DNA from: Hydnum rufescens UP504
Taxonomy: Eukaryota; Basidiomycota; Agaricomycetes; Cantharellales; Hydnaceae
Direction: 5' to 3'
Length of the DNA: 64,000 bases
Assembly: GCA_014904985.1 (NCBI GenBank)
Contig: MU129019.1
Location: forward strand, 17,899-81,898
Part shown: positions 1 to 64,000 of the stretch, one piece after another
Numbering within the stretch: position 1 is the stretch's first letter
Layout of the letters: every line of letters begins with the position of its first letter
Made by a program: the position numbers and the translations under genes
Notes under the pieces: generated by a model
Database searches by the model: none
The model's input: the letters and a program-made list of their open reading frames with translations, nothing else
Told to the model about the DNA's origin: nothing

Positions 1-320
1 CGCCGCAGCGGGTGTGTGGTACTCATTCAGCGGGTCATCGTTTGGTGGGTTATCGTCTTGAAAACCACCATTTGGCATGTTCTCATTCCACGGATTGTTG
101 TTTGGGGGGGTGTTCATTTGCCGGTTCCGGTTCAGGCGATGACCTAGGATAATGTCAGTTAAAAATTTAAAACCAACGCAAAAAGAGCAGCCGTTGCTGC
201 TCTTTTTGCGTGGATGTATGTAAAGGATAAATACTTACCTTGTATGACCACACACCTGCCGCAGCAGGTATGTGGTCCTGCTTTCTGTCGTTTGATCCCT
301 TGGTGGTTGTAGAACGACTT
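1..320 (-). repeat. Hairpin-intron module array M1 (partial, enters from left edge)
   Basis: One complete module and part of a second, read on the minus strand. H1 lies at 249-274 (CCACACACCTGC arm and its complement). A donor-like ACTTACCT (reverse of AGGTAAGT) is at about 233-240, and H2 at 178-211 is the GCAAAAAGAGCAGC palindrome. The branch/acceptor block, reverse of TTAACTGAC...CTAG, is at about 142-160. A second H1 half is cut by the window edge at 1-20. The array points away from the captured UGDH fragment that follows, mirroring array P1 on its other side. No credible protein frame is present. Confidence 0.7.
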
Positions 321-333
321 TTGATGCCGGCAA

Positions 334-608
334 ATGCCGATATCAAGACCGAGGAAAGTTGACTTCAACCAGGCACGTATTGATGCGTGGAATTCACCCG
401 ATTACAACGTTCCTATCTACGAGCCTGGTCAGGAGGACATTGTCTGCCAAGCTCGTGGTCACAACCTCTTCTTCTCCACTAATGGAGAATCTCCTCGATT
501 AATGCACTTTCGGCCATTTGTGAAGCCACGGGTGCTAATATCGATGAGGCTTCCAATGCCATTGGCATGGATTCACATGTGGGGCCCAAATTCCTGGGTG
601 CCTCAGTA
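334..608 (+). pseudogene. Captured fragment of UDP-glucose 6-dehydrogenase, internally deleted
   Basis: UDP-glucose dehydrogenase oxidises UDP-glucose to UDP-glucuronate in the cytosol. Two stretches match the family as I know it. The first, about residues 8-50 of the frame opening at 334, contains RIDAWNSPDY, PIYEPG and NLFFST, typical of the N-terminal NAD-binding domain just after the Rossmann strand. The second, in another frame from about 500, contains [15 protein letters not shown] and GPKFLGAS, typical of the central helix region. The intervening 150 or so residues, the catalytic cysteine region and the C-terminus are missing, so it cannot encode an enzyme. It sits between divergent hairpin-intron arrays, and its end runs into an intron-like poly-T/TACTAAT/CTAG block. 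It is probably a host gene piece captured by a hAT-type element. Identification is by motif recall only. Confidence 0.75.
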
Positions 609-609
609 A

Positions 610-1905
610 ACTTACTGTATGTTTTTTTTTCTTTTTTCTTTTTTCTTTTTTTACTAATGTATTTATTATTCTAGGTCATCGCATCGCACTCAATCGACAG
701 ACCCACACGAACCCCCCACCAGCACCCGCCAGAACCGACAACGATGATACCAGAAAAGAGGAGGCACCACACACCCACTGCGGCAGGGGTGTAGGTAAGT
801 GTATTTTTTTCATTCTTTACTAATGTATTTATTATTCTAGGTCACACTCGATCAACAGACCCGCATGAATCCCGCACCAGCACCCGCCAGAACCAACGAT
901 GACGATTACTGGGGCGAAATACACAAGTGCGCGCAGCCACACAAGACCCCAATGATCGACTATCCACCACCAATAAAACGAGGCCTCAAATACGGTGCCA
1001 CACACCCGCTGAAGCGGGTGTGTGGCAATATTAGGTGAGTATTTTCTTCATGGGGTGTACCACGATGCCAAAAGAGCAGCACCAGCTGCTCTTTTGGCGT
1101 TGCTTGTATTTTTTTTTACTAACGTATCCACTATTTTAGGCTCTTTCTCCCTCCCCGAAACCCCGCCCCAATCAAAGCAGAGACAATGTCTATGGCAAAA
1201 TACAGAGCGTGCAGCCACCCAGACCCCAACCCCCGAGTATCAGTGAGCTATAACACAACGACAAATCAGATACAGCACCCACACACCCGCTTCGGCGGGT
1301 GTGTGGTGACATCAGGTATGTCTAATCCCACTGGTGCCAAAAGAGCAGCAGGAGCTGCTCTTTTGGCACCCCTCTGTTTTCTTTGTTTTACTCAGATTAT
1401 TTATCATTGTTCTAGGTCCCTTCCCTAAGCGAAAACCCGCCCAACAACGACATGCACGAGCCCTCAACACAAAATTCGATGTGCAGCCGCCCAAGCCCCA
1501 AGTCTTGAACATGACGATGGACTTAATCTCATACCACACACCCGCCACGGCGGGTGTGTGGTAATAGTTGTAAGTTCAACGGCACCCAAAGAGCAGCAGT
1601 AGCTGCTCTTTGGGCACTACTTCTGTTTTTTCTAAAACTAATGTATTCTTAATCATTCTAGGTGTCCTCTCGATCTATGAAACCCCACGACAAGAACAGA
1701 GCCAAGGTCCAAGGTGAAACATGGACCTGCGCAGCCACCTGCAACCCGATATGAACACCCGATCAAAACCTGCGCGAATGCCACCCTATCCTTGGAGCCA
1801 CACATCCTGTTGCCCCTCCTTGCATGAAAACTCACCCAATGAGAACATGGCCAAGGCCCCCACATGAAATCTGACTTATATTGTATATAATTATAATAAA
1901 TAAAT
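610..1905 (+). repeat. Hairpin-intron module array P1
   Basis: Five intron-like blocks separated by C-rich spacers of about 130-200 nt. The clearest module has H1 at 996-1027 (14-bp arms), donor GTGAGT at 1035, H2 at 1067-1098 (14-bp arms, 4-nt loop), TACTAAC at 1117-1123 and acceptor TTTTAG ending at 1139, giving a 105-nt intron. Others have acceptors near 675, 840, 1415 and 1662. The first two introns lack H2. The last spacer (from about 1663) runs into ATAATAAATAAATAAA at about 1893-1915, which contains AATAAA polyadenylation-type signals. Spacers have many stops in all frames, so I treat them as noncoding. The array lies inside a hAT-type element whose right end is at 2122. Confidence 0.75.
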
Positions 1906-1959
1906 AAATAAATGTTAAATAATCTTCTGGCCCTCTTACTATGGGCCATATACAGAATA

Positions 1960-2122
1960 GGATGAGGATATTGTCCCGTGGGTTTCCCGCGGGTTCTCCT
2001 CGGGTTTTTCAACCCCGTCATGTATCCCGCGACTTCTACCCCCGTGAGTCACGGGGGCGGGTTTTCAACCCCGCGGGGTGGGATGTCCTAAATTCCCCCG
2101 CGGGACCCCGTGCAATAGCCTA
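1960..2122. mobile_element. Right terminus of a hAT-type element (left end outside window)
   Basis: The GC-rich block of repeated GGGTTTTTCAACCCCG and CCCGCGGG motifs ends in CCGTGCAATAGCCTA. It closely matches the right end of hAT-1 at about 42985-43124, which ends CCATGCAACACCCTA. Beyond it the sequence switches at once to retrotransposon integrase. The simplest reading is that window start to 2122 is the right part of a hAT element inserted in the older Ty3 copy, carrying arrays M1 and P1 and the UGDH fragment. The 8 bp after the TIR is GCAACATT; the matching left TSD would be outside the window. Confidence 0.65.
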
Positions 2123-2130
2123 GCAACATT

Positions 2131-2740
2131 ATTACAAGCATGAATCCGAAGTGCTCAAGAATATGCACAATGACATGAACACATGTTAGTTGAAGGAAAT
2201 TACAAACCAGGAACCATGGTATTGGTATACAACTCTGCATTAGTCATGCAGCATGGACAAAAAGGGGAAATTAGATGGATGGGACCCTACCATGTACAAA
2301 AACAAAATACCTGAGGTTCTTATGAGCTCAGTGAATTGGATGGGACACCGATTAGTATGGTGTTTGCAGGGAATTGTTTAAAGAAATATCATTCCCATGA
2401 TCACATTCCTAAGGCAGAAAATACCAAATATGGAAGTGACACCTCAAGTAATGTGGATTCTCTTGAAGCACAAACCAGCACAGCTGTGGCTATGTTTTCC
2501 AATGATATATATGAAGATGATATTCCTAGGGATTATGAATACATGGATAGACCTCCCATCTCATTCAGACTGATAAATCAATTGCAATCTTACATGTGGC
2601 CACCTCCAAAAGCCACAGACATGTGGGCTTATTGGGAAGACAAGTACATCAAGTGGAAACAACGGAATTTACAGATTGCTATCAGCTTAGTCATGCTAGA
2701 GAAGCAGGATCCACTGCTATGCCCAGTGAATTCACCTTAA
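2131..2740 (+). pseudogene. Ty3 integrase C-terminus and post-integrase tail, decayed
   Basis: The first 70 or so codons align with the integrase C-terminus of the intact copy at 16527-17771, including the GPY/F-type module (RWMGPYHV) and ELDGTPI. The frame then continues into a tail with YMWPPPKATDMWAYWEDK, matching YLWPPPRATDSWGYWENK at 16.3 kb. The in-frame stops at 2141-2143, 2171-2173 and 2312-2314 are all TGA, each at a position where the better copy has arginine. The product would be the DNA-binding end of integrase and is inactive here. The tail with its WPPP motif is shared by all three copies, so it is a genuine part of this pol family. Confidence 0.8.
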
Positions 2741-3190
2741 ATGGATGTTTTTCATTCCCCAAAGAACATCTCAATTTTTTTTTTGCTTTTTTTTTTTTTG
2801 CTTTCTTTGCCCTAGGATTTATCTCAGATAAAGTCCACAACCACAGTTCTACCATAAAGCCCCACTTTTCCAATGTGAAAAGATCTAAGAGCCAGACATT
2901 AACTGCAAGGATTTGGCAATTGCTGAAAACTATGACTAAATTGCTACTACATCCAAGATGCAATAAAAAACTCCACCTTTTCTGCCTGCTTTCCTTCTTC
3001 CCACCGATTCCTTCTCCAATCATGAAAACTGACTTTCTTGGATAATGGCATCTGGCTCCATCAAAAAATCTTCCTGCGATATGACCACAAGAAAGCTATG
3101 ATACAAATGAGTCATAATCTTCACAGGACCTGCAGGATCTGCTAGCAATCCCATAAGTAAGCAACAAATGGCGAGTATAAAGAAGAACTG
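2741..3190. other. Retroelement spacer, no supportable gene
   Basis: AT-rich sequence with poly-T runs between the pol tail and the ORF A homologue. Short open frames exist on both strands but overlap each other and match nothing I recognise. It corresponds in position to the 15.6-16.2 kb spacer of the minus-strand copy. Confidence 0.5.
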
Positions 3191-3236
3191 AAAACAGGGG
3201 ACAATAGATGTTGACGAAATCAACAATGAAAAATCA

Positions 3237-4325
3237 ATGGTCCTTTCTTCTTCCTCATCGACTCTAATCCCAATGAATCCTCTTCCACTTCTTCCTCTCC
3301 ATGAGCTGGTCACAGTAGTCCCTCAAACTCCTTTGCCAGAACAATCAAGTGTTCATACTTCAGTGTCTCTCAGAGATCCAATCCCAAACCCATGTACTCT
3401 TGCTGAACAGATCAAGAAGTTTAATATTATGGTAAAATTCTTAGAAAACTTCCATTACGAAAACAAGCTAATGTTGCAAGACAAGGAAACTGTGCAAAAA
3501 CTCAAAGCCTCCATTGAAACTTGACCTCCTGATGATGTGAGTCCTCATGGTATGGATTCTGAACTGACATCCTTGCAATCGAATGAGATGTCCACCCCAA
3601 TGGACACTTGTGACAGTGAGTCACCTATTCGACTTAAAATACCTGAATGCTTCTACTCACACAAGCATCGCTCTCATATTGCGGGATCAAAGAAAACCCA
3701 ATGATATGGTCAAACATCATACAAGGTGTATCTTAGTTGCAAAAGAGCCAATCAACTTGAGGAAATCCATGCCAAATATTATGAGAAGCAAGAAAATGAC
3801 CTGAAAAGCATCGCTGACACCACCTCGTGACTCGTACAGATTATGCAGGTGCAGGAAGGCCACATCGGTCAACTGGCTCAACTCAGCACTACTCTTGTCC
3901 ATACCAACAACATCCTTCTTGATCGCATCACCCATTTCAATAATCTCAGCAAGAAAATCAATGCTTGTAATGAAGAATCCATCCATCTATACAGTTATGC
4001 ACTTGTGAGCAGCCAACAGATTGAATTGACGCAGAGCGACAAGTTCTCCCGCATCTTTTCTCTTGCTGTGGACATATTCAGACAAGAAGAAGAACTATAC
4101 TCCCTGATTTACACTTTCTGTCTCCATTGTCATTTTGCCAGGCACCTTACTAATCTTCTAGATGTTTTTGCAGATGGAAGTCGTTTTGTGTCCCCTCTCA
4201 AGTGTCAGCCTTATGTGATTGAGAAATATACCCACACAGTTCAAGAGATTCAGACCAAACTGCATGATGAAGAGTGGGCTCTACTTAAGCTAGACCTGCA
4301 TCTGTTTGAGCTTGCGGACATCTGA
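3237..4325 (+). pseudogene. Ty3 accessory ORF A homologue (helical protein), TGA-interrupted
   Basis: A single reading frame of about 363 codons interrupted only by TGA at 3522-3524, 3702-3704 and 3828-3830. The upstream part is Ser/Pro-rich; the downstream part is polar and helix-prone, with QIELTQSDKFSRIF and VDIFRQEEELYSLIYTF. It aligns with ORF A of the minus-strand copy (SQVDRLARIF, ADIIRQE, and the C-terminal IRDIQYDLRNNEWDEFK equivalent IQTKLHDEEWALLK). The match is clear at the amino-acid level although the DNA is diverged, which implies past protein-level constraint. I recognise no known domain; a coiled-coil structural or gag-accessory role is only a guess. Confidence 0.7.
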
Positions 4326-4329
4326 GGTT

Positions 4330-5170
4330 GCAACCCCATCTCACCACCCATTTCACCTATGCAGGAAGAAGAAGAAGATGATATGATAGAAGTCGAGAAT
4401 GAAGTTGAAGAATGGTAATGTTGTAACACTCTATCCATGTGCATAAAAGAACAAAACCTTACACACTGGTAATAGTGAAGATATGTGTCCCTGAATATGA
4501 CTTTTGTACTGCCCACTCCACAACCTCAAGACTGCGATTCTCGTTCAAATGATCATTTCATTCTCCCATCTCCAATCCCCTCCCCACCATCACCAATTCT
4601 GTCTTGCAAATCATTGTCTCCAATGTCCTCCTTTCTTTTTTTTTTCTTTTTTTTCTTTCTTCCAAGTGAATGCACTCAAGTTCTTGTACAACGGCCACCT
4701 GTTGATTCACTACTGCCTTATGGGCAATCTCTTCAACCTGTCTGTCTCTAGCCATCTTTTTTTTCTTTCTTTTCTTTCAACCTGAGTGAATACACTTGCG
4801 TAAATGTACAATAAACCTGACATTCAACATGTTGAACACATCATCTGCACCTTCATGATAAAACAAAAAAAAAGGGGGAAATATGAACAAAAAGCAAGTG
4901 AGGAATAGGAATTGTTGAACTAAGAGATATCTGAAAGAACAAAGAGAAACAGGAAGAACTCCAACAATAAATCTAGGCTGACAAAAGCAGAGGTCAGGAA
5001 TTCTGACAGACCAATTGAAATTCCACATATATAAAAGACTAGACACTTCTAAAAATCCGCTCTCATCCCTATACTCAATATCACTCACACAGTAAGAGTT
5101 TCATTATGACTTAAAGCTTTCAGTCATCTAAAAGGAGTTTGAAGCCAGATGGACAAGGATATCCAAGTCA
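4330..5170. other. Retroelement inter-ORF region, nothing recognised
   Basis: Pyrimidine-rich plus-strand sequence with several long T tracts (4635-4670, 4755-4780) followed by a purine-rich stretch. Open frames here are low-complexity artefacts. It corresponds to the spacer between ORFs A and B in the minus-strand copies. Confidence 0.5.
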
Positions 5171-5205
5171 TAACCACCAACCCAAGAGTTGAACAATGAA
5201 TGTGA

Positions 5206-5463
5206 GTGAGCATCATTGTGGCTACTCCAGCCTCACCACTATTGTACTTGCATCAAGGTGAACATGGATATTTTTGTCCAAATGTTCAGGTGAATCCTCT
5301 TCAGTTTACCTATGCACTGCTCACAAGTCACAATTGCACCATCATCGAACAAAACGAAACAGTCTTTAAAGTCAGGGTGGAATTGGAACTTGACCTATAT
5401 GGGGAAATTCCTTTAGGTGATTGCTTCATCCCTGTATTTGTGCATGATTTGTCTGACTTCTAA
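5206..5463 (+). CDS. Ty3 accessory ORF B homologue (LHxGxxGYFCPN protein)
   Basis: An 85-residue frame with the core LHQGEHGYFCPN followed by alternating hydrophobic residues (VFKVRVELELDLYGE) and a terminal FIPVFVHDL. The same order, LHIGRRGYFCPN, DFHVKVQIRMAVYG and VHLPTFTHHPP, occurs in ORF B at 13200-13612 and in the copy at 52559-52979. The pattern suggests a small beta-rich domain. Function unknown; it has no resemblance I can name to protease, envelope or chromodomain. The older copy keeps an open frame across the core, so it is less damaged than its neighbours. The N-terminal 50 residues found in the other copies are not evident here. Confidence 0.6.
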   Translation: MSIIVATPASPLLYLHQGEHGYFCPNVQVNPLQFTYALLTSHNCTIIEQNETVFKVRVELELDLYGEIPLGDCFIPVFVHDLSDF

Positions 5464-5625
5464 GAATGGAGATTTGAATGTGAATCAATCTAAACCATAA
5501 AAGGAAAAAGAGGACAAATTTAATTTGAAGAAATTTGGACATAAGGCTATATCAAGCCAGGACAATCTGAAGGAAGGGAATAAAAAGAACAGTAGTACTA
5601 GGAGCAAAAACCAAAAGTGTTTGCC

Positions 5626-6078
5626 ATGCCTCAAGTCTCCCGCATTCCCTTTGACTATCAAAGATTTGTTCCATACCCACAACCACTCATGATGATAATG
5701 CATGTATATCAATGAACCTCTGCATGGATTGAGCACTTTCAACATCCAGAAGCAGCAATGGGCAAAATGGTTGGATTTGTGCCGATGGGCTATGAGACTA
5801 TAATGCAAGCGTGGATTATTTGAATTGAAGGGTCTATGGTGATACTCGACATGTGGGTACCAGAACATTACAAAAACATGGACCTTGCCAACAGTGGGAT
5901 CATCAATGGTGACATATTTGTGTTCAATATTCCAAATCATCATTGTCATCAGCATGGTTTCAATCACCTGTCTTCCCCATTTGAGTACCAAGGAACAAAT
6001 TGGGAGTATGTCACAGGTAAAGAAGTCTTCATCAAACCAATAGCACTCTTGCTCATGAAGCTTATCTCAGAGAACTAA
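5626..6078 (+). pseudogene. Degenerate small ORF, possibly ORF D-like
   Basis: The frame starting near 5626 reads MPQVSRIPFDYQRFVPYPQP and then meets stops, continuing as an open segment at 5836-6078 with ILDMWVPEHYKN and FQSPV-like remnants. The start resembles ORF D (MPLELHTIIYRQFDYPYPEP) at 12.3 kb and the better homologue at 6265, suggesting a tandem duplication of ORF D in the older element. The similarity is short and could be chance. No function can be assigned. Confidence 0.4.
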
Positions 6079-6264
6079 ACGAACAAAGAGGGATATGGGG
6101 TGCAGTTAATTAGCTTCCCAAAAAGTTGCTGGTATTGACAAATATGGCAGAATCAATAAAAGTGCAAAAAGAAGTCGAAGTTCAAATAAGCTGTCACAGG
6201 AGATAAGAGAAAGAAGAAAGGGTATAAAGGCAGATTGAACTCATGCCTTCATCAATCAAAAGTG

Positions 6265-6546
6265 AACAGGTTGTCTCTATGCCTCTCCAAGTTACCCGTC
6301 TACTTTACCAAGCATTCAATTATCATGGTCCAGAACCATTTCATCTGTTGTGACCCTTGGCATCCATTTGATATCACCCAACTCCTCACATGTGTTATGA
6401 AGGAATACTCATATCAAAAGAAACAAAATGGACGATTTATGACATACCTATGCTGCGGAGCTATGTCCCCTATCGCCATCAAGACATCAAAATCGAGTTT
6501 GTTGTGCTATTGCGAGTAGCAGAGAATGATATTGTACCCCTGTGAA
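6265..6546 (+). pseudogene. Ty3 accessory ORF D homologue
   Basis: The frame reads MPLQVTRLLYQAFNYHGPEPF and continues to KIEFVVLLRVAENDIVPL. This parallels ORF D of the minus-strand copy (MPLELHTIIYRQFDYPYPEPF, then EIKFVLLLCIPENMSVP). At least one stop lies in the middle. The matched start, matched end and equal length support homology. It is the last accessory gene before the LTR. Function unknown. Confidence 0.55.
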
Positions 6547-6778
6547 CCATGAAGGGATGATAGGAGTATAAAAGAAAGCTGACATAAAAAGGAAATAAGC
6601 CTTTTATCCAACTATCAGTGATCTTATATGGAGAGGACAAAGGCTGTCAGTAGAGAGCTTTTTGTGGTGGATAGAAGGATGGAAATGGTGGTATTTCAGT
6701 TGGGTGAGCAGGAGGAATTTGCATGCTATGATGTAGGAAGATTGCAAGGGACTGCAATCAAAAAGTGTTCACCACCTG

Positions 6779-7500
6779 TAGAAGAGAAAATGTTCTGGCC
6801 TCAAAAACCCCTTGGTTTAAGCCCTTCAAGAAAATCTGTGTCTTACCAGCATTGAACTCTGGAAGAGAAGTATAACCACTTATACTAAGGTAGTCCGCAT
6901 TTTGGCACATGACTTAAGGGCAGGTGATCTAGCAAGAGGTTAGTAAGGAGGGAGATGAGTAAGACAATTGGTGAGGTGATTAGTGAGCATGACTAAAGGG
7001 TGAGTAAGGGGATTAGTAAGAGGATGAGTCATGTGGAGGTTCAGAAAGGTATAAAGAGAGGGGGGATTTAGTGTAGAGGAGCATCTGAAGAGGAGTCCCC
7101 TCCGAGGATCAAAGTGCCCTGAGGATCATTGTACCCTAGTATCCAAGTACCCATTAGTAGAGAGAATAATAGTATCTCAAACAAGGAGAAGAGTATAAAA
7201 GGGAATAAGAGAATCAGAGTGTGTCAGTCTCGCTTAGTCATGTGAAGAATAATGGATAGTTGTAGAACCCTCAGAGTAGGAGTTGCTAAACATCCATTCT
7301 TGAAGTTGTGTGTTTGAATCCTGAGTCTTGCAGTTGTGTCTTGAAGTGTCTTGGAAGTGTCTTAAGGTCTTGTGTTTGAATCTTGGTGTCTTGCTACCCA
7401 TGTTTTGGAGTATCTGAAGGTCCTGTGTTCAAATCTTGTGCTGAGCATCTATCTTGGAGTCTTGTGTTTGAGTCCTAAGGTCAAACCAACAACAAAACTA
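6779..7500 (+). repeat. Diverged LTR of the older Ty3 element (3' boundary uncertain)
   Basis: The internal sequence just before 6779 (ACTGCAATCAAAAAGTGTTCACC) matches the sequence preceding the LTR in the 10 kb copy (CTGCAATTAAAAGTGTTCACC), and 6779 begins TGTAGAAGAG against TGTGGAAGAT there. Further in, GGATAGTTGTAGAACC and GTTGCTAAACATCC resemble LTR segments at 8795-8825. A TATA-like GGTATAAAGAG occurs near 7049. The LTR end is not clear; 7500-7634 may still belong to it. Confidence 0.5.
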
Positions 7501-7634
7501 GTACAAAACAACAGTTGAGTGGCACATAACCCATCAAAACTGATCTGTCCTCATTTAACACATTCTAAACAAACACCTTATAACATTTTAACTGATCAAA
7601 ACAAATAAAGCCCATTAGGTCTCTTCCATACCAT

Positions 7635-9203
7635 TGTGGAAGATAAAAACATCCAGTATCAGAAAATGCAAATATCCATTGATCCCAGCCTATGGAATGA
7701 TCATGTGACCTATTATGAAATTAATTAAGGCTATGCATGAAAACAGAATTCATTTGATTACCCCACCAGTTTTGATCAGAGAGGTACACCCATACAACTC
7801 TCGGAAAGCCATGATTCACACCTTTCAAATGGTACCAAACAAAAGTTGAATGGACCAAAAATGCACTCTCCGGACCAATATTACTATCAAAATCCGGAAT
7901 TTCCAGTAAAAAGCAAATTTCTCTGTCAGTTCACATCCAATCCTCTCGGAATAACCTCGCCTAGAAAGATATAAAAAATACACATCCAATGGTACTGAGC
8001 GTGTGAAGAACAGATCAAAACTGAGCTCTATAGAACAATATTATTATCAGAATCAACACCCATCAGTATTTTACGAATTTCTCTATTAGTTCGCATCCAA
8101 TCATCTCGGAACCACTTCACCCAGGAAGCTGTTAAAAATCCGCATTGAATGATATTAAGAACGTCTATTGCAGATGCAAACTGTTGTTTCTGCATTGAAT
8201 CCCATCCCATGCACTTGTCCCCATTATCAACCAGCAACAAAAACATCTTAACCACTGAACTACAAACAAATTAATCTCCAAGAACTTGTAAATATCCCCT
8301 GATTTCATCTCCTATTGCCACAAATACCTTCTAGGACTTCACAGATAAGAAAGATAACACCTCCATGACAACCCTTTTGTTCTGTTTATGAATGACTCAC
8401 CTTCCTTGCAACCACTTTATGAAAGATAACACCTTCTTAGCAACCCTTTTGTTCTATTTATGAATGACTCACCTATCATGCAACCACTTTATGAATGACT
8501 CACCCTCCTTGACAACCCTATTGTTCTCACCTATGACTCACATATGACTCACCTAGGAGTGAGTCATATTCTTTAAACACAGCCACCTTCAGAAAGGTAT
8601 AAAAGCTGGTAGATTTTCCTGTATCCCCCCATCTCCTCACTACTGGAATATACTACTGTCTACAAATCTGCTTGCATCTGAAGAGAGTACTGATCTAAAG
8701 CCATCTGGAGCTAAGTCATATACAAGGTTGTTAAGACTAAGTCACTGGAAGCCCTCTACATGAAATACTGAGCCAAGGATAGTTGCAGGACCTAAGGTTA
8801 GAGTTGCTGGACATCCAAGGAAAGGTGAGTAATAACAAAGTCAAGTCAGAAGAAGACAGAAATACATTGACACACTGAATCAAGCTTAAACTAGTCTAGA
8901 ACCCTCCTTAGAATCTGCATTTTGACCAGGAGAACACAAATAGATACACACAAATAGCAGTAAACAGTTCAATACAACACATATAAGCCTTTCACAAGCA
9001 TCCCATGATATATCATTGACTATAGCTAGTCCATACCACAACCTTATCCTCCACTGAATATCATACACAACTTGTTAGAGAGTGATCAACCATCAGAGAA
9101 AACCAGCCCATTGAATAAAAACAGAAATACAGTCTCCCATCTACACATGGGCTGAACCAGAGTTTGATTTGACAGTCATCAGAGCTCCCAATCCTTCTTC
9201 TAT
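7635..9203 (+). mobile_element. Solo LTR of the younger Ty3 family
   Basis: Starts TGTGGAAGATAAAAACATCC and ends CCTTCTTCTAT, the same ends as the LTRs at 10170-11759, 44945-46579 and 49499-51114, but on the plus strand and about 1.57 kb long. It is flanked by ACCAT at 7630-7634 and 9204-9208, a plausible 5-bp target duplication. A TATA-like GGTATAAAAGC lies near 8596. It contains three diverged tandem units of about 155 bp (about 7780-8180). Downstream of it, array M2 begins. Confidence 0.75.
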
Positions 9204-9208
9204 ACCAT

Positions 9209-10165
9209 TCTCATGGCTGTCTTCAGTGGGGTTGTGGGTCTTTGATTTGGGGGTTAGTGCGGGTTGTAGGCTCAGGTGAAAATCTAGGAATAAATAACAT
9301 GTTAGTAAAAGAAAAAATAAAATAAAAAGAAAGCCACACAAAAGGAGCAGCATACACTGCTCCTCTTGTGTGATCCTCCTTATCTTGAAATTACCACACA
9401 CCTGCTTTGGCAGGTGTGTGGTTCATTCATCTGGGATCCCTGGGCCTTGCATCATGCATCCCTGTCTCATTTGGTGGGTCATTTGCGACTCTCCATTGCC
9501 AGGTGCATAGTCATTTCCAAGGGGAGGGGAGGGTTTCATTTGGCAGGTGGTTTGGGTGAGAACCTAGGACCTAGAATAATAAATTTGTTAGTTAAAAATT
9601 AAAATGGACACAAAAAGAGTAGCAAGGCTGCTCTTTTTGCACCCTTGGGGGTACATTACTTACCAGGTATAGAACCACACACCCACCATCGTGGATGTGT
9701 GGCTCATACTGGTTTTGGCATTGTCCCATGCCTTTGTTTGGCATGTTGTTGTTCACAGGTCTCACTTCACATGCACATACAGTAGTAAAAAAAATTTAAA
9801 TGATGCAAAAGGAACAGTGTGGGCTGCTCCTTTTGCATCACTGTACATATAGAAATTTAAATAAAATACTTTGTAGTACCACACACCTGCTTTGGTGGGT
9901 GTGTGGTACTGATTTTGCACCAGTTGCATGCTTTGTACTTGGTTTTTCATATGGGAGGGGTGTCCATTGGGGTGGGTCATCATTTCGGGAGCCTTGATTT
10001 GAATCCTACAATGATAAAGTATGTTAGTAAAAAAAATTCAAAGTGATGCAAAAGGAGCAGCTTGCACTGCTCCTTTTGCGTCGCTGTGCATATAGGAATT
10101 TGCAAAAAGTTACCTTGTCATACCACACATCCACTTCAGTGGGTGTGTGGTACTCATTTGTACCA
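9209..10165 (-). repeat. Hairpin-intron module array M2
   Basis: Four modules on the minus strand. H2 palindromes lie near 9341-9372, 9613-9640, 9801-9833 and 10042-10075 (AAAGGAGCAGC or AAAAAGAGCAGC arms). H1 palindromes lie near 9393-9421, 9675-9704, 9879-9909 and 10122-10151. Reverse-strand branch/acceptor blocks of the form CTAG...TTAGTTAA or TTAGTAAA precede the H2s on the plus-strand listing. Most CpG in H1 is replaced by TpG/CpA relative to P3. The array stops at 10165 where the Ty3 LTR begins and appears to resume at 46590 beyond the element. Confidence 0.7.
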
Positions 10166-10169
10166 CAGT

Positions 10170-11759
10170 ATACAAGAAGGGTTGGGAGCTCCGATGACTG
10201 TCAAATCAAAATCTGGTTCAGCCAGTGTGTAGATAGGAGACTGTGTTTCTGTTTATTCAAATGGGTTGGTTCGCTTCAATGGTTGATCACTCTCTGCAAG
10301 ATATGTATGTGTTTATTGGAGAATGGAATGTGATATGGACTAGCAATAGTCAATGATATATCGTAGATGCTTATAGAAAGGCTTATATGTGGAGGATGCT
10401 TATGGAAAGGCTTATACATGTTCGTGTTGTGTTTGTTCATTTGCTGATATTTGTGTGTCCTTGTTTATGTCCTCCTAGTCAAAATGCGGATATCTGTGGG
10501 CTATAGAATGGTCAGTGCTTGGTTAGTTTGGTTAGTATGCTTCAATCTTCTTTCCTGACTTGTATTTACCTTTTCCTTGGATGTCCAGCAACTCTAACCT
10601 TAGGTTCTGCAACTATCCTTGGCTTCAGTATTTCACATAGATGGCTTCCAGTAGCTTGGTCTCAACAACCTTGAAGATGACTTAGCTCCAGATGGCTTTA
10701 GATAGATAGTTCTTTAGATATTAAGCAGAATGGTAGACAGTAGTTGACAGTGGTTGATTTCCAGAGTGAGGAGATGGGGGGGAACAAGAAAATCTGCTAG
10801 CTTATATACCTATCTGAAGGTGGCTGTGCATGGAGCAAGAACAAAAGAGTAATAAAGCTATGAGATCATAGTGGAGTAGAACAAAAGAGTAATAAAGAAA
10901 TGATGTCATAATGCAGTCATAGCTGAGTCATTCATAGAGTGTGATGTCATAGTGAAGTCATAGTGATGTCATTCATAAAGAGAACAGAAGGATTCATAAA
11001 GGAAATGATGTCACTAGTTTGCTGAGCTTGTGGAGTAGTTGGGGCATGATGTCACTGATCTTGTGATGTGTTTTGGGGCTCATGGGAAGCGAAATTAAGG
11101 ACATCTCCGGGTTCTGGAGATTAATCTGAGCATAGTCCAGTGGTTAAGGTGTTTTTTGTTACTGGTTAATAAAAGGAACAAGTGCATGGTGTGGGATTCG
11201 AGGCAGAGACAGCAATTTGCATCCATAATAGGCGTGCTTGGTTCCATTCGATGCGGATTTTTAACAGCTTTCTGGGCGCTGTGGTTCCGAGCAGATCGGA
11301 TGCGAACTGACAGAGAAATTCGTCTTTTACTGATGGGTGTTGATTCTGATAGTAATATTGTTCTGTAGAGTTCAATTTTGATCTGTTCTTCGTGTGCTTA
11401 GTACCGTTGGATGTGGATTTTTATATCTTTCTAAATGCAGTTGTTCCGAGAGGATTGAATGCAAACTGACTGAGGTATTCATTTTTTACTGGAAATCCTG
11501 GATTTTAATAGTAAAATTGGCCTGGAGAGTGCAGTTTTGGTCTGTTCAACTTGTGTTTGGTACCATTCAAAAGGTGTGAATCGTAGCTTTCTAAGCGTTA
11601 TATGGGCATACCTCTCCGATCAAAACTGATGGAGTTATAAAACGAATTTGGTTTCTGCACATAGCCGTAATTAATCTCATAATCGGTCATGTGATTGTCC
11701 AATGTCTGGAAGTTGTGTAATTTCGCATTTTCTGATACTGGATGTTTTTATCTTCCACA
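10170..11759 (-). repeat. 3' LTR of the split Ty3 element
   Basis: Minus-strand LTR beginning TGTGGAAGATAAAAAC at 11759 and ending CCCAACCCTTCTTGTAT at 10170. It differs from the 5' LTR by a few substitutions and by lacking one copy of a GCTTATAGAAAGGCTTATA-type direct repeat. A TATA-like GGTATATAAGC (reverse) sits near 10802. The interior (11215-11640) carries three diverged units of about 155 bp. Confidence 0.85.
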
Positions 11760-12028
11760 GATGGTGAACACTTTTAATTGCAGCCCCTTGCAATGCCCTT
11801 TGCCTTTCTTGACAGTCATACGATTGAGATCTGACCATGCCTCCTTGTGTAGAACCACCATGTCCATCCTTCAAACCAAAGCAAGATTTCTTGTGAGTTT
11901 ACATCTCGAATTTGGTGATAGAAGTCACTTATTGTTGGGTAAGGATCTTTAATATCCATGTTTTTAATAGTTTTTCCTTTGTATTATCCTAGGATTTTTA
12001 AGTGAATACCCACTTTGAATGGCATTGT

Positions 12029-12337
12029 TCAGGTGGAGGTTGAGAGCATCTGTGGAGAAGGTTCGATGGGGCACAGACATGTTTTCTGGAATGCAGAGGA
12101 GAAGGACAAATTTGATTTCAAGATCATGGTGTAATGAGGGTCAATTGTTATGTGGTTCTCTGAACTCATATGTTGTCCAGTTGACCTTTTTGTCTTTATA
12201 ACGCTGTCATATGCAACTTGGGGATTAGGATAATAGTGGATAATCATGTGGGGTTTGAGATGGGTGAATGGTTCTGGGTATGGGTAATCGAATTGCCGAT
12301 ATATAATCGTGTGAAGTTCCAATGGCATGGTGAACAC
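12029..12337 (-). pseudogene. Ty3 accessory ORF D
   Basis: A short frame starting at 12337 (or the second Met at 12328), reading MPLELHTIIYRQFDYPYPEP and then THLKPHMIIHYYPNPQVAYD. After about 70 codons the conserved continuation (IKFVLLLCIPENMSVP) is in another frame, so this copy carries a frameshift. Homologues lie at about 51500-51700 and 6265-6546. It is the gene closest to the 3' LTR. Aromatic and proline-rich, it has no signal peptide or membrane segment I can see. Function unknown. Confidence 0.55.
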
Positions 12338-12616
12338 TTTTGATTCATGCCTTGAGGATAGTCATTCGATTTGCTTTTATGTCACTTTTGCATCCGCAGA
12401 TCAATATCATGTGTCCATTTAATCTTGCTTAGGTTTTTCATGGGTTCGAATCCTTCATTGATGTGCAGGGTCATTTTCATTCATATTTTGCTGTCAGCTT
12501 CTCATACGTCAATGTCATCAGGGGACAGGCAGAGGCAGCGTTTTATTTTGAAGAGAATCAAATGGCGACATGGGATTGTGTGGGTGAAGTATGGGTCTGG
12601 GCACTCATCCTCCATT

Positions 12617-12856
12617 TCACCAAATACTACGAGGATGAGGATGGATTCGAACGAGAAGGTGACCATCTGAACTGAAGTCCCTGATTCGGATTTGGCTTAA
12701 GTAGGCATAATAGAAGTGATCGGTATCGTTTTCGATGTTGGGATAGAATACGCCGAATTCTCCTACATGTAGTGCCAGGTAGTGTGAGTCGCGGTTGGTT
12801 ACTAGTGCTCCAAGGCCAATTTCAGTTTCTTCCATCGTTGCACGAAGTCCTGACAT
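12617..12856 (-). pseudogene. Ty3 accessory ORF C (paralogue of ORF B)
   Basis: The frame reads MEETEIGLGALVTNRDSHYL and then LALHVGEFGVFYPN, FYYAYLSQIRIRDFSSDGHLLVRI. The copy at 51917-52243 is open about 30 codons further (GKMEDECPDPYFTH), so this one has a C-terminal frameshift. The core LxLHxGxxGxFxPN, followed by xxFxYAxLxS and a D-rich turn before VxV/I, is shared with ORF B, suggesting an old duplication. Function unknown; probably a small beta-rich domain. Confidence 0.6.
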
Positions 12857-13199
12857 GAGAGAGGAATTTGATCGGCAGTCAAATTCGAATTATTGCCTGA
12901 GTTTTCAATATCGCCTGAGCTCCTGAATGTTTAATGAATGTCTTAATGATTGCTGTTTTTACATACTGGTTGAACTCATGGCTTTTTCGAGGTTGTAGTG
13001 GGAGTTTTTAGAATTGCAGATGAAGACGTGTGGTCCGCGTTTTTTGATGACTTTTGTATCCAGTTGTTCGGTTTTGGCACGTGACAGACCCGCTGTTTAT
13101 GTTCCTCTTTTCCATTTATGGTGTTTTTCATTTGCCTGTCATTTTCGTGATAGAGGAAGATTTTTATTTTGAAGACAATTCAACGATGACGATGGTGGT

Positions 13200-13612
13200 T
13201 TATTCAGGAGGGTGATGGGTGAATGTAGGAAGGTGGACTGTGTCTGTGTCAACATTCCCATATACAGCCATTCTTATCTGCACCTTCACATGAAAATCTG
13301 AGTCATCAGAGTATTCTCGGGTTACACAATATGATTCGAGGCAGGCGATTGTATACGTTTGGACTGCAGTTGTCGTGTTGGGGCAAAAGTAACCCCTTCG
13401 TCCGATGTGGAGATTGAGAATTGGATCGTTCTGGTCCCTGACGTGCTGTATGAAGAAAACCATGAATCCTGTTGCATATCGTCCTGGATGTATATGTCGT
13501 CGAGGTTGGATGGGAGTTCCGTATGAGTCTCAGAAATGCCGTTGGTGAGTATGTTGGTAGGCATATTTGATGGTGTCCTACCCCTTTTTAGGTAAGCATT
13601 TATACGAGTTGT
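13200..13612 (-). pseudogene. Ty3 accessory ORF B
   Basis: Two overlapping frames together make a protein of about 137 residues. The N-terminus runs from near 13612 (AYLKRGRTPSNMPTNILTNG, then ETHTELPSNLDD). The C-terminus (13463-13200) has ILNLHIGRRGYFCPN, SDDSDFHVKVQIRMAVYG and VHLPTFTHHPPE. In the second copy (52559-52979) the two halves are in one frame apart from a TGA where this copy encodes Gly-Arg, so the frameshift here is secondary. It lies between ORFs A and C, in the same orientation as pol. A homologue also exists in the older plus-strand element. No known domain recognised. Confidence 0.65.
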
Positions 13613-14244
13613 GTTGTTTTTGACATACGTTCTTTTGAGAGTCAGTGGATGGGATGGGGAAAGAGGATTTTTGTGTGAGAAGTGCTTTTATGAATGGATT
13701 TGAGACAGTCTAGACTTGAGGGGACCCTTGGATTTTCAGGGCATTTGGTTTGGGTTCGGTTTCAGTGAATTTTTGATTAATTGACTGTTGTTTTTGTTTA
13801 CTGGTTAAGTTGCGAGTCTCCTAATTAGTGTGGTTTTGTTGTTGTGGACTTGTGGAATTTTGTTTTTATGTGGGCTATGACTTTGTTTCTGTTGTTTTTC
13901 TTTTGATTTTGATTGATTGATTTTTTTTTTTTTTTTTTTTGATAAGTTCACAAGTTCACATATCAGGCGAGGTTAGTTCTTAAAAGATTCAAGTAAAAAA
14001 AGAGAGCCTTCAGGCTTAGAGAATTTTTAAGAGAATAGGGAACATTGATTTGCCTTTAGGCAACATGATTTTACATGGAGAGAAAAAAGGAAAGATGAGA
14101 GAGGGGTTTTTCTTTTCATGCGAGGGACATGGTACATTGAGGCGAGCACATATTTTGTTTAATGAAGAGAGAGGGTAGTGATGATGGGATTTGAGTTGGG
14201 CGAGGGATAGAGAGGATTGGGAGAGCCTTAGATGTCGCGATGGG
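13613..14244. other. Spacer between ORFs A and B
   Basis: T-rich on the plus strand, with a homopolymer near 13921-13940. The matching region of copy 2 (52985-53640) aligns but has indels. No conserved reading frame is shared by the two copies, so I take it as noncoding, perhaps untranslated sequence or promoter for downstream ORFs. Confidence 0.5.
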
Positions 14245-15620
14245 CTACCAGCCGCTCGAGTCGTCGTCCGAAACAATTTCGATCCCGGGATTGGATGGTA
14301 GTTCCTTAAGCTCGAACTCGGTCGTGGTATCTTTGAACTCGTCCCATTCGTTATTTCGAAGGTCGTACTGGATATCTCGGATGCGTACCGTGTAGTAAGT
14401 TGATGCGCGGTCATCGGTCACGATAGCGGGGGCCATGTCGTGCGAGGTGGAAAGTGAGGCCGATAGCTGAGAGAGAGCGGGTGCAATGCGTCGATGAAGA
14501 ATAAAGGCGGAGTAGGGTGTACCCATACGATGTTCTTGTCGTATTATGTCGGCAGCCTGGATAAAAATACGGGCGAGACGGTCAACTTGCGATGTGTGAA
14601 GGTACGTGGATGGATAAAGAAGGCGATCTCGCCAGGCGGATACGTAGTATTCGTCGCAGAGGAGCTTGAGGTCGCATTTATTGAGAACATTGGATTTTGT
14701 GTTCAGGTCGGCTTCTCGTTGGTGCAGGGTGGCCAAAAGAAGAGACAATGGGGGCGTGAGAGAGTCCATTTGCAGGTTATGATTCACGATCATGCAACTC
14801 AGCTGGTCTAGAAGATCCGCGTCACATTTTATATCTTTGCTTCGCTGTATCTCATAGTTCTTCCATACTTCTTCTAACTTTTGAGTGGCATTCTGTTCAC
14901 GATCAATGATGGCTTGGCAATAAGAGGGCCATGCTCGGTACAAGTTGCTGTTCTTGCCAGGCTGTGGAATACTGATTGGGTGCTTGTGGAAGTTTTGTGG
15001 TGCATGAGGGGGATGTGGAGGGGAATAAGAGAGGTGGAATGATGAGCGGGTCGATCTGGTGGATGGTTCTGTGGAGGAGTCGAAGATTTCATGGAGTTGC
15101 TGTGCTGTCAGGGTTGTAGGTCACTTGGTGTTCTCTTCCTTCATGCTTTGATTTGACGGGGCGATATTTTGCGATATAGGGAGAGGCGTTTGAACAGTAC
15201 TGAGAGGAGGCGAGTTAAGAGGGATCCGCGTCTGCGGGTAGAAGTTATCGATGAAGGGGTGTAATGTGAGGCGGGGATCGAGCGTGCGTTGGAAACTGAG
15301 ACCCACGAGTTGGTCGACTTTGGAGGATTCGTCGTTATTGTACTGTTTGACAATGGCACCCGAAGTATTCACAGAATCCGGCCAGAATCCCTGGGTTTGT
15401 GTCAGTTTTTGAGGTTCGTTCGCAAACCGAACTTTGATCGTACCTCGCTAGTTTTATTTTCTTCTTTTTTGATGAGCGAAACGAAGACCGGATCTTCATC
15501 GGTCTTGGGACCCGCGGAGATCATAGATAATGCAGGAGAAGGGGCAGGCGTGTGGATATATTCGAATACGTAGCCTTGAGCAGATGATGCGGTCGAGTCG
15601 AAGTGAGCAGAGTCGGTCAT
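14245..15620 (-). pseudogene. Ty3 accessory ORF A (large helical protein)
   Basis: About 455 codons from MTDSAHFDSTASSAQGYVFEY to the stop at 14245-14247 (ending SDDDSSGW). Near 15408 and 15471 poly-T tracts are one base longer than in copy 2 and shift the frame. A TGA at 15121-15123, shared with copy 2, interrupts the same frame before LTAQQLHEIF. The N-terminal third is Ser/Pro/Thr-rich; the C-terminal two thirds are polar and helix-rich (NATQKLEEVWKNYEIQRSKD, DRLARIFIQAADIIRQE). The gene lies downstream of pol and precedes ORFs B-D. Two further homologues (3237-4325 and 53641-54986) show conservation at protein level. I do not recognise the family; it is not an envelope by any feature I can see (no transmembrane segment). 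Confidence 0.7.
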
Positions 15621-16188
15621 GGTAGAGAAGTGTGAATTGGAGAGAATGTGATAGATGTGGATAGTGGGCTGGGGTACAGCTTGTTAGTTTTTCGTGTCGC
15701 CTTTATAGTTGTTGGGCTTACCCCACACTCGTGTCACTCATGTCAGATGTTGCCCGTATGTTTCCTTGTCGTAATACGAACGTCATCTGGGGCGATTTGG
15801 TAGAGCCGTTGAGTGTACGCGCAGAACAATAGATACTGAAAAAAAATAAGAAGGAAGGGTCGCCAGAGATCCATATTTCATAACTTAAAGCTCGAGTAGG
15901 GAATCAGAGACACGGAGGATCACATTGCTGCGATGCGGGAGGGATCAGAAGAGGCAGGACGTTGATTTTTGGCATGGCAGTAGGTTTTTATCGTAGACCG
16001 GTAACAGTTTTTCGAATTCCGGCACTTTCCGCGACTCAACATTTCGTGGCTCCAGGGCGTCAATTCGAAATTTCTTTTGGCCTCATGTTCATAGGGTCGT
16101 CTAAGATCTATAGTTTTAGTCGTAGTCTTGTGATGCGGCTTGTAGAGATTGTTTCAGGGATTTCCTTTTTGAGAATAGATTTTTCCTT
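15621..16188. other. Spacer between pol tail and ORF A
   Basis: Conserved with copy 2 (54990-55560), including TTTCTTTTGGCCTCATGTTC near 16072, but without a shared open frame. It may hold the promoter or leader of the accessory genes. No clear motif seen beyond A/T runs. Confidence 0.45.
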
Positions 16189-16526
16189 TTATGGACATTC
16201 TTCAGAGGATTCATAAGCGGATTCGGCGATCTGGGACTCCTCCGAGGGGTTCCCTAGGATTTCTTGGAGAAGGTTCCTTCGTTTCCACTCCACAATTTTA
16301 TTTTCCCAATAGCCCCACGAATCTGTGGCTCTTGGCGGCGGCCAAAGGTAGGTTCTTAATTGATTTTCCGGTCCGAGTGATACTGGGAAGAGTTGTCTCG
16401 TTATTTTTGTTTCTCCTTCGTATATCACGGCTTGGTCTGTGATTTTTGTGTATTTTGCTACATTATTTTGATTTAAATTATGGTCTGTGGCACTGTGGAA
16501 CTTGTTGCCGGCGATGTCCGTTGTGG
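16189..16526 (-). pseudogene. Post-integrase tail with YLWPPPRATDSWGYWENK motif
   Basis: Open frame downstream of the integrase GPY/F module, containing RTYLWPPPRATDSWGYWENK and then WKRRNLLQEIL and an acidic end. Homologous to 2540-2740 (YMWPPPKATDMWAYWEDK) and to 55560-55695. It is joined to integrase in the ancestral frame (RLKKYHMRDQI) but is separated here by a slip in an A-run. It might be a chromodomain replacement that targets integration; that is inference from position only. Confidence 0.6.
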
Positions 16527-17771
16527 CTATTTGGTCGCGCATATGGTATTTTTTAAGCGGTTTCCGGCGAATATTCCATTGATTGGGGTTCCATCTAATT
16601 CCGCTAGTTGATAGGATCCGCGGGGATGGTGATGCCGAACTCGGTATGGCCCAATCCACCGTATTTCCCCTTTTCGTCCATGTTGCATTTGTAATACGGA
16701 ATTGAATACTAGAACAATTGTACCGGCTTGATAATTTCCGTCTACCAACGTATTTTCATTTCGTCTGGCGTAATCTTGAGCACTTCGGATTCTTGCTTGA
16801 AGGACGTCATTTGAGGCGGCTTGAATATCTTCATCTCTATGCGCCAATTGGATCCCACGGATTCCTAATAATTCTTCCGTGGTTTGGATTGTTCCCCATT
16901 TTAATGTGTACCATGATGCGTCTGTAATGTCGAATGGAAACACGTGATTTATTCCGTAGAGTAGGTAATAGGGGGTGTGGCCGGTCGTTCGTTTTACCGT
17001 TACCCGGTCCGCCCACATGCATGAATAAAAATAGTTCGACCATTTACTTGGATTTCCTTTACATGCGACGAATAGCGAATTTATCCAAGTCCTGTGCCCG
17101 CGTTCTATCATACCATTTGCTTCCGGGTGATAAGGCGCAGCTCGGACAATTGGAACGTTGTATTCATCCGCCATTGTTTGGACTAATCCGTCAAATTCCG
17201 TTCCATTGTCCGTTGTGATTTGTAATACGCAGCCGAACCGGCACATGACGTCCTCAAATAGAAACTGGGCGACGTTTTTACTAGAGGCCTTACGTAACAT
17301 TTTTGCTTCCAGCCATCCGGAGAGATCGTCCCGGAGATCCACGATATATTTGAATCCGTTAGATACCGGCATATGGACCGTGTCCATATTAAATTTACGT
17401 AATATAGTGTTAACGTAGGTCGGGCTTAAAGTGATTTTTGGTCGGGTTGTGGATCTTAATTGGCACTCATGGCATGTCCGGCAATACCAGGCTACATAGG
17501 AAAGCATGTTTGGCCAAAAGAATCTATCGGATAATTTCTTGAAAGTCGGGTCTCGTCCACGGTGGCCTGATTCATCATGTGCTGCTTTACATAAGCGGGC
17601 TCGATCATCCGGGTTTTTAACAACTTTCAATGGCAATTGGCCATTCTTAGGTCTTCTCCACAGGGTTCCTTGATACATAAAATAGTGCTTGGTGGCCTGA
17701 ATGAATGTTTTGGTGTTCTTGACTCCTGGGGTATTTTTAAATGCTTTAAATAGAATTGAATTCTGTCCCAA
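16527..17771 (-). CDS. Ty3 integrase domain, open reading frame
   Basis: A 414-residue open frame. The zinc-binding H2C2 finger is visible as HDESGH (residues about 65-70) and CRTCHEC (about 97-103). The catalytic triad follows: Asp in FNMDTVHMP (about 129), Asp in TTDNGTEF (about 189) and Glu in HPEANGMIERG (about 226). The last two are about 36 residues apart, as expected for D,D(35)E. The C-terminal part has RWIGPYRV, a GPY/F module. Integrase inserts the cDNA copy into chromosomal DNA. All catalytic residues are present, and the stretch is CpG-rich with few signs of decay, unlike the RT upstream. The start shown is a frame entry, since integrase is normally part of a pol polyprotein; the RNase H frame ends just upstream by a frameshift near 17750. 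Confidence 0.9.
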   Translation of the reverse strand: MGQNSILFKAFKNTPGVKNTKTFIQATKHYFMYQGTLWRRPKNGQLPLKVVKNPDDRARLCKAAHDESGHRGRDPTFKKLSDRFFWPNMLSYVAWYCRTCHECQLRSTTRPKITLSPTYVNTILRKFNMDTVHMPVSNGFKYIVDLRDDLSGWLEAKMLRKASSKNVAQFLFEDVMCRFGCVLQITTDNGTEFDGLVQTMADEYNVPIVRAAPYHPEANGMIERGHRTWINSLFVACKGNPSKWSNYFYSCMWADRVTVKRTTGHTPYYLLYGINHVFPFDITDASWYTLKWGTIQTTEELLGIRGIQLAHRDEDIQAASNDVLQARIRSAQDYARRNENTLVDGNYQAGTIVLVFNSVLQMQHGRKGEIRWIGPYRVRHHHPRGSYQLAELDGTPINGIFAGNRLKNTICATK

Positions 17772-19550
17772 TAGTCTTTTCCATCAGAATCCTTGATTTT
17801 GTGTGGATGTTCTTTGATTTCTGAGTCAGTTTCTGGGTGTTGTGAGTGTTGGACTGTGAGTTCTGGGACTGTGAGTGCTGGGAGAGTGTCCTGAAATCTT
17901 TTTGAACTATTGGATGAGCTTGATATGAAAGAGCTACAAATCCTCCATTCCTAGTTGCATTTTCTTGTGGCCTAATTGAGAGTATTGTGTTATTTTGCCT
18001 GAATTCCATGATGTCTTCATAGGATTCCCTTTTGATTTTTGTTGTGGATAATATGGATGCTGAGGAACTGTGCAAGATCCAGTGTTCATATTCTTCAAGA
18101 GATCGTGGCCCAGTAATAAAATGGCCTGGTTCATCTGGTTCTAGTTCATCTTCTGAGTTGACTGAGTCATTTTCATGCGCTGGACGTCTGGATAATCCAT
18201 CTGGTCCTTGGTGTTTTGTTGCTGGAACATGGGATAATTCGAAATCAAATAGCTGAATATATGAAATCCATCGTGACATAGCCGCATTTGGTAATCCTGG
18301 TGTGTTGATAGTTTGCTTTAGAAATTTGGCATCAACTTCCACTTTGAAATGGATTCCCCAGAGGTCATTTCTTTGGGCTTTGAGTGCTTTGAATAGCCCC
18401 TTTAATTCGATTTGTGGTTGGGAATACTTGGTTTCAGCTTCGTTGTTGGTCACTGATCCAAAGACAATGGGGTGACGCCATCTTCCAAGGTTTGATATTC
18501 GATCCAGCCTACTGCAATGATGGAGCTGTCCACTGCAAGTGTTACAAGACCATAGTCCGAGGTTCGTTCGTCTTCTTTCGATACTCTGGCTATGTCAATG
18601 TTCAAGGATTTTCGAGCTGGGAGGTCTGTGGATGCTTCTTTTCAGCTGATTCATGGCTTCTTCAGCTTGATTGTTCCATTCAAATTCATTGGGAGTCTTC
18701 TTGGTGAGTAATGTGAGAGGTTTGGCTATCTTGGCAAATTGCCAAATCCAATTTCGAGCAACTCCAACTGTTCCTAGGAATCCACGGACCTGTGTCACAT
18801 TCGTTGGGCGAGGCCAGTTCTTTATTTTTGTGATGATTCCATGATGGGGTCTTCTTCCTTCCATAGAACATACATTTCCCACAATATGTATAAGTGGTGT
18901 AGCAAGTACGAGTTTTGATCCAGAGGCTGTACATCCGGCTTCAATGAAGGTGGCAAATAATTCATCAACAACCTGAGCGAATTCCCATATGTAACGTCGA
19001 ATCTTTGGGTTTTCAGGTATTGGTTCATCATTGTACCGCGTTTTTGGCCCTTTTCCAGCTACATCATCCACAAAGGCTTCAGCTTTGTCTGGAATCATAG
19101 GTCTAATCATATGTGTAACTGTTTTCATGATTCTTGCATAGAGTTTGTGTATCCTTGGGGTAATGTTGTGAGCTTTACAGGTCCCAGTGGTGAATCGCTT
19201 GTTGTGAGTTCCTGGGATTCTTCTGCTAGTCGTCGTCCATCATATCCTGCATAGAGATCTGCAACAATATAGACTGAGTGTCCTACAAAGCTGTCTGCGA
19301 AATCATTGATGTTTGGTGGTAACCCTGAGTCTTTAACAGAAACTGCGTTTAGGGGTTGCAAATCATGGACTATTCGAATGCCTCCTTTAGGTTTTGCTAC
19401 TGCGAACATTTGGGAACGATAAGAGGACCATGATGTTTCGTATTTTCCAGCTGCCAATTGATCTTTAATCATTTTGATAAGTGTTGCAACAATAGCTTTT
19501 GGTGGACGAATTGGAGGCAGTTCCCATGGAATGTGAGGGACTGTTTCCAT
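17746..19550 (-). pseudogene. Ty3 reverse transcriptase and RNase H, broken
   Basis: The RT fingers and palm appear as PKGGIRIVHDLQPLNAVSVKDSG (19.36 kb region), the first metal-site segment as VADLYAGYD, LPQGYTNS near 19155, and the active-site box as AFVDDVAGKGP (19070 region). PKIRRYIWEF and VRGFLGTVGVARNWI follow, then the RNase H with NEAETKYSQPQIELKGLF and HVPATKHQGPDGLSRRP. Frame breaks fall near 19125 and 18454-18594. This motif set is typical of the gypsy elements common in agaricomycetes. Enzymatic role: cDNA synthesis from the element RNA. CpG is sparse throughout. Confidence 0.85.
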
Positions 19551-19589
19551 AACATAATCAGGGAAATATTTGTTTTGAAGATTCCTCGT

Positions 19590-20469
19590 TCAGATTCGTT
19601 CGAATGCAAGACCTCTTTCCCTTTGAGCAACCACATAGAGCAGTAAATCCAGTTCTTCTTCTGAAAGGAAGTCATTGGGGATATTCTCAATTATCTTTTT
19701 AATGCACTCTGGGGTGAGTTTCTTGGTGTATTGGAAGTCTTTTAGGCTAGGAGGATGTGTGGGAAGTATGAGAGGTGTTATTGGCAGAAGATTTTTGTAG
19801 GGAAGACGAATGACTGGTTTTCGAATGACTCCCAAAGGTATTGGATTCTTCTTCTTATCCACAGTTTTGTATTTTGTTTTCCTGGCATTCCTGATGACTT
19901 GGCCAATATGATAGCTGAAGTTTTCCGCTTTTTTGGGAGATTTATTGACAAGGTTTGGCTTTAGTTCATTATAAACGTGCACAAGGTTGTCTTCAAGCTG
20001 ATTTCCTGATACTGCGGAGGATGATTTCCAAGTTTCATGGAGGTATTTGCACTGAAAGGCTGTCTTTATTCATGATGGCATCCATGAGGTACTTGTTTGT
20101 GCTTGGGTTGAAGTCCTTTGTACGCATTTCTGGGAGTCATAAGGCCTCTGACAACTCTCTACCAATTGTTGGGATGAATGGTGAGTTCCCTTCTGATGAT
20201 TGATCTGATGGTGTTGCTTCTGTGTGGTAGTATTCATAGTTTTCTGGTAAGGTTTTGGGTGTGTTTTGGATTAATGATACTCCATTAGTTTTATATTGAT
20301 ATCGCGGCTGTGATGGACCTGGTTTACTTGTTTCTGATGGCCATTCATTTGGGGGTATTACAGCTGCTGCAAGAACAAGCTTGTTCTGCTCTTGGGATTC
20401 ATTCATAAGAGCATGGAGAGAGACAGAGGATCCTGATGGGTTTCCCTTTTCATAGACTTGAATATCCAT
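19590..20469 (-). pseudogene. Linker between protease and reverse transcriptase
   Basis: Two open segments. The 19590-19982 one has KYKTVDKKKNPIPLGVIRKP, LPTHPPSLKDFQYTKKLT and FLSEEELDLL, the characteristic spacer before RT in agaricomycete gypsy elements. The 20137-20469 one is low-complexity, with YQYKTNGVSL. They are interrupted by stops near 19985-20136. No catalytic function expected. Confidence 0.65.
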
Positions 20470-20625
20470 TCCATGAATTCCATCTGTTGCTCCTTTGTAT
20501 TTTATTTGAGCCCCAACTCCTACTAGCCATGGTTGTCCAAGAAGTATGTCATGGCCTTCGAAGCTTCCCTTTTTGACAAAGAAGTGGTGGTCGAATTGTA
20601 TCCCTCCTATTTCAATTGGAATGTT

Positions 20626-21222
20626 TCAGCAGCATCCTACTAGAGGTTCAGGTCCACTGTTGATTCCTTGTAACAACCAGTTTTGTCCATCATAGTCTAT
20701 TGGGATGTTTAGCTTTTGCTGGACTTCCTGGGAGATGAGGTTTAATTTGGATCTGGTGTCAATCATGAGTACGATGTCTTTGGTCCCATTCTGTCCTGTT
20801 GCCTTAGCCACAATTTTTCCTGTATCCATGGCGAACAAAGGGTTGGGTCCAAGGACTCCTACAAGATTAACTTGAACTTGATGAGGGTCTCGTGTTTGTG
20901 TTTGTGGATATGGTTCTTCATCCAAATCCTTGGTCATCATAAGATCATAGTAGTCTTCTAGTTCTGCCTCATCATCAGAGTCATAATCAGAGGCTTCTGT
21001 TGCAGGAAAACGTGGTTTTATGGTAGCATGATTGACTGTGAGTGGCTCTTGATGTTTAGGATTATATTCGCATTTAAGTTTAACTCCTGCTGCGAGTATT
21101 TTTGCAGGTCCATGGGCTGTTCCAAGGAAGTCTCCAAGAGTTATTTCGACTGTTTGGTTTAGCACCTTCTTTGCTATTTCCTTGTCTTCACAAGCATCTT
21201 GAAAGTCTGTAGTGAAACAATA
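20626..21222 (-). pseudogene. Ty3 retropepsin-type protease (active site altered), cut by hAT-1
   Basis: The frame has an acidic linker (DYDSDDEAELEDYYDLMM), then VLMIDTRSKLNLIS where retropepsins carry the D-[ST]-G active-site triplet. Glycine is replaced by arginine (GGN to AGA/CGN), so this copy is probably inactive. Downstream ILLG-like LVGCC is followed by a break. The upstream end runs to the hAT-1 target duplication at 21216-21223; across the insertion the frame continues into gag at 43125 (NPPTYH on one side, FQDACEDKEIAKK on the other). Role: cleavage of the Gag-Pol polyprotein. Confidence 0.7.
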
Positions 21223-21525
21223 TTAGGGTATTGCACAGGGTTTCAAAACCCACAGGTTTTGACCCCGCAGGAGAGGAGTACCAATGTCCACCCTTGGCTA
21301 AAACCCGCCAAGAACCCACCATCCCCAGGGATATGGAGGCAGGTTTGAACATCTCCAGGGCCTATGAATGCCATAGAGGATTTGAGTAATATAAAATGCT
21401 CATTTCTCATGGGTCCAATTTAATTCCTGCCTTCCTCTTCCAGGTATCCCAAGAACAGCAAAATCACTTTCAATTCACCACCAACTTCCCACTGTGCCAC
21501 ACACTCCAAAACTCCCACTCTAGCT

Positions 21526-23629
21526 ATGTCTGAATCAGATGACTCTGTGGTAGAGCTTGGCAGAAAGTGGAAGCACCAACAATCCAAAATGGTGGCCAAG
21601 TCTGGCAAGGCTAGAGCCCTTGAACCTCGAGTCAAAGGACTGGTCAAGAAACAAAAAAGACTGTCCAAGACAGCACAACAAAGAAACCATCATCAAAACC
21701 CTTTCATTCCTGCCAAATCCCCAAGTGGCTCCATCTCACCAGAAGAACTCAAAGATGACGGTGATGTGGCTTCTCAGACTATCTCATCTTCGGATTCCAA
21801 TCTCAAAGCCACATATGTGGATAAGCAGAAAGAAAAGGGAAAGGCTCGCCCAAAAGCCAAGGCACAAGGACTAACTACTCAAATGGATACTCTCAAGGAG
21901 AGCTTGGAGGAGAGGACTGACACAGAGGATGATCTTAGTAAGTACCTTGCGACAAGAGCATGGCCATAGAGTACTCACAAGGACTCCATGCCCTGCACAG
22001 TTAAAACTGTGGAAAAATGGACATCACTCGTCTATTCTTGTTATGGACAGGTGGTCATACAGATTGAAGAAGGACGAAAATACCAATTTTTCCCATGCCT
22101 CTCTTCTCCTTGCACATATGGAAACCGATGAGGTGTGTGGTGGTACTTGGATACGACTGATGCCACTTCAACCAAAAGCCTAAAAGACCATATCAATAAG
22201 TGCTGCCCTGGTCTTCTGGCAGGGGTCATGGCCAGGACTATTAAGGCCCCAAACTCAAATGCTGGGATGAAGGATGGGAGTATTTCTGCCGCATTCCATT
22301 GTGTGGGTGCAAAGGAGACATATTCAAACTGTCCTTACAGCAGAGTGGAAAGCAAGTTAGTGAGGCTACACTACCCTGGTTGGGGCACCCATTGAACTCA
22401 CATTTTTATTCTCAGGATCCAGCATGTTTTGTGGTGTGCTGAGGATTCACGGCCATACGGAGTTGTGGCCGATCATGGTTTCAATCACTTGATGAAGACG
22501 GGGAGAACTGGAACCTACATACCTTCCATTTCAACCCTCTCATGAGATGTTCGGCTTAACTTTAACCATGCTCAAGTGCACATGAAGAACCGCTTGATGG
22601 TACAGAAAAATCAATCTCTATGAGAAGTGAGCAGCTGATTTGTTCTAATTTCTAGCAATTTTCTGGCCACCTGAACTTTGGGACCGATGCTTGGTCCTCC
22701 CCTAATCATCAAGCCTTAGTGGCATTTACTGTACACTATGCATCTGAAGGAAAAGTCGAAAGTTTTCTGTTAGATGTTGTAGAGGTTGCCAAAGTACGTC
22801 CGTTGGTTTGACTGTGTGGAGGAACTCACCAAACGTACTTCCTGTGACCAGTCACACTCAGGCAAAAACCTCGCCAAGGCATTCCACAGTGTCCTTGTAG
22901 ACTTTGGAATTACTCATAAAGTATGTGTTCTCTTCATAATCCCCTTGACTACATCATGAAGCATGGTTGAACAGATTCTTGGTATTACATGTGATAATGC
23001 ATCTAATAACGACACAATGTGTGATGAGATGGCCAAATCTGCCAAATCCTTTGATTCATCCACATGTGTCTGATGCTTTGCACATATCATCAATCTCACT
23101 GCTCATACTCTCACTGCCCAATTTGATTCTGCTGCCAAAAAAGTCACGATGCATGCCAAGTCCAAAGGACCAAATCCATTCCCTGATGATGCCTTGACTA
23201 ATGACTCTATTGATTCAAGTGATGACAATGAAGATGGGGGGCCGGACACTTGCGATGGTGTCAGTCCTGAAAATATCTATCCTGATATGGCTGGTCTCAA
23301 AGACTGGGTAGACGATCTAGAGACAGTCTCCAAGGATGATTTGAAGATATTTGCAATGAGAACAGCACCTGTCCACAGTGTCCTTGTTAAGGTATGTCTC
23401 AATAGCCTTTCCTCGGCCTACTACTAACTATACTTCATTATGATACATAGATTCGCAAGTTAACTGTGGCCATTGCAACTTCAACAATGATTCTCCTTCC
23501 TCTCTGGCGGAAACTCTGCTGTAAACTTGTCAAGTCACCCAGCATGCTTGTCTGTGATGTTCGAACACAATGGAACTCGACAAACGACATGCTTGAATCT
23601 GCCCTCAAATTTCACTCTGTCATTGAAGC
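21526..23629 (+). pseudogene. hAT transposase, N-terminal half (BED finger and catalytic start)
   Basis: The leading exon (21526-21969) is a basic, Ser/Lys-rich tail. A BED-type zinc finger follows near 22080-22215, with FFPCLSSPC and YLDTTDATSTKSLKDHINKC. Then come FNHLMKTGRTGTYIPS (22.48 kb), TDAWSSPNHQALVAFTVHY (first catalytic Asp region, 22.69 kb), LLDVVEVAK, HKILGITCDNASNNDTM (second Asp, 22.98 kb) and CFAHIINLTA (23.08 kb), all hallmark hAT blocks. An intron at about 23392-23451 has CTACTAACT and ends CATAG. In-frame stops at 22543-22545 (STLS*DVRL) and 23071-23073 (TCV*CFAH) are TGA at arginine positions. The gene continues at 32165 beyond hAT-2 with the frame restored. Confidence 0.85.
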
Positions 23630-23699
23630 CAGGCTGGTCAGCCATATTTGATACCTATGATAGGTATCAAATTTGGGGCACTTTTTGGTACCTAAGTAG

Positions 23700-24700
23700 G
23701 TCCAATTGTGATGGGGTGCCATAGGGGTGCCAATTGATAATTCAATATCAGAGAATCAGCCCAAGTGGGGCCCAAATTGGGTATATGGGCCCCAATGTGG
23801 TGCCATGGGGCCCCAATGTGGCTCCAAAATGAACCCCTTCATAGTTTCCACACCACTGAGGCACTAATCCGCATTTATGTTTAATTATGTAATACCCAAA
23901 TGCGGAAAATGCAGAAAATAAGTACATCCACAGTGTCCCCAAGCCATCCAGCCCAATCCAGCAGCCGATCTTGTAGTATACATACATCAAATTGCATATG
24001 TTACCTTGGATATTTGTGCTTGAAAGGCTTACCATACAGTAACCATAAGTTATGGGATCATATATTATATGGGTGCATGATATATATTCCTACTGCCAAG
24101 CTGCTTTATAATCACCATCAGCAATGGCGGGATTTCCTTATTTGGAAATCACGTGTGCATACGAACTTGCACTTCATTCTGCATTCTAGCCTGCTACAGG
24201 GCTTTTTTTTGGATTCTAATTGGGTGGTTCAATACCCTGGATTTATCTCTATTTTTATGGTACAAAGAAGAGACTACAGAGGAAAGAATACAAAATTGAA
24301 TTTACAAAAAAAATATATATATATATTACACATGCCTGGTGCCTACAGGCACCGGGCACACGACTTGATAGGCGAGAATGTGGGAAAGATCCTAGGGGCC
24401 GATGCACACAAATTTTTGAGTGTATGGGTGCCCTGGCCCCTCCGTTGTTCTTGATTTTGTATGGGTGGTCCTGTTGTACCAGCCATGGCTGTGGCGGGTC
24501 CTAGGAGTGCAAATCATCAATGGCAAGGGTGATCCCGTCATTATGGGATCGCCCTTATCATCGGTCAGGGGAGGGACGAAGCTGGGGAATAACATTAATC
24601 CCTATGATGGAAATAATTCGTGTTGTTAGCATGAAATTTAAGCTGTGCGAACAGGGCTGCTTAAAGCTGCCCTATTCATGCTAAAAGGGAGGCGAGTTTG
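23700..24700. other. hAT-2 left subterminal region
   Basis: Repeated GGGCCCCAATGTGG motifs at 23770-23830 are mirrored near the right end (32020-32080, GGCCCCAATGAGGGCC), as expected for transposase-binding subterminal repeats. Further in there is an (AT)n tract at 24310-24330 and short inverted segments. No gene seen. Confidence 0.6.
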
Positions 24701-24718
24701 GGGAACTTAGCATATTAC

Positions 24719-25560
24719 TACACCCAGCAATGCTGGGGTGTGGTGGCTTGCTTATTGTGTGGGTAGTTTGTGTCTTCAGCTTCTTTGGTCATGCGGGTCA
24801 TGCAGGTCGTGCGGAGGTGCAGGGCGGTCACTCGTTCCCAATGACAATGGTGGGATTCCCAGTGTGGTCATTGGTTGAGGTGGGGGGGGCAGGCAAGATT
24901 GATCGTCCCTAAAATGAAAACAATCAAACGGTTAGTACATGATTAAAGCAGCACAAAAAAGGGCTGCCTTAGGCTGCCCTTGGTGCAAAATGAGACAAAG
25001 CAGGCATATACTTACCTTATTACCATACCCCAGCTTTGCTGTGGTTTCCAGTCTCGGGTGATTTATTGCCGGTTTCTCTAGTGGAGTGGGGTCATATGAC
25101 CCTGCAACTGTTTGTGATAATGGCCAGATCATCAGGTGGCAGTGCGAATGCGTTCATTTGAAGGGCATGAGGATGGTGGGCAGCAGTGATTCTGTAATGA
25201 GAGAATTGAAACCATTAGTAAAAAATAAAAGTCATAGAAAGAAGGCAGCTTAAAAGCTGCCCTCTATGCTACCTTATTGTCGCACCCCAGCAAGGCTAGG
25301 GTGTGGCAGTTTATTTACACCATGGGGTGGGTATCTTCAGTTGAGGTTGCACAAAACCATAGGATCTGTGATAGTCCATGAAAAGATGAAGGCATTGCTG
25401 CCGTGATCCTCATGTGACTCCAGTGAGTCGATGGTCAAAGCAAAGGTGCGGATACGGAAGAAATTTGAAAGGTCAGTTAAGAGTGATAAAAGGAGCAAGT
25501 TTAAACTCGCTCCTTGCACAAAGATACTTACCTCATCATGTCACTGGGGTGTAGATCGCG
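24719..25560 (-). repeat. Hairpin-intron module array M3 (CCCCAGC subfamily)
   Basis: Three modules on the minus strand with altered stem sequences. H1-type CACCCAGCAATGCTGGGGTG is near 24719-24740, with others at 25025-25047 and 25276-25310. H2-type AAGGGCTGCC/GGCTGCCCTT is near 24953-24986, AAGGCAGCTT/AAGCTGCCCTC near 25239-25268, and AGGAGCAAGTTTAAACTCGCTCCT near 25491-25516. Reverse donors ACTTACC occur at about 25011 and 25525, and TTAGTAC or TTAGTAAA blocks lie where the branch site is expected. Architecture is as in the other arrays with different arms. The array points toward the left end of hAT-2. Confidence 0.65.
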
Positions 25561-25787
25561 TGCTCCTTTGCGCGGATTATGGAATTGAAATTGGCGACGG
25601 ACAAAGCTGAAACTCAACGGCGGCACATGCCGGGTTCAAAAAACCCAAAGGGGAGCATGCCACAGGGTACTGTGACAGGGTCTATATGCAGACCAGTGCT
25701 AGGTGAATGATATTTTATTATTATTTTTCTGTGAAGATTCAGGGGGGAAGCAAGAATGAGCCAGATACCAAATAAGGCAATATATGG

Positions 25788-26702
25788 CAGGGGTTGGGGC
25801 AGTCTGTATGGATCAGAGTCATCCCAAGATTAAATATTATTATCCCATATATATACTACAAGATCCAGGCATGAAAATGGATGTCCAAACAATCCCAAAA
25901 TTTCCCAATCCTCATTTTTTATTTAGGCATATACAGTGAGTCTGACAGTCTGGAATTGTAGTTCTCTCAACTGTTTGGTAGTTGAATAGCATACTATACT
26001 TCATCTAATAGTTTCCCCTCTCCACAATGGCCCAGATATGTCCAGAGATGGCCAAGACTTGAATTTCCTTATTTGGGTAAGTGTATTTCCTCCTTTGTGC
26101 AGTCATAGCACAGTATTAGAGCCTAGGAAGCTGGGATTAGAATGTGATCTAGTCTGGCCACAAAATATAATTTTTTTCAGAATTTTTAAGACAAATAATA
26201 TGTCACGGGTTCCACATATCCAGAGTGGCTCTGATTCTGAGAATCAGAGCCACTCTGGATATGTGGAACCTGTGACATATTATTTGTCTTAAAAATTCTG
26301 AAAAGAATTATATTTTGTGGCCAGACTAGATCACATTCTAATCCCAGCTTCCTAGGCTCTAATACTGTGCTATGACTGCACAAAGGAGGAAATACACTTA
26401 CCCAAATAAGGAAATTCAAGTCTTGGCCATCTCTGGACATATCTGGGCCATTGTGGCATTGGAAAAATTCTCAGATAAAGTCTGGTGTGTTATTTAAGTA
26501 GGACACAGTTGAAAGAACCAAGCACTCACAAGGCCAGACTGTCGGGCTTAGTGCATATACTGTAACTTGGAAATAGGGGTTTGGGAAATTTTAAAATTGT
26601 TTTGATATCCATGTTAACATATCTACCTTGTAGATATATATGTGTTATCCCAATATTTTATTTTTGGGGCACCCTGATCCATACAGGCGACCCAAGCCCC
26701 TG
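25788..26702. mobile_element. Foldback (long inverted repeat) element centred at 26239
   Basis: Arms of about 220 bp around 26239 are nearly perfect inverted copies (about 26024-26455), with essentially no loop; they continue imperfectly outward to 25788 and 26702 (CAGGGGTTGGGGCAG against its counterpart CAGGGGCTTGGGTCG). Any transcript would fold into one long double-stranded RNA hairpin, a potential Dicer substrate. The same 84-residue peptide can be read on both strands simply because of the symmetry; it is not evidence of a gene. It sits between divergent arrays M3 and P2 in hAT-2. Confidence 0.8.
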
Positions 26703-26957
26703 TTCAGTGTCATAATGCATTGCCATATTTGGATTTTGCTCATTCTTGCCTTTTTCTTCCATATTATTATCGAAATAATTATCAAATATAACATAACACA
26801 CATTTCCTTTCATATATACACTTCCACAACACTCTGTGGTGTCTTTCTGCCCGGGGTTCCGCGCTTTTTTGAATCCAGAGCCTGCTGGCATTGAGTCTCG
26901 GCTTCACCCGACAGCCATATCGGGGATACTGCGAGCAAGCGCCCAAATGAGGTGCAC

Positions 26958-29045
26958 CACACCACACCCCAGCTGTGCTGGGGTGTGGTGATGAGGTAAG
27001 TAATTTTTTTGTTTATGATTTCTTCCAGAGGGAGCGGCTTTAAGCTGCTCCTCTGGGTGGGTTTAATTTTGTACTCATAACTTTTCTCACCGTAGAGTTG
27101 ATTGCCGTCGCCCGTACCCCCGCCATCTCAAAAAATGATGCCGATCCGGCTATGACATGATGACAACGATCCCCTCATTGTCGTTATGAGCATTTCGGGG
27201 TTCTGTAGCCCATACGCCCGAACAAGGCAAAACGCGAGACTACGGACAGTATAAACGAGGCACCACCTCCAGCAATGCTGGGGGGTGGTGATAAGATAAG
27301 TCCCATTATTTATTCGTGCAACAAGGGCAGCTTTAAGCTGCCCTTTTTGTGTTGCTTAATGGTTTTACTAACAATCCAAATTATCTTCATTGTAGATACT
27401 ATCGCTACCCCCCGCGACCCACCTTGAATGGTGGCGATGGTCCCGTTGTCACCATTATGACAAATCGCGGGTTCTGTCACCCGCACAACCGACCAACATG
27501 AAGAACGGGACCAAGGACGACATAAACCGGACACCACACCCCAGCATCGCTGGGGTGTGGTGACAAGGTAAGTATTACTGCTCCTGCACGAGGGGGCTAG
27601 CTTGTGGCCTGCTGTCAGGGCCACGCTGCGACGAGAGCACCAAACAAATATAAACACAGATAATTCCGGCTAAGTCCGGTGTAAGTCCGGCTAAGTCCGA
27701 GAGAATCCGGGCAGGAATGAGATAACGAAGATAGGAGGGGACGGAGAGGCAATCCAGCAGCCCGGAAGGGACTAGGCGGAAACGAGCACAGCGGTCCTTA
27801 AGCTCGCGGAGTCAACTGGAAAATACTCGGACCTGTAGTCCGGAGTAACAGCGGAAATCCTGAGATTATGTAATACGAATACGGAATACATGAAGGCTGA
27901 CCTGTAGTCCGGAGTAACAGCGGAAATCCTGAGAGACCAAAGCTGGGGTCTCTGGACTTCGCTCTCGGACTACTTATACATGATGACTATACTACGGGGG
28001 AGTGATCGCTAAACTGGAGGTGGTTACAAGGGGGACAGGAACAGGAACAGGAACAGGAACAGGAACTCGGCCAGGAGGTGAACCGGAAGCAATGGGAAAT
28101 GAAAGGGAAATGAAAAGGAAATGAAACCAAGATAGGGTTGGACCGGAGTCAAACCGGAATCAAGCCGGAAGCAAAGTGGACTTGGGCGAGGGAAATAAGT
28201 GGAGAACCAGACTGGAGGTGGGCGGACGAGGACCGGAGTTGACCGGAGTAGACCGGAGTAGACCGGAGTTGGGGGCGAACCCTGACACCTGCCTCCTTTG
28301 CGCTGCTTTAAGCTCTTACTAATAATTCTCTATTTTCCTTATAGGGACACTTGCTATCATCCCCCTACCCCTCTCGCGCCCCAAACAACGACGGCGACAT
28401 TTGTTGTTGTTGTCGTCAGCGATTTCAACTATTATCGCTGGCACATAACCGAACAACAGGAAGAGTGTGACCGAGGACGCCACCACACACAGGACACCAC
28501 ACCCCAGGATCACTGGGGTGTGGTGAACAGGTACTTATTTTCTTACTTGCACAAAGGGAAGCTTTAAGCTGCCCTTTCTGTGTTCCCACAATTTCTTAAT
28601 ACGAATTATCTTCATTCTAGACCCTATCCCCGTGCACCCTCCATTGTAACTGACGGCGATGATGCACCCACGGCGGTACCGTGGCTCCCCCATCACGATT
28701 ACGAATCGCTGCGGATCTTGTGACCGCATACCACCTGAGAATACCGCAACCCAAACCAGGAAGGTGGGAACAAACCTTCGATGTCCACTAAGGAGCACAC
28801 CACACCCCAGCATTGCTGGGGTGTGGTGATAAGGTAAGTATTTTATCTGTTACTGTTATGCGAAAGGGCGGCTTGGAGCCGCCCTTTCGCATACTTGAAT
28901 GTTTTACTAATCAGCCTCTTGGATTACAGCCTGTTGGTCTGGCCCAACCCCTCTCCCACGTGTCAAATGACGACGACAATTACCCATCGTCATCTCAGAC
29001 CTCGAACTCTGCGAGTGGCCAAAGCCCCAACAGCCGGTACTAATG
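26958..29045 (+). repeat. Hairpin-intron module array P2 (CCCCAGC subfamily)
   Basis: Five modules. H1 occurs at about 26961-26990, 27262-27290, 27532-27560, 28493-28525 and 28797-28828, built on CACCCCAGC...GCTGGGGTG. The donor GTAAGTA follows four of them within 10 nt. H2 is at 27032-27058, 27320-27349, 28551-28584 and 28859-28891; the last is AAAGGGCGGC/GCCGCCCTTT. Acceptors: TTGTAG near 27398, TTCTAG near 28620, TTACAG near 28927. The third intron is interrupted by the solo LTR at 27613-28287. Spacers contain recurring ACGGCGATG and CGGACACCAC segments and no open frame. Confidence 0.7.
27613..28287. mobile_element. 675-bp solo LTR with 5-bp TSD inside an array intron
   Basis: Begins TGTCAGGGCCACGC and ends GGGCGAACCCTGACA, with TG...CA termini as short inverted repeats. 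CCTGC lies directly on both sides (27608-27612, 28288-28292), a perfect 5-bp TSD. Inside are a duplicated 28-nt segment (GTCCGGAGTAACAGCGGAAA... near 27839 and 27908), ACAGGA repeats near 28038 and GACCGGAGT repeats near 28230. It belongs to an LTR family unrelated to the Ty3 element here. It lies between the donor and branch site of the third P2 intron. Confidence 0.85.
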
Positions 29046-29149
29046 AAGTACCAGCACACAATTGCGATTAATGGGTGAATGAGTGAGCCCATGCACATGA
29101 AATGTTGTGTGCGCGGGCTCTTAGGACTCCTCCCCCTGTTTCACTGATC

Positions 29150-31990
29150 AGATCATGTGCCCATTGCCTGTAGGAAACCCCGCCCGACAAGAAAACAGGC
29201 GACATATGGATCTGCGCAGCCACCTGAAATCCCTGTCCCTAGGCACCCACAACTTCCGTGATGAATCAAACACGGTGCCACACACCCGCTTCAGCAGGTG
29301 TGTGGCAATATTAGGTGAGTTTTTTTTCATTATGGGGTGTACCACAATGCCAAAAGAGCAGCACCAGCTGCTCTTTTGGCATTGCCTTCGGTTTTTTTTC
29401 CCTTACTAACGTATTATTATTCTAGGTACCTAGACGAAATACAAATGTGCACAACCATATAAGAGCCCAACCCCCGAACCTACATGACAACACATCGAAT
29501 ACAGGACCACACCCACTGTGGCAGGTATGGTGTTACCTTGTAAGTTTTTATAGCATATACGGTGCCAAAGGAGCAGCAGTAGCTGCTCTTTGGTGCTGCT
29601 TTTGTTTTTTTGTTTTTTTTTTTGCTTTACTAACATTATCCTGTCTCCCTGCACGAAGCCTCACACAACGAGAAACGGCCCCGGCCCAATACGAAATCCG
29701 GACATGCGCAGCCAAGCAACTACACGATCCGAGAGCCCAGCCCCCGACACCTGCATACATGCTGGATAAAATATAGCACCACATACCTGCTGCGGCACAT
29801 CTAATCCCAAATTATACAACAGTGCCAAAAGAGCAGCAGAAGCTGCTCTTTTGGCACCCCTCTGCTTTCTTTTTGTTACTAATGTATTATTATTCATTAT
29901 TATAGGTCTCTTCCCTACATGAAAACCCACCCGACAAGGACATCGATGAGCTGCCAGCACAAAATTTGATGCGCAGCTGCCCAAGCCCTGAGTATCTGGC
30001 CCCCAAACATGACAACTAACTAAATCTGCACCCGACAGAACACCCAAACGAAAAACCCCAAACAGTGGAATGAAAAGAAGATACCACAATGTAAGCTAAG
30101 TTTTTTTTTTGTCAGAATACCTTAAGTGGGGCAAAAAGAGCAGGCCACCCTGCTCTTTCCTGCTGACATTGATTTTTAACTGATATTCCTTTTATTATCA
30201 TAGTTCATCACCCCCGACCTGAGCAAACACCCGCATGAATGCCAATATGAAAACCCAAATGAATAGCCATACGAAAACCTAAGTGAATGGCCGTAGCGAA
30301 ACCCACAAGAATGCTGATACCGAAACCCGCAAGAACACCGGTATTTAAACCTGCAAAAACGCCCGTACGAACGGCGCATAAATGTCCAGGTGGGCAGGTA
30401 CCACAGCGCCAAAAGAGCAGCAGAAGCTGCTCTTTTGGCGCTGCCTCTTGTTTTTTTTAACTAATGTATTATTCCTTATTGTAGATTGCCTCCACCCACA
30501 TGAAAATCCGCCCGATGAGAAGACAAATGACACCCCCACGAAGTTTCGATGCACAGCCACCGAACACTGCCTGAGCACCCAGCACCCCAACCCCCGCAAC
30601 CTGCGCGATGAGAGGTCAAGCATGATACCACACACCCGCTGCAGCGGGTGTGTGGTAATATTAGGTGTGTCTAATCCCAAACTATACAATGGCACCAAAA
30701 GAGCAGCAGAAGCTGCTCTTTTGGTGCCACTCTGGTTTGTTTGTTTTACTAATATATCATTATTCGTTATTCTAGGTCTCCCAACGTGAAAACCTGCCTG
30801 ACGAGGACACAGACCAGCCCCCAGCATGAAATTCAATGCACAGCCGCCCAAGCCCTGAGTGCCTGGCCCCCAAACATGACGATCGACTAAATCTGCACCC
30901 CAAAGGACACCCAAACGAAAAACCCCAAATGGTGGAACAAAAAGAAGATACCACAACATAAGCTAAGTTTTTGTTTGTCAGAATACCTAAAGTGGCGCAA
31001 AAAGAGCAGGCCACCCTGCTCTTTCCTGCTGCCATTGATTTCTAACTGATATTTCTTTTATTATCGTAGTTCATCACCCCTGATCCGAGCAAACGCCCAC
31101 ATGAACGCGCATATGAAAACCTGAACGAACAGCCATATGAAAACCCGAGCGAACGGCCATAGTGAAACCCACAAGAATGCTGATACCAAAACCCGCCGGT
31201 ATTTAAACCTGCGAGAATGCCCATACGAACGGCGCATAGATGTCCAGGTGGGCAGGTACCACAGCACCAAAAGAGCAGCAGAAGCGCCAAAAGAGCAGCA
31301 GAAGCTGCTCTTTTGGCGCTGCCTCTTGTTTTTTTTAACTAACGTGTTACTCCTTATTGTAGATTGCCCCCACCCACACGAAAATCCACCCGATGAGAAG
31401 ACAAACGATGTCCCCACAAAGTTTCGATGCACAGCCGCCGAACACTGCCCGATCGCACAGCACCCCAACCCCTGCAACCTACGCGAGGTCAAGCACGATA
31501 CCACACCCGCTGCGGTGGGTGTGGCAATATCTGGTAAGTTAATAAGATCTCCCACCCCAACATGCAAACCTATGCAGCCATAAGTCCAAACGCAAGTACA
31601 CCAATGAAAACATGCGAACAAATGCATGGGGACGGGCATACGAAGCCACGGACGAAAAATAACGAGCCATACCCGCTGCGGTGGTGTGGTAATTTTTCAG
31701 GTAAGTGTATGTCTGTGTCCGACCATGCAAAAGGAGCAGCACAGGCTGCTCCTTTTGCATGGGTTTTCTTTTCTTTTTCTCTTTACTAACACAGTACTTT
31801 ATTAATGTAGATTCTTATTGAGCCCACCACCCACATGAACCCCCAAGCAAATCCTGGATGATCAAAACACGCAACCACAAATGAAGCAACCTGCAACCCG
31901 CCGACCGAACACCAGTAAGAATGGGGTGTGTGGCCCCGCCAGGTGGCAGCAGGGCATAAGATGTATATAATAATAATAAATAAATCAATC
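29150..31990 (+). repeat. Hairpin-intron module array P3 (largest and best preserved)
   Basis: About nine modules. H2 palindromes lie near 29347, 29563, 29822, 30133, 30408, 30692, 30994, 31263 (duplicated) and 31723. Full H1s lie near 29277 and 30628, with shorter ones at 29502, 31498 and 31668. Branch/acceptor pairs include TTACTAACGTATTATTATTCTAG (29402-29425). A higher-order repeat of about 870 bp is visible: spacer 29906-30080 matches 30776-30950, and 30175-30380 matches 31048-31250. The latter spacers consist of imperfect 24-bp units around GAAAACCC and GAATGCC. The array ends in a spacer running into ATAATAATAATAAATAAATC near 31965-31985 (AATAAA present). CpG in H1 is largely intact. 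Confidence 0.75.
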
Positions 31991-32156
31991 TGTGATCTAG
32001 CACTGGAAGTTGGCCCAATAAGGCCCCAATGAGGGCCCAAACCACAACCAAAGTGGTGGACTGGGGCCCCAATAGTGTCTGGTACCTACTTAGGTACCAA
32101 ATCATGCCCCAGAATAGATACCTAAGAAGGGGGTCACATACGGCTGTCCAAGGTGA
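31991..32156. other. hAT-2 right subterminal region and TIR
   Basis: Contains GGCCCCAAT repeats, the inner palindrome GGTACCTACTTAGGTACC (32083-32100) and the TIR ending GGTG at 32156. It mirrors the left end. Confidence 0.7.
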
Positions 32157-32164
32157 TTGAAGCT

Positions 32165-33323
32165 ATGACTCAAAATCGTGAAAACAGACTTCATGAATTC
32201 GAGCTTTTGGATGAAGACTGGGACATTATTACCCAACTCAAGGATGTTCTCAAGGTTTTATCTTGCACCTGTTTATTCTCACTTTTAAATTACTGATACT
32301 AGTATCAACAGATATTCAAACAAGCAACACTTCTTTTCTCTGTCAAAGACACTCCAAACCTTGCCAATGTGATTCCAGTAATGGATTCTATTGATAGTGC
32401 CCTTTCACTCAGTAACACCGAAAAGAAATACAATGATTCAATCTGTCTCAGTGTTTCCCTTGCTCGACAGACACTAAACCGCTACTACAGTAAAACAGAC
32501 ACTTCTGATACATACCAAGTTGCCATGTGTACGTCCTCTCTACCCATATCATTTATCTATGAACTGATATGAAGATTATCCATAGTGCTTCACCCAAGAT
32601 ACAAATCTGTGTACTGGAAGGAACACGATTGGGAGACTAAATGGATTGCCATTGGGATCAAGATTGCGCATAGGATATATGACTTGCCCAAGTATGCCAC
32701 CACTCCTGATGCCCGCATGATCCTCTTCCTCAACAACCATATCCTGCTGTCAACTCTGGGTCTTTGAATAACCCCCAGGTGTGTGGTCCCAGAGATATAT
32801 CTGCACAATTATCTGAAAATGTTTCTCACAGGCTAAAGCTCGCCTCTTTTTCAAGAACTTGACTGCCAAGCCAAGTATTCTGTCACAAACAACGAAGAAT
32901 GAATTGGACTTCTACCTTACAATGCCACCTGAGTACACTACTGACCCAATTCAGTGGTGGTGGGATCACCGGTCCTCCTACCCTCACCTTTCACATATGG
33001 CAATGGATTATCTATCAATCCCCAGTATGATTCTGTCTCATCTAAGATTTATCTTCCTAATTCTGACCAACCCAATAGCTACATCAGTGGATGTGGAACA
33101 TGTGTTTAGCCGAGGATGAATTCTTGTTTCACATCTTCGAAATAGATTAGCCCCAGCTTCAATCTGTGCTCTTCTGTGCCTAGGATCTTGGAGTTGTGCA
33201 GACCTACTTCTGGCCTCAGACCTTCAAGAAATAGCAAAGCTTCCAGACCTTAATGGTAGTGTGGAGACTGATATTGACATTAATGATCTTGGAGGTGGTG
33301 GGGCTCATGACATTAGCACCTAG
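32165..33323 (+). pseudogene. hAT transposase, C-terminal half with dimerisation region
   Basis: Continues the transposase after hAT-2: MTQNRENRLHEFELLDEDWD, then exons separated by short introns (about 32250-32310, 32528-32584 and 32768-32830). LHPRYKSVYW (32.59 kb), WWDHRSSYPHLSHMAMDYL (32.95 kb) and the dimerisation signature SVDVEHVFSRG*ILVSHLRNRLAP (33.09-33.15 kb) are classic for fungal BED-hAT transposases. The stop at 33117-33119 is TGA in place of arginine. It then ends acidic, LNGSVETDIDINDLGGGGAHDIST. Role: cut-and-paste mobilisation of hAT elements through TIR binding; this copy is defective. Confidence 0.85.
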
Positions 33324-33894
33324 TTGAAAGTTGGACTTGCATGTATACCCTCTTAGGTGTAATCTAGCTGGGCCAGCTTATCAAGTCTCAATGACTGAAT
33401 TATATTCATTATCTGCCCATCTTGCATCATTATACAACCTCCTCGATTATGATTTTATCATCCCGAAGAAGCCAATATGCTCCCTATCTTTGAACCTAAA
33501 GTCACACTTGTGCAGCAATGGTGCTTGCCCACTCTGAGCCTCACTCAACACTGTAATCCTCCAGGACGTATGCTATGGAACGAATTGGCTGGGTCATTGA
33601 CTGATTATTATCACCTCCAGGGAGGTGGTTGCCTTGCTCAGATTTCAGTAAATGTGAGTCAGGAATATCATGGCCAAGTTGGGATGGAGGAGATGGCGGA
33701 ACCAAGTTAGATTGGCTGATGCTGAGCTGGGTGCCACATGAGCTCGGGGGCGCCAGCACTAGTGGGTGTGCCGCCACCGCCAAATATGGGGGTGGTGGGA
33801 AAGTGGGCATGTAATGTATGTAAAGCAGAGAGCAAGAGGGAGTAGAGGGGCACCAGACAGACCACCTTTCTCTTCCACAGTTCCTAGATGAGTA
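33324..33894. other. hAT-1 interior, no gene recognised
   Basis: Short mutually overlapping open frames on both strands, one Pro/Ser-rich (33541-33810 minus). None matches anything I know and none has a good start context. Confidence 0.45.
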
Positions 33895-34290
33895 TTAGAA
33901 TTTGACTATCTTTCAATCGTATGAGTCGAAGGTTTGATGGTACATACGAGTGAATATTTCCCCACAAAGTCACGCCCAATGGCACCCCAGTAGAAGCACC
34001 CAGATGTAGCCCCACAAGATCTGCATTGGGAAGGCTCTGTAGCTCTTCATAAAGCACCATGAGCCTGGACCAATATTCAAGACAGATCTTGAAGACTTCT
34101 TGTTCATTGACAGTGGAAATCTTGACCATATAGAGATGTGCGCTCAACAGCACATCATTGTTAGCTGGATTTCCAATTGCAAAGGTGGTTACCACGAAAA
34201 TTAGATAGGAAGAGTGTGAGATTGAGAACTAGTTCTTGATCCAAGTCACTTGAAGTTGCATATGCTTTCGCAATATCTGCAAAGTACACT
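33895..34290 (-). pseudogene. Captured exportin-1 (CRM1/XPO1) fragment
   Basis: CRM1 is the nuclear export receptor for leucine-rich NES cargo. On the minus strand, in two frames, I see DIAKAYATSSDLDQELVLNL followed by FLSNFRGNH, then NPANNDVLLSAHLYMVKIST and EQEVFKICLEYWSRL, then NIHSYVPSNLRLI. These are the successive HEAT-repeat helices before and after the FKICLEYW segment of CRM1. It covers roughly 130 residues of a protein of about 1,070. The frame changes within it and no start or stop belongs to the gene, so it is a captured piece. It lies just downstream of the transposase within hAT-1. Function cannot be retained. Confidence 0.85.
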
Positions 34291-34769
34291 GGTGAGCCTC
34301 TCTGGTCATCTCAGTCCACGGAATTGCATACCAGTTGAGGGGGGGATCTTGGAGATGAGGGAATGAGTCTAAATCGGAGAGACCAATCCAAGAAGGTCTC
34401 ACCATCTTGGAAATAAGACAATGTTGTTGGAGGGAAAAATCCCTACCACATAGAGTTCCATTTCAGCGTCGAATTTTCTGATGAACAAGTTAAAAATGTA
34501 CCAATATGTCGTTCCAATATCAAGCCTTTCATCTATTCATGGATGAGCATGAATTCCATATGCCTGAAAAGATGTAAATGGAATGCTCATTTCCTTGTAC
34601 ACGAGTCAATCTCCCAGGGTCTTCAACAGGCCACAGGGACTGTATTCATTTATGCCCTACCATAAGCCATGATATGGTGGACCCGGCAATTCAACTTGCC
34701 CTTCTGTATATCGTCTTGAATTCTCCTGCAATCTGCTCATATGGATCTCGCTGCCTTAAGGGCAATCCT
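34291..34769. other. hAT-1 interior, nothing recognised
   Basis: No credible frame. It may include further decayed captured sequence beside the exportin-1 piece, but I cannot align it. Confidence 0.4.
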
Positions 34770-35620
34770 AATGAATGGTGATTATGTAATACGATGGATT
34801 ACACACCCGGGCCTTCATTCCTACTCGCGGATGCATTACATAATCAAATAGGGGCAAATGCGGCACTCTCAAGGAGTATTTTTCGAATTTCTCCGTCAGT
34901 TTTGCTCGGATCGGCTCAGGAAAGTAGCGGCCAGAAAGATACGATTCATACATATCCGACGATACCAAGTACGAGTCAATCCGATAAAAACTGCACGTTC
35001 TAGAATGATTTTACTATGGAATCCATGCTCTTAAGGAGTATTTTCCGCTTTTCGAAGTCAATTCATATCCGATCAACTCGTAAATATAGCGCCCTGAAAG
35101 CTGTGATTAATACCTATCGAATGATACCGATTACGTGTTTATCTGATCAGAACTGAGGCTTCTGGAATGATTTCACCTGCTCATTCATAATAAGAAGGTG
35201 TATCTTTCGAATTTCTCCGTCAGTTTTGATCGGATTTGCATGAAACAATTGTGCCTAGAAAGGTATTGAAAATGCCCATCCAGCGATATGAAGGGCGCAG
35301 CGAACGAAGAAGAACTCGGTGTTCTACATACGAATTTCCCCCTTGTCTCAGGAGAACATCATTCCCCCTTCCAATTTTCAAATATCGAATATTGTCCGGC
35401 AGCCTTATATCCGAAGGATAGGACGTTTAGGACGACTCATTCCACCATTCCTCAAGGGAATCTGTCCAAAAGGGAAGGAGAAATAGTCATTTTATGCTCT
35501 ATCCTATCCCCAGACTTGTAAATTGAATATCTCTGTCAGTTTTGAAGCTTTTGACTTGATTCCTTTTTCTACATATTTCCCCTATCCCCCTGCTTCCATC
35601 GGATATTTGATCTCATAGCT
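34770..35620 (+). repeat. LTR-like region with three diverged 155-bp tandem units
   Basis: Units near 34874, 35030 and 35195 repeat GAATTTCTCCGTCAGTTTT, CGGAT, CCNGAAAG.TA and ATCCNANGATA in the same order and spacing. The same unit is found three times in the Ty3 LTRs (for example 7780-8180). The region starts with a short inverted repeat (GATTATGTAAT at about 34781, ATTACATAATC at about 34839). It is probably an old LTR of a related retrotransposon; boundaries and TSD not resolved. Confidence 0.5.
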
Positions 35621-37190
35621 GGGTTGTATATTAAGTGAATTGTGTTGAAAATTCCATTGTCTTCCCCCTCCCCAGTCTGAAGCACTGAAGTATTGCTGCT
35701 GGATTCCTGGGCGAATTCCATCTGAGGACATTGCTACTACTACACTTTGTCTAAGGCCACAAGACTAGGACCTTGGAGTGTGGGATTTGTGGCATAATTT
35801 CCCCTTTATTCATCTGCTTGGGCAACTACTGCTGACAGTGGATTATCTTCTATCCTAAAGACCCTCCTACACTCAGACCTGAACATTCGGATTATATTGG
35901 TGGCCCCCATTCTTCGTTCTTGATTCAACATCGCGGACTGTGGCAGAGATCTCCCCATTTTCTCCTGCTTACAACGTAGTGCCAAATGTATCATACATTC
36001 GGCACTATGTTGAGGCCGGCAACTTCTGAAAGACATTTTAGTGTGACGTTCTGGTATTCTGGAGGTTCAAGGAACTGTGACAGTGGTGAGGATTCTGTGG
36101 GCTCCTTGATGAGAAGGGACAGACTTACTCAATTCAAAAGCTGATCAATGATCACCATCTCGAATATGTAGCCTAGAGGAATCCAATGCAAAAATTGTAA
36201 TGAAGTCTGCAGGGTTGGGTGTTCTTGGAATTGTATGAGGAGTTGCTGTGCCAATTGTTGCTAGAGGGCGGTGGTGGCCTTAATAATGACGTCATGGATG
36301 ATTGACAGGAGTGTCGCAGACCTCCAGACCTTGCCAAAAGTAGAATGCCCCAGAGACTCTGTCCAATAGTGCGACATCAGTGTCTTTTGGCGAAGTCGAG
36401 GATCACCTAGATAATGCAACCTTTGCGCAGCCCTTACCTCCATTGTGAAATGTTATCGATGTCATCCCATGGATTTGAGGATCCTTGCTGGCCCAGATCT
36501 CTCAGTGGGGCAGGCATAGACAATTCACGTTGCATAGAGCGATCCAGCTGGCTGCCGTTGGGATGAGAGTGTTGACAAGGCAGGAAAATTGTGGAAGCAG
36601 GTGATTTCCTAATGGACGACACGAATCTCTTGTGCCGCAATGTCTCACTAGCCAGATCGTCCGACATTGCCTCTCGCTTTCCCTCCTGGCTTATAAAATG
36701 GATGGATCTGGGGGTTCCCAACCCAGACTTGTGCTTCATTTTACCTTTGACCCAGCGACTCTGATTCACTACTCGGGGCCCTGGGTCAAGCCTCCACTGA
36801 AGGGTCCAATATTTCGTGCAGTACTCTGCGGAAAGGTATGGTGTCGACCTTTCTGAGACATTTTGTGCTGTTCTAACTCCACAATTATCCTATCAGGCGT
36901 TTCATCCTCATATTCTCCAAACGATCTTCACTCAGGGCATTGCCTCGAACAATAACACGTCCTGTCTGGTAATGGTCAACCTGCTGCCTTATCTCATCCT
37001 ATTCAAACCAGCCACCATGAGTGTTGTCTGTCTTCCCACATCTGCCATGTCTGCCTCTCTTTCCACCTCCTTATCGCCATCACTCCCAGCAGGTTGCACT
37101 CCTAATAGAGCCTCAAGCTCTATTGTCAGTTTCCTACTGGTCATAGTTCTCTGCTACTTTCAACGAGTAAAGGCTGTCACCCGTGCATGC
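35621..37190. other. hAT-1 interior with unassigned minus-strand frames
   Basis: Minus-strand open segments at 36434-36769 (DDLASETLRHKRFVSSIRKS, then SNPWDDIDNISQWR) and 36261-36443 (EVRAAQRLHYLGDPRLRQK) look more protein-like than their shadows and could be parts of one captured gene with an intron between. I do not recognise them. No promoter or terminator visible. Confidence 0.35.
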
Positions 37191-37193
37191 CAG

Positions 37194-37499
37194 CTTGTAC
37201 TCTTGCCTTAGGTGGCTGCTTTGTCCATACATGGCTGGTACTCTTGCCTTAGGTGGCTGCTTTGTCCATACATGACTTGTACTCTTGCCTTAGCTGGCTG
37301 CTTTGTCCATACATGGCTTGTACTCTTGCCTTAGGGCCTGTTTGGATACCCCAGAAACATTTCAAAGCAACACATTTCTCAATATAAAAATGGAAAAATG
37401 ACCCAAAATGTTTTGCCATTTTTATATTGAGAAATGCATTTCTTTGAAATGTTTCTGGGGTATCCAAACAGGCCCTTAGGTGGCTGCTGTGAGCCTATG
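37194..37499. repeat. 41-bp tandem repeat, fourth unit interrupted by a MITE
   Basis: Units begin at 37194, 37235, 37276 and 37317 (CTTGTACTCTTGCCTTAGG followed by TGGCTGCTTTGTCCATACATG). The fourth is split after CCTTA by the MITE at 37334-37475 and resumes GGTGGCTGCT. The intact units give the empty site for the insertion. Confidence 0.85.
37334..37475. mobile_element. 142-bp Harbinger-type MITE
   Basis: Terminal inverted repeats begin GGGCCTGTTTGGATACCCCA and extend over most of its length (CAGAAACATTTCAAAG... with its complement). TTA is duplicated at 37331-37333 and 37476-37478, the 3-bp TSD typical of PIF/Harbinger. The neighbouring 41-bp repeat shows the unoccupied site CTTGCCTTAGGTGG. 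Non-autonomous; no coding capacity. Confidence 0.85.
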
Positions 37500-37535
37500 G
37501 TGCCAGCTTTGAGCCTGCCATTGTTAGTATGAGAG

Positions 37536-38230
37536 GATTGGATCAATCTTGTTCTTATTACATAATCCACATGATGTATATAGCTTGGGAATTCCTGATC
37601 TCCTATCAAGTTTTTCTTTTGCCAAGGCTGTGGGCCGCTCTGTGATACCTGGAGATTAACCCACAGTGAAGTAGTGTTCCTGTCTCCCTGGCTCTAATGT
37701 CCCCATGCTGCATGCACCACCCTCCTTGTGTCCATGAATCCCACCATGTGTGTGGATTCATCACATGACCAAACCCAAACTCATATTCAACCCCATGACA
37801 CTGTATCTGAAAGTATAGCCTGTATTGACTTGAAGCTGTAACCTGCAACCATGGCCCCTGTGGTTAACCTGCAACTGAAACTGAAACCATACCTGTACCC
37901 TGAAAAAGTTACCTGACTGTATTGTGGCTGACCTGCACCCATAACCCATGATGCTGTTACACCTGATCTTCACCTATCGCATGCACACCCTCCATTCCTT
38001 TGTACTGCCAGTGCAGATATCCCTTATGTAACCAACCCTGCCACTCTTTTTTTTCATTTGTTCCTGGTGGACTTTTTTTCCTATTCTGATTGAGACCTGT
38101 CCTCTGCTGTTGGGATTGGATCAGTCTCATCTTGATTATGTAATCCACATGATGTACAGTATATAGCTCAGGATCCCCTGACCCCCTATTAAGTTTTTCT
38201 CTCACTAACAGCCATAAGTCTGTATGCCTG
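37536..38230. repeat. Direct duplication of a 90-100 bp segment
   Basis: GATTGGATCAATCTTGTTCT...CATGATGTATATAGC at 37536-37622 recurs at 38112-38213 as GATTGGATCAGTCTCATCTT...CATGATGTACAGTATATAGC; both end in AAGTTTTTCT. They begin TGTTRG, so they may be parts of copia-type LTRs. The intervening 490 bp holds no gene that I can see, only imperfect CTGTAAC/ACCTGCA repeats. Confidence 0.45.
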
Positions 38231-38431
38231 CATTTAAAAAATGATATAATCTGTATTCTCATGAGATAACCACATTGATTATGCCAAACTGAAATGCATT
38301 TCATCAAGGTATTTTAAATGGAAATTCATATTAGAATAGCATTTGGGACTCTGGGGCCAATACACTTGTGTCTGAGGATGTCAAATTCAGATGTGGAATC
38401 AAGACAATTCTCCCCATATGCACTCTACAGA

Positions 38432-38606
38432 ATACACCCCCCCTGCTAATACACCCCCCCTGCTAATACACCCCCCCTGCTAATACACCCCCCTGCTAAT
38501 ACACCCCCCTGCTAATACACCCCCCTGCTAATACACCCCCCCTGCTAATACACCCCCCTGCTAATACACCCCCCCTGCTAATACACCCCCCCTGCTAATA
38601 CACCCC
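38432..38606. repeat. Minisatellite CTGCTAATACACCCCCC, 16-18 bp unit
   Basis: About eleven near-identical copies differing mainly in the length of the C run. Confidence 0.9.
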
Positions 38607-39830
38607 CCCCTTGTTGGTAACACCCCCTCCCTTGCTGGTAATACCCCCCCCTTATTGGTAACGCCCCCCTTCCCTTCCTGGTAATCCCCCACCCCCTTAT
38701 TGGTAACACTCCCCCTCCCTTCCTGGTATCCCCCCCCCTATTGGTAACACTCCCCCTTCCCTTCCTGGTAATCCCCACCCCCTTATTGGTAACACTCCCT
38801 CCCTTCCTGGTAATCCCCCCCCCCTTATTGGTAACACTCCCCTTCCCTTCCTGGTAATCCCCCCCCCTTATGGTAAACATCCCCTTCCTTCCTGGTAATC
38901 CCCCCCTTATTGGTAACACTCCCCTTCCCTTCCTGGTAATACCTCCCCACCCTTATTGGTACCACCCCCCTCCCTTATTGGGTACCACCCCCTTCCCTTC
39001 CTGGTAACACCCCCCTCCCTTCCTGGTAACACCCCCCCCCCCTATTGGCAACCCCCCCTTCCTTCCTGGTAATACCTCCCCCACCCTTATTGGTACCACC
39101 CCCCCTTCCCTTATTGGTACCACCCCCCCTTCCCTTCCTGGTAACACCCCCCTCCCTTCCTGGTAACACCCCCCTCCCTTCCTGGTAACACCCCCTCCCT
39201 TCCTGGTAACACCCCCCCCCCCTTATTGGCAACACTCCCCCTTCCCTTCCTGGTAATACCTCCCCCCCCCCTGCTGGCAACAACCCCCCCTTGTTGGTAA
39301 CTCCCCCTTCCCTTCCTGGTAATACCCCCCCCTATTGGCAACACTCCCCCTTCCCTTCCTGGTAATACCTCCCCCCCCCTGCTGGCAACAACCCCCCCTT
39401 GTTGGTAACACCCCCCTTTATTGGTACCACCCCCCCTTCCCTTCCTGGTAATACCTCCCCCCCCTGCTGGCAACAACCCCCCCTTCCTTTATTGGTACCA
39501 CCCCCCCTTCCCTTCCTGGTAATACCCCACCCCCCCTGCTGGCAACAACCCCCCCTTGTTGGTAATACCCCCCCTTCCTTTATTGGTACCACCCCCCTTC
39601 CCTTCCTGGGAATACCCCCCCCTATTGGCAACACCCCTTTCCCTTCCTGGTAATACTCCCCCCCTGCTGGCAACAACCCCCCTTGTTGGTAACACTCCCC
39701 CTTCCCTTCCTGGTAATACCTCCCCCCCCCCTGCTGGCAACAACCCCCCCTTGTTGGTAACACCCCCCTGGTAATACCCCCCCTTCCTGGTAATACCCCC
39801 TTCTGGAGTTACCAACCTCCCCTAACAAAC
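38607..39830. repeat. C-rich minisatellite, 1.2 kb (CCTTCCTGGTAAYACCCCCCC family)
   Basis: Units of roughly 20-40 bp made of TTGGTAACACCCCC, CCTTCCCTTCCTGGTAATACC and CTGCTGGCAACAACC in changing order. The minus strand carries dense G5-G9 runs and would favour G-quadruplexes. All open frames here (Gly- or Pro-rich repeats) are artefacts of the repeat. Confidence 0.9.
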
Positions 39831-39834
39831 CCCC

Positions 39835-40157
39835 TTGGAATTAGACCCACCCCCCGGGCAAGTGGATTGATTGTGCTCCCTCGGTACCACTTAGAAGTGC
39901 CAGTACATAGGATTCTAATTACCAAGTAAGTGTGCAGTCTCGTTAGTCTTATTGGTTAAGGTGGATTGCTGCTGTAATGGCATTGAGAGGTCCCATGTTC
40001 AAACCTGAGTGAGAGTGTTTGTTTTTGGCACCTTGGCTCTCATCACATGGGATCTGCCAGCTCACTGCCCAGTTCAAACTCCGCAGATGAGCTAAGCAAA
40101 ATTGAAACTCTGAAGATGAGGTAATCATTGACCTAACTCCCTTCTGTTATAGATCCT
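39835..40157. other. Region upstream of the 40.2 kb gene
   Basis: Contains ATGGGATCTGCCAGC at about 40047 and a possible short intron (GTAATC...TTATAG, 40120-40152). Joining these does not keep the frame of the downstream gene, so no upstream exon is claimed. Confidence 0.35.
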
Positions 40158-40905
40158 GTGATGCTTGTTCCTGCGTCACTGAAGTCTACCATTTTGCAAG
40201 TTGTAGATGTCACTGACATTTGGGCTTGTATTCTCCTCACTTCCACCAGCTGCCTCATTGCATATGTGTTGGCCCCCCCAAATGCGGAAGACCTAGTCAA
40301 GGTCCTCCTTGGGCTCTCCGCTGAAGCATGGCATGAAGTTCAATCCGAATTCTCAACAGCTGACAATAATGGGGATGAGCAGGGAGAGCAACTTGCCATG
40401 GTAGAGTGCGAGGTAGGTTGCATTGAATGCACATATCTCATGCATATGCAGAATTTGCAATCTTTCAGGTTGGACGGGTCATGGTGTTGCCGATAAATCC
40501 CCCGACTGAGTCTTCTCCAAGTCTATCTTCTTCCTTCTCCAACATGGATGTATTGACACCAAAAGCTAGGGTCCCATCCGGGCCCCTTGTTATTCCTCTG
40601 TTTGTACAATGGGAGAATGATCTAGAAAGAGACAAAGAAGGCTCTAATGTGCCGACAGACAAACCACCCAAGCCTGTGACTATGTTTTTGCTCGTGCTTA
40701 ATGCGCCAGAAGAGATCCCCTGGGGCTTCATGCACACCAAGGTCTGCTTCCAATCTTTGGTCACCCTCGAATTTGAAGTGGACAGATGCTGAGATACATA
40801 TGGCTTTTATAGGGGCGTCCTCTCGTCTCTTTCCTAAGCCCATTGCTTGTGGAAATAGGACAGCGCCTCGAATTTAGCTCGAGTGCCAGTCCTGGTGGAC
40901 GATGA
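40158..40905 (+). CDS. Unidentified two- or three-exon gene inside hAT-1
   Basis: Exon 1 (to 40412, ending LAMVECE) and exon 2 (from 40469, starting VGRVMVLPINPP) are joined in phase by a GT-AG intron at 40413-40468. Exon 2 may continue past a very short intron (40778-40812) to a stop at 40903-40905 (GRPLVSFLSPLLVE), or stop at 40792. The product is about 195-230 residues: an N-terminal hydrophobic/helical stretch (DIWACILLTSTSCLIAYVLA), an acidic middle and a Ser/Pro-rich linker before a beta-rich end (PVTMFLLVLN). The 5' start is not certain; the first in-frame Met is internal to a possibly longer gene. Not recognised; likely another captured host gene fragment. Confidence 0.5.
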
Positions 40906-40921
40906 TTAAGATGAAGCCACA

Positions 40922-41134
40922 TTGCCTGATGTAGGTTGCTTGAGCTCCGTGTGCAGGCCTGATATTGAGACCCTAAGACGGGGTATCGATTGGTTGGTCC
41001 TGATGAGTGGCCTTTCACCCGAGATAGCGGCAATGGGATGTATAGGATGGGTTGGTCATGATGCTAATTATGTACTGCGTACAGAAGATGTGAACAGGGA
41101 CAAGGTGGATCTCACTTCTAATGTACACATCTGA
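40922..41134 (+). other. Short open segment, possible last exon of the preceding gene
   Basis: After a possible acceptor (GTGCAG at about 40951-40956) the frame reads DIETLRRGIDWLVLMSGLSP and IGWVGHDANYVLRTEDVN to a stop at 41134. It is more protein-like than chance but cannot be tied to the upstream exons in phase. Unidentified. Confidence 0.3.
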
Positions 41135-41209
41135 TGACGGCCTTGGTGATACTGTATGAAATGATATGTAGTCATGTATAATTATCGAGCCCACGGAATC
41201 GATTGACCC

Positions 41210-41905
41210 TCATCTTGTGTGTTCTACGACTGCGCTAGCAAGTGATGCCAATGCGTCCTTGGCGTCTGTGTGAGGTAGCCGATCTAGCACCTCCAGTGCT
41301 TTGTTACTGTACTCTTTTGTGAGATTCTGCGTCCTCTCTAGTGCGTTTGAGTGCATGACAAGTGTGCGGGCCTATGTCAGAGGAAGGACAAGTATAGTTC
41401 AGAATGCAGTTCGAGAGCAATAGAATATTTAGAAATGAACCCACCCATTCAATGTCTCCCTCGTGTTTGAAGCGCCTCACTATGAGCTGCGCCATCTCTG
41501 GGTGTTCTTCCCATGCGTACAATGTAGGTGCCATGGCTAGCCCTAATTTGAGGCTGGTTCTGTACCCTGGTTTCCCCAGAGCACTTGAAGGGGAGAAGTC
41601 AAGCGCGTCATCAACGAGCTGTTGCATTGGACTAGAGGTTTAAAACCATTGTAAGGCTGTAGAAGCAACAACATACCTGGAATGCAATCCCAAGATTTCT
41701 CCCATAGGCATAGGCTACATCTTTATGTAAGCATCTCATCCGCCTCTGAACCTGGCAAGGCACCTCCTAATACAATGCTAGCATGGGCAAACTTGGCCAT
41801 TAAGCTTGCGGTCTTCAAATACAACTTCCGTATATATGTCATCCACACCTGCTCACCTAGGACAGGGACTACAGGAGTGCCAGTACCCCCTGACTTATTT
41901 CTCCC
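41210..41905 (-). pseudogene. Captured 3' end of COQ1 (polyprenyl diphosphate synthase)
   Basis: COQ1 builds the isoprenoid tail of ubiquinone in mitochondria. On the minus strand I see YIRKLYLKTASLMAKFAHAS followed by IVLGG, DVAYAYGRNLGIAFQ, an intron at 41620-41676 (GTATGT...CAACAG), LVDDALDFSPSSALGKPG with KLGLAMAPTLYAWEEHPEM (a second Asp-rich motif would be DDALD), an intron at 41372-41444, and ARTLVMHSNALERTQNLTKE to the stop at 41210-41212 (VVEHTR). One extra base near 41725 breaks the frame before DVAYAYG. Intron positions are preserved, so capture was at DNA level, not by retroposition. The 5' half, with the first DDxxD, is absent. Confidence 0.85.
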
Positions 41906-41910
41906 CACAT

Positions 41911-42600
41911 TTGCAAGACCTCTCCCTTGACCGGATTGGACAAAACAGTTGCAACTAGCTCAACTGCCTCGTTCTCCCCTTCACATCAACATTCAAGAAG
42001 GGTGCCTCTACTTCACTACACCCCATCCTTGTGACCTAGAACAGGAATTCATTGGAGTTTTAATCGACTGCACTTCAAAGACCACAATGTTCATCCACGA
42101 GATGGTGGCAGATAGACATATTTGTGTGTACCATACTCCCATCACATTTCCTGACTCAACTTCCTCTCCAACTACACTCAGGTACATGTGCATGTTACAT
42201 CTGCCCCCTGCTCCATACCATCAGTGCAGATTGTCCAGAAGATAATCTCTACCTGGTCCAAGAGGTCACCTCATGCCCTGGACCCCACTGTGGACCCTTA
42301 TTTTTAGACCAGCACTGTCACGAGCTCATGCAAGAGCGTCTCGCTGCTCAACCAATACATCTGGACAAAGCAAGCCTAGTGCACTCACTTTCACGATCAT
42401 TCCAGTCTGTCGAATTGGGTCGAATTGCTTCACACATTTATGTGACATTCGCTTTCACGGTGGTGTACAATCAATATCTCAAACTCATCATGAACACGAT
42501 CAAGCTCCTCCGTGTTTTTGCGCTATCCAATCAGCTTAAACTCCAAGTATGTCTTCATTATTCCACAATTGTGTAAATAGTGACGCCTGCCCTGAAGTCT
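41911..42600. other. Unassigned sequence in hAT-1
   Basis: A plus-strand frame at 42124-42576 (YLVQEVTSCPGPHCGPLFLD, then HELMQERLAAQPIHL) is the longest open segment and might be an exon of a captured gene. I cannot name it, and no convincing splice partners are visible. Confidence 0.3.
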
Positions 42601-42769
42601 CCAAGCCCATGTTCAACCCATCACAAGGTCTTTACTGTGTATTGATCTGATGATCACTCAACTTTCGAAGGGATCAAGATATTCATGACAACCCAGAATC
42701 TTTGGATTGGACAGCGGAAGATGAACACCTTGTGTATGAGCCCTTTGGCCCCTTCCCACCTAACTACTT

Positions 42770-42986
42770 AGTGTCATTAGTTTTGAGTTGCTGTCCCTCT
42801 CCTCTCCTTTCAGCCACTCTCTCTTGTTGCATAATTTGAGGCACTATATATAGCAAATTACAGTCATTCAACAAGATTCAGACTCAGTGCCTTATTGGTG
42901 CACCTGCTACTAGGCTGCTAGTGGCAGCAAGAGTGCAAGATCACATGTGCTGAGTATGAAATCATCATTCCTCTGGTATCAGGGAT
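42770..42986 (+). repeat. Possible copia-type 5' LTR end with primer-binding site
   Basis: TGGTATCAGG at 42974-42983 resembles the initiator-Met tRNA primer site TGGTATCAGAGC that follows 5' LTRs of Ty1/copia elements. The upstream 150 bp has a TATATATA near 42845 and an LTR-like look. The remainder of the element is missing; the hAT-1 terminal region follows at once. Confidence 0.35.
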
Positions 42987-43125
42987 CCTGCGGGGTCCCC
43001 CCGGGTTTTTCAACCCCGTCTTGATTCCCGCGGCTTTTACCCCCATGAGTCATGGGGGCAGGTTTTTGAACCCACAGGGGAGGAGGTCAAAAAATCCCCC
43101 AGGGGGGCCCCATGCAACACCCTAA

Positions 43126-44905
43126 ATGATATGTTGGAGGATTCTTTGGGATTCGTTTCTCTGGTTGAGCTATCTCAATTTCTATCATTTCTTGGGGATC
43201 AATTTGAGGAGGATTTGTTTTCTTATGAGTGGGCTTCTCCATTGTTGCTTCATTTAGAATTGAGGAGGGCAGTATTCCTGGTGGATAACTTGGTTGCAGA
43301 GGTTTCTCTGGGGCTGGCTGTACTGGTTCTGGGTTCATTGGTAATGAGTCTGGCTGATTAGCCGAAGGTTTGTCTTGTGTTGGGCCATGTGGAGGCACAT
43401 CAACATACATTCGATGTTCAGGACATTGATTGGTTCTATCTCCCATGGGATTATGACAATGATCTGGTTTATTTGTTTTGGCAGCTGGTGCAGATATGAA
43501 AGGACCTGCTGCTATCGCATATGAGTGTGTTGTGAAGGGAGAGTGTCCATTTTTATCGACAATACTGATTGCCCCAGTGGTTTGTTGATGAGGGGATTCA
43601 TCCCTGATTCATTTGATATCATCCACAATGGCTTGTTTAATTCCTCCTTTTCCTGCTATTCCTCATGGTAGTTGGGTGTCATCCATTTTTACAAGTCTTC
43701 CTTTGATAGAATACTTGATAATGCCCTGGTGAACCATAGCCTGAGCATCTGGACAGTTCTTCATTCCAACGTTATGTGCTCCTGTTTTGTCACAGAACCA
43801 ACAGAGAGTGGCACCAGCTGACATGTTAGGGCCCTGAGTACAATTAGACCCAAGTGGCTGATTGTTTGGATAGGTAGCTGGGCTTCCTTGAATCTGCGTT
43901 TCTGAGTGGGAAGGTTGCATATAAGGATTAAGAGATTGTCCATTTGGCTGTGGCTGTGCCATGTGAATTTTCATTTCATTGAAGGACTGTGTGAGGTCGC
44001 TGATTTGTTCAGTCACATTGCGTAGTGAAGGGATGACTATAGGTTTTGATTTGGTGGAGACCTTTTTAATGGATGAAGGTGATATGGCAACTGGTTCTTC
44101 TTCACTTTCGCTGTCTGAGTTACTGTTTTCTTCTTCACTTTCTGAGGCTTCTGATTCATCTGAGTCACTATATCTGCCGCGCGATTTGTAATAACTGATT
44201 CTGGGTTTAGACTTCTTGGCCTTTGTGGTGGTTCGTGGTCTATCCTTATTGAGATGTCTGAAGTTGTAATAAAGATCCTCTTTGAGTATGGTTTTTATTG
44301 TATCATAGGCTGTTGTGCAATCCAATGGTTTTGTGTCATCAAATCCTGGGACATAGCAGAATAATGGGAGTACGATCTTCTGGAGACATCATGGAATCCC
44401 TTGCCAGAAAAGGTCATCTCAGTCTCGCTCAGCTAGGACTTTCTTTTCATCAAGGCACTGCACTTGAGTGATAAATTCGCAATAGTATTCATCCAGGTCT
44501 GCCTCGTTGACAATTGTTCTTTTCTGTTGGCAGAAGTCTGCTAGTCATTCTTGAGTATATCATTGTTGCCTGTCTGTCTGCCCATAAAGTTTCCTGAGAC
44601 GAGTAGCCAGGGCTTCAAAGGTTGTTGGGTTCTTAACTTCTGGGAGATTCTTGAGAAGTTCAGCTTCTTTGTTGCTGCAGAACTGGATAATGTTCTTGCA
44701 TTTCTTGTGGTCATCATATAGGGCTTAATCACAGCAAGCTTTGTAGTCAAGGAGGAAGTTGTCAAGACATTTTCCCTTAAAATGCAGAGCATCTCTGCCT
44801 GTGGGCCATGGCATTGCACATGGATTTGCTACTCTGGCCATTGTTTCTGAGTCTGTTGATGTCGTTATGTTACTGGTGTGGAATGTTTTTGGAGAGGTGA
44901 AAGGT
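43126..44905 (-). pseudogene. gag: Ty3 gag, decayed and cut by hAT-1
   Basis: The N-terminal capsid region starts near MPWPTGRDALHFKGKCLDNF (44.8 kb), a hallmark of agaricomycete gypsy Gag, then LFWQGIP near 44400. The open segment 44325-43663 has a Lys-rich part, a long Ser/Glu/Asp tract (SDSDESEASESEEENSNSD) and a zinc-knuckle-like CWFCDKTGAHNVGMKNC in which spacing is looser than CX2CX4HX4C. A Pro-rich tail (43446-43125) leads into the TSD of hAT-1 and on to the protease at 21222. Several stops interrupt it, including at least one TAA near 44730. Role: particle assembly and RNA packaging. Confidence 0.8.
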
Positions 44906-44944
44906 TTATTGAAGTGAGAATTATCCCTGTAAGGACCACCAGTT

Positions 44945-46579
44945 ATAGAAGAAGGGTTGGGAGCTCCGATGACTGTCAAATCAAAATCTGGTTCAGCCAG
45001 TGTGTAGATAGGAGACTGTGTTTCTGTTTATTCAAATGGGTTGGTTCACTTCAATGGTTGATCACTCTCTGCAAGATATGTATGTGTTTATTGGAGAATG
45101 GAATGTGATATGGACTAGCAATAGTCAATGATATATCGTAGATGCTTATAGAAAGGCTTATACATCGTATGGAATGCTTATAGAAAGGCTTATATGTGGA
45201 GGATGCTTATGGAAAGGCTTATACATGTTCATATTGTGTTTGTTCATTTACTGATATTTGTGTGTCCTTGTTTATGTCCTCCTAGTCAAAATGCGGATAT
45301 CTGTGGGCTATAGAATGGTCAGTGCTTGGTTAGTTTGGTTAGTATGCTTCAATCTTCTTTCCTGACTTGTATTTACCTTTTCCTTGGATGTCCAGCAACT
45401 CTAACCTTAGGTTCTGCAACTATCCTTGGCTTCAGTATTTCTTGTAGATGGCTTCCAGTAGCTTGGTCTCAACAACCTTGAAGATGACTTAGCTCCAGAT
45501 GGCTTTAGATAGACAGTTCTTTAGATATTAAGCAGAATGGTAGACAGTAGTTGACAGTGGTTGATCTCCAGAGTGAGGAGATGGGGGGGAACAAGAAAAT
45601 CTGCTAGCTTATATACCTATCTGAAGGTGGCTGTGCATGGAGCAAGAACAAAAGAGTAATAAAGCTATGAGATCATAGTGATGTCATGGGGGAGTCATAG
45701 TGGAGTAGAACAAAAGAGTAATAAAGAAATGATGTCATAATGCGGTCATAGCTGAGTCATCCATAGAGTGTGATGTCATAGTGATGTCATTCATAAAGAG
45801 AACAAAAGGATTCATAAAGGAAATGATGTCACTAGTTTGCTGAGCTTGTGGAGTGGTTGGAGCATGATGTCACTGGTCTTGTGATGTGTTTTGGGGCTCA
45901 TGGGAAGCGAAATTAAGGGACATCTCTGGGTTCTGGAGATTAATCTGAGCATAGTCCAGTGGTTAAGGTGTTTTTTGTTACTGGTTAATAAAAGGAACAA
46001 GTGCATGGTATGGGATTCAATGCAGAGACAGCAGTTTGCATCCGTAATAGGCGTGCTTGGTACCATTCGATGCGGATTTTTAACAGCTTTCTGGGCGTGG
46101 TGGTTCCGAGCAGATCGGATGTGAACTGATAGAGAAATTCGTTTTTTACTGATGGGTGTTGATTCTGATAGTAATATCATTCTGTAGAGTTCAATTTTGA
46201 TCTGTTCTTCACGTGCTCAGTACCGTTGGATGCGGATTTTGTATATCTTTCTAGACGCGGTTGTTCCGAGAGGATTAAATGCAAACTGACAGAGGTATTC
46301 ATTTTTTACTGGAAATCCTGGATTTTAATAGTAAAATTGGCCTGGAGAGTGCAGTTTTGGTCTGTTCAACTTGTGTTTGGTACCATTCGAAAGGTGTGAA
46401 TAGTAGCTTTCTAAGCGTTATATGGGCGTACCTCTCCGATCAAAACTGATGGAGTTATAAAACGAATTTGGTTTCTGTGCATAGCCGTAATTAATCTCAT
46501 AATCAGTCATGTGATCATCCAATGTCTGGAAGTTGTGTAATTTCGCATTTTCTGATACTGGATGTTTTTATCTTCCACA
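44945..46579 (-). repeat. 5' LTR of the split Ty3 element
   Basis: Minus-strand LTR from TGTGGAAGAT (46579) to CTTCTTCTAT (44945). It is 45 bp longer than the 3' LTR because of an additional GGAATGCTTATAGAAAGGCTT-type repeat near 45170-45215. It carries a likely TATA box (see separate entry) and three 155-bp units at about 46050-46460. Confidence 0.85.
45600..45625 (-). promoter_or_regulatory. Putative TATA box of the Ty3 5' LTR
   Basis: GGTATATAAGCTAGC on the minus strand within the 5' LTR. The equivalent is kept in the other LTRs (GGTATAAAAGC at about 8596, GGTATATAAGC at about 10802 and 50175), which supports function as the core promoter for element transcription. The start site is not determinable. 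Confidence 0.55.
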
Positions 46580-46589
46580 ATGGTTGTGC

Positions 46590-46955
46590 ATTCAGTGTTG
46601 CATCTGGGGGTGGTCATCATTTGGGTGGGCAGTTGGCTGTGTGGGTTTCTGTTCTCATGTGTTTCTTTGGTGGGGTTGTGGGTCTCAATTTGGGGGTTGG
46701 TGGGGTTTGCAGGCTGAGGTCCTAGGAATAAACAATATGTTAGTAAAAGAGAGAGAAAAAAGAAGAAAAGCCACCCAAAAGGAGCAGCATACACTGCTCC
46801 TTTTGGGTGGTTGTACTTACCTTAAATTACCACACACCCACTGAAGTGGGTGCATGGTTCCATCTGGGGTTTTGTCTGGCTGGTTGTTGTTGGCAGGTTT
46901 TGTTTGGCAAGGGTTGTTTCCAGGGGGGGTTCATTCAGCAGTGTAGAAGATGCTT
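46590..46955 (-). repeat. Hairpin-intron array M4 (one module)
   Basis: H2 at 46772-46806 (CACCCAAAAGGAGCAGC arms), H1 at 46829-46853, reverse donor CTTACCTT at about 46816 and reverse branch/acceptor CCTAGGAATAAACAATATGTTAGTAAAA at about 46724. The flank 46660-46730 matches 9215-9300, so this is the continuation of array M2 interrupted by the Ty3 insertion. Confidence 0.65.
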
Positions 46956-47769
46956 TATAGCTCTGCAGAAATTACTAACACCACCAGATGTTGGCTAAGG
47001 TTACAGGGATTGGGAATGAAAAGGTATGGGATGGGCTCAGGTTCTCTCAATGAGTTGATTGGCTTACTAGGTATAGAAATGATATGGGTGACTCTGATAT
47101 GACATAATGTTTCTGACTCTAGCTGGACTACTTGTATCACAATTGTTGAATTGAAACTTAGAAGCTAATTCTGATTTTAAAACTTTTATGGGCTTGAACC
47201 TATTATCATATGATTCAGGGCTTAGATGTCTAGCAGCACCTACACTGAGGGTCCTACAACTATCTACAACTTCTTGTTGTTGCTCTGAGTATGCCTTTCA
47301 GTTACTTGGCCACTTGAATTCCTTGTCTGTAACTACTTTATTTCGAGGGGAGTCTTATCTAAAAGCTCCCTAAAACTACAAAATTTGATTCCTTATATGT
47401 ATTTTTGGATGTCTGTGTACTTTTCTGCACCAAAGTCTGTGTGATGTTTGGAATGGCACAGTTGTGGGACATTTGGATGACTACATCAGGCTGAGTCATA
47501 TCTTTTGCTTAGTCATACAAATAGCTTTGTCATACTTTTGAGTCCGGGTTTTTGATTACAAATCTTGGTTACATAAGCATATTTTTTGACCTGTAGAAAA
47601 CTTTATTTTGTTTGTCAAATGGAGTTATTTCAACTGAGTTTCCTTGATATCTTGGGGCTGTAGCAAGATAAGGTTGTCCTAAACACTCCAACAGATCATT
47701 GATTGAGGTCTAAGGTCAGAGCACATCCAAACTTGCATTTTCAAATACTAGACAGTTATTCCTCCCACA
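46956..47769. other. Unassigned spacer within the M4-M5 array
   Basis: AT-richer and without module hairpins. Short open frames (46955-47140 minus, 47188-47373 plus) match nothing known. Probably an insertion into the array, but no TIR or TSD is evident. Confidence 0.4.
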
Positions 47770-48705
47770 GCAGGTCATCATCTTGCTTGACAACCTAGGA
47801 TAGTAAATATGTTAGTAAAAAAAGAAGAAGAGCCATGCAAAAGGAGCAGCATACACTGCTCCTTCTGCATGGTTGTACTTACCTTAAAATTACCACACAC
47901 CTGCTTCAGCAGGTGTGTGGTTTGTCTGGGGCCCCTGCAGCCTTGTGTCTTGCATTCCTGTTCCTGGGTTTCGTCTGGCACTTGTTCTTGGCATGTTGCA
48001 TTTGGGTCTCTCATTTGGCAGGTGCATTGTCATTTCCCAGGGAGGGGGTCCATTTGGTGTGTAGTTCAGGCAATAGCCTAGAATAATAAATTATTCATTA
48101 GTTGAAAATTAAAACAGGTGCAAAAAGAGCAGCCAGGGCTGCTCTTTTTGTGCTGGCACAGGTGTACAATGTACTTACATTATATTGAACCACACACCCA
48201 CTGCAGCAGGTGTGTGGTTCATGTCACCACCTCTTGCACCTTTGTTTGGCAGGGTTTTGTTTGCCATGGTGGTGTGTGGGCCCTAGCAGGTTGGGCCTCT
48301 GTGTTGGACCTGGGACAAGGTCATAATAAGAGTTGTTAGTAAAGAAATTAAAAGCAATGCAAAAAGAGCAGCTTTCACTGCTCTTTTTGTGCTACTGTAT
48401 CTACTGGGGAAAGAAACTCACCTTAAATCCCACACACCTGCTGTGGCAGGTGTGTGGTTCCTGGGGTCACTCATTGGGTGGTCTGTCATTTATTTGGTTT
48501 GGTTCTTGCCATCTGGGCCCTCATCATGTGGTGGGTTCTCGTCTTGGGCCTTGGACCATAATCTGAAATAATAAAAACTACATTAGTATAACAATTCAAA
48601 GCAGTGCAAAAAGAGTAGCTTCACTACTCTTTTTGCACCATTGTACCTACTAGAATGAAAACTTACCTTATGACCACACACCTGCAGCAGTGGGTGTGTG
48701 GTCAT
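47770..48705 (-). repeat. Hairpin-intron module array M5
   Basis: Four modules, H2 at 47837-47870, 48119-48152, 48357-48390 and 48603-48638; H1 at 47893-47920, 48189-48217, 48430-48457 and 48674-48701. Reverse donors ACTTACCTTA occur beside the first and last H1, and CTAG(G/A)ATA...TTAGT blocks precede each H2 on the listing. H1 stems read CACACCTGC/GCAGGTGTG where P3 has CACACCCGC/GCGGGTGTG. A foldback element follows at 48786, paralleling the M3-foldback order in hAT-2. Confidence 0.7.
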
Positions 48706-48785
48706 GGGGTCATGTGGCCACAGGGTCATGTGGCTGCAGGGTCATGTGGCTGCCTTTCTGTTGCTGGGTGTGGCTGTGTAGTTGT

Positions 48786-49432
48786 GAAATTCAATGCCAG
48801 CAATTGCCAGTACTCAAAAAAGTGCCCAAGTGGCACTACAAGCACAATACATAGTAATAGCAAGTATATAGATGTGGAATCAATACTATACAATAAATAT
48901 TTGTCCAACAATGTGAAGAAGATGATGATGATAAGTCAGAGCTCAATAAGGGATGACATGCCTAATTGCACAGCAGATTGGGCCACTTCTAGGGCTCAGA
49001 ATTGGACCAAATTTAAATATATTCATGGTATATATGCACCCTACATGGGTGACCAGCTATATCAGATGATCCTAGCATTTTTCAATTTTTCACACCTTTA
49101 ATTCCCTAATTAGGGAATTGAAGGTGTGAAAAATTGAAAAATGCCAGGATCATCTAATAGAGCTGGTCACCCATGTAGGGTGCATATATACCATGAATAT
49201 ATTTAAATTTGGGCCAATTCTGAGCCATAGAAGTGGCCCAATCCACTGTGCAATTAGGCATGTCATCCCTTATTGAGCTCTGACTTATGTCTTCTTGGCA
49301 TTTTTGGACAAATATTTATTGTATAGTATTGATTCCACATCTATATACTTGCTATTACTATGTATTGTGCTTGTAGCGCCACTTGGGCACTTTTTTGAGT
49401 ACTGGCAATTGCCAGCATTGAGTTTGATCTTG
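48786..49432. mobile_element. Foldback element centred at 49109
   Basis: Two arms of about 320 bp meet at ATTCCCTAATTAGGGAAT (49101-49118). The arms differ by scattered substitutions and a small indel near 48915/49295. The outer ends read TCAATGCCAGCAATTGCCAG and its complement. A transcript would form a long hairpin RNA. It is unrelated in sequence to the 26.2 kb foldback but occupies the same position next to a minus-strand module array. Confidence 0.8.
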
Positions 49433-49498
49433 ATCTACATCTCCACTACCACATCAGGCAACAGACAGGAAAGGCAAGCACATGACCATACACCCACT

Positions 49499-51114
49499 AT
49501 AGAAGAAGGGTTGGGAGCTCCAATGACTGTTAAATCAAAATCTGGTTCAGCCAGTGTGTAGATGGGAGACTGTGTTTCTGTTTATTCAAATGGGTTGGTT
49601 TGCTTCAATGGTTGATCACTCTCTGCAAGATATGTATGTGTTTATTGGAGAATGGAATGTGATATGGACTAGCAATAGTCAATGATATATCGTAGATGCT
49701 TATAGGAAGGCTTATACATTGTATGGAATGCTTATAGAAAGGCTTATATGTGAGGGATACTTGTAGAAAGGCTTATACGTGTTTGTGTTGTGTTTGTTCA
49801 TTTACTGATATTTGTGTGTCCTTGTTTATGTCCTCCTGGTCAAAATGCAGATATCTGTGGGCTATAGAATGGTCAGTGCTTGGTTAGTTTGGTTAGTATG
49901 CTTCAATCTTCTTTCCTGACTTGTATTTCATTATGCTTACTTTTTCCTTGGATGTCCAGCAACTCTAACCTTAGGTTCTGCAACTATCCTTGGCTTCAGT
50001 ATTTCGTGTAGATGGCTTCCAGTAGCTTGGTCTCAACAACCTTGAAGATGACTTAGCTCCAGATGGCTTTAGATAGACTTTTCTTTAGATTATAGGCAGA
50101 ATGGTTGACAGTAGTAGACAGTGGTTGATTTCCAGAGTGAGGAGATGGGGGGGGGGGTACAAGAAAATCTGCTAGCTTATATACCTATCTGAAGGTGGCT
50201 GTGCATGGAGCAAGAACAAAAGAGTAATAAAGCTATGAGATCATAGTGGAGTAGAACAAAAGAGTAATAAAGAAAAGATGTCATAATGTGGTCATAGCTG
50301 AGTCATCCATAGAGTGTGATGTCATAGTGATGTCATTCATAAAGAGAACAAAAGGATTCATAAAGGAAATGATGTTACTAGTTTGCTGAGCTTGTGGAGT
50401 AGTTGGAGCATGATGTCACTGATCATGTGGAGCATTCTGGGAGGTGAAATAAAGGGATATATCTGGGTTCTGGAGATTAATTTGAGCATAGTCCAATGGT
50501 TAAGGTGTTTTGTTGCTGGTTGAGAATGGGGACAAGTGCATGGGATGGGATTCAATGCAGAAACAGCAGTTTGCATCCATAATACATGTTCTTGGTATTA
50601 TTCAATGCATATTTTTAACAGCCTTCTGGGCACAGTGGTTCTGAGAAGATCGGATGCGAACTGACAGAGAAATTTGTTTTTTACTGATGGGTGTTGATTC
50701 TAATAGTAATATTGTTCTGTAGAGTTCAGTGTTGATCTGTTCTTCACACACTTGGTACCCTTGGATGCAAATTTTTTATATCTTTCCAGGCACAGTTGTT
50801 CCAAGAGGATTGAATGCGAACTGATAGAGATATTTATGTTTTATTGGACATCCCAGATTTTGATAGTAAATTTGGCCTGGAGAGTGCAGTTTTGGTCTGT
50901 TTGACTTGTGTTTGGTACCATTAGAAAGGTGTGAATCGTAGCTTTCTAAGAGTTATATGGGTGTTCCTCTCCAATCAAAACTGATGGAGTTATAGAATGA
51001 ATTTGGTTTCTGCACATAGCTGTAATTAATTTCATAATCGGTCATATCATTGTTCAATGGCTGGAAGTAGTGTAATTTCGCATTTTCTGATACTGGATGT
51101 TTTTATCTTCCACA
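49499..51114 (-). repeat. 3' LTR of the truncated Ty3 copy
   Basis: Same ends as the other LTRs (TGTGGAAGAT...CTTCTTCTAT); about 1.62 kb. More diverged from the two LTRs of the split element than those are from each other. Confidence 0.85.
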
Positions 51115-51495
51115 GATGGTGAACACTTTTAATTGCAGCCCCTTGCAATGCCCTTTGCCTTTCTTGACAGTCATACAATTGAGATCTGACCATGCCTCCT
51201 CATGTAGAACCACCATGTCCATCCTTCAAACCAAAGTGAGATTTCTTGTGAGTTTATGTTTTGAATTTGGTGATAGAAGTCACTTATTGTTGGGTAAGGA
51301 TCTTTAATATCCATGTTTTTAATAGTTTTTCCTTTGTATTATCCTAGGATTTTTAAGCAAATACCCACTTTGAATGGCATTGTTCAGGTGGAGGTCAAGA
51401 GTGTCTGTGGAGAAGGTTCGATGGGGCACAGACATGTTTTCTGGAACACAGAGGAGAAGACCAAATTCGATTTCGAGATCATGGCATAACAAGGG

Positions 51496-51705
51496 TCAAT
51501 TGTTATGCCATTCTCCAAACTTGTATGTTGTCCAGTTGACCCTTTTTGTCTTTATAATTCCATTGTATGCAACTTGGGGATTTGGATAATAGCGGATAAT
51601 TGTGTGGGGTTTGAGATGGGTGAATGGTTCTGGGTATGGGTAATCGAATTGCCAATATATAATTGTGTGAAGTTCCAATGGCATGGTGAACACTTTTTGA
51701 TTCAT
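51496..51705 (-). pseudogene. ORF D of the truncated Ty3 copy
   Basis: Reads MPLELHTIIYWQFDYPYPEP, then THLKPHTIIRYYPNPQVAYN, nearly identical to ORF D at 12029-12337. The frame is lost after about 65 residues. Function unknown. Confidence 0.55.
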
Positions 51706-51916
51706 GCCTTGAGGATAGTTGTTTGATTTGCTTTTATGTCACTTTTGCATCCGCAGATCAATAATCATGTGTCCATTTAATCTCGCTTAGGTTTTTCATG
51801 GGTTCAAATTCCTTCATTGATGCACAGGGTCATTTTCATTCATATTTTGCTGTCATCTTCTCATACATCAATGTCATCAGGAGGCAGGCAGAGGCAGCGT
51901 TTTATTTCGAAGAGAA

Positions 51917-52243
51917 TCAAACAGCAATGGGGATTGTGTGGGTGAAGTATGGGTCTGGGCACTCATCCTCCATTTTGCCAAATACTATGAGGATGAGGTG
52001 GATTCGAACAAAAAGACAACCATCTGAACTAAAGTCCCTGATTTGGATTTGGCTTAAGTAGGCATAATAGAAGTGATTGGTGTCATTTTCAATGTCAGGG
52101 TAGAATATGCCAAATTCTCCTACACGTAGTGCCAGATAGTGTGAGTTGTGGTCAGTCATGAAGGCTCCAAGGCCAATTTCAGTTTCTTCCATTGTTGCAA
52201 AGTCCTGACATGAGAGAGGAATTTGATTGGCAGTCGAATTCAA
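51917..52243 (-). CDS. ORF C of the truncated Ty3 copy
   Basis: An open frame of 108 residues, the longest version of ORF C, with MEETEIGLGAFMTDHNSHYL, ALRVGEFGIFYPD, FYYAYLSQIQIRDFSSDG and a C-terminal GKMEDECPDPYFTHTIP. It shows that the shorter frame in the first copy is truncated by a frameshift. Function unknown; shares the LxVGxxGxFxPN core with ORF B. Confidence 0.55.
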   Translation of the reverse strand: MNSTANQIPLSCQDFATMEETEIGLGAFMTDHNSHYLALRVGEFGIFYPDIENDTNHFYYAYLSQIQIRDFSSDGCLFVRIHLILIVFGKMEDECPDPYFTHTIPIAV

Positions 52244-52558
52244 ATTATTGCCTGAGTTCTCAATATCATCTAGGCTCCTGAATGTTTAATGAATGTCCTT
52301 AATGATTGTGGTTTTCACATACTATTTGAGTTCATGGCTTTTCAAGGTTGTAGTGGGGAGTTTTTAGATTTGAAGATGAAGGTGTTTGGTCTGCATTTTC
52401 AATGACTTTTGTATCCAGTTATTTGTCTTTGACACATGACCAGATCCACTGTTTATGTTCCCCTTTTTCCATTTTTGGTGTTTTTCATTTGCCTGGCATT
52501 TTTGTGATGGAGGAAGATCTTTATTTTTAGAGGTGATTCAACAATGATGATGTTTATT

Positions 52559-52979
52559 CAGGAGGATGGTGGGTGAATGTAGGAAGGTGGACCATGTCTC
52601 TATCAACATTCCCATATATGGCTGTTCTTATCTGCACCTTCACATGAAAATCAGAGTCATCGGAGTATTCTTGGGTTACACAATATGATTCGAGGTGGGC
52701 AATTGTATATGTTTGGACTGTGGTTGTCATGTTGGGGCAAAAGTAACCCCTTCATCTGATGTGGAGATTTAGAATTGGGTCATTCCGGTCCCTGACATGC
52801 TGTACAAAGTAAATCATATATCCTATTGTATCATCTGGAATGTATACATCATCAGGGTTGGATGGGAGTTCTGTGTGAGTTTCAGAAATGCCATTGGTGA
52901 GTATGTTGTTAGGCATATTTGATGGTGTTCTACCCCTTTTTAGGTAAGCATTTACACAAGTCACATTTGTTTTTGACAT
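52559..52979 (-). pseudogene. ORF B of the truncated Ty3 copy
   Basis: One frame from MSKTNVTCVNAYLKRGRTPS to FTHHPPE, about 139 residues, broken only by TGA at 52752-52754 directly before RGYFCPN. The first copy has glycine-arginine around this point, consistent with decay of CGA. This copy fixes the N-terminus of ORF B. Confidence 0.65.
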
Positions 52980-53640
52980 ACATTCTTTTAGAGTCAGTGG
53001 ATGGGATGAGGAAAGAGGATTTTGTGTGAGAAGTGCTTTTTATGAATGGATTTGAGATGATCTAGACTTGAGAGGACCTTTGGATTTTCAGGGCACTCAG
53101 TTTGGTTTCAGGTTTGGGTTCAGGTTTGATTAATTGACTGTTGTTTCTGTTTACCAGTTTAAGTTGTGAGTCTTCTAATTAGGGTGGTTTTGTTGTTACA
53201 GACTTGTGGAATTTTGGTTTTTATGGGTTATGTCTTTGTTTCTTTGTTATAACTTTGTTTCTTTTTGTTTCTTTTTATGGGTTATGACTTTGTTTCTTTA
53301 TTTTGATTGATGATGATTTTTTTTTTTTTGACAAGTTCATGAGTTCACATATCAGGTGAGGTCCATCTTAAAAGATTCAAGTAAATGAGAGAGCCTTCAG
53401 GCTTAGAGAATTTTGAGAGATTTGGGAATAGGGAACATTGATTTGCCTTCAGGCAACATGATTTTACATGGAAAGAAAAAAAAGAAAGATGAGAGAGAGT
53501 TTTTTAGGTGAGAGAAATGGTACATTGGGGCAAGCACATATTTTCTTTTTGTTTAATGAAGAGAGAGGACAGTGATGATTGAGGATTTGTGTTGGGTGAG
53601 GGATAGAGAGGATTGGGAGAGCCTTAGATGTTGCGATGGG

Positions 53641-54986
53641 CTACCAGCTGCTCGAGTCATCATCTGAAACAATTTCGATCCTGGGATTGGATGGTAGTTC
53701 CTTAAGCTTGAATTTGGTTGTGGTATCTTTGAACTCATCCCACTCATTATTTCGAAGGTCATACTGGATATCTCAAACATGTACTGTATAGTAAGTTGAT
53801 GTGTGGTTGTCGGTCATGATAGTGGGGGCCATGTCATGCAAGGTAGAAAGTGAGGTCAATAGCTGAGAGAGAGCAGGTGCAATGTATCGATGAAGAATGA
53901 AGGCAGAATAGGGTGTACCCATATGATGTTCTTGTTGTATTATGTTGGCAGCCTGGATAAAAATATGGGCAAGATGGTCAACTTGTGAAGTGTGAAGGTA
54001 TGTGGATGGATAAAGAAGGTGATCTCACCAGGCAGATACGTAGTATTCATCATGGAGAAGCTTGAGGTCACGTTTATTGAGGACATCGGCTTTTGTGTTC
54101 AGGTCAGCTTCTCATTGGTGCAGGGTGGCCAAAAGAAGAGACAATGGGGGTGTGAGAGAGTCCATTTGTAGATTATGATTTGTGATCATGCGACTCAGCT
54201 GGTCTAGAAGATCTGTGTGGCATTTTATATCTTCGCTTCGCTGTATCTTGTAGTTTTTGAGTGGCATTCTGTTCACAATCAATGATGGCTTGGTGATAAG
54301 AGGGCCATGCTTGGTATGAGTTGCTGTTCTTGCCATGGAATACTGATTGGGCACTTGTGGAAGTTTCATGGTGCACAAGGGGGATGTGGAGGGGAATAAG
54401 AGAGGTGGAATGATGAGTGGGTCGATCTGGTGGATGGTTCTGTGGAGTTGAAGATTTCCTGGAGTTGCTGTGCAGTCAGGGTTGTAGGTCACTTGGTGTT
54501 CTCTTCCTTCATGTTTTGATTCAACAGGGCAATATTTTGCGGTATAGGAAGAGGTGTCTGAACAGTGCTGAGAGGAGGCAAGTTAAGAGGGATCCACATC
54601 TGTGGGTAGAAGTTATTGATGAAGGGGTGTAATGTGAGGCAGGGATTGAGTGTGCATTGGAAACTGAGACCCATGAGTTGGTTGACCTTGGAGGATTTGT
54701 CATTATTGTACTGTTTGACAATGGCATCTGAAGTATTCACAGAATCCAGCCAGAAACCCTGGTTTTGTGTCAGTTTTGAAGTTTGTTCGCAAACTGTACT
54801 TTGGTCATACCTCGCTAGTTTTATTTTCTTCTTTTTGATGAGCAAAACAAAAACCGGATCTTCGTTGGTCTTGGGACTAGCAGAAATCATAGATAAAGCG
54901 GGAGAAGGGGCAGGCATGTGGATATATTCAAATATGTAGCCTTGAGCAGAAGATGCAGTCAAGTTGAAGTGAGCAGAGTCAGACAT
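53641..54986 (-). pseudogene. ORF A of the truncated Ty3 copy
   Basis: Starts MSDSAHFNLTASSAQGYIFE at 54986, a better start than in the first copy because the first 166 codons stay in one frame, through DPVFVLLIKKKKIKLARYDQ and MKEENTK. TGA follows at 54489-54491, the same place as in the first copy, then frameshifts and a small deletion near 54250 before the common stop at 53641-53643. Confidence 0.65.
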
Positions 54987-55695
54987 TGTGGAGAAGTGTG
55001 ATTTGGAGAAGAATAGGATAGATGTGGATGGAGGGCTGAGGTATGGCTCATTAGTTTTCATGTTGCCTTTATAGTTGTTGGGCCTACCCCACACTTGTGT
55101 CAGATGTTGCCTGTATGTTTCCCTGTCATAATATGGACATCATCTGGGGAATTTGGTAGAGCCATTGAGTGTATGCGCAGAACAATAGATACCAAAAGAA
55201 AATAAGAAGGAAGGGTTGCCAGAGATCTATATTCCATAAGTCAAAGCTCAAGTGGGGAATCAGAGATGTGGAGGATCACATTGCTGCAACACAGGAGGGA
55301 TCAGAAGAGGCAGGGCATTGATTTTTGATGTGGCAGTAGGTTTTTATTGTAGACCAGTAACAGTTTTTCAAATTCTGGCACTTTCTGTGACTCAACATTT
55401 CATGGCTCCAGGGTATCAATTCGAAATTTCTTTTGGCCTCATGTTCATAGGGTCATCAAAGATCTATAGTTTTAGTCATAGTCTTGTGATGTGGCTTGTA
55501 GAAATTGTTTCAGGGATTCCCTTTTGAGAATAGATTTTTCCTTTTATGGACATTCTTCAGAGGATTCATAAGTGGATTCAGCGATCTGGGACTCCTCTGA
55601 GGGGCTCCCTAGGATTTCTTGGAGAAGATTCCTTCATTTCCACTCCACAATTTTATTTTCCCAATAGCCCCACGAATCTGTAGCTCTTGGTGGTG

Positions 55696-56119
55696 GCACC
55701 ACTAGCTGTAGTGCTGATATATCAAACATGGTATGGTACCATGTCTAATTAATATATCAAGCCTGGTAGTCACCATAGGTAACTTGTCATGGCTGATATA
55801 TCAGGAGCCCATGCACAAGGTTTCAAAAATCAAACTCATAATGTGTAAATACATGAGGAACTCCAGGTGCTCTAGCCAACTAGGTTAACTCATCTTGTAC
55901 ACCATTTGAGGTTTTGAACTCCTCTATATACTTAAAGGATTTCTATTGGCGGCCATATCCCCGCAGATATCATTGGTAATACCAGTATGCAGGGTTACTG
56001 CATCAGTCACCAACTGATGCAGGATCAAATACATCCACATATGGGATAATCACAAGCTTTTATTATTCATCACTAAGAGGCTTCATCATTATTATTATTA
56101 TTATTATTATTATTTAGTA
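55696..56119. other. Junction region between the truncated Ty3 copy and array M6
   Basis: Contains repeated TGATATATCA-like motifs (55713, 55772, 55793) and an (ATT)n tract at 56086-56118 that reads as AATAATAAT on the minus strand, where array M6 would end. No gene seen. Confidence 0.5.
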
Positions 56120-58075
56120 CTGTTACTACATATGGCAGGGGGGCTCGGGTGGGTATTTGTACAGGTCCACAAGCCCGGGCTTGTACAGGTCTTCGTGCTC
56201 ATGCGGGTTTCGGGTTTTGTTCTGGTGGCCCTTGCACGTGTCTTTGGCGGCTGTGCATTCATATTTCATTCAAGGGCCTCTTCATGTCCTCGCCAGGCAG
56301 GTTTTTGTGTGGGGACAGTCTAGAATAATGAATAGTGGGTTAGTAAAAAAAAAACCAGAGGCAGTGCCAAAAGAGCAGCTTCTGCTCCTCTTTTGGTGCC
56401 ATTGTACAAACTGTGATTAAAAACTTACCTGGTACTACCCCACCTGCTGCAGCAGGTGTGGTACCATGCTTTGTCCATCATTGCGCTGGTTGCAGTGTTC
56501 AGGGGCTGGGCCCTCGGGCATGGTCTTCAGTGGCTGGGTGTTCATATTTCATGCAGGGGGTTTTCGTCCAGGGAGAGGGACTAGAATAATGAATAATATG
56601 TTAGTAAAAAAAAACCAGAATTAGCACCAAAAGAGAAGCTTGTGCTCCTCTTTTGGTGCCATTGTATATTCTATAAGGAAGAACTTACCAGAGATTACTA
56701 CACACCTGCTGCAGTGGGTGTGTGGTATCATGCTTGACCTCTCATTGCATAGGTTGCAGGTGTTGAGGTGCTGGGTGCTTGGGCAGTGTTTGGCGGCTGT
56801 GCATCATTTGTGCAGGGCCTTGTTGGTCTTCTCATCAGGTGGACTTTGGTGTGGGTGGGGGTAATCTACAATAAGGAATGATAGGTTAGTTAAAAAAAAT
56901 GAGAGGCAGCACCAAAAGAGTGGCCTCTGCTGCTCTTTTGGCGCTGTTGTACACGTCATAATAAAAAACTCACTGGATTTTACCACACCTGCCACAGCAG
57001 TGTGTGGTGCTGTATTTAAGTTGTTGTGTACATTATGGGTGCTCGGGGGCGGGGCCTTTGAGTTGCTGCACACACTCAGTTTTTGCCCTGGGCTTCATCT
57101 GTGCTTGCTTCAGGTGGGGTTTCATAGTGGGAGGAGGGACCTAGGGTGACGAATGCATTAGTAACAGAAAAAAAAAACACAAGCAGTGCCAAAAGAGCAG
57201 CTTCTGCTACTCTTTTGGCACTGCTGTACACCCTATAATTGGGGGCTTACCCAGTATTGCCACACACACCCCACAGGGAGTGTGTGGTACCATATTTCAT
57301 CCATTGTTGTGGAGGTTGTGGGTGTTCAGGTGCTGGGTTCTTGGATCAGATTCCAGGTGGCTGCGCACATCCATTATTTGTCTTGGGTTCTTGTGGGGTT
57401 TCATGCATCAAGGGGAGACCTAGAATAATAAATAATACATTAGTTTAAAACAAAAAAAAAGAAGCAGCACCCAAAGAGCAGCTACTGCTGCTCTTTGGGT
57501 GCTGTTGTACATGCCACAGAGAGAAACTTACCAGCCATTACCACACACCCACCAGAGTGGGTGTGTGGTCCTGCATTTAGTTCATTGTCATGGGGGATCA
57601 GGGTCCAGGTGGCTGCATGTGTTCATATTCATCTCAAACCTTGTTGGCAGGGGTATTGTGCAGGTATCTAGAATAATAAGACATTAGTAAGAAAAAAAAA
57701 ACTGAAGACAACATCAAAAGAGCAACTAATGTGCTCCTTTGGTGTCATGGTACACCCATAAAGAAAAAACTCACCTAATATTGCCACACACCCACTTTGG
57801 CGGGTGTGTGGCACCATGTTTGATTCGTCACATGTTGCAGATAGTTAACCATTGGGGTCTTGAACAGCTGCATGCACCCCCATATTCCCTGGGCCCTGTC
57901 AGTGCATTCTTCGGGTGGGGTTTTGCGGAGGGAGAATGGACCTAGAATAAGATGTTAGTAAAAAAAAAAATTCAAACAACACCAAAAGAGCAGCTAGCAC
58001 TGCTCTTTTGACATTGTGGTACACCCCATGAAGAAAAAACTCACCTAATAGTGCCACACACCCACCCCAGGGGCA
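56120..58075 (-). repeat. Hairpin-intron module array M6
   Basis: Seven modules with a regular spacing of about 270 bp. H2 lies at about 56366-56401, 56627-56660, 56908-56945, 57187-57221, 57468-57502, 57715-57746 and 57982-58011; H1 at about 56440-56462, 56699-56725, 56980-57008, 57261-57290, 57541-57568 and 57784-57811, with an eighth cut at 58053. Reverse branch/acceptor blocks such as CTAGAATAATGAATAATATGTTAGT (56582) and reverse donors CTTACC or CTCACC are regular. It ends abruptly at 58075 in the middle of an H1. Confidence 0.75.
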
Positions 58076-58486
58076 CCTCAGTCAACCACTTAGAGGGGCC
58101 TTAATAGGTATGTCAAACTGTGTCAAATCAAAAGCCTAGCAGGCATCAGAATCCTTTGATATCAAATAATTTCAGGAGGGTGACCTTAGGTCAATCCATA
58201 AGTCTGCCCTTGGGGATTTTGATATCAAACTCACAACCTCCAAGGTTTCTCATGGTATGGCAGCAGATATCAAGTCAATTAATGTGTTATATACATAGAG
58301 CAATTAACAAGAAGTCGAGTTCTTCAGAGATTAAGAAATTAAATCCAAGAAATAGGTGTAGTATATCAAATGAAGGGAAAACTTTTGTCTTAAAAAAGGC
58401 CAAGGGAAGGCAGAGGCACTCAAAGTGCATGAAGCACGCAAAAGCATGCAAAGCACACATCCAAGACGGAGGTCAGGTGGAAGAAT
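58076..58486. other. Spacer downstream of the 58.5 kb gene
   Basis: AT-moderate sequence with TTGATATCAAA motifs (58157, 58219). The overlapping plus-strand frame at 58120-58638 is antisense to the gene and not protein-like. Confidence 0.45.
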
Positions 58487-59941
58487 TTAGAGAGGAAATC
58501 CATCATCAAACCCTTGATTCAAGCCCAGGTTCAAATCAGGGTACCTCACAAACAGGGATGCCATCAAGGGATCGTTGTGTGGGTTGTATTCTTGCTGGTT
58601 TTGACCATATCCCCTGGCCCAGTCCATTGGACCATTGATGGCACCACTCGGAGCATTCCCACTAAATTGACCATTGACAACACCATCGATGGAAGACCCA
58701 GCGCCACCCCAAGTAGTTCCACTAGATTGACCACCAACGGAACTTGCTCCACCTGGATTTTCAAAAGTATCTGTTACAGGGCCATCATCATCACTGGGCT
58801 CGTCGATGAATTCAGCAGACATTGGATGCTTAGGGCCCATCTTCTTTTTCTTCCATGAGGGGCCATCACCTTGAGAGGCCCATTTCCTGGGCCCAGAAGC
58901 ACCGCCTGTGACAGAAGTCCCATTGGCACTGTTGGCATCAGATTTGTTTGGCTCCCCCGGTCCATCCACTTGAGCAACAGTCAGGAGCGGGTTATTGAAT
59001 TGATCAGAGACGATTACAGTGTCACTGGGAAGCTTCCCATTATTCTCCTGGGCAATATGCTTGAGCTGAGTAACTTGGACCTTTGTTGAATCATCCGATG
59101 GCTGGAAAAAGGTATGCCAAAGTTTCTTCCAACTCTCCGTTCGGACTACAGAGACATCAAGGGACAAGAGACTTGGAAATTTGGATTCCGCAACCCAATT
59201 CTCAATCTTCAACTTGTTGTTGGCAAGGAATCAGGGGAGACTTGCCCAAGGTATACGTGGTACCCGACCGATCAGAGGAGTCAGAAGGTTATTGAGCTCC
59301 TCTGAAATCTCCTTCCACATCAGATGCATGGACTTTGGAATCTTTTGCTTCTGATTTTGGTGTAAAAGATGTTGCCCCTGATAGACCAGGATGTGGGAAT
59401 GAATCATCTTCAATGACGTACTGTCTTTTGGGAAAGACAAATTTAGCCAGTCCTTCATTGCTGGCGAGCCGGTGAATAGAGCATTCTGTTTTGAAGCCAC
59501 CTCATCAGGAACGCCGCTGACGATTCCACAGAACCCGTGGATGTTCATAGTGGCCATCCATTTCAAGTCATCCTTCCAGCGCTTCGTAGTCTGCTTAATG
59601 ACTTTGCCCATCGCAGCCAGTGAGAGGGCAATATCAAAAGCTTGGGCTGCCTTTGAGGCATTGTGCTGATCCACAAGCTCCTTCGATTTCTTTTTCCATG
59701 CATCGGAGTCTTCACCACCGTGTGCAGCAATGAGCTCACAATAGGCTGGCTGTATGACTTTTTCCACATACTTGTGATGGGGATGGTCTGGCTCGGGGTC
59801 CTTCTTGTATGAGGCCTGATACGCATTCCATGGATTCCCAGCACTTCGCCGTTCTCTCGTGCTATGCATGGCGTTCCTGATCGCACACAGACTCAAGAGG
59901 CCTGTCCCACTCTTTGCCTTGCGCTCGAGCTCACCGTTCAT
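58487..59941 (-). pseudogene. Unidentified gene (NPWNAYQ...NIHGFCGIVSGVPDEVAS protein)
   Basis: One frame of about 485 codons interrupted by a single TGA at 59231-59233 (SLP*FLANNKLKIENW, arginine expected). The N-terminal 230 residues are helical and charged (KKSKELVDQHNASKAAQAFD, LAAMGKVIKQTTKRWKDDLK, then NIHGFCGIVSGVPDEVASKQ and FTGSPAMKDWL). The C-terminal half carries a basic patch (PSWKKKKMGPK), a Gly/Ser-rich stretch and the end YPDLNLGLNQGFDDGFPL with a real TAA. It probably begins further upstream; the frame at 60633-60989 (MPPYRQAARKRTHKALLPP) may be its first exon. I do not recognise a family; the style resembles transposon-associated, multicopy proteins of agaricomycetes. Confidence 0.6.
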
Positions 59942-60632
59942 GGAATTAACAATGCCTCTGTCTAAGCGACTTGTTCGTCGTTAAATTGGTCCACCTGGTG
60001 ATTTGATTTCGCAGTGGTACCCTCCTCGGCACGAGTTGTATTCCTCAACATTGATTCCCATCATTTGGATTTGTGGTCCAAAATGAGCGAATTTCACGCT
60101 GATGACGTAGTAGGACCAGACGGTCGACCTATGTCAAAATCGCCCCCCGAAATGGAAATTGGCCCAACGTGTGAGATGAGATCGTATGTCTTGGGGCTCA
60201 GGGATTCCTTTAGGGAGCCAAGTGGCGGCCGAGCAGGGACTGAGCAGTAGAAGAAAACAGTGCAAGAGGATAGAACCAGATAAGATGAGGTTGCCAGAGA
60301 AATTGGACACAAATGAATATGGGGCGATTGAGTGTGGAGAAACTATGGAGCGAATTGGAAGCATGATGCCAATACGGGCGTTGGCAGAGGAATACGGGGC
60401 GAATGGAGCACGAGGAAATCGGGGGATTGAGCACAAGGAATAATGGGAGTGATTGAGCACAGAGAACATACCTCTGGGGCCGTTGAGCACGAGGTACCGG
60501 GGATGAAGCACGAGAAAGGACCAGAGAAATGGGCAGGATAGAACAGCAGGAGATGGGAGTGGACCAGCAGGATTGAAGATCAAGGAAATGCATTGTAGGG
60601 AGTCAAATTATAAATAAGCAAATTCATAGAAA
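59942..60632. other. Probable intron or spacer in the 58.5-61 kb gene
   Basis: No frame on the minus strand links the two coding segments cleanly. The 60134-60593 minus frames are Leu/Ser-rich and look non-coding. Direct repeats of GGGCGATTGAGC and GGGGGATTGAGCAC occur near 60320-60480. Confidence 0.4.
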
Positions 60633-60989
60633 CTAAACATAGGATAGGAAACGCAAACTGTAGGTACCTGGCGAAACTAGATTTCTAGATCCGCTGGGAG
60701 CGAGCTCTGACTGGTTTGGTTGGCTGCTGTCACACAATGGACAGTCAATAAACCACTCATTACGCTGAGGGACAGGGCGCGTAATGGGCAGGTGCTGGAA
60801 GCTTTCGCCAGTTGTGTCGAATGACCTCTCTCCGTCTGGGGCCCCACTAGAGCAGAGTTGATCCTGCTCGCTCTGAAGGGACTTGGTGTCATTGGTATTT
60901 GTAGGCAGGCCAGGCATTTTTGACCTGGCTGGTGGTGGCAGCAAGGCCTTGTGGGTCCGTTTTCGGGCTGCTTGTCTGTAGGGTGGCAT
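60633..60989 (-). CDS. Putative first exon of the unidentified minus-strand gene
   Basis: A 118-residue frame beginning MPPYRQAARKRTHKALLPPP with a basic N-terminus, then a Ser/Thr-rich part and EWFIDCPLCDSSQPNQSELA (CPLC possibly half of a zinc site). The start is a good candidate for a true initiator because it opens with a charged, low-hydrophobic sequence and there is no upstream extension. Its link to the gene downstream is inferred from orientation and spacing only. Confidence 0.45.
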   Translation of the reverse strand: MPPYRQAARKRTHKALLPPPARSKMPGLPTNTNDTKSLQSEQDQLCSSGAPDGERSFDTTGESFQHLPITRPVPQRNEWFIDCPLCDSSQPNQSELAPSGSRNLVSPGTYSLRFLSYV

Positions 60990-62170
60990 ATTGGGCTAGA
61001 GTCAGCTCATGAAAAAAAGTGTAGAAGGAGGTCGGTACAGAAAGTGCACCCCTCGCCACTTCAAGGCTACAATGTTGGAGGGAACGGATGGCAAGATTAT
61101 CACATGTGCAAAGTAGGAATAAGGAGAGCGCAAAAAAACTGTGCTGTCTAACCAGCTTGAGGAGTTGAAAGTGGTAGGGTAGTTGGAAGACAGCCGAGTG
61201 CGGCAGGATGTGACCGAGATGCCAAGAAAAAGCAGATGGAAAAGGCAGGCGATGAGGGGGCAGTGTGCACCATCTTTGACCAGATCTCCAAGAACCCCAA
61301 GGCTGGAAGAGGTAGGAGTGGAATGGTGTCGCCCTGGGACTTCACAGTTTGTTGAAGAGGACCAAAAGCCAGTAGTAAGGTAGTGTTAGTGGATGGAAAG
61401 TTTCAGTGGAGCAGGAAATAGTGGATTATGGTCACACTGTCCAAAACTGACTGGCCAGAGACTGGTTCAGTGTGTGCGAGCAAACAATATTCCGTGACAT
61501 GCTTGGTAAACGATTCTTCAGTCAGTGGATGTACTATCTTATTGTATGAATGTACATGCTGCGAATTGTAAGAATGCTAATATTAACGTTTGAGGGAACG
61601 GAGGATCGAGAGGAAAGTGAAGGGAGGTGAAGGCAATGGCGGGATGCAGGAACATGCAGAGAGGAAGGCCAGCAACGAGCTGCGGTGTGGGAAATGGGTG
61701 GTGGCAAAGGCGGATGGTCAAATAGCATATGAATGGATAAGCTAGAGATATACCTACTATCAATCCACTGGAATCGAGGCTGGTCCCTATTAACCCCAAG
61801 ACAATAGCCATGCTGGCCGGACTCCTTGTTTTCCAAAACTCTGTGCTTGAACGAACTCGCTCCCTCAGATCAGCAATTCCCATCTGGATCTGGCGTATCA
61901 GAATATGGGCCCCCAGGCACTGGCCAAATGTTCTCACAGAAAGCAAAGCAGTACCTTTGGCCGGAGCCCTGTTCGCAAATTCATCTGCATCTCATGTGTG
62001 CACTACCGACTGTCATGGAGCCTGGGTCTTCCTTTCATGCACTAAGGAGTCGTTACTGGCTGAGCCATTCGTGTCAACGCGACCTAATCATGGCACAGAG
62101 TTTCGCTCAGCTTGGGAGGAGCAGACGAGGGGCAAGCAGCACTGATGCCGCAATTATAGTTGAAGCATCT
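60990..62170. other. Intergenic region with possible exon remnants
   Basis: A minus-strand stretch near 61950-61765 (ASAWGPIF, ELLI, SLDSSGLIVG in neighbouring frames) followed by a GTAGGT-like donor could be a piece of the 62-64 kb gene, but no single frame holds. Otherwise nothing supportable. Confidence 0.35.
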
Positions 62171-63280
62171 TCAGGATCGCATCACCGGGCTGTCGCGTAA
62201 GCATGGTCCAACAGCCAGGAGCTCCTGGATCTCAGCAGTTGAGATTGCATTGATGTACACCTCCTGCATGTACCTTACTTCAGTGACTCCAAAACAATTC
62301 ACCAGTGTATCCGTGTACAGGAAAGGGAGAAGTGTCTTGCCACCGCACGAAGATACCAAGATGCTCCGACACGAATCCTGTTTGGCCACGTCCTTGAAGA
62401 GGAGGTACATGTGGTACATCGCGCCCTTCTTCTGAATGGGTTTCACCCTCCGTGCTGCCAGCACACCCAGATGAGAGTTCTGGTGCACCCAGGTCAAGGG
62501 GTCCTCTTGGCCATCGACACCCACAATATCCAATGCATACCATTGGGCTAGCCTCAGGCATTCTGGTGGAGGTCACGGCGTGCTCATGTCTGAAACACTC
62601 GGTGCAACGCTGGCAGTAGGTGCCACAGAGCCTTGAGGAAATGGCATTGGCGCAGGCCCTAAGCGACTCAGGAGAGGTGTAGCCTCAGGTTGGGGTGGCA
62701 ATGGAGGATCCTGACGACTGGGTGGCAGTCCAGAGGACAGCGGCAGTGTCTGACTGCGGCGATGCAGTTGAGATGGGCCTGGACGTGCATACTCTTGGGA
62801 TGGAGAGAGGGATGGCCTCCATGCTGGCTGTGGCAGGGGCTGATGGGTTGGTGCCTTTGAAGACGAGGCACTCTGCCAAGGTCCATCCTGCATCTGCCCA
62901 TCACGATCATCCCTGAAGCAGCCATGGCTCTGGCGCTCAAGCTCTTGGGATGCTCGGGAGCTTGATGGCTCCCATTGCCTTCCCAACTCCCCAGGTCATC
63001 CCCTTGGCAGTTCTCATTGCACCACTCGTGGCCCCCTTGGTGGCTCCAGGGGTGATCTTGGCCTTCCTTTGGGGTGGCCAGAGTGGAAGGACGGACCTTG
63101 ACGAGCGGGAGACCAGGCCCGATGAGGAGGAGAGGGGGACTGACGAAAAGAAGATGGAGCGGGGCGGGGAGAAGGTGCCCAGCGATGGTGGGACCAGGCA
63201 TGGCCAGGGGGAGACAGGGACTGGTGGCAAAACAGCGCACGGCAGGGAGGGAATGACACACGAGGGGGAGATGGCACACG

Positions 63281-63450
63281 ATGAAGAGGAGATGGCACAC
63301 GGCGAGGGGATCGTGCACGATGAGGGGATCGTGCACGACGAGGGGATCGCGAATGACGAGGGGATTGCGAACGACGAGGGGATCGCAAATGACGAGGGGA
63401 TCGCAAACGACAAGGGGATCACGAACGATGAGGGGATTGCGCTTGACGAG
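63281..63450. repeat. 15-bp tandem repeat (GACGAGGGGATCGCN)
   Basis: Roughly ten imperfect units; all six frames are open across it, so the frames here carry no independent evidence for coding. Confidence 0.85.
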
Positions 63451-63589
63451 GAGGCAGGGACAAATGACAGGAAGATGGTGCACAAGGTGGAAATGGGTCA
63501 CTCACTGGAGTGACAGGAGAATACGTGGGAGCGCGAGGAGAACCAGGCTCAAGAGAAGTAGGGGTCGGGGTCGGAGTGCGTGGCCGAGC

Positions 63590-63740
63590 AGGATTCGGCA
63601 CAGAAGCAGGGGCAGAAGGAACAGGAAGGGCAGGAACCAGAGGGGCAGGAACCAGAGGGGCAGGAACCGGAGGGGCAGGAAGGGCAGGAACCAGAGGTGG
63701 CAGGACGGAGGGGCAGGAACCGGAGGGCAGGACAGAAGAG
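63590..63740. repeat. Short tandem repeat AGGGGCAGGAACCGG / AGGGGCAGGAACCAG
   Basis: Imperfect 15-bp units (63630-63730) within the Pro-rich N-terminal part of the minus-strand gene, encoding PAPLVPAPLVPAL on that strand. Confidence 0.8.
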
Positions 63741-64000
63741 GAGAGCAGGTGCAAAGAGGCATGTCCACTCCTGTTGAAGGCACACATGACATCTCTGACT
63801 TCCCGTTTCCAGCTCCTTTCTGCTTCAGCCTTTGAGCCTCCTCTCGACGCTCCTGAATCCCTAGGGGGCTGCACTGTGTCTGCCTTGGCACCGTCCTCTC
63901 TGGGCCAAGTTTTTTTGCCTGCTTTTTTTTGCCTTTTGAGGGCCAATCGGTGAGGATCTCCACAATTCCATACTGCAGATCTCGAAGTCAGTTTGGGGAG

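Follow-up and report, generated by a model that had tools for sequence, protein, structure and literature searches.

Arrays of hairpin-centred, intron-like modules lie inside hAT-like, apparently non-autonomous DNA transposons of Hydnum rufescens

Several described systems share features with the repeats analysed here. Introners are high-copy sequences that, like our modules, carry a donor, a branch site, and an acceptor, and some algal introners have terminal inverted repeats (TIRs) and target site duplications (TSDs) according to the accessible text of an introner survey (PMC9860276). As presented there, however, introners insert singly into genes, whereas the introns considered here are arrayed between apparently non-coding exons inside another transposon (PMC9860276). 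Non-autonomous hAT transposons and MITEs resemble our elements in their short TIRs with CA...TG ends, 8-bp TSDs, lack of a recognised transposase gene, and many copies; the elements described here differ in being long (4.6–8.5 kb in four cases) and in harbouring intron-like arrays and usually a central palindrome. Target duplications of 8 bp are also reported for Zisupton (KDZ) elements in the available part of the source (PMC12730594) and are found here too, but no large open reading frame (ORF) was found inside our elements; the comparison covered duplication length and ORF content. Helentron-borne satellite arrays are likewise tandem repeats within a non-autonomous mobile element, but exon–intron modules are not mentioned for them in the consulted part of that work (PMC7492417). 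Finally, the stwintrons of Hypoxylaceae are repeated, symmetrical spliceosomal introns of a fungus, but they are described in the accessible text as nested introns in genes and not as tandem modules in a transposon (PMC8469720). In the accessible portions of the open-access literature, we found no description of tandem exon–intron modules inside a DNA transposon, and the terms Hydnum, tandem, and noncoding are all absent from the main text of the introner survey (PMC9860276). It is possible that the repeat has been catalogued without mention of its anatomy. Such a payload would be unusual for a non-autonomous DNA transposon.

We analysed a stretch of 64,000 nt (hereafter, the window) from Hydnum rufescens UP504, a member of the Cantharellales that is described as ectomycorrhizal in the part of the literature consulted (PMC7550596). 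A sequence-only reading of the window had reported about 36 modules in the order C-rich spacer, palindrome H1, donor, palindrome H2, poly-T, branch site, and acceptor. A profile search yielded 43 non-overlapping matches, including some antisense partial ones; dropping the latter by hand left 37 modules, or 38 if one module interrupted by an insertion at 27532 is included. The order was borne out across these approximately 37 modules, each of which comprises an exon linker, H1, a donor, H2, a T-run, an ACTAAY branch site, and YAG, and the worked example of the earlier reading proved exact in all its parts (Table 1). The same order was found in the region 29150–31990, yet several modules there are incomplete: when read by eye, a branch site at 29627 has no acceptor after it, the module at 29776 has no intact H1 or donor, and H1 at 31502 has no following H2. 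Modules are present on both strands of the window, the plus-strand ones at 640–1905 and 26960–31990 and the minus-strand ones at the five places given in Table 1.

Table 1. Coordinates of modules, arrays, and transposon-like features in the window.
Position	Strand	Feature	Details and basis
1..290	-	Module divergent from array 640-1905	Module 144-277
640..1905	+	Array with tail	Tail at 1879-1905
795..840	+	46-nt intron without H2	GTAAGT, TACTAAT, and CTAG kept
996..1139	+	Module, worked example of the sequence-only reading	H1 996-1027, donor GTGAGT 1035-1040, H2 1067-1098, branch TACTAAC 1117-1123, acceptor end 1139; position of parts; fold z -8.53
9206..10166	-	4-module array	Flanked by copies of a 1.6-kb repeat
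23622..23629		Target site duplication, left copy	ATTGAAGC
23630..32155		Element E1, 8,526 bp	TIR, minus modules, central palindrome, plus array, tail, TIR; TSD/TIR scan
23630..23655	+	Left terminal inverted repeat of E1	CAGGCTGGTCAGCCATATTTG...; TIR scan
24601..25545	-	E1 minus arm, decayed modules	24601-24744, 24909-25037 (profile)
26022..26456		E1 central palindrome, between divergent arms	Arms 217 nt, 99% complementary
26960..31810	+	E1 plus-strand array	14-15 modules by hand count
29276..29425	+	Complete module	H1 29276-29307, donor 29315, H2 29345-29384, branch 29404-29410, acceptor 29425
30626..30775	+	Complete module	H1 30626-30657, donor 30665, H2 30690-30729, branch 30748, acceptor 30775
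31668..31810	+	Last module of E1 plus array	Donor 31701, H2 31723-31762, branch 31785, acceptor 31810
31958..31985	+	AATAAA-rich tail past last E1 exon	Polyadenylation-like
32130..32155	-	Right terminal inverted repeat of E1	Inward reading CACCTTGGACAGCCGTATGTG...; TIR scan
32156..32163		Target site duplication, right copy	ATTGAAGC
46588..48800	-	5-module array	
48931..49288		Palindrome beside array 46588-48800	Sequence like central palindromes elsewhere
56130..58073	-	7-module array	

The modules are abundant throughout the genome (63.19 Mb on 539 contigs). The H2 core GAGCAG-N6-CTGCTC occurs 5,941 times, compared to 6 occurrences of the reversed control, and this exact core undercounts the modules (21 in the window vs. 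37 counted). Requiring ACTAAY 12–42 nt behind the core gave 4,763 matches (2,363 and 2,400 added together, with a few palindromes counted on both strands), whereas the reversed control gave none and the permuted motif ATACAY gave 522. An H1 end followed by H2 at the correct spacing was found 3,265 times, and GTRAG 4–14 nt past H1 was found in 1,901 matches of an H1–H2 pattern that allows slightly wider spacing. In 261 kb of sampled sequence, GTRAG followed H1 in 72 of 106 H1–H2 pairs, where 60 permuted motifs gave a median of 2.5. Behind H2, ACTAAY was counted 156 times for 181 palindromes, whereas 120 permutations gave a median of 7. The modules are thus far commoner than chance.

The region 29150–31990, to which the sequence-only reading had drawn attention, is part of a transposon-like element, E1 (Table 1). 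The 8-bp target duplication of E1 is perfect, and its ends coincide with the points at which homology to the locus L009 begins or stops. Two more modules of its minus arm were recognised by eye near 25190–25310 and 25470–25545. A piece of PF05699 (hAT dimerisation) at window positions 32901–33038 lies near E1, which we read as an insertion of E1 inside a hAT transposase gene; for the surrounding hAT element, no TIR/TSD pair of its own was found. We fetched 20 further loci as the best matches to one E1 module; since they were picked by similarity, they are not a random sample and their local densities do not equal genome averages. An all-against-all comparison of these loci and the window revealed sharp common boundaries, including an identical left boundary in five loci (L011, L016, L020, L022, and L024). 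Short TIRs with CA...TG termini are common to the copies, and related TIRs (CAGGCTGGTCAGCC or CAAACCAGTCAGCC) with their partner ends are accompanied by an 8-bp duplication in four elements spanning 4.6–8.5 kb, i.e., E1, L020 (1882–8082, duplication AATGTCAC), L022 (2284–7095, TTCTTTTG), and L024 (2327–6922, GATAGTGC). The element in L016 has both ends, but its 8-bp duplication was not found, so that four of the five elements with both ends are duplicated at the target. A group formed by L015, L017, and L021 shares one identified end, the other end not being found in the fetched DNA. Genome-wide, there are 238 occurrences of the TIR core CTGGTCAGCCAYA and a single one of its reversed control. 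The scan for TIRs and TSDs also returned three chance-like pairs without the TIR motif (L016 at 3505, L017 at 832, and window at 45636) and, as a fourth extra pair, the palindrome at window positions 48808–49404 itself.

With regard to coding capacity, no ORF of at least 220 aa was found inside the elements of L016, L020, L022, and L024, and E1 contains no ORF longer than 211 aa; an intron-split gene could escape this check. Because no large ORF was found inside them, the elements appear to be non-autonomous, and by their ends and target duplication we refer to them as hAT-like, although duplications of this length would suit Zisupton as well. To find an autonomous partner sharing the TIR, we compared 90 PF05699 places by eye with 100 listed of the 238 TIR places; no convincing TIR–transposase pair emerged. 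The sequence-only reading had regarded the tandem arrays as a possibly undescribed genetic element. The arrays are real; however, at least four of those examined are enclosed by terminal repeats and target duplications and hence form the interior of DNA transposons, not a stand-alone tandem element. Neither these enclosing TIRs and target duplications nor the frequent divergence of arrays from a central palindrome had been noticed in that reading. We also observed a broken fragment of UDP-glucose dehydrogenase between two arrays.

Many loci are arranged divergently. Among the first 100 listed places with H2 and ACTAAY, neighbours within 3 kb lay on the same strand in 63 cases, diverged in 10, and converged in 3. 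Two divergent arrays flank a palindrome with arms of 60 nt or more in E1 and in nine of the 20 fetched loci (L012, twice, and L016, L017, L019, L020, L021, L022, L024, and L025). Beside one array only, a palindrome was found in L011 (at the edge of the fetched DNA), in L015, and in the window at 48931–49288. In the other nine of the 20 loci, no palindrome with such arms was seen near the arrays; one of the nine, L023, has arms that an insertion separates. Nine of 12 palindromes examined are alike in sequence when compared by eye and have CCAAT 127–128 nt from the centre; among these nine, CCAAT is also present at 103–104 nt in eight and at 44 nt in seven, and a strict TATA motif lies near 68–73 in three, with TATA-like runs recognised by eye in the rest. 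The palindromes of L012 (the second) and L019 retain the outer part only. The E1 palindrome differs in sequence from the rest and matches neither CCAAT nor TATA. On the basis of the CCAAT and TATA motifs together with the divergent layout, the central palindrome may represent a bidirectional promoter. We further considered homogenisation of the arms within an element and found no support for it, as arms are 0.945–0.973 alike within vs. 0.941–0.982 (mean 0.96) between five elements. Of the 46 arrays with at least two modules, 17 are followed by a strict AATAAA-rich tail motif no more than 700 nt downstream, compared to none of the 46 on the opposite side and about two expected from motif density. 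As 26 of the 46 arrays lack a strict tail within 700 nt and three are cut off, the idea that most arrays end in a tail was not confirmed.

To describe the splice signals, 119 non-redundant modules out of 204 full ones were aligned. Donor G and T are conserved at 92% and 96%, the branch motif ACTAA at 91–96%, and the acceptor AG at 98% and 97%, which is about the level of the hairpin cores; conservation of the remaining intron columns outside H2 varies between 34% and 93%. Long-term conservation of the splice signals is therefore clear. The signals match the U2-type consensus for donor, branch, and acceptor at the right spacing, and, as the sequence-only reading had held, the modules do look like an exon followed by a hairpin-centred intron, with splice signals and pairing conserved. 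Introns have a median length of 107 nt (169 of the 204 modules; the remaining 35 were not parsed by the splice-site rules and were excluded from length statistics). A scan from H1 sites identified 136 introns in which donor, branch, and acceptor are all present, eight of which were scored as lacking H2. Two of these eight are clear (window 795–840 and a 40-nt one in L023) and keep all splice signals; three are misreadings that end inside H2, and three others are longer. Selection was also assessed within one family of four copies by counting variable non-CpG columns. Exons vary at 38 of their 863 columns, H1 at 5 of 154, H2 at 0 of 172 (p = 0.0009 vs. exons), and the remaining intron sequence at 12 of 352. 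Splice signals varied in 1 of 86 non-CpG columns, which is not significant (p = 0.12 vs. exons and 0.24 vs. introns), so recent selection on splice sites is unsupported by this family. CpG columns of its exons were variable in 106 of 158 cases; such heavy mutation suggests that many copies are or formerly were methylated. Reverse-transcribed copies of spliced RNA were sought in the genome with one junction pattern, and none was found; eight matches, each with one mismatch, were read as variants of intron donors.

Pairing is conserved in both hairpins. For H2, 1,791 of 1,884 cells pair (95.1%), and 168 are changed on both sides, compared to a shuffle mean of 68 and a maximum of 95; the pair 78–105, for instance, is C-G in 77 modules and A-T in 32. 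For H1, 1,396 of 1,495 cells pair (93.4%), with 76 changed on both sides (shuffle mean 43, maximum 59). Part of these two-sided changes, mostly in H1, may reflect decay at CpG sites. Since counts of G-U vs. A-C distinguish RNA of the splicing strand from DNA, both were determined: G-U outnumbers A-C by 77 to 50 at 25 non-CpG pairs (p = 0.01, with rows that are not independent), compared to 78 vs. 81 at four CpG pairs, and the exon background favours no changes of the G-U type. This excess lends weak support to selection on RNA. All five modules that were folded gave z-scores of −7.2 to −10.5, none of 200 shuffles being as stable; the span 29275–29424 folds with a z-score of −8.55. No known RNA family was identified by Rfam 15 at gathering scores in the window, L012, L017, and L022.

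The exons look non-coding, in agreement with the sequence-only reading. Internal exons have a median length of 170 nt (97 exons) and show no bias to multiples of three (39, 34, and 24 exons with a remainder of 1, 2, and 0, respectively), and 55 of the 97 have no open frame at all. Open frames total 52, compared to 33.4 (sd 5.2) in mononucleotide shuffles. Some arrays carry annotated gene models, including BS47DRAFT_1367127 and BS47DRAFT_1360993, and seven annotated proteins, all from Hydnum, resemble translated spliced exons (six found by one query and one by another). Two protein searches found no relative outside Hydnum rufescens. Two proteins, P0026 and P0032, were mapped to DNA; their models rely on several predicted acceptors and donors, yet also on odd introns that avoid stops, such as a 22-nt intron and donors inside H1; nearly all of P0026 is contained in L030 in exact pieces. 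We read both as ab initio models. Such models show that the signals look intron-like to a gene finder, not that splicing occurs.

With moderate confidence, we interpret the elements as non-autonomous cut-and-paste DNA transposons with hAT-like ends whose payload consists of two divergent, spliced, non-coding units. They would be mobilised in trans by a transposase not encoded in the element. Transcripts would begin in the central palindrome or close to it, proceed outward in both directions through the exon–intron modules, and end at the AATAAA-rich tail. Each intron of about 107 nt would be excised by the ordinary spliceosome, with H2 folding up the interval from donor to branch site and thereby letting a long intron act as a short one, and each exon of about 170 nt would terminate in the H1 hairpin a few bases ahead of the donor. 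Introns protect elements from silencing by HUSH, and in Cryptococcus a link has reportedly been drawn between stalled spliceosomes and the making of small RNAs against transposons. In human cells, elements that lack introns are silenced by HUSH, as stated in the accessible part of the source (PMC8770142). Efficiently spliced transposon RNA could exploit a silencing rule of either kind, and the likely benefit for the element would be that a densely spliced, gene-like transcript escapes the silencing directed against unspliced or badly spliced transposon RNA. The CpG decay and the methylation it suggests count against efficient escape. A more specific proposal, which we regard as possible but doubtful, is an element class selected for producing a spliced, hairpin-beaded non-coding RNA in both directions from a palindromic promoter, with thousands of introns being kept functional because splicing itself would let the element persist or because the H1-beaded RNA would act on its behalf.

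Among the alternatives, the arrays might be satellite-like filler that grew by unequal crossing-over inside a transposon, the splice signals being idle relics of an old host gene or intron and the hairpins persisting since palindromes as such are subject to copying or conversion. The varying length of the tandem arrays, the near-perfect palindromes, and the heavy CpG decay are in line with this idea. We nevertheless consider it rather unlikely, as donor, branch, and acceptor are kept across 119 divergent modules while the remaining intron positions outside H2 drift, the two clear introns without H2 retain every splice signal, and the covariation includes changes from C-G to A-T. Selection might instead act on the hairpins as a source of RNA: H1, H2, and the central palindrome would be Dicer substrates for small RNAs that act on elements or host genes, and splicing would merely release them. 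The stability of the stems in all five folded modules, the long double-stranded RNA that would arise if a long palindrome were read through, and the G-U excess at non-CpG pairs fit such a role, but that excess is weak, comes from non-independent rows, and disappears at CpG pairs, and the H1 and H2 stems are short for Dicer substrates. We judge this explanation improbable.

It is very improbable that the arrays are repeat genes that encode proteins, which is how the genome annotation treats them. The seven similar Hydnum proteins, the use of predicted junctions by both mapped models, and the surplus of open frames over mononucleotide shuffles speak for coding exons; the exon lengths, the many exons closed in every frame, the stop-dodging introns of the two models, and the lack of relatives beyond Hydnum rufescens in both searches speak against them, and we rejected this candidate. 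Introners had been named as the nearest known concept, and rightly so: each module could be an intron-generating transposon that happens to occur in arrays, given its own splice sites, its inverted repeats, and its very high copy number. The difference already noted, i.e., dispersed introners vs. tandem modules, holds for the H2 palindromes listed: all 54, which come from one contig (C1) out of 5,941 genome occurrences, have another one within 600 bp, and solo copies may exist elsewhere. Moreover, wherever a mobile unit could be defined, it is the whole element. That the modules are introner-like elements is hardly credible.

For Hydnum rufescens, this reading would mean that at least about 6,000 intron-like modules (by the exact H2 core) belong largely to transposons and not to genes. 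At about 277 nt each, their combined length is estimated at some 1.6 Mb (2.6% of the genome). The arrays may likewise account for a number of annotated genes that are probably spurious. If the modules are spliced, the elements would provide a natural test of whether introns shield transposons from silencing and would place a measurable load on the spliceosome. New introns and shuffled exons might then also arise from them, as the UDP-glucose dehydrogenase fragment between two arrays may illustrate.

The 1.6-kb repeat that adjoins the module arrays (Table) probably represents an LTR from a gypsy-type retrotransposon; ORFs of the window at 16527–18594 carry integrase and RNase H domains. Sequence comparison of loci revealed a further copy at 3105–4667 of L009, another locus of the same genome, where it interrupts the H1 palindrome of an array resembling that of E1, the transposon-like element of the window. 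L009 also contains two E1-type ends within one locus, at 492 and 7422, and the DNA just outside either end resembles the module donor region (GGTAAGTA), which suggests that elements may insert at the splice donors of other arrays. The same comparison identified a piece at locus L028 (7485–8157) with 96% similarity to the insertion in one of the E1 introns (Table).

CpG observed/expected was 0.04 in array 46588–48800, a sign of heavy decay of its CpG sites, compared to 0.14 and 0.21 in two other arrays and 0.59 in E1. A long C-rich tandem repeat with unit sizes of ~17, ~22, and ~43 bp occupies 38431–39800.

Features associated with the module arrays
Feature	Position	Context	Domain matches
1.6-kb repeat copies	7635–9205, 10166–11765, 44935–46584, 49495–51120	directly adjoined by module arrays	
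Insertion with 10-bp repeats	27574–28290	within an intron of E1	
UDP-glucose dehydrogenase fragment, broken	301–616	flanked by two divergent arrays	PF03721, PF00984
BS47DRAFT proteins P0026, P0032	L030 (contig C192), L017 (contig C42)	over arrays	

Regarding annotated genes, the BS47DRAFT models P0026 and P0032 are probably spurious. The UDP-glucose dehydrogenase fragment matched PF00984 (E 1e-6) and PF03721 (E 1e-5, under that model's cut-off). As the annotated protein P0029 contains a piece that resembles this fragment when compared by eye, the captured piece may be amplified.
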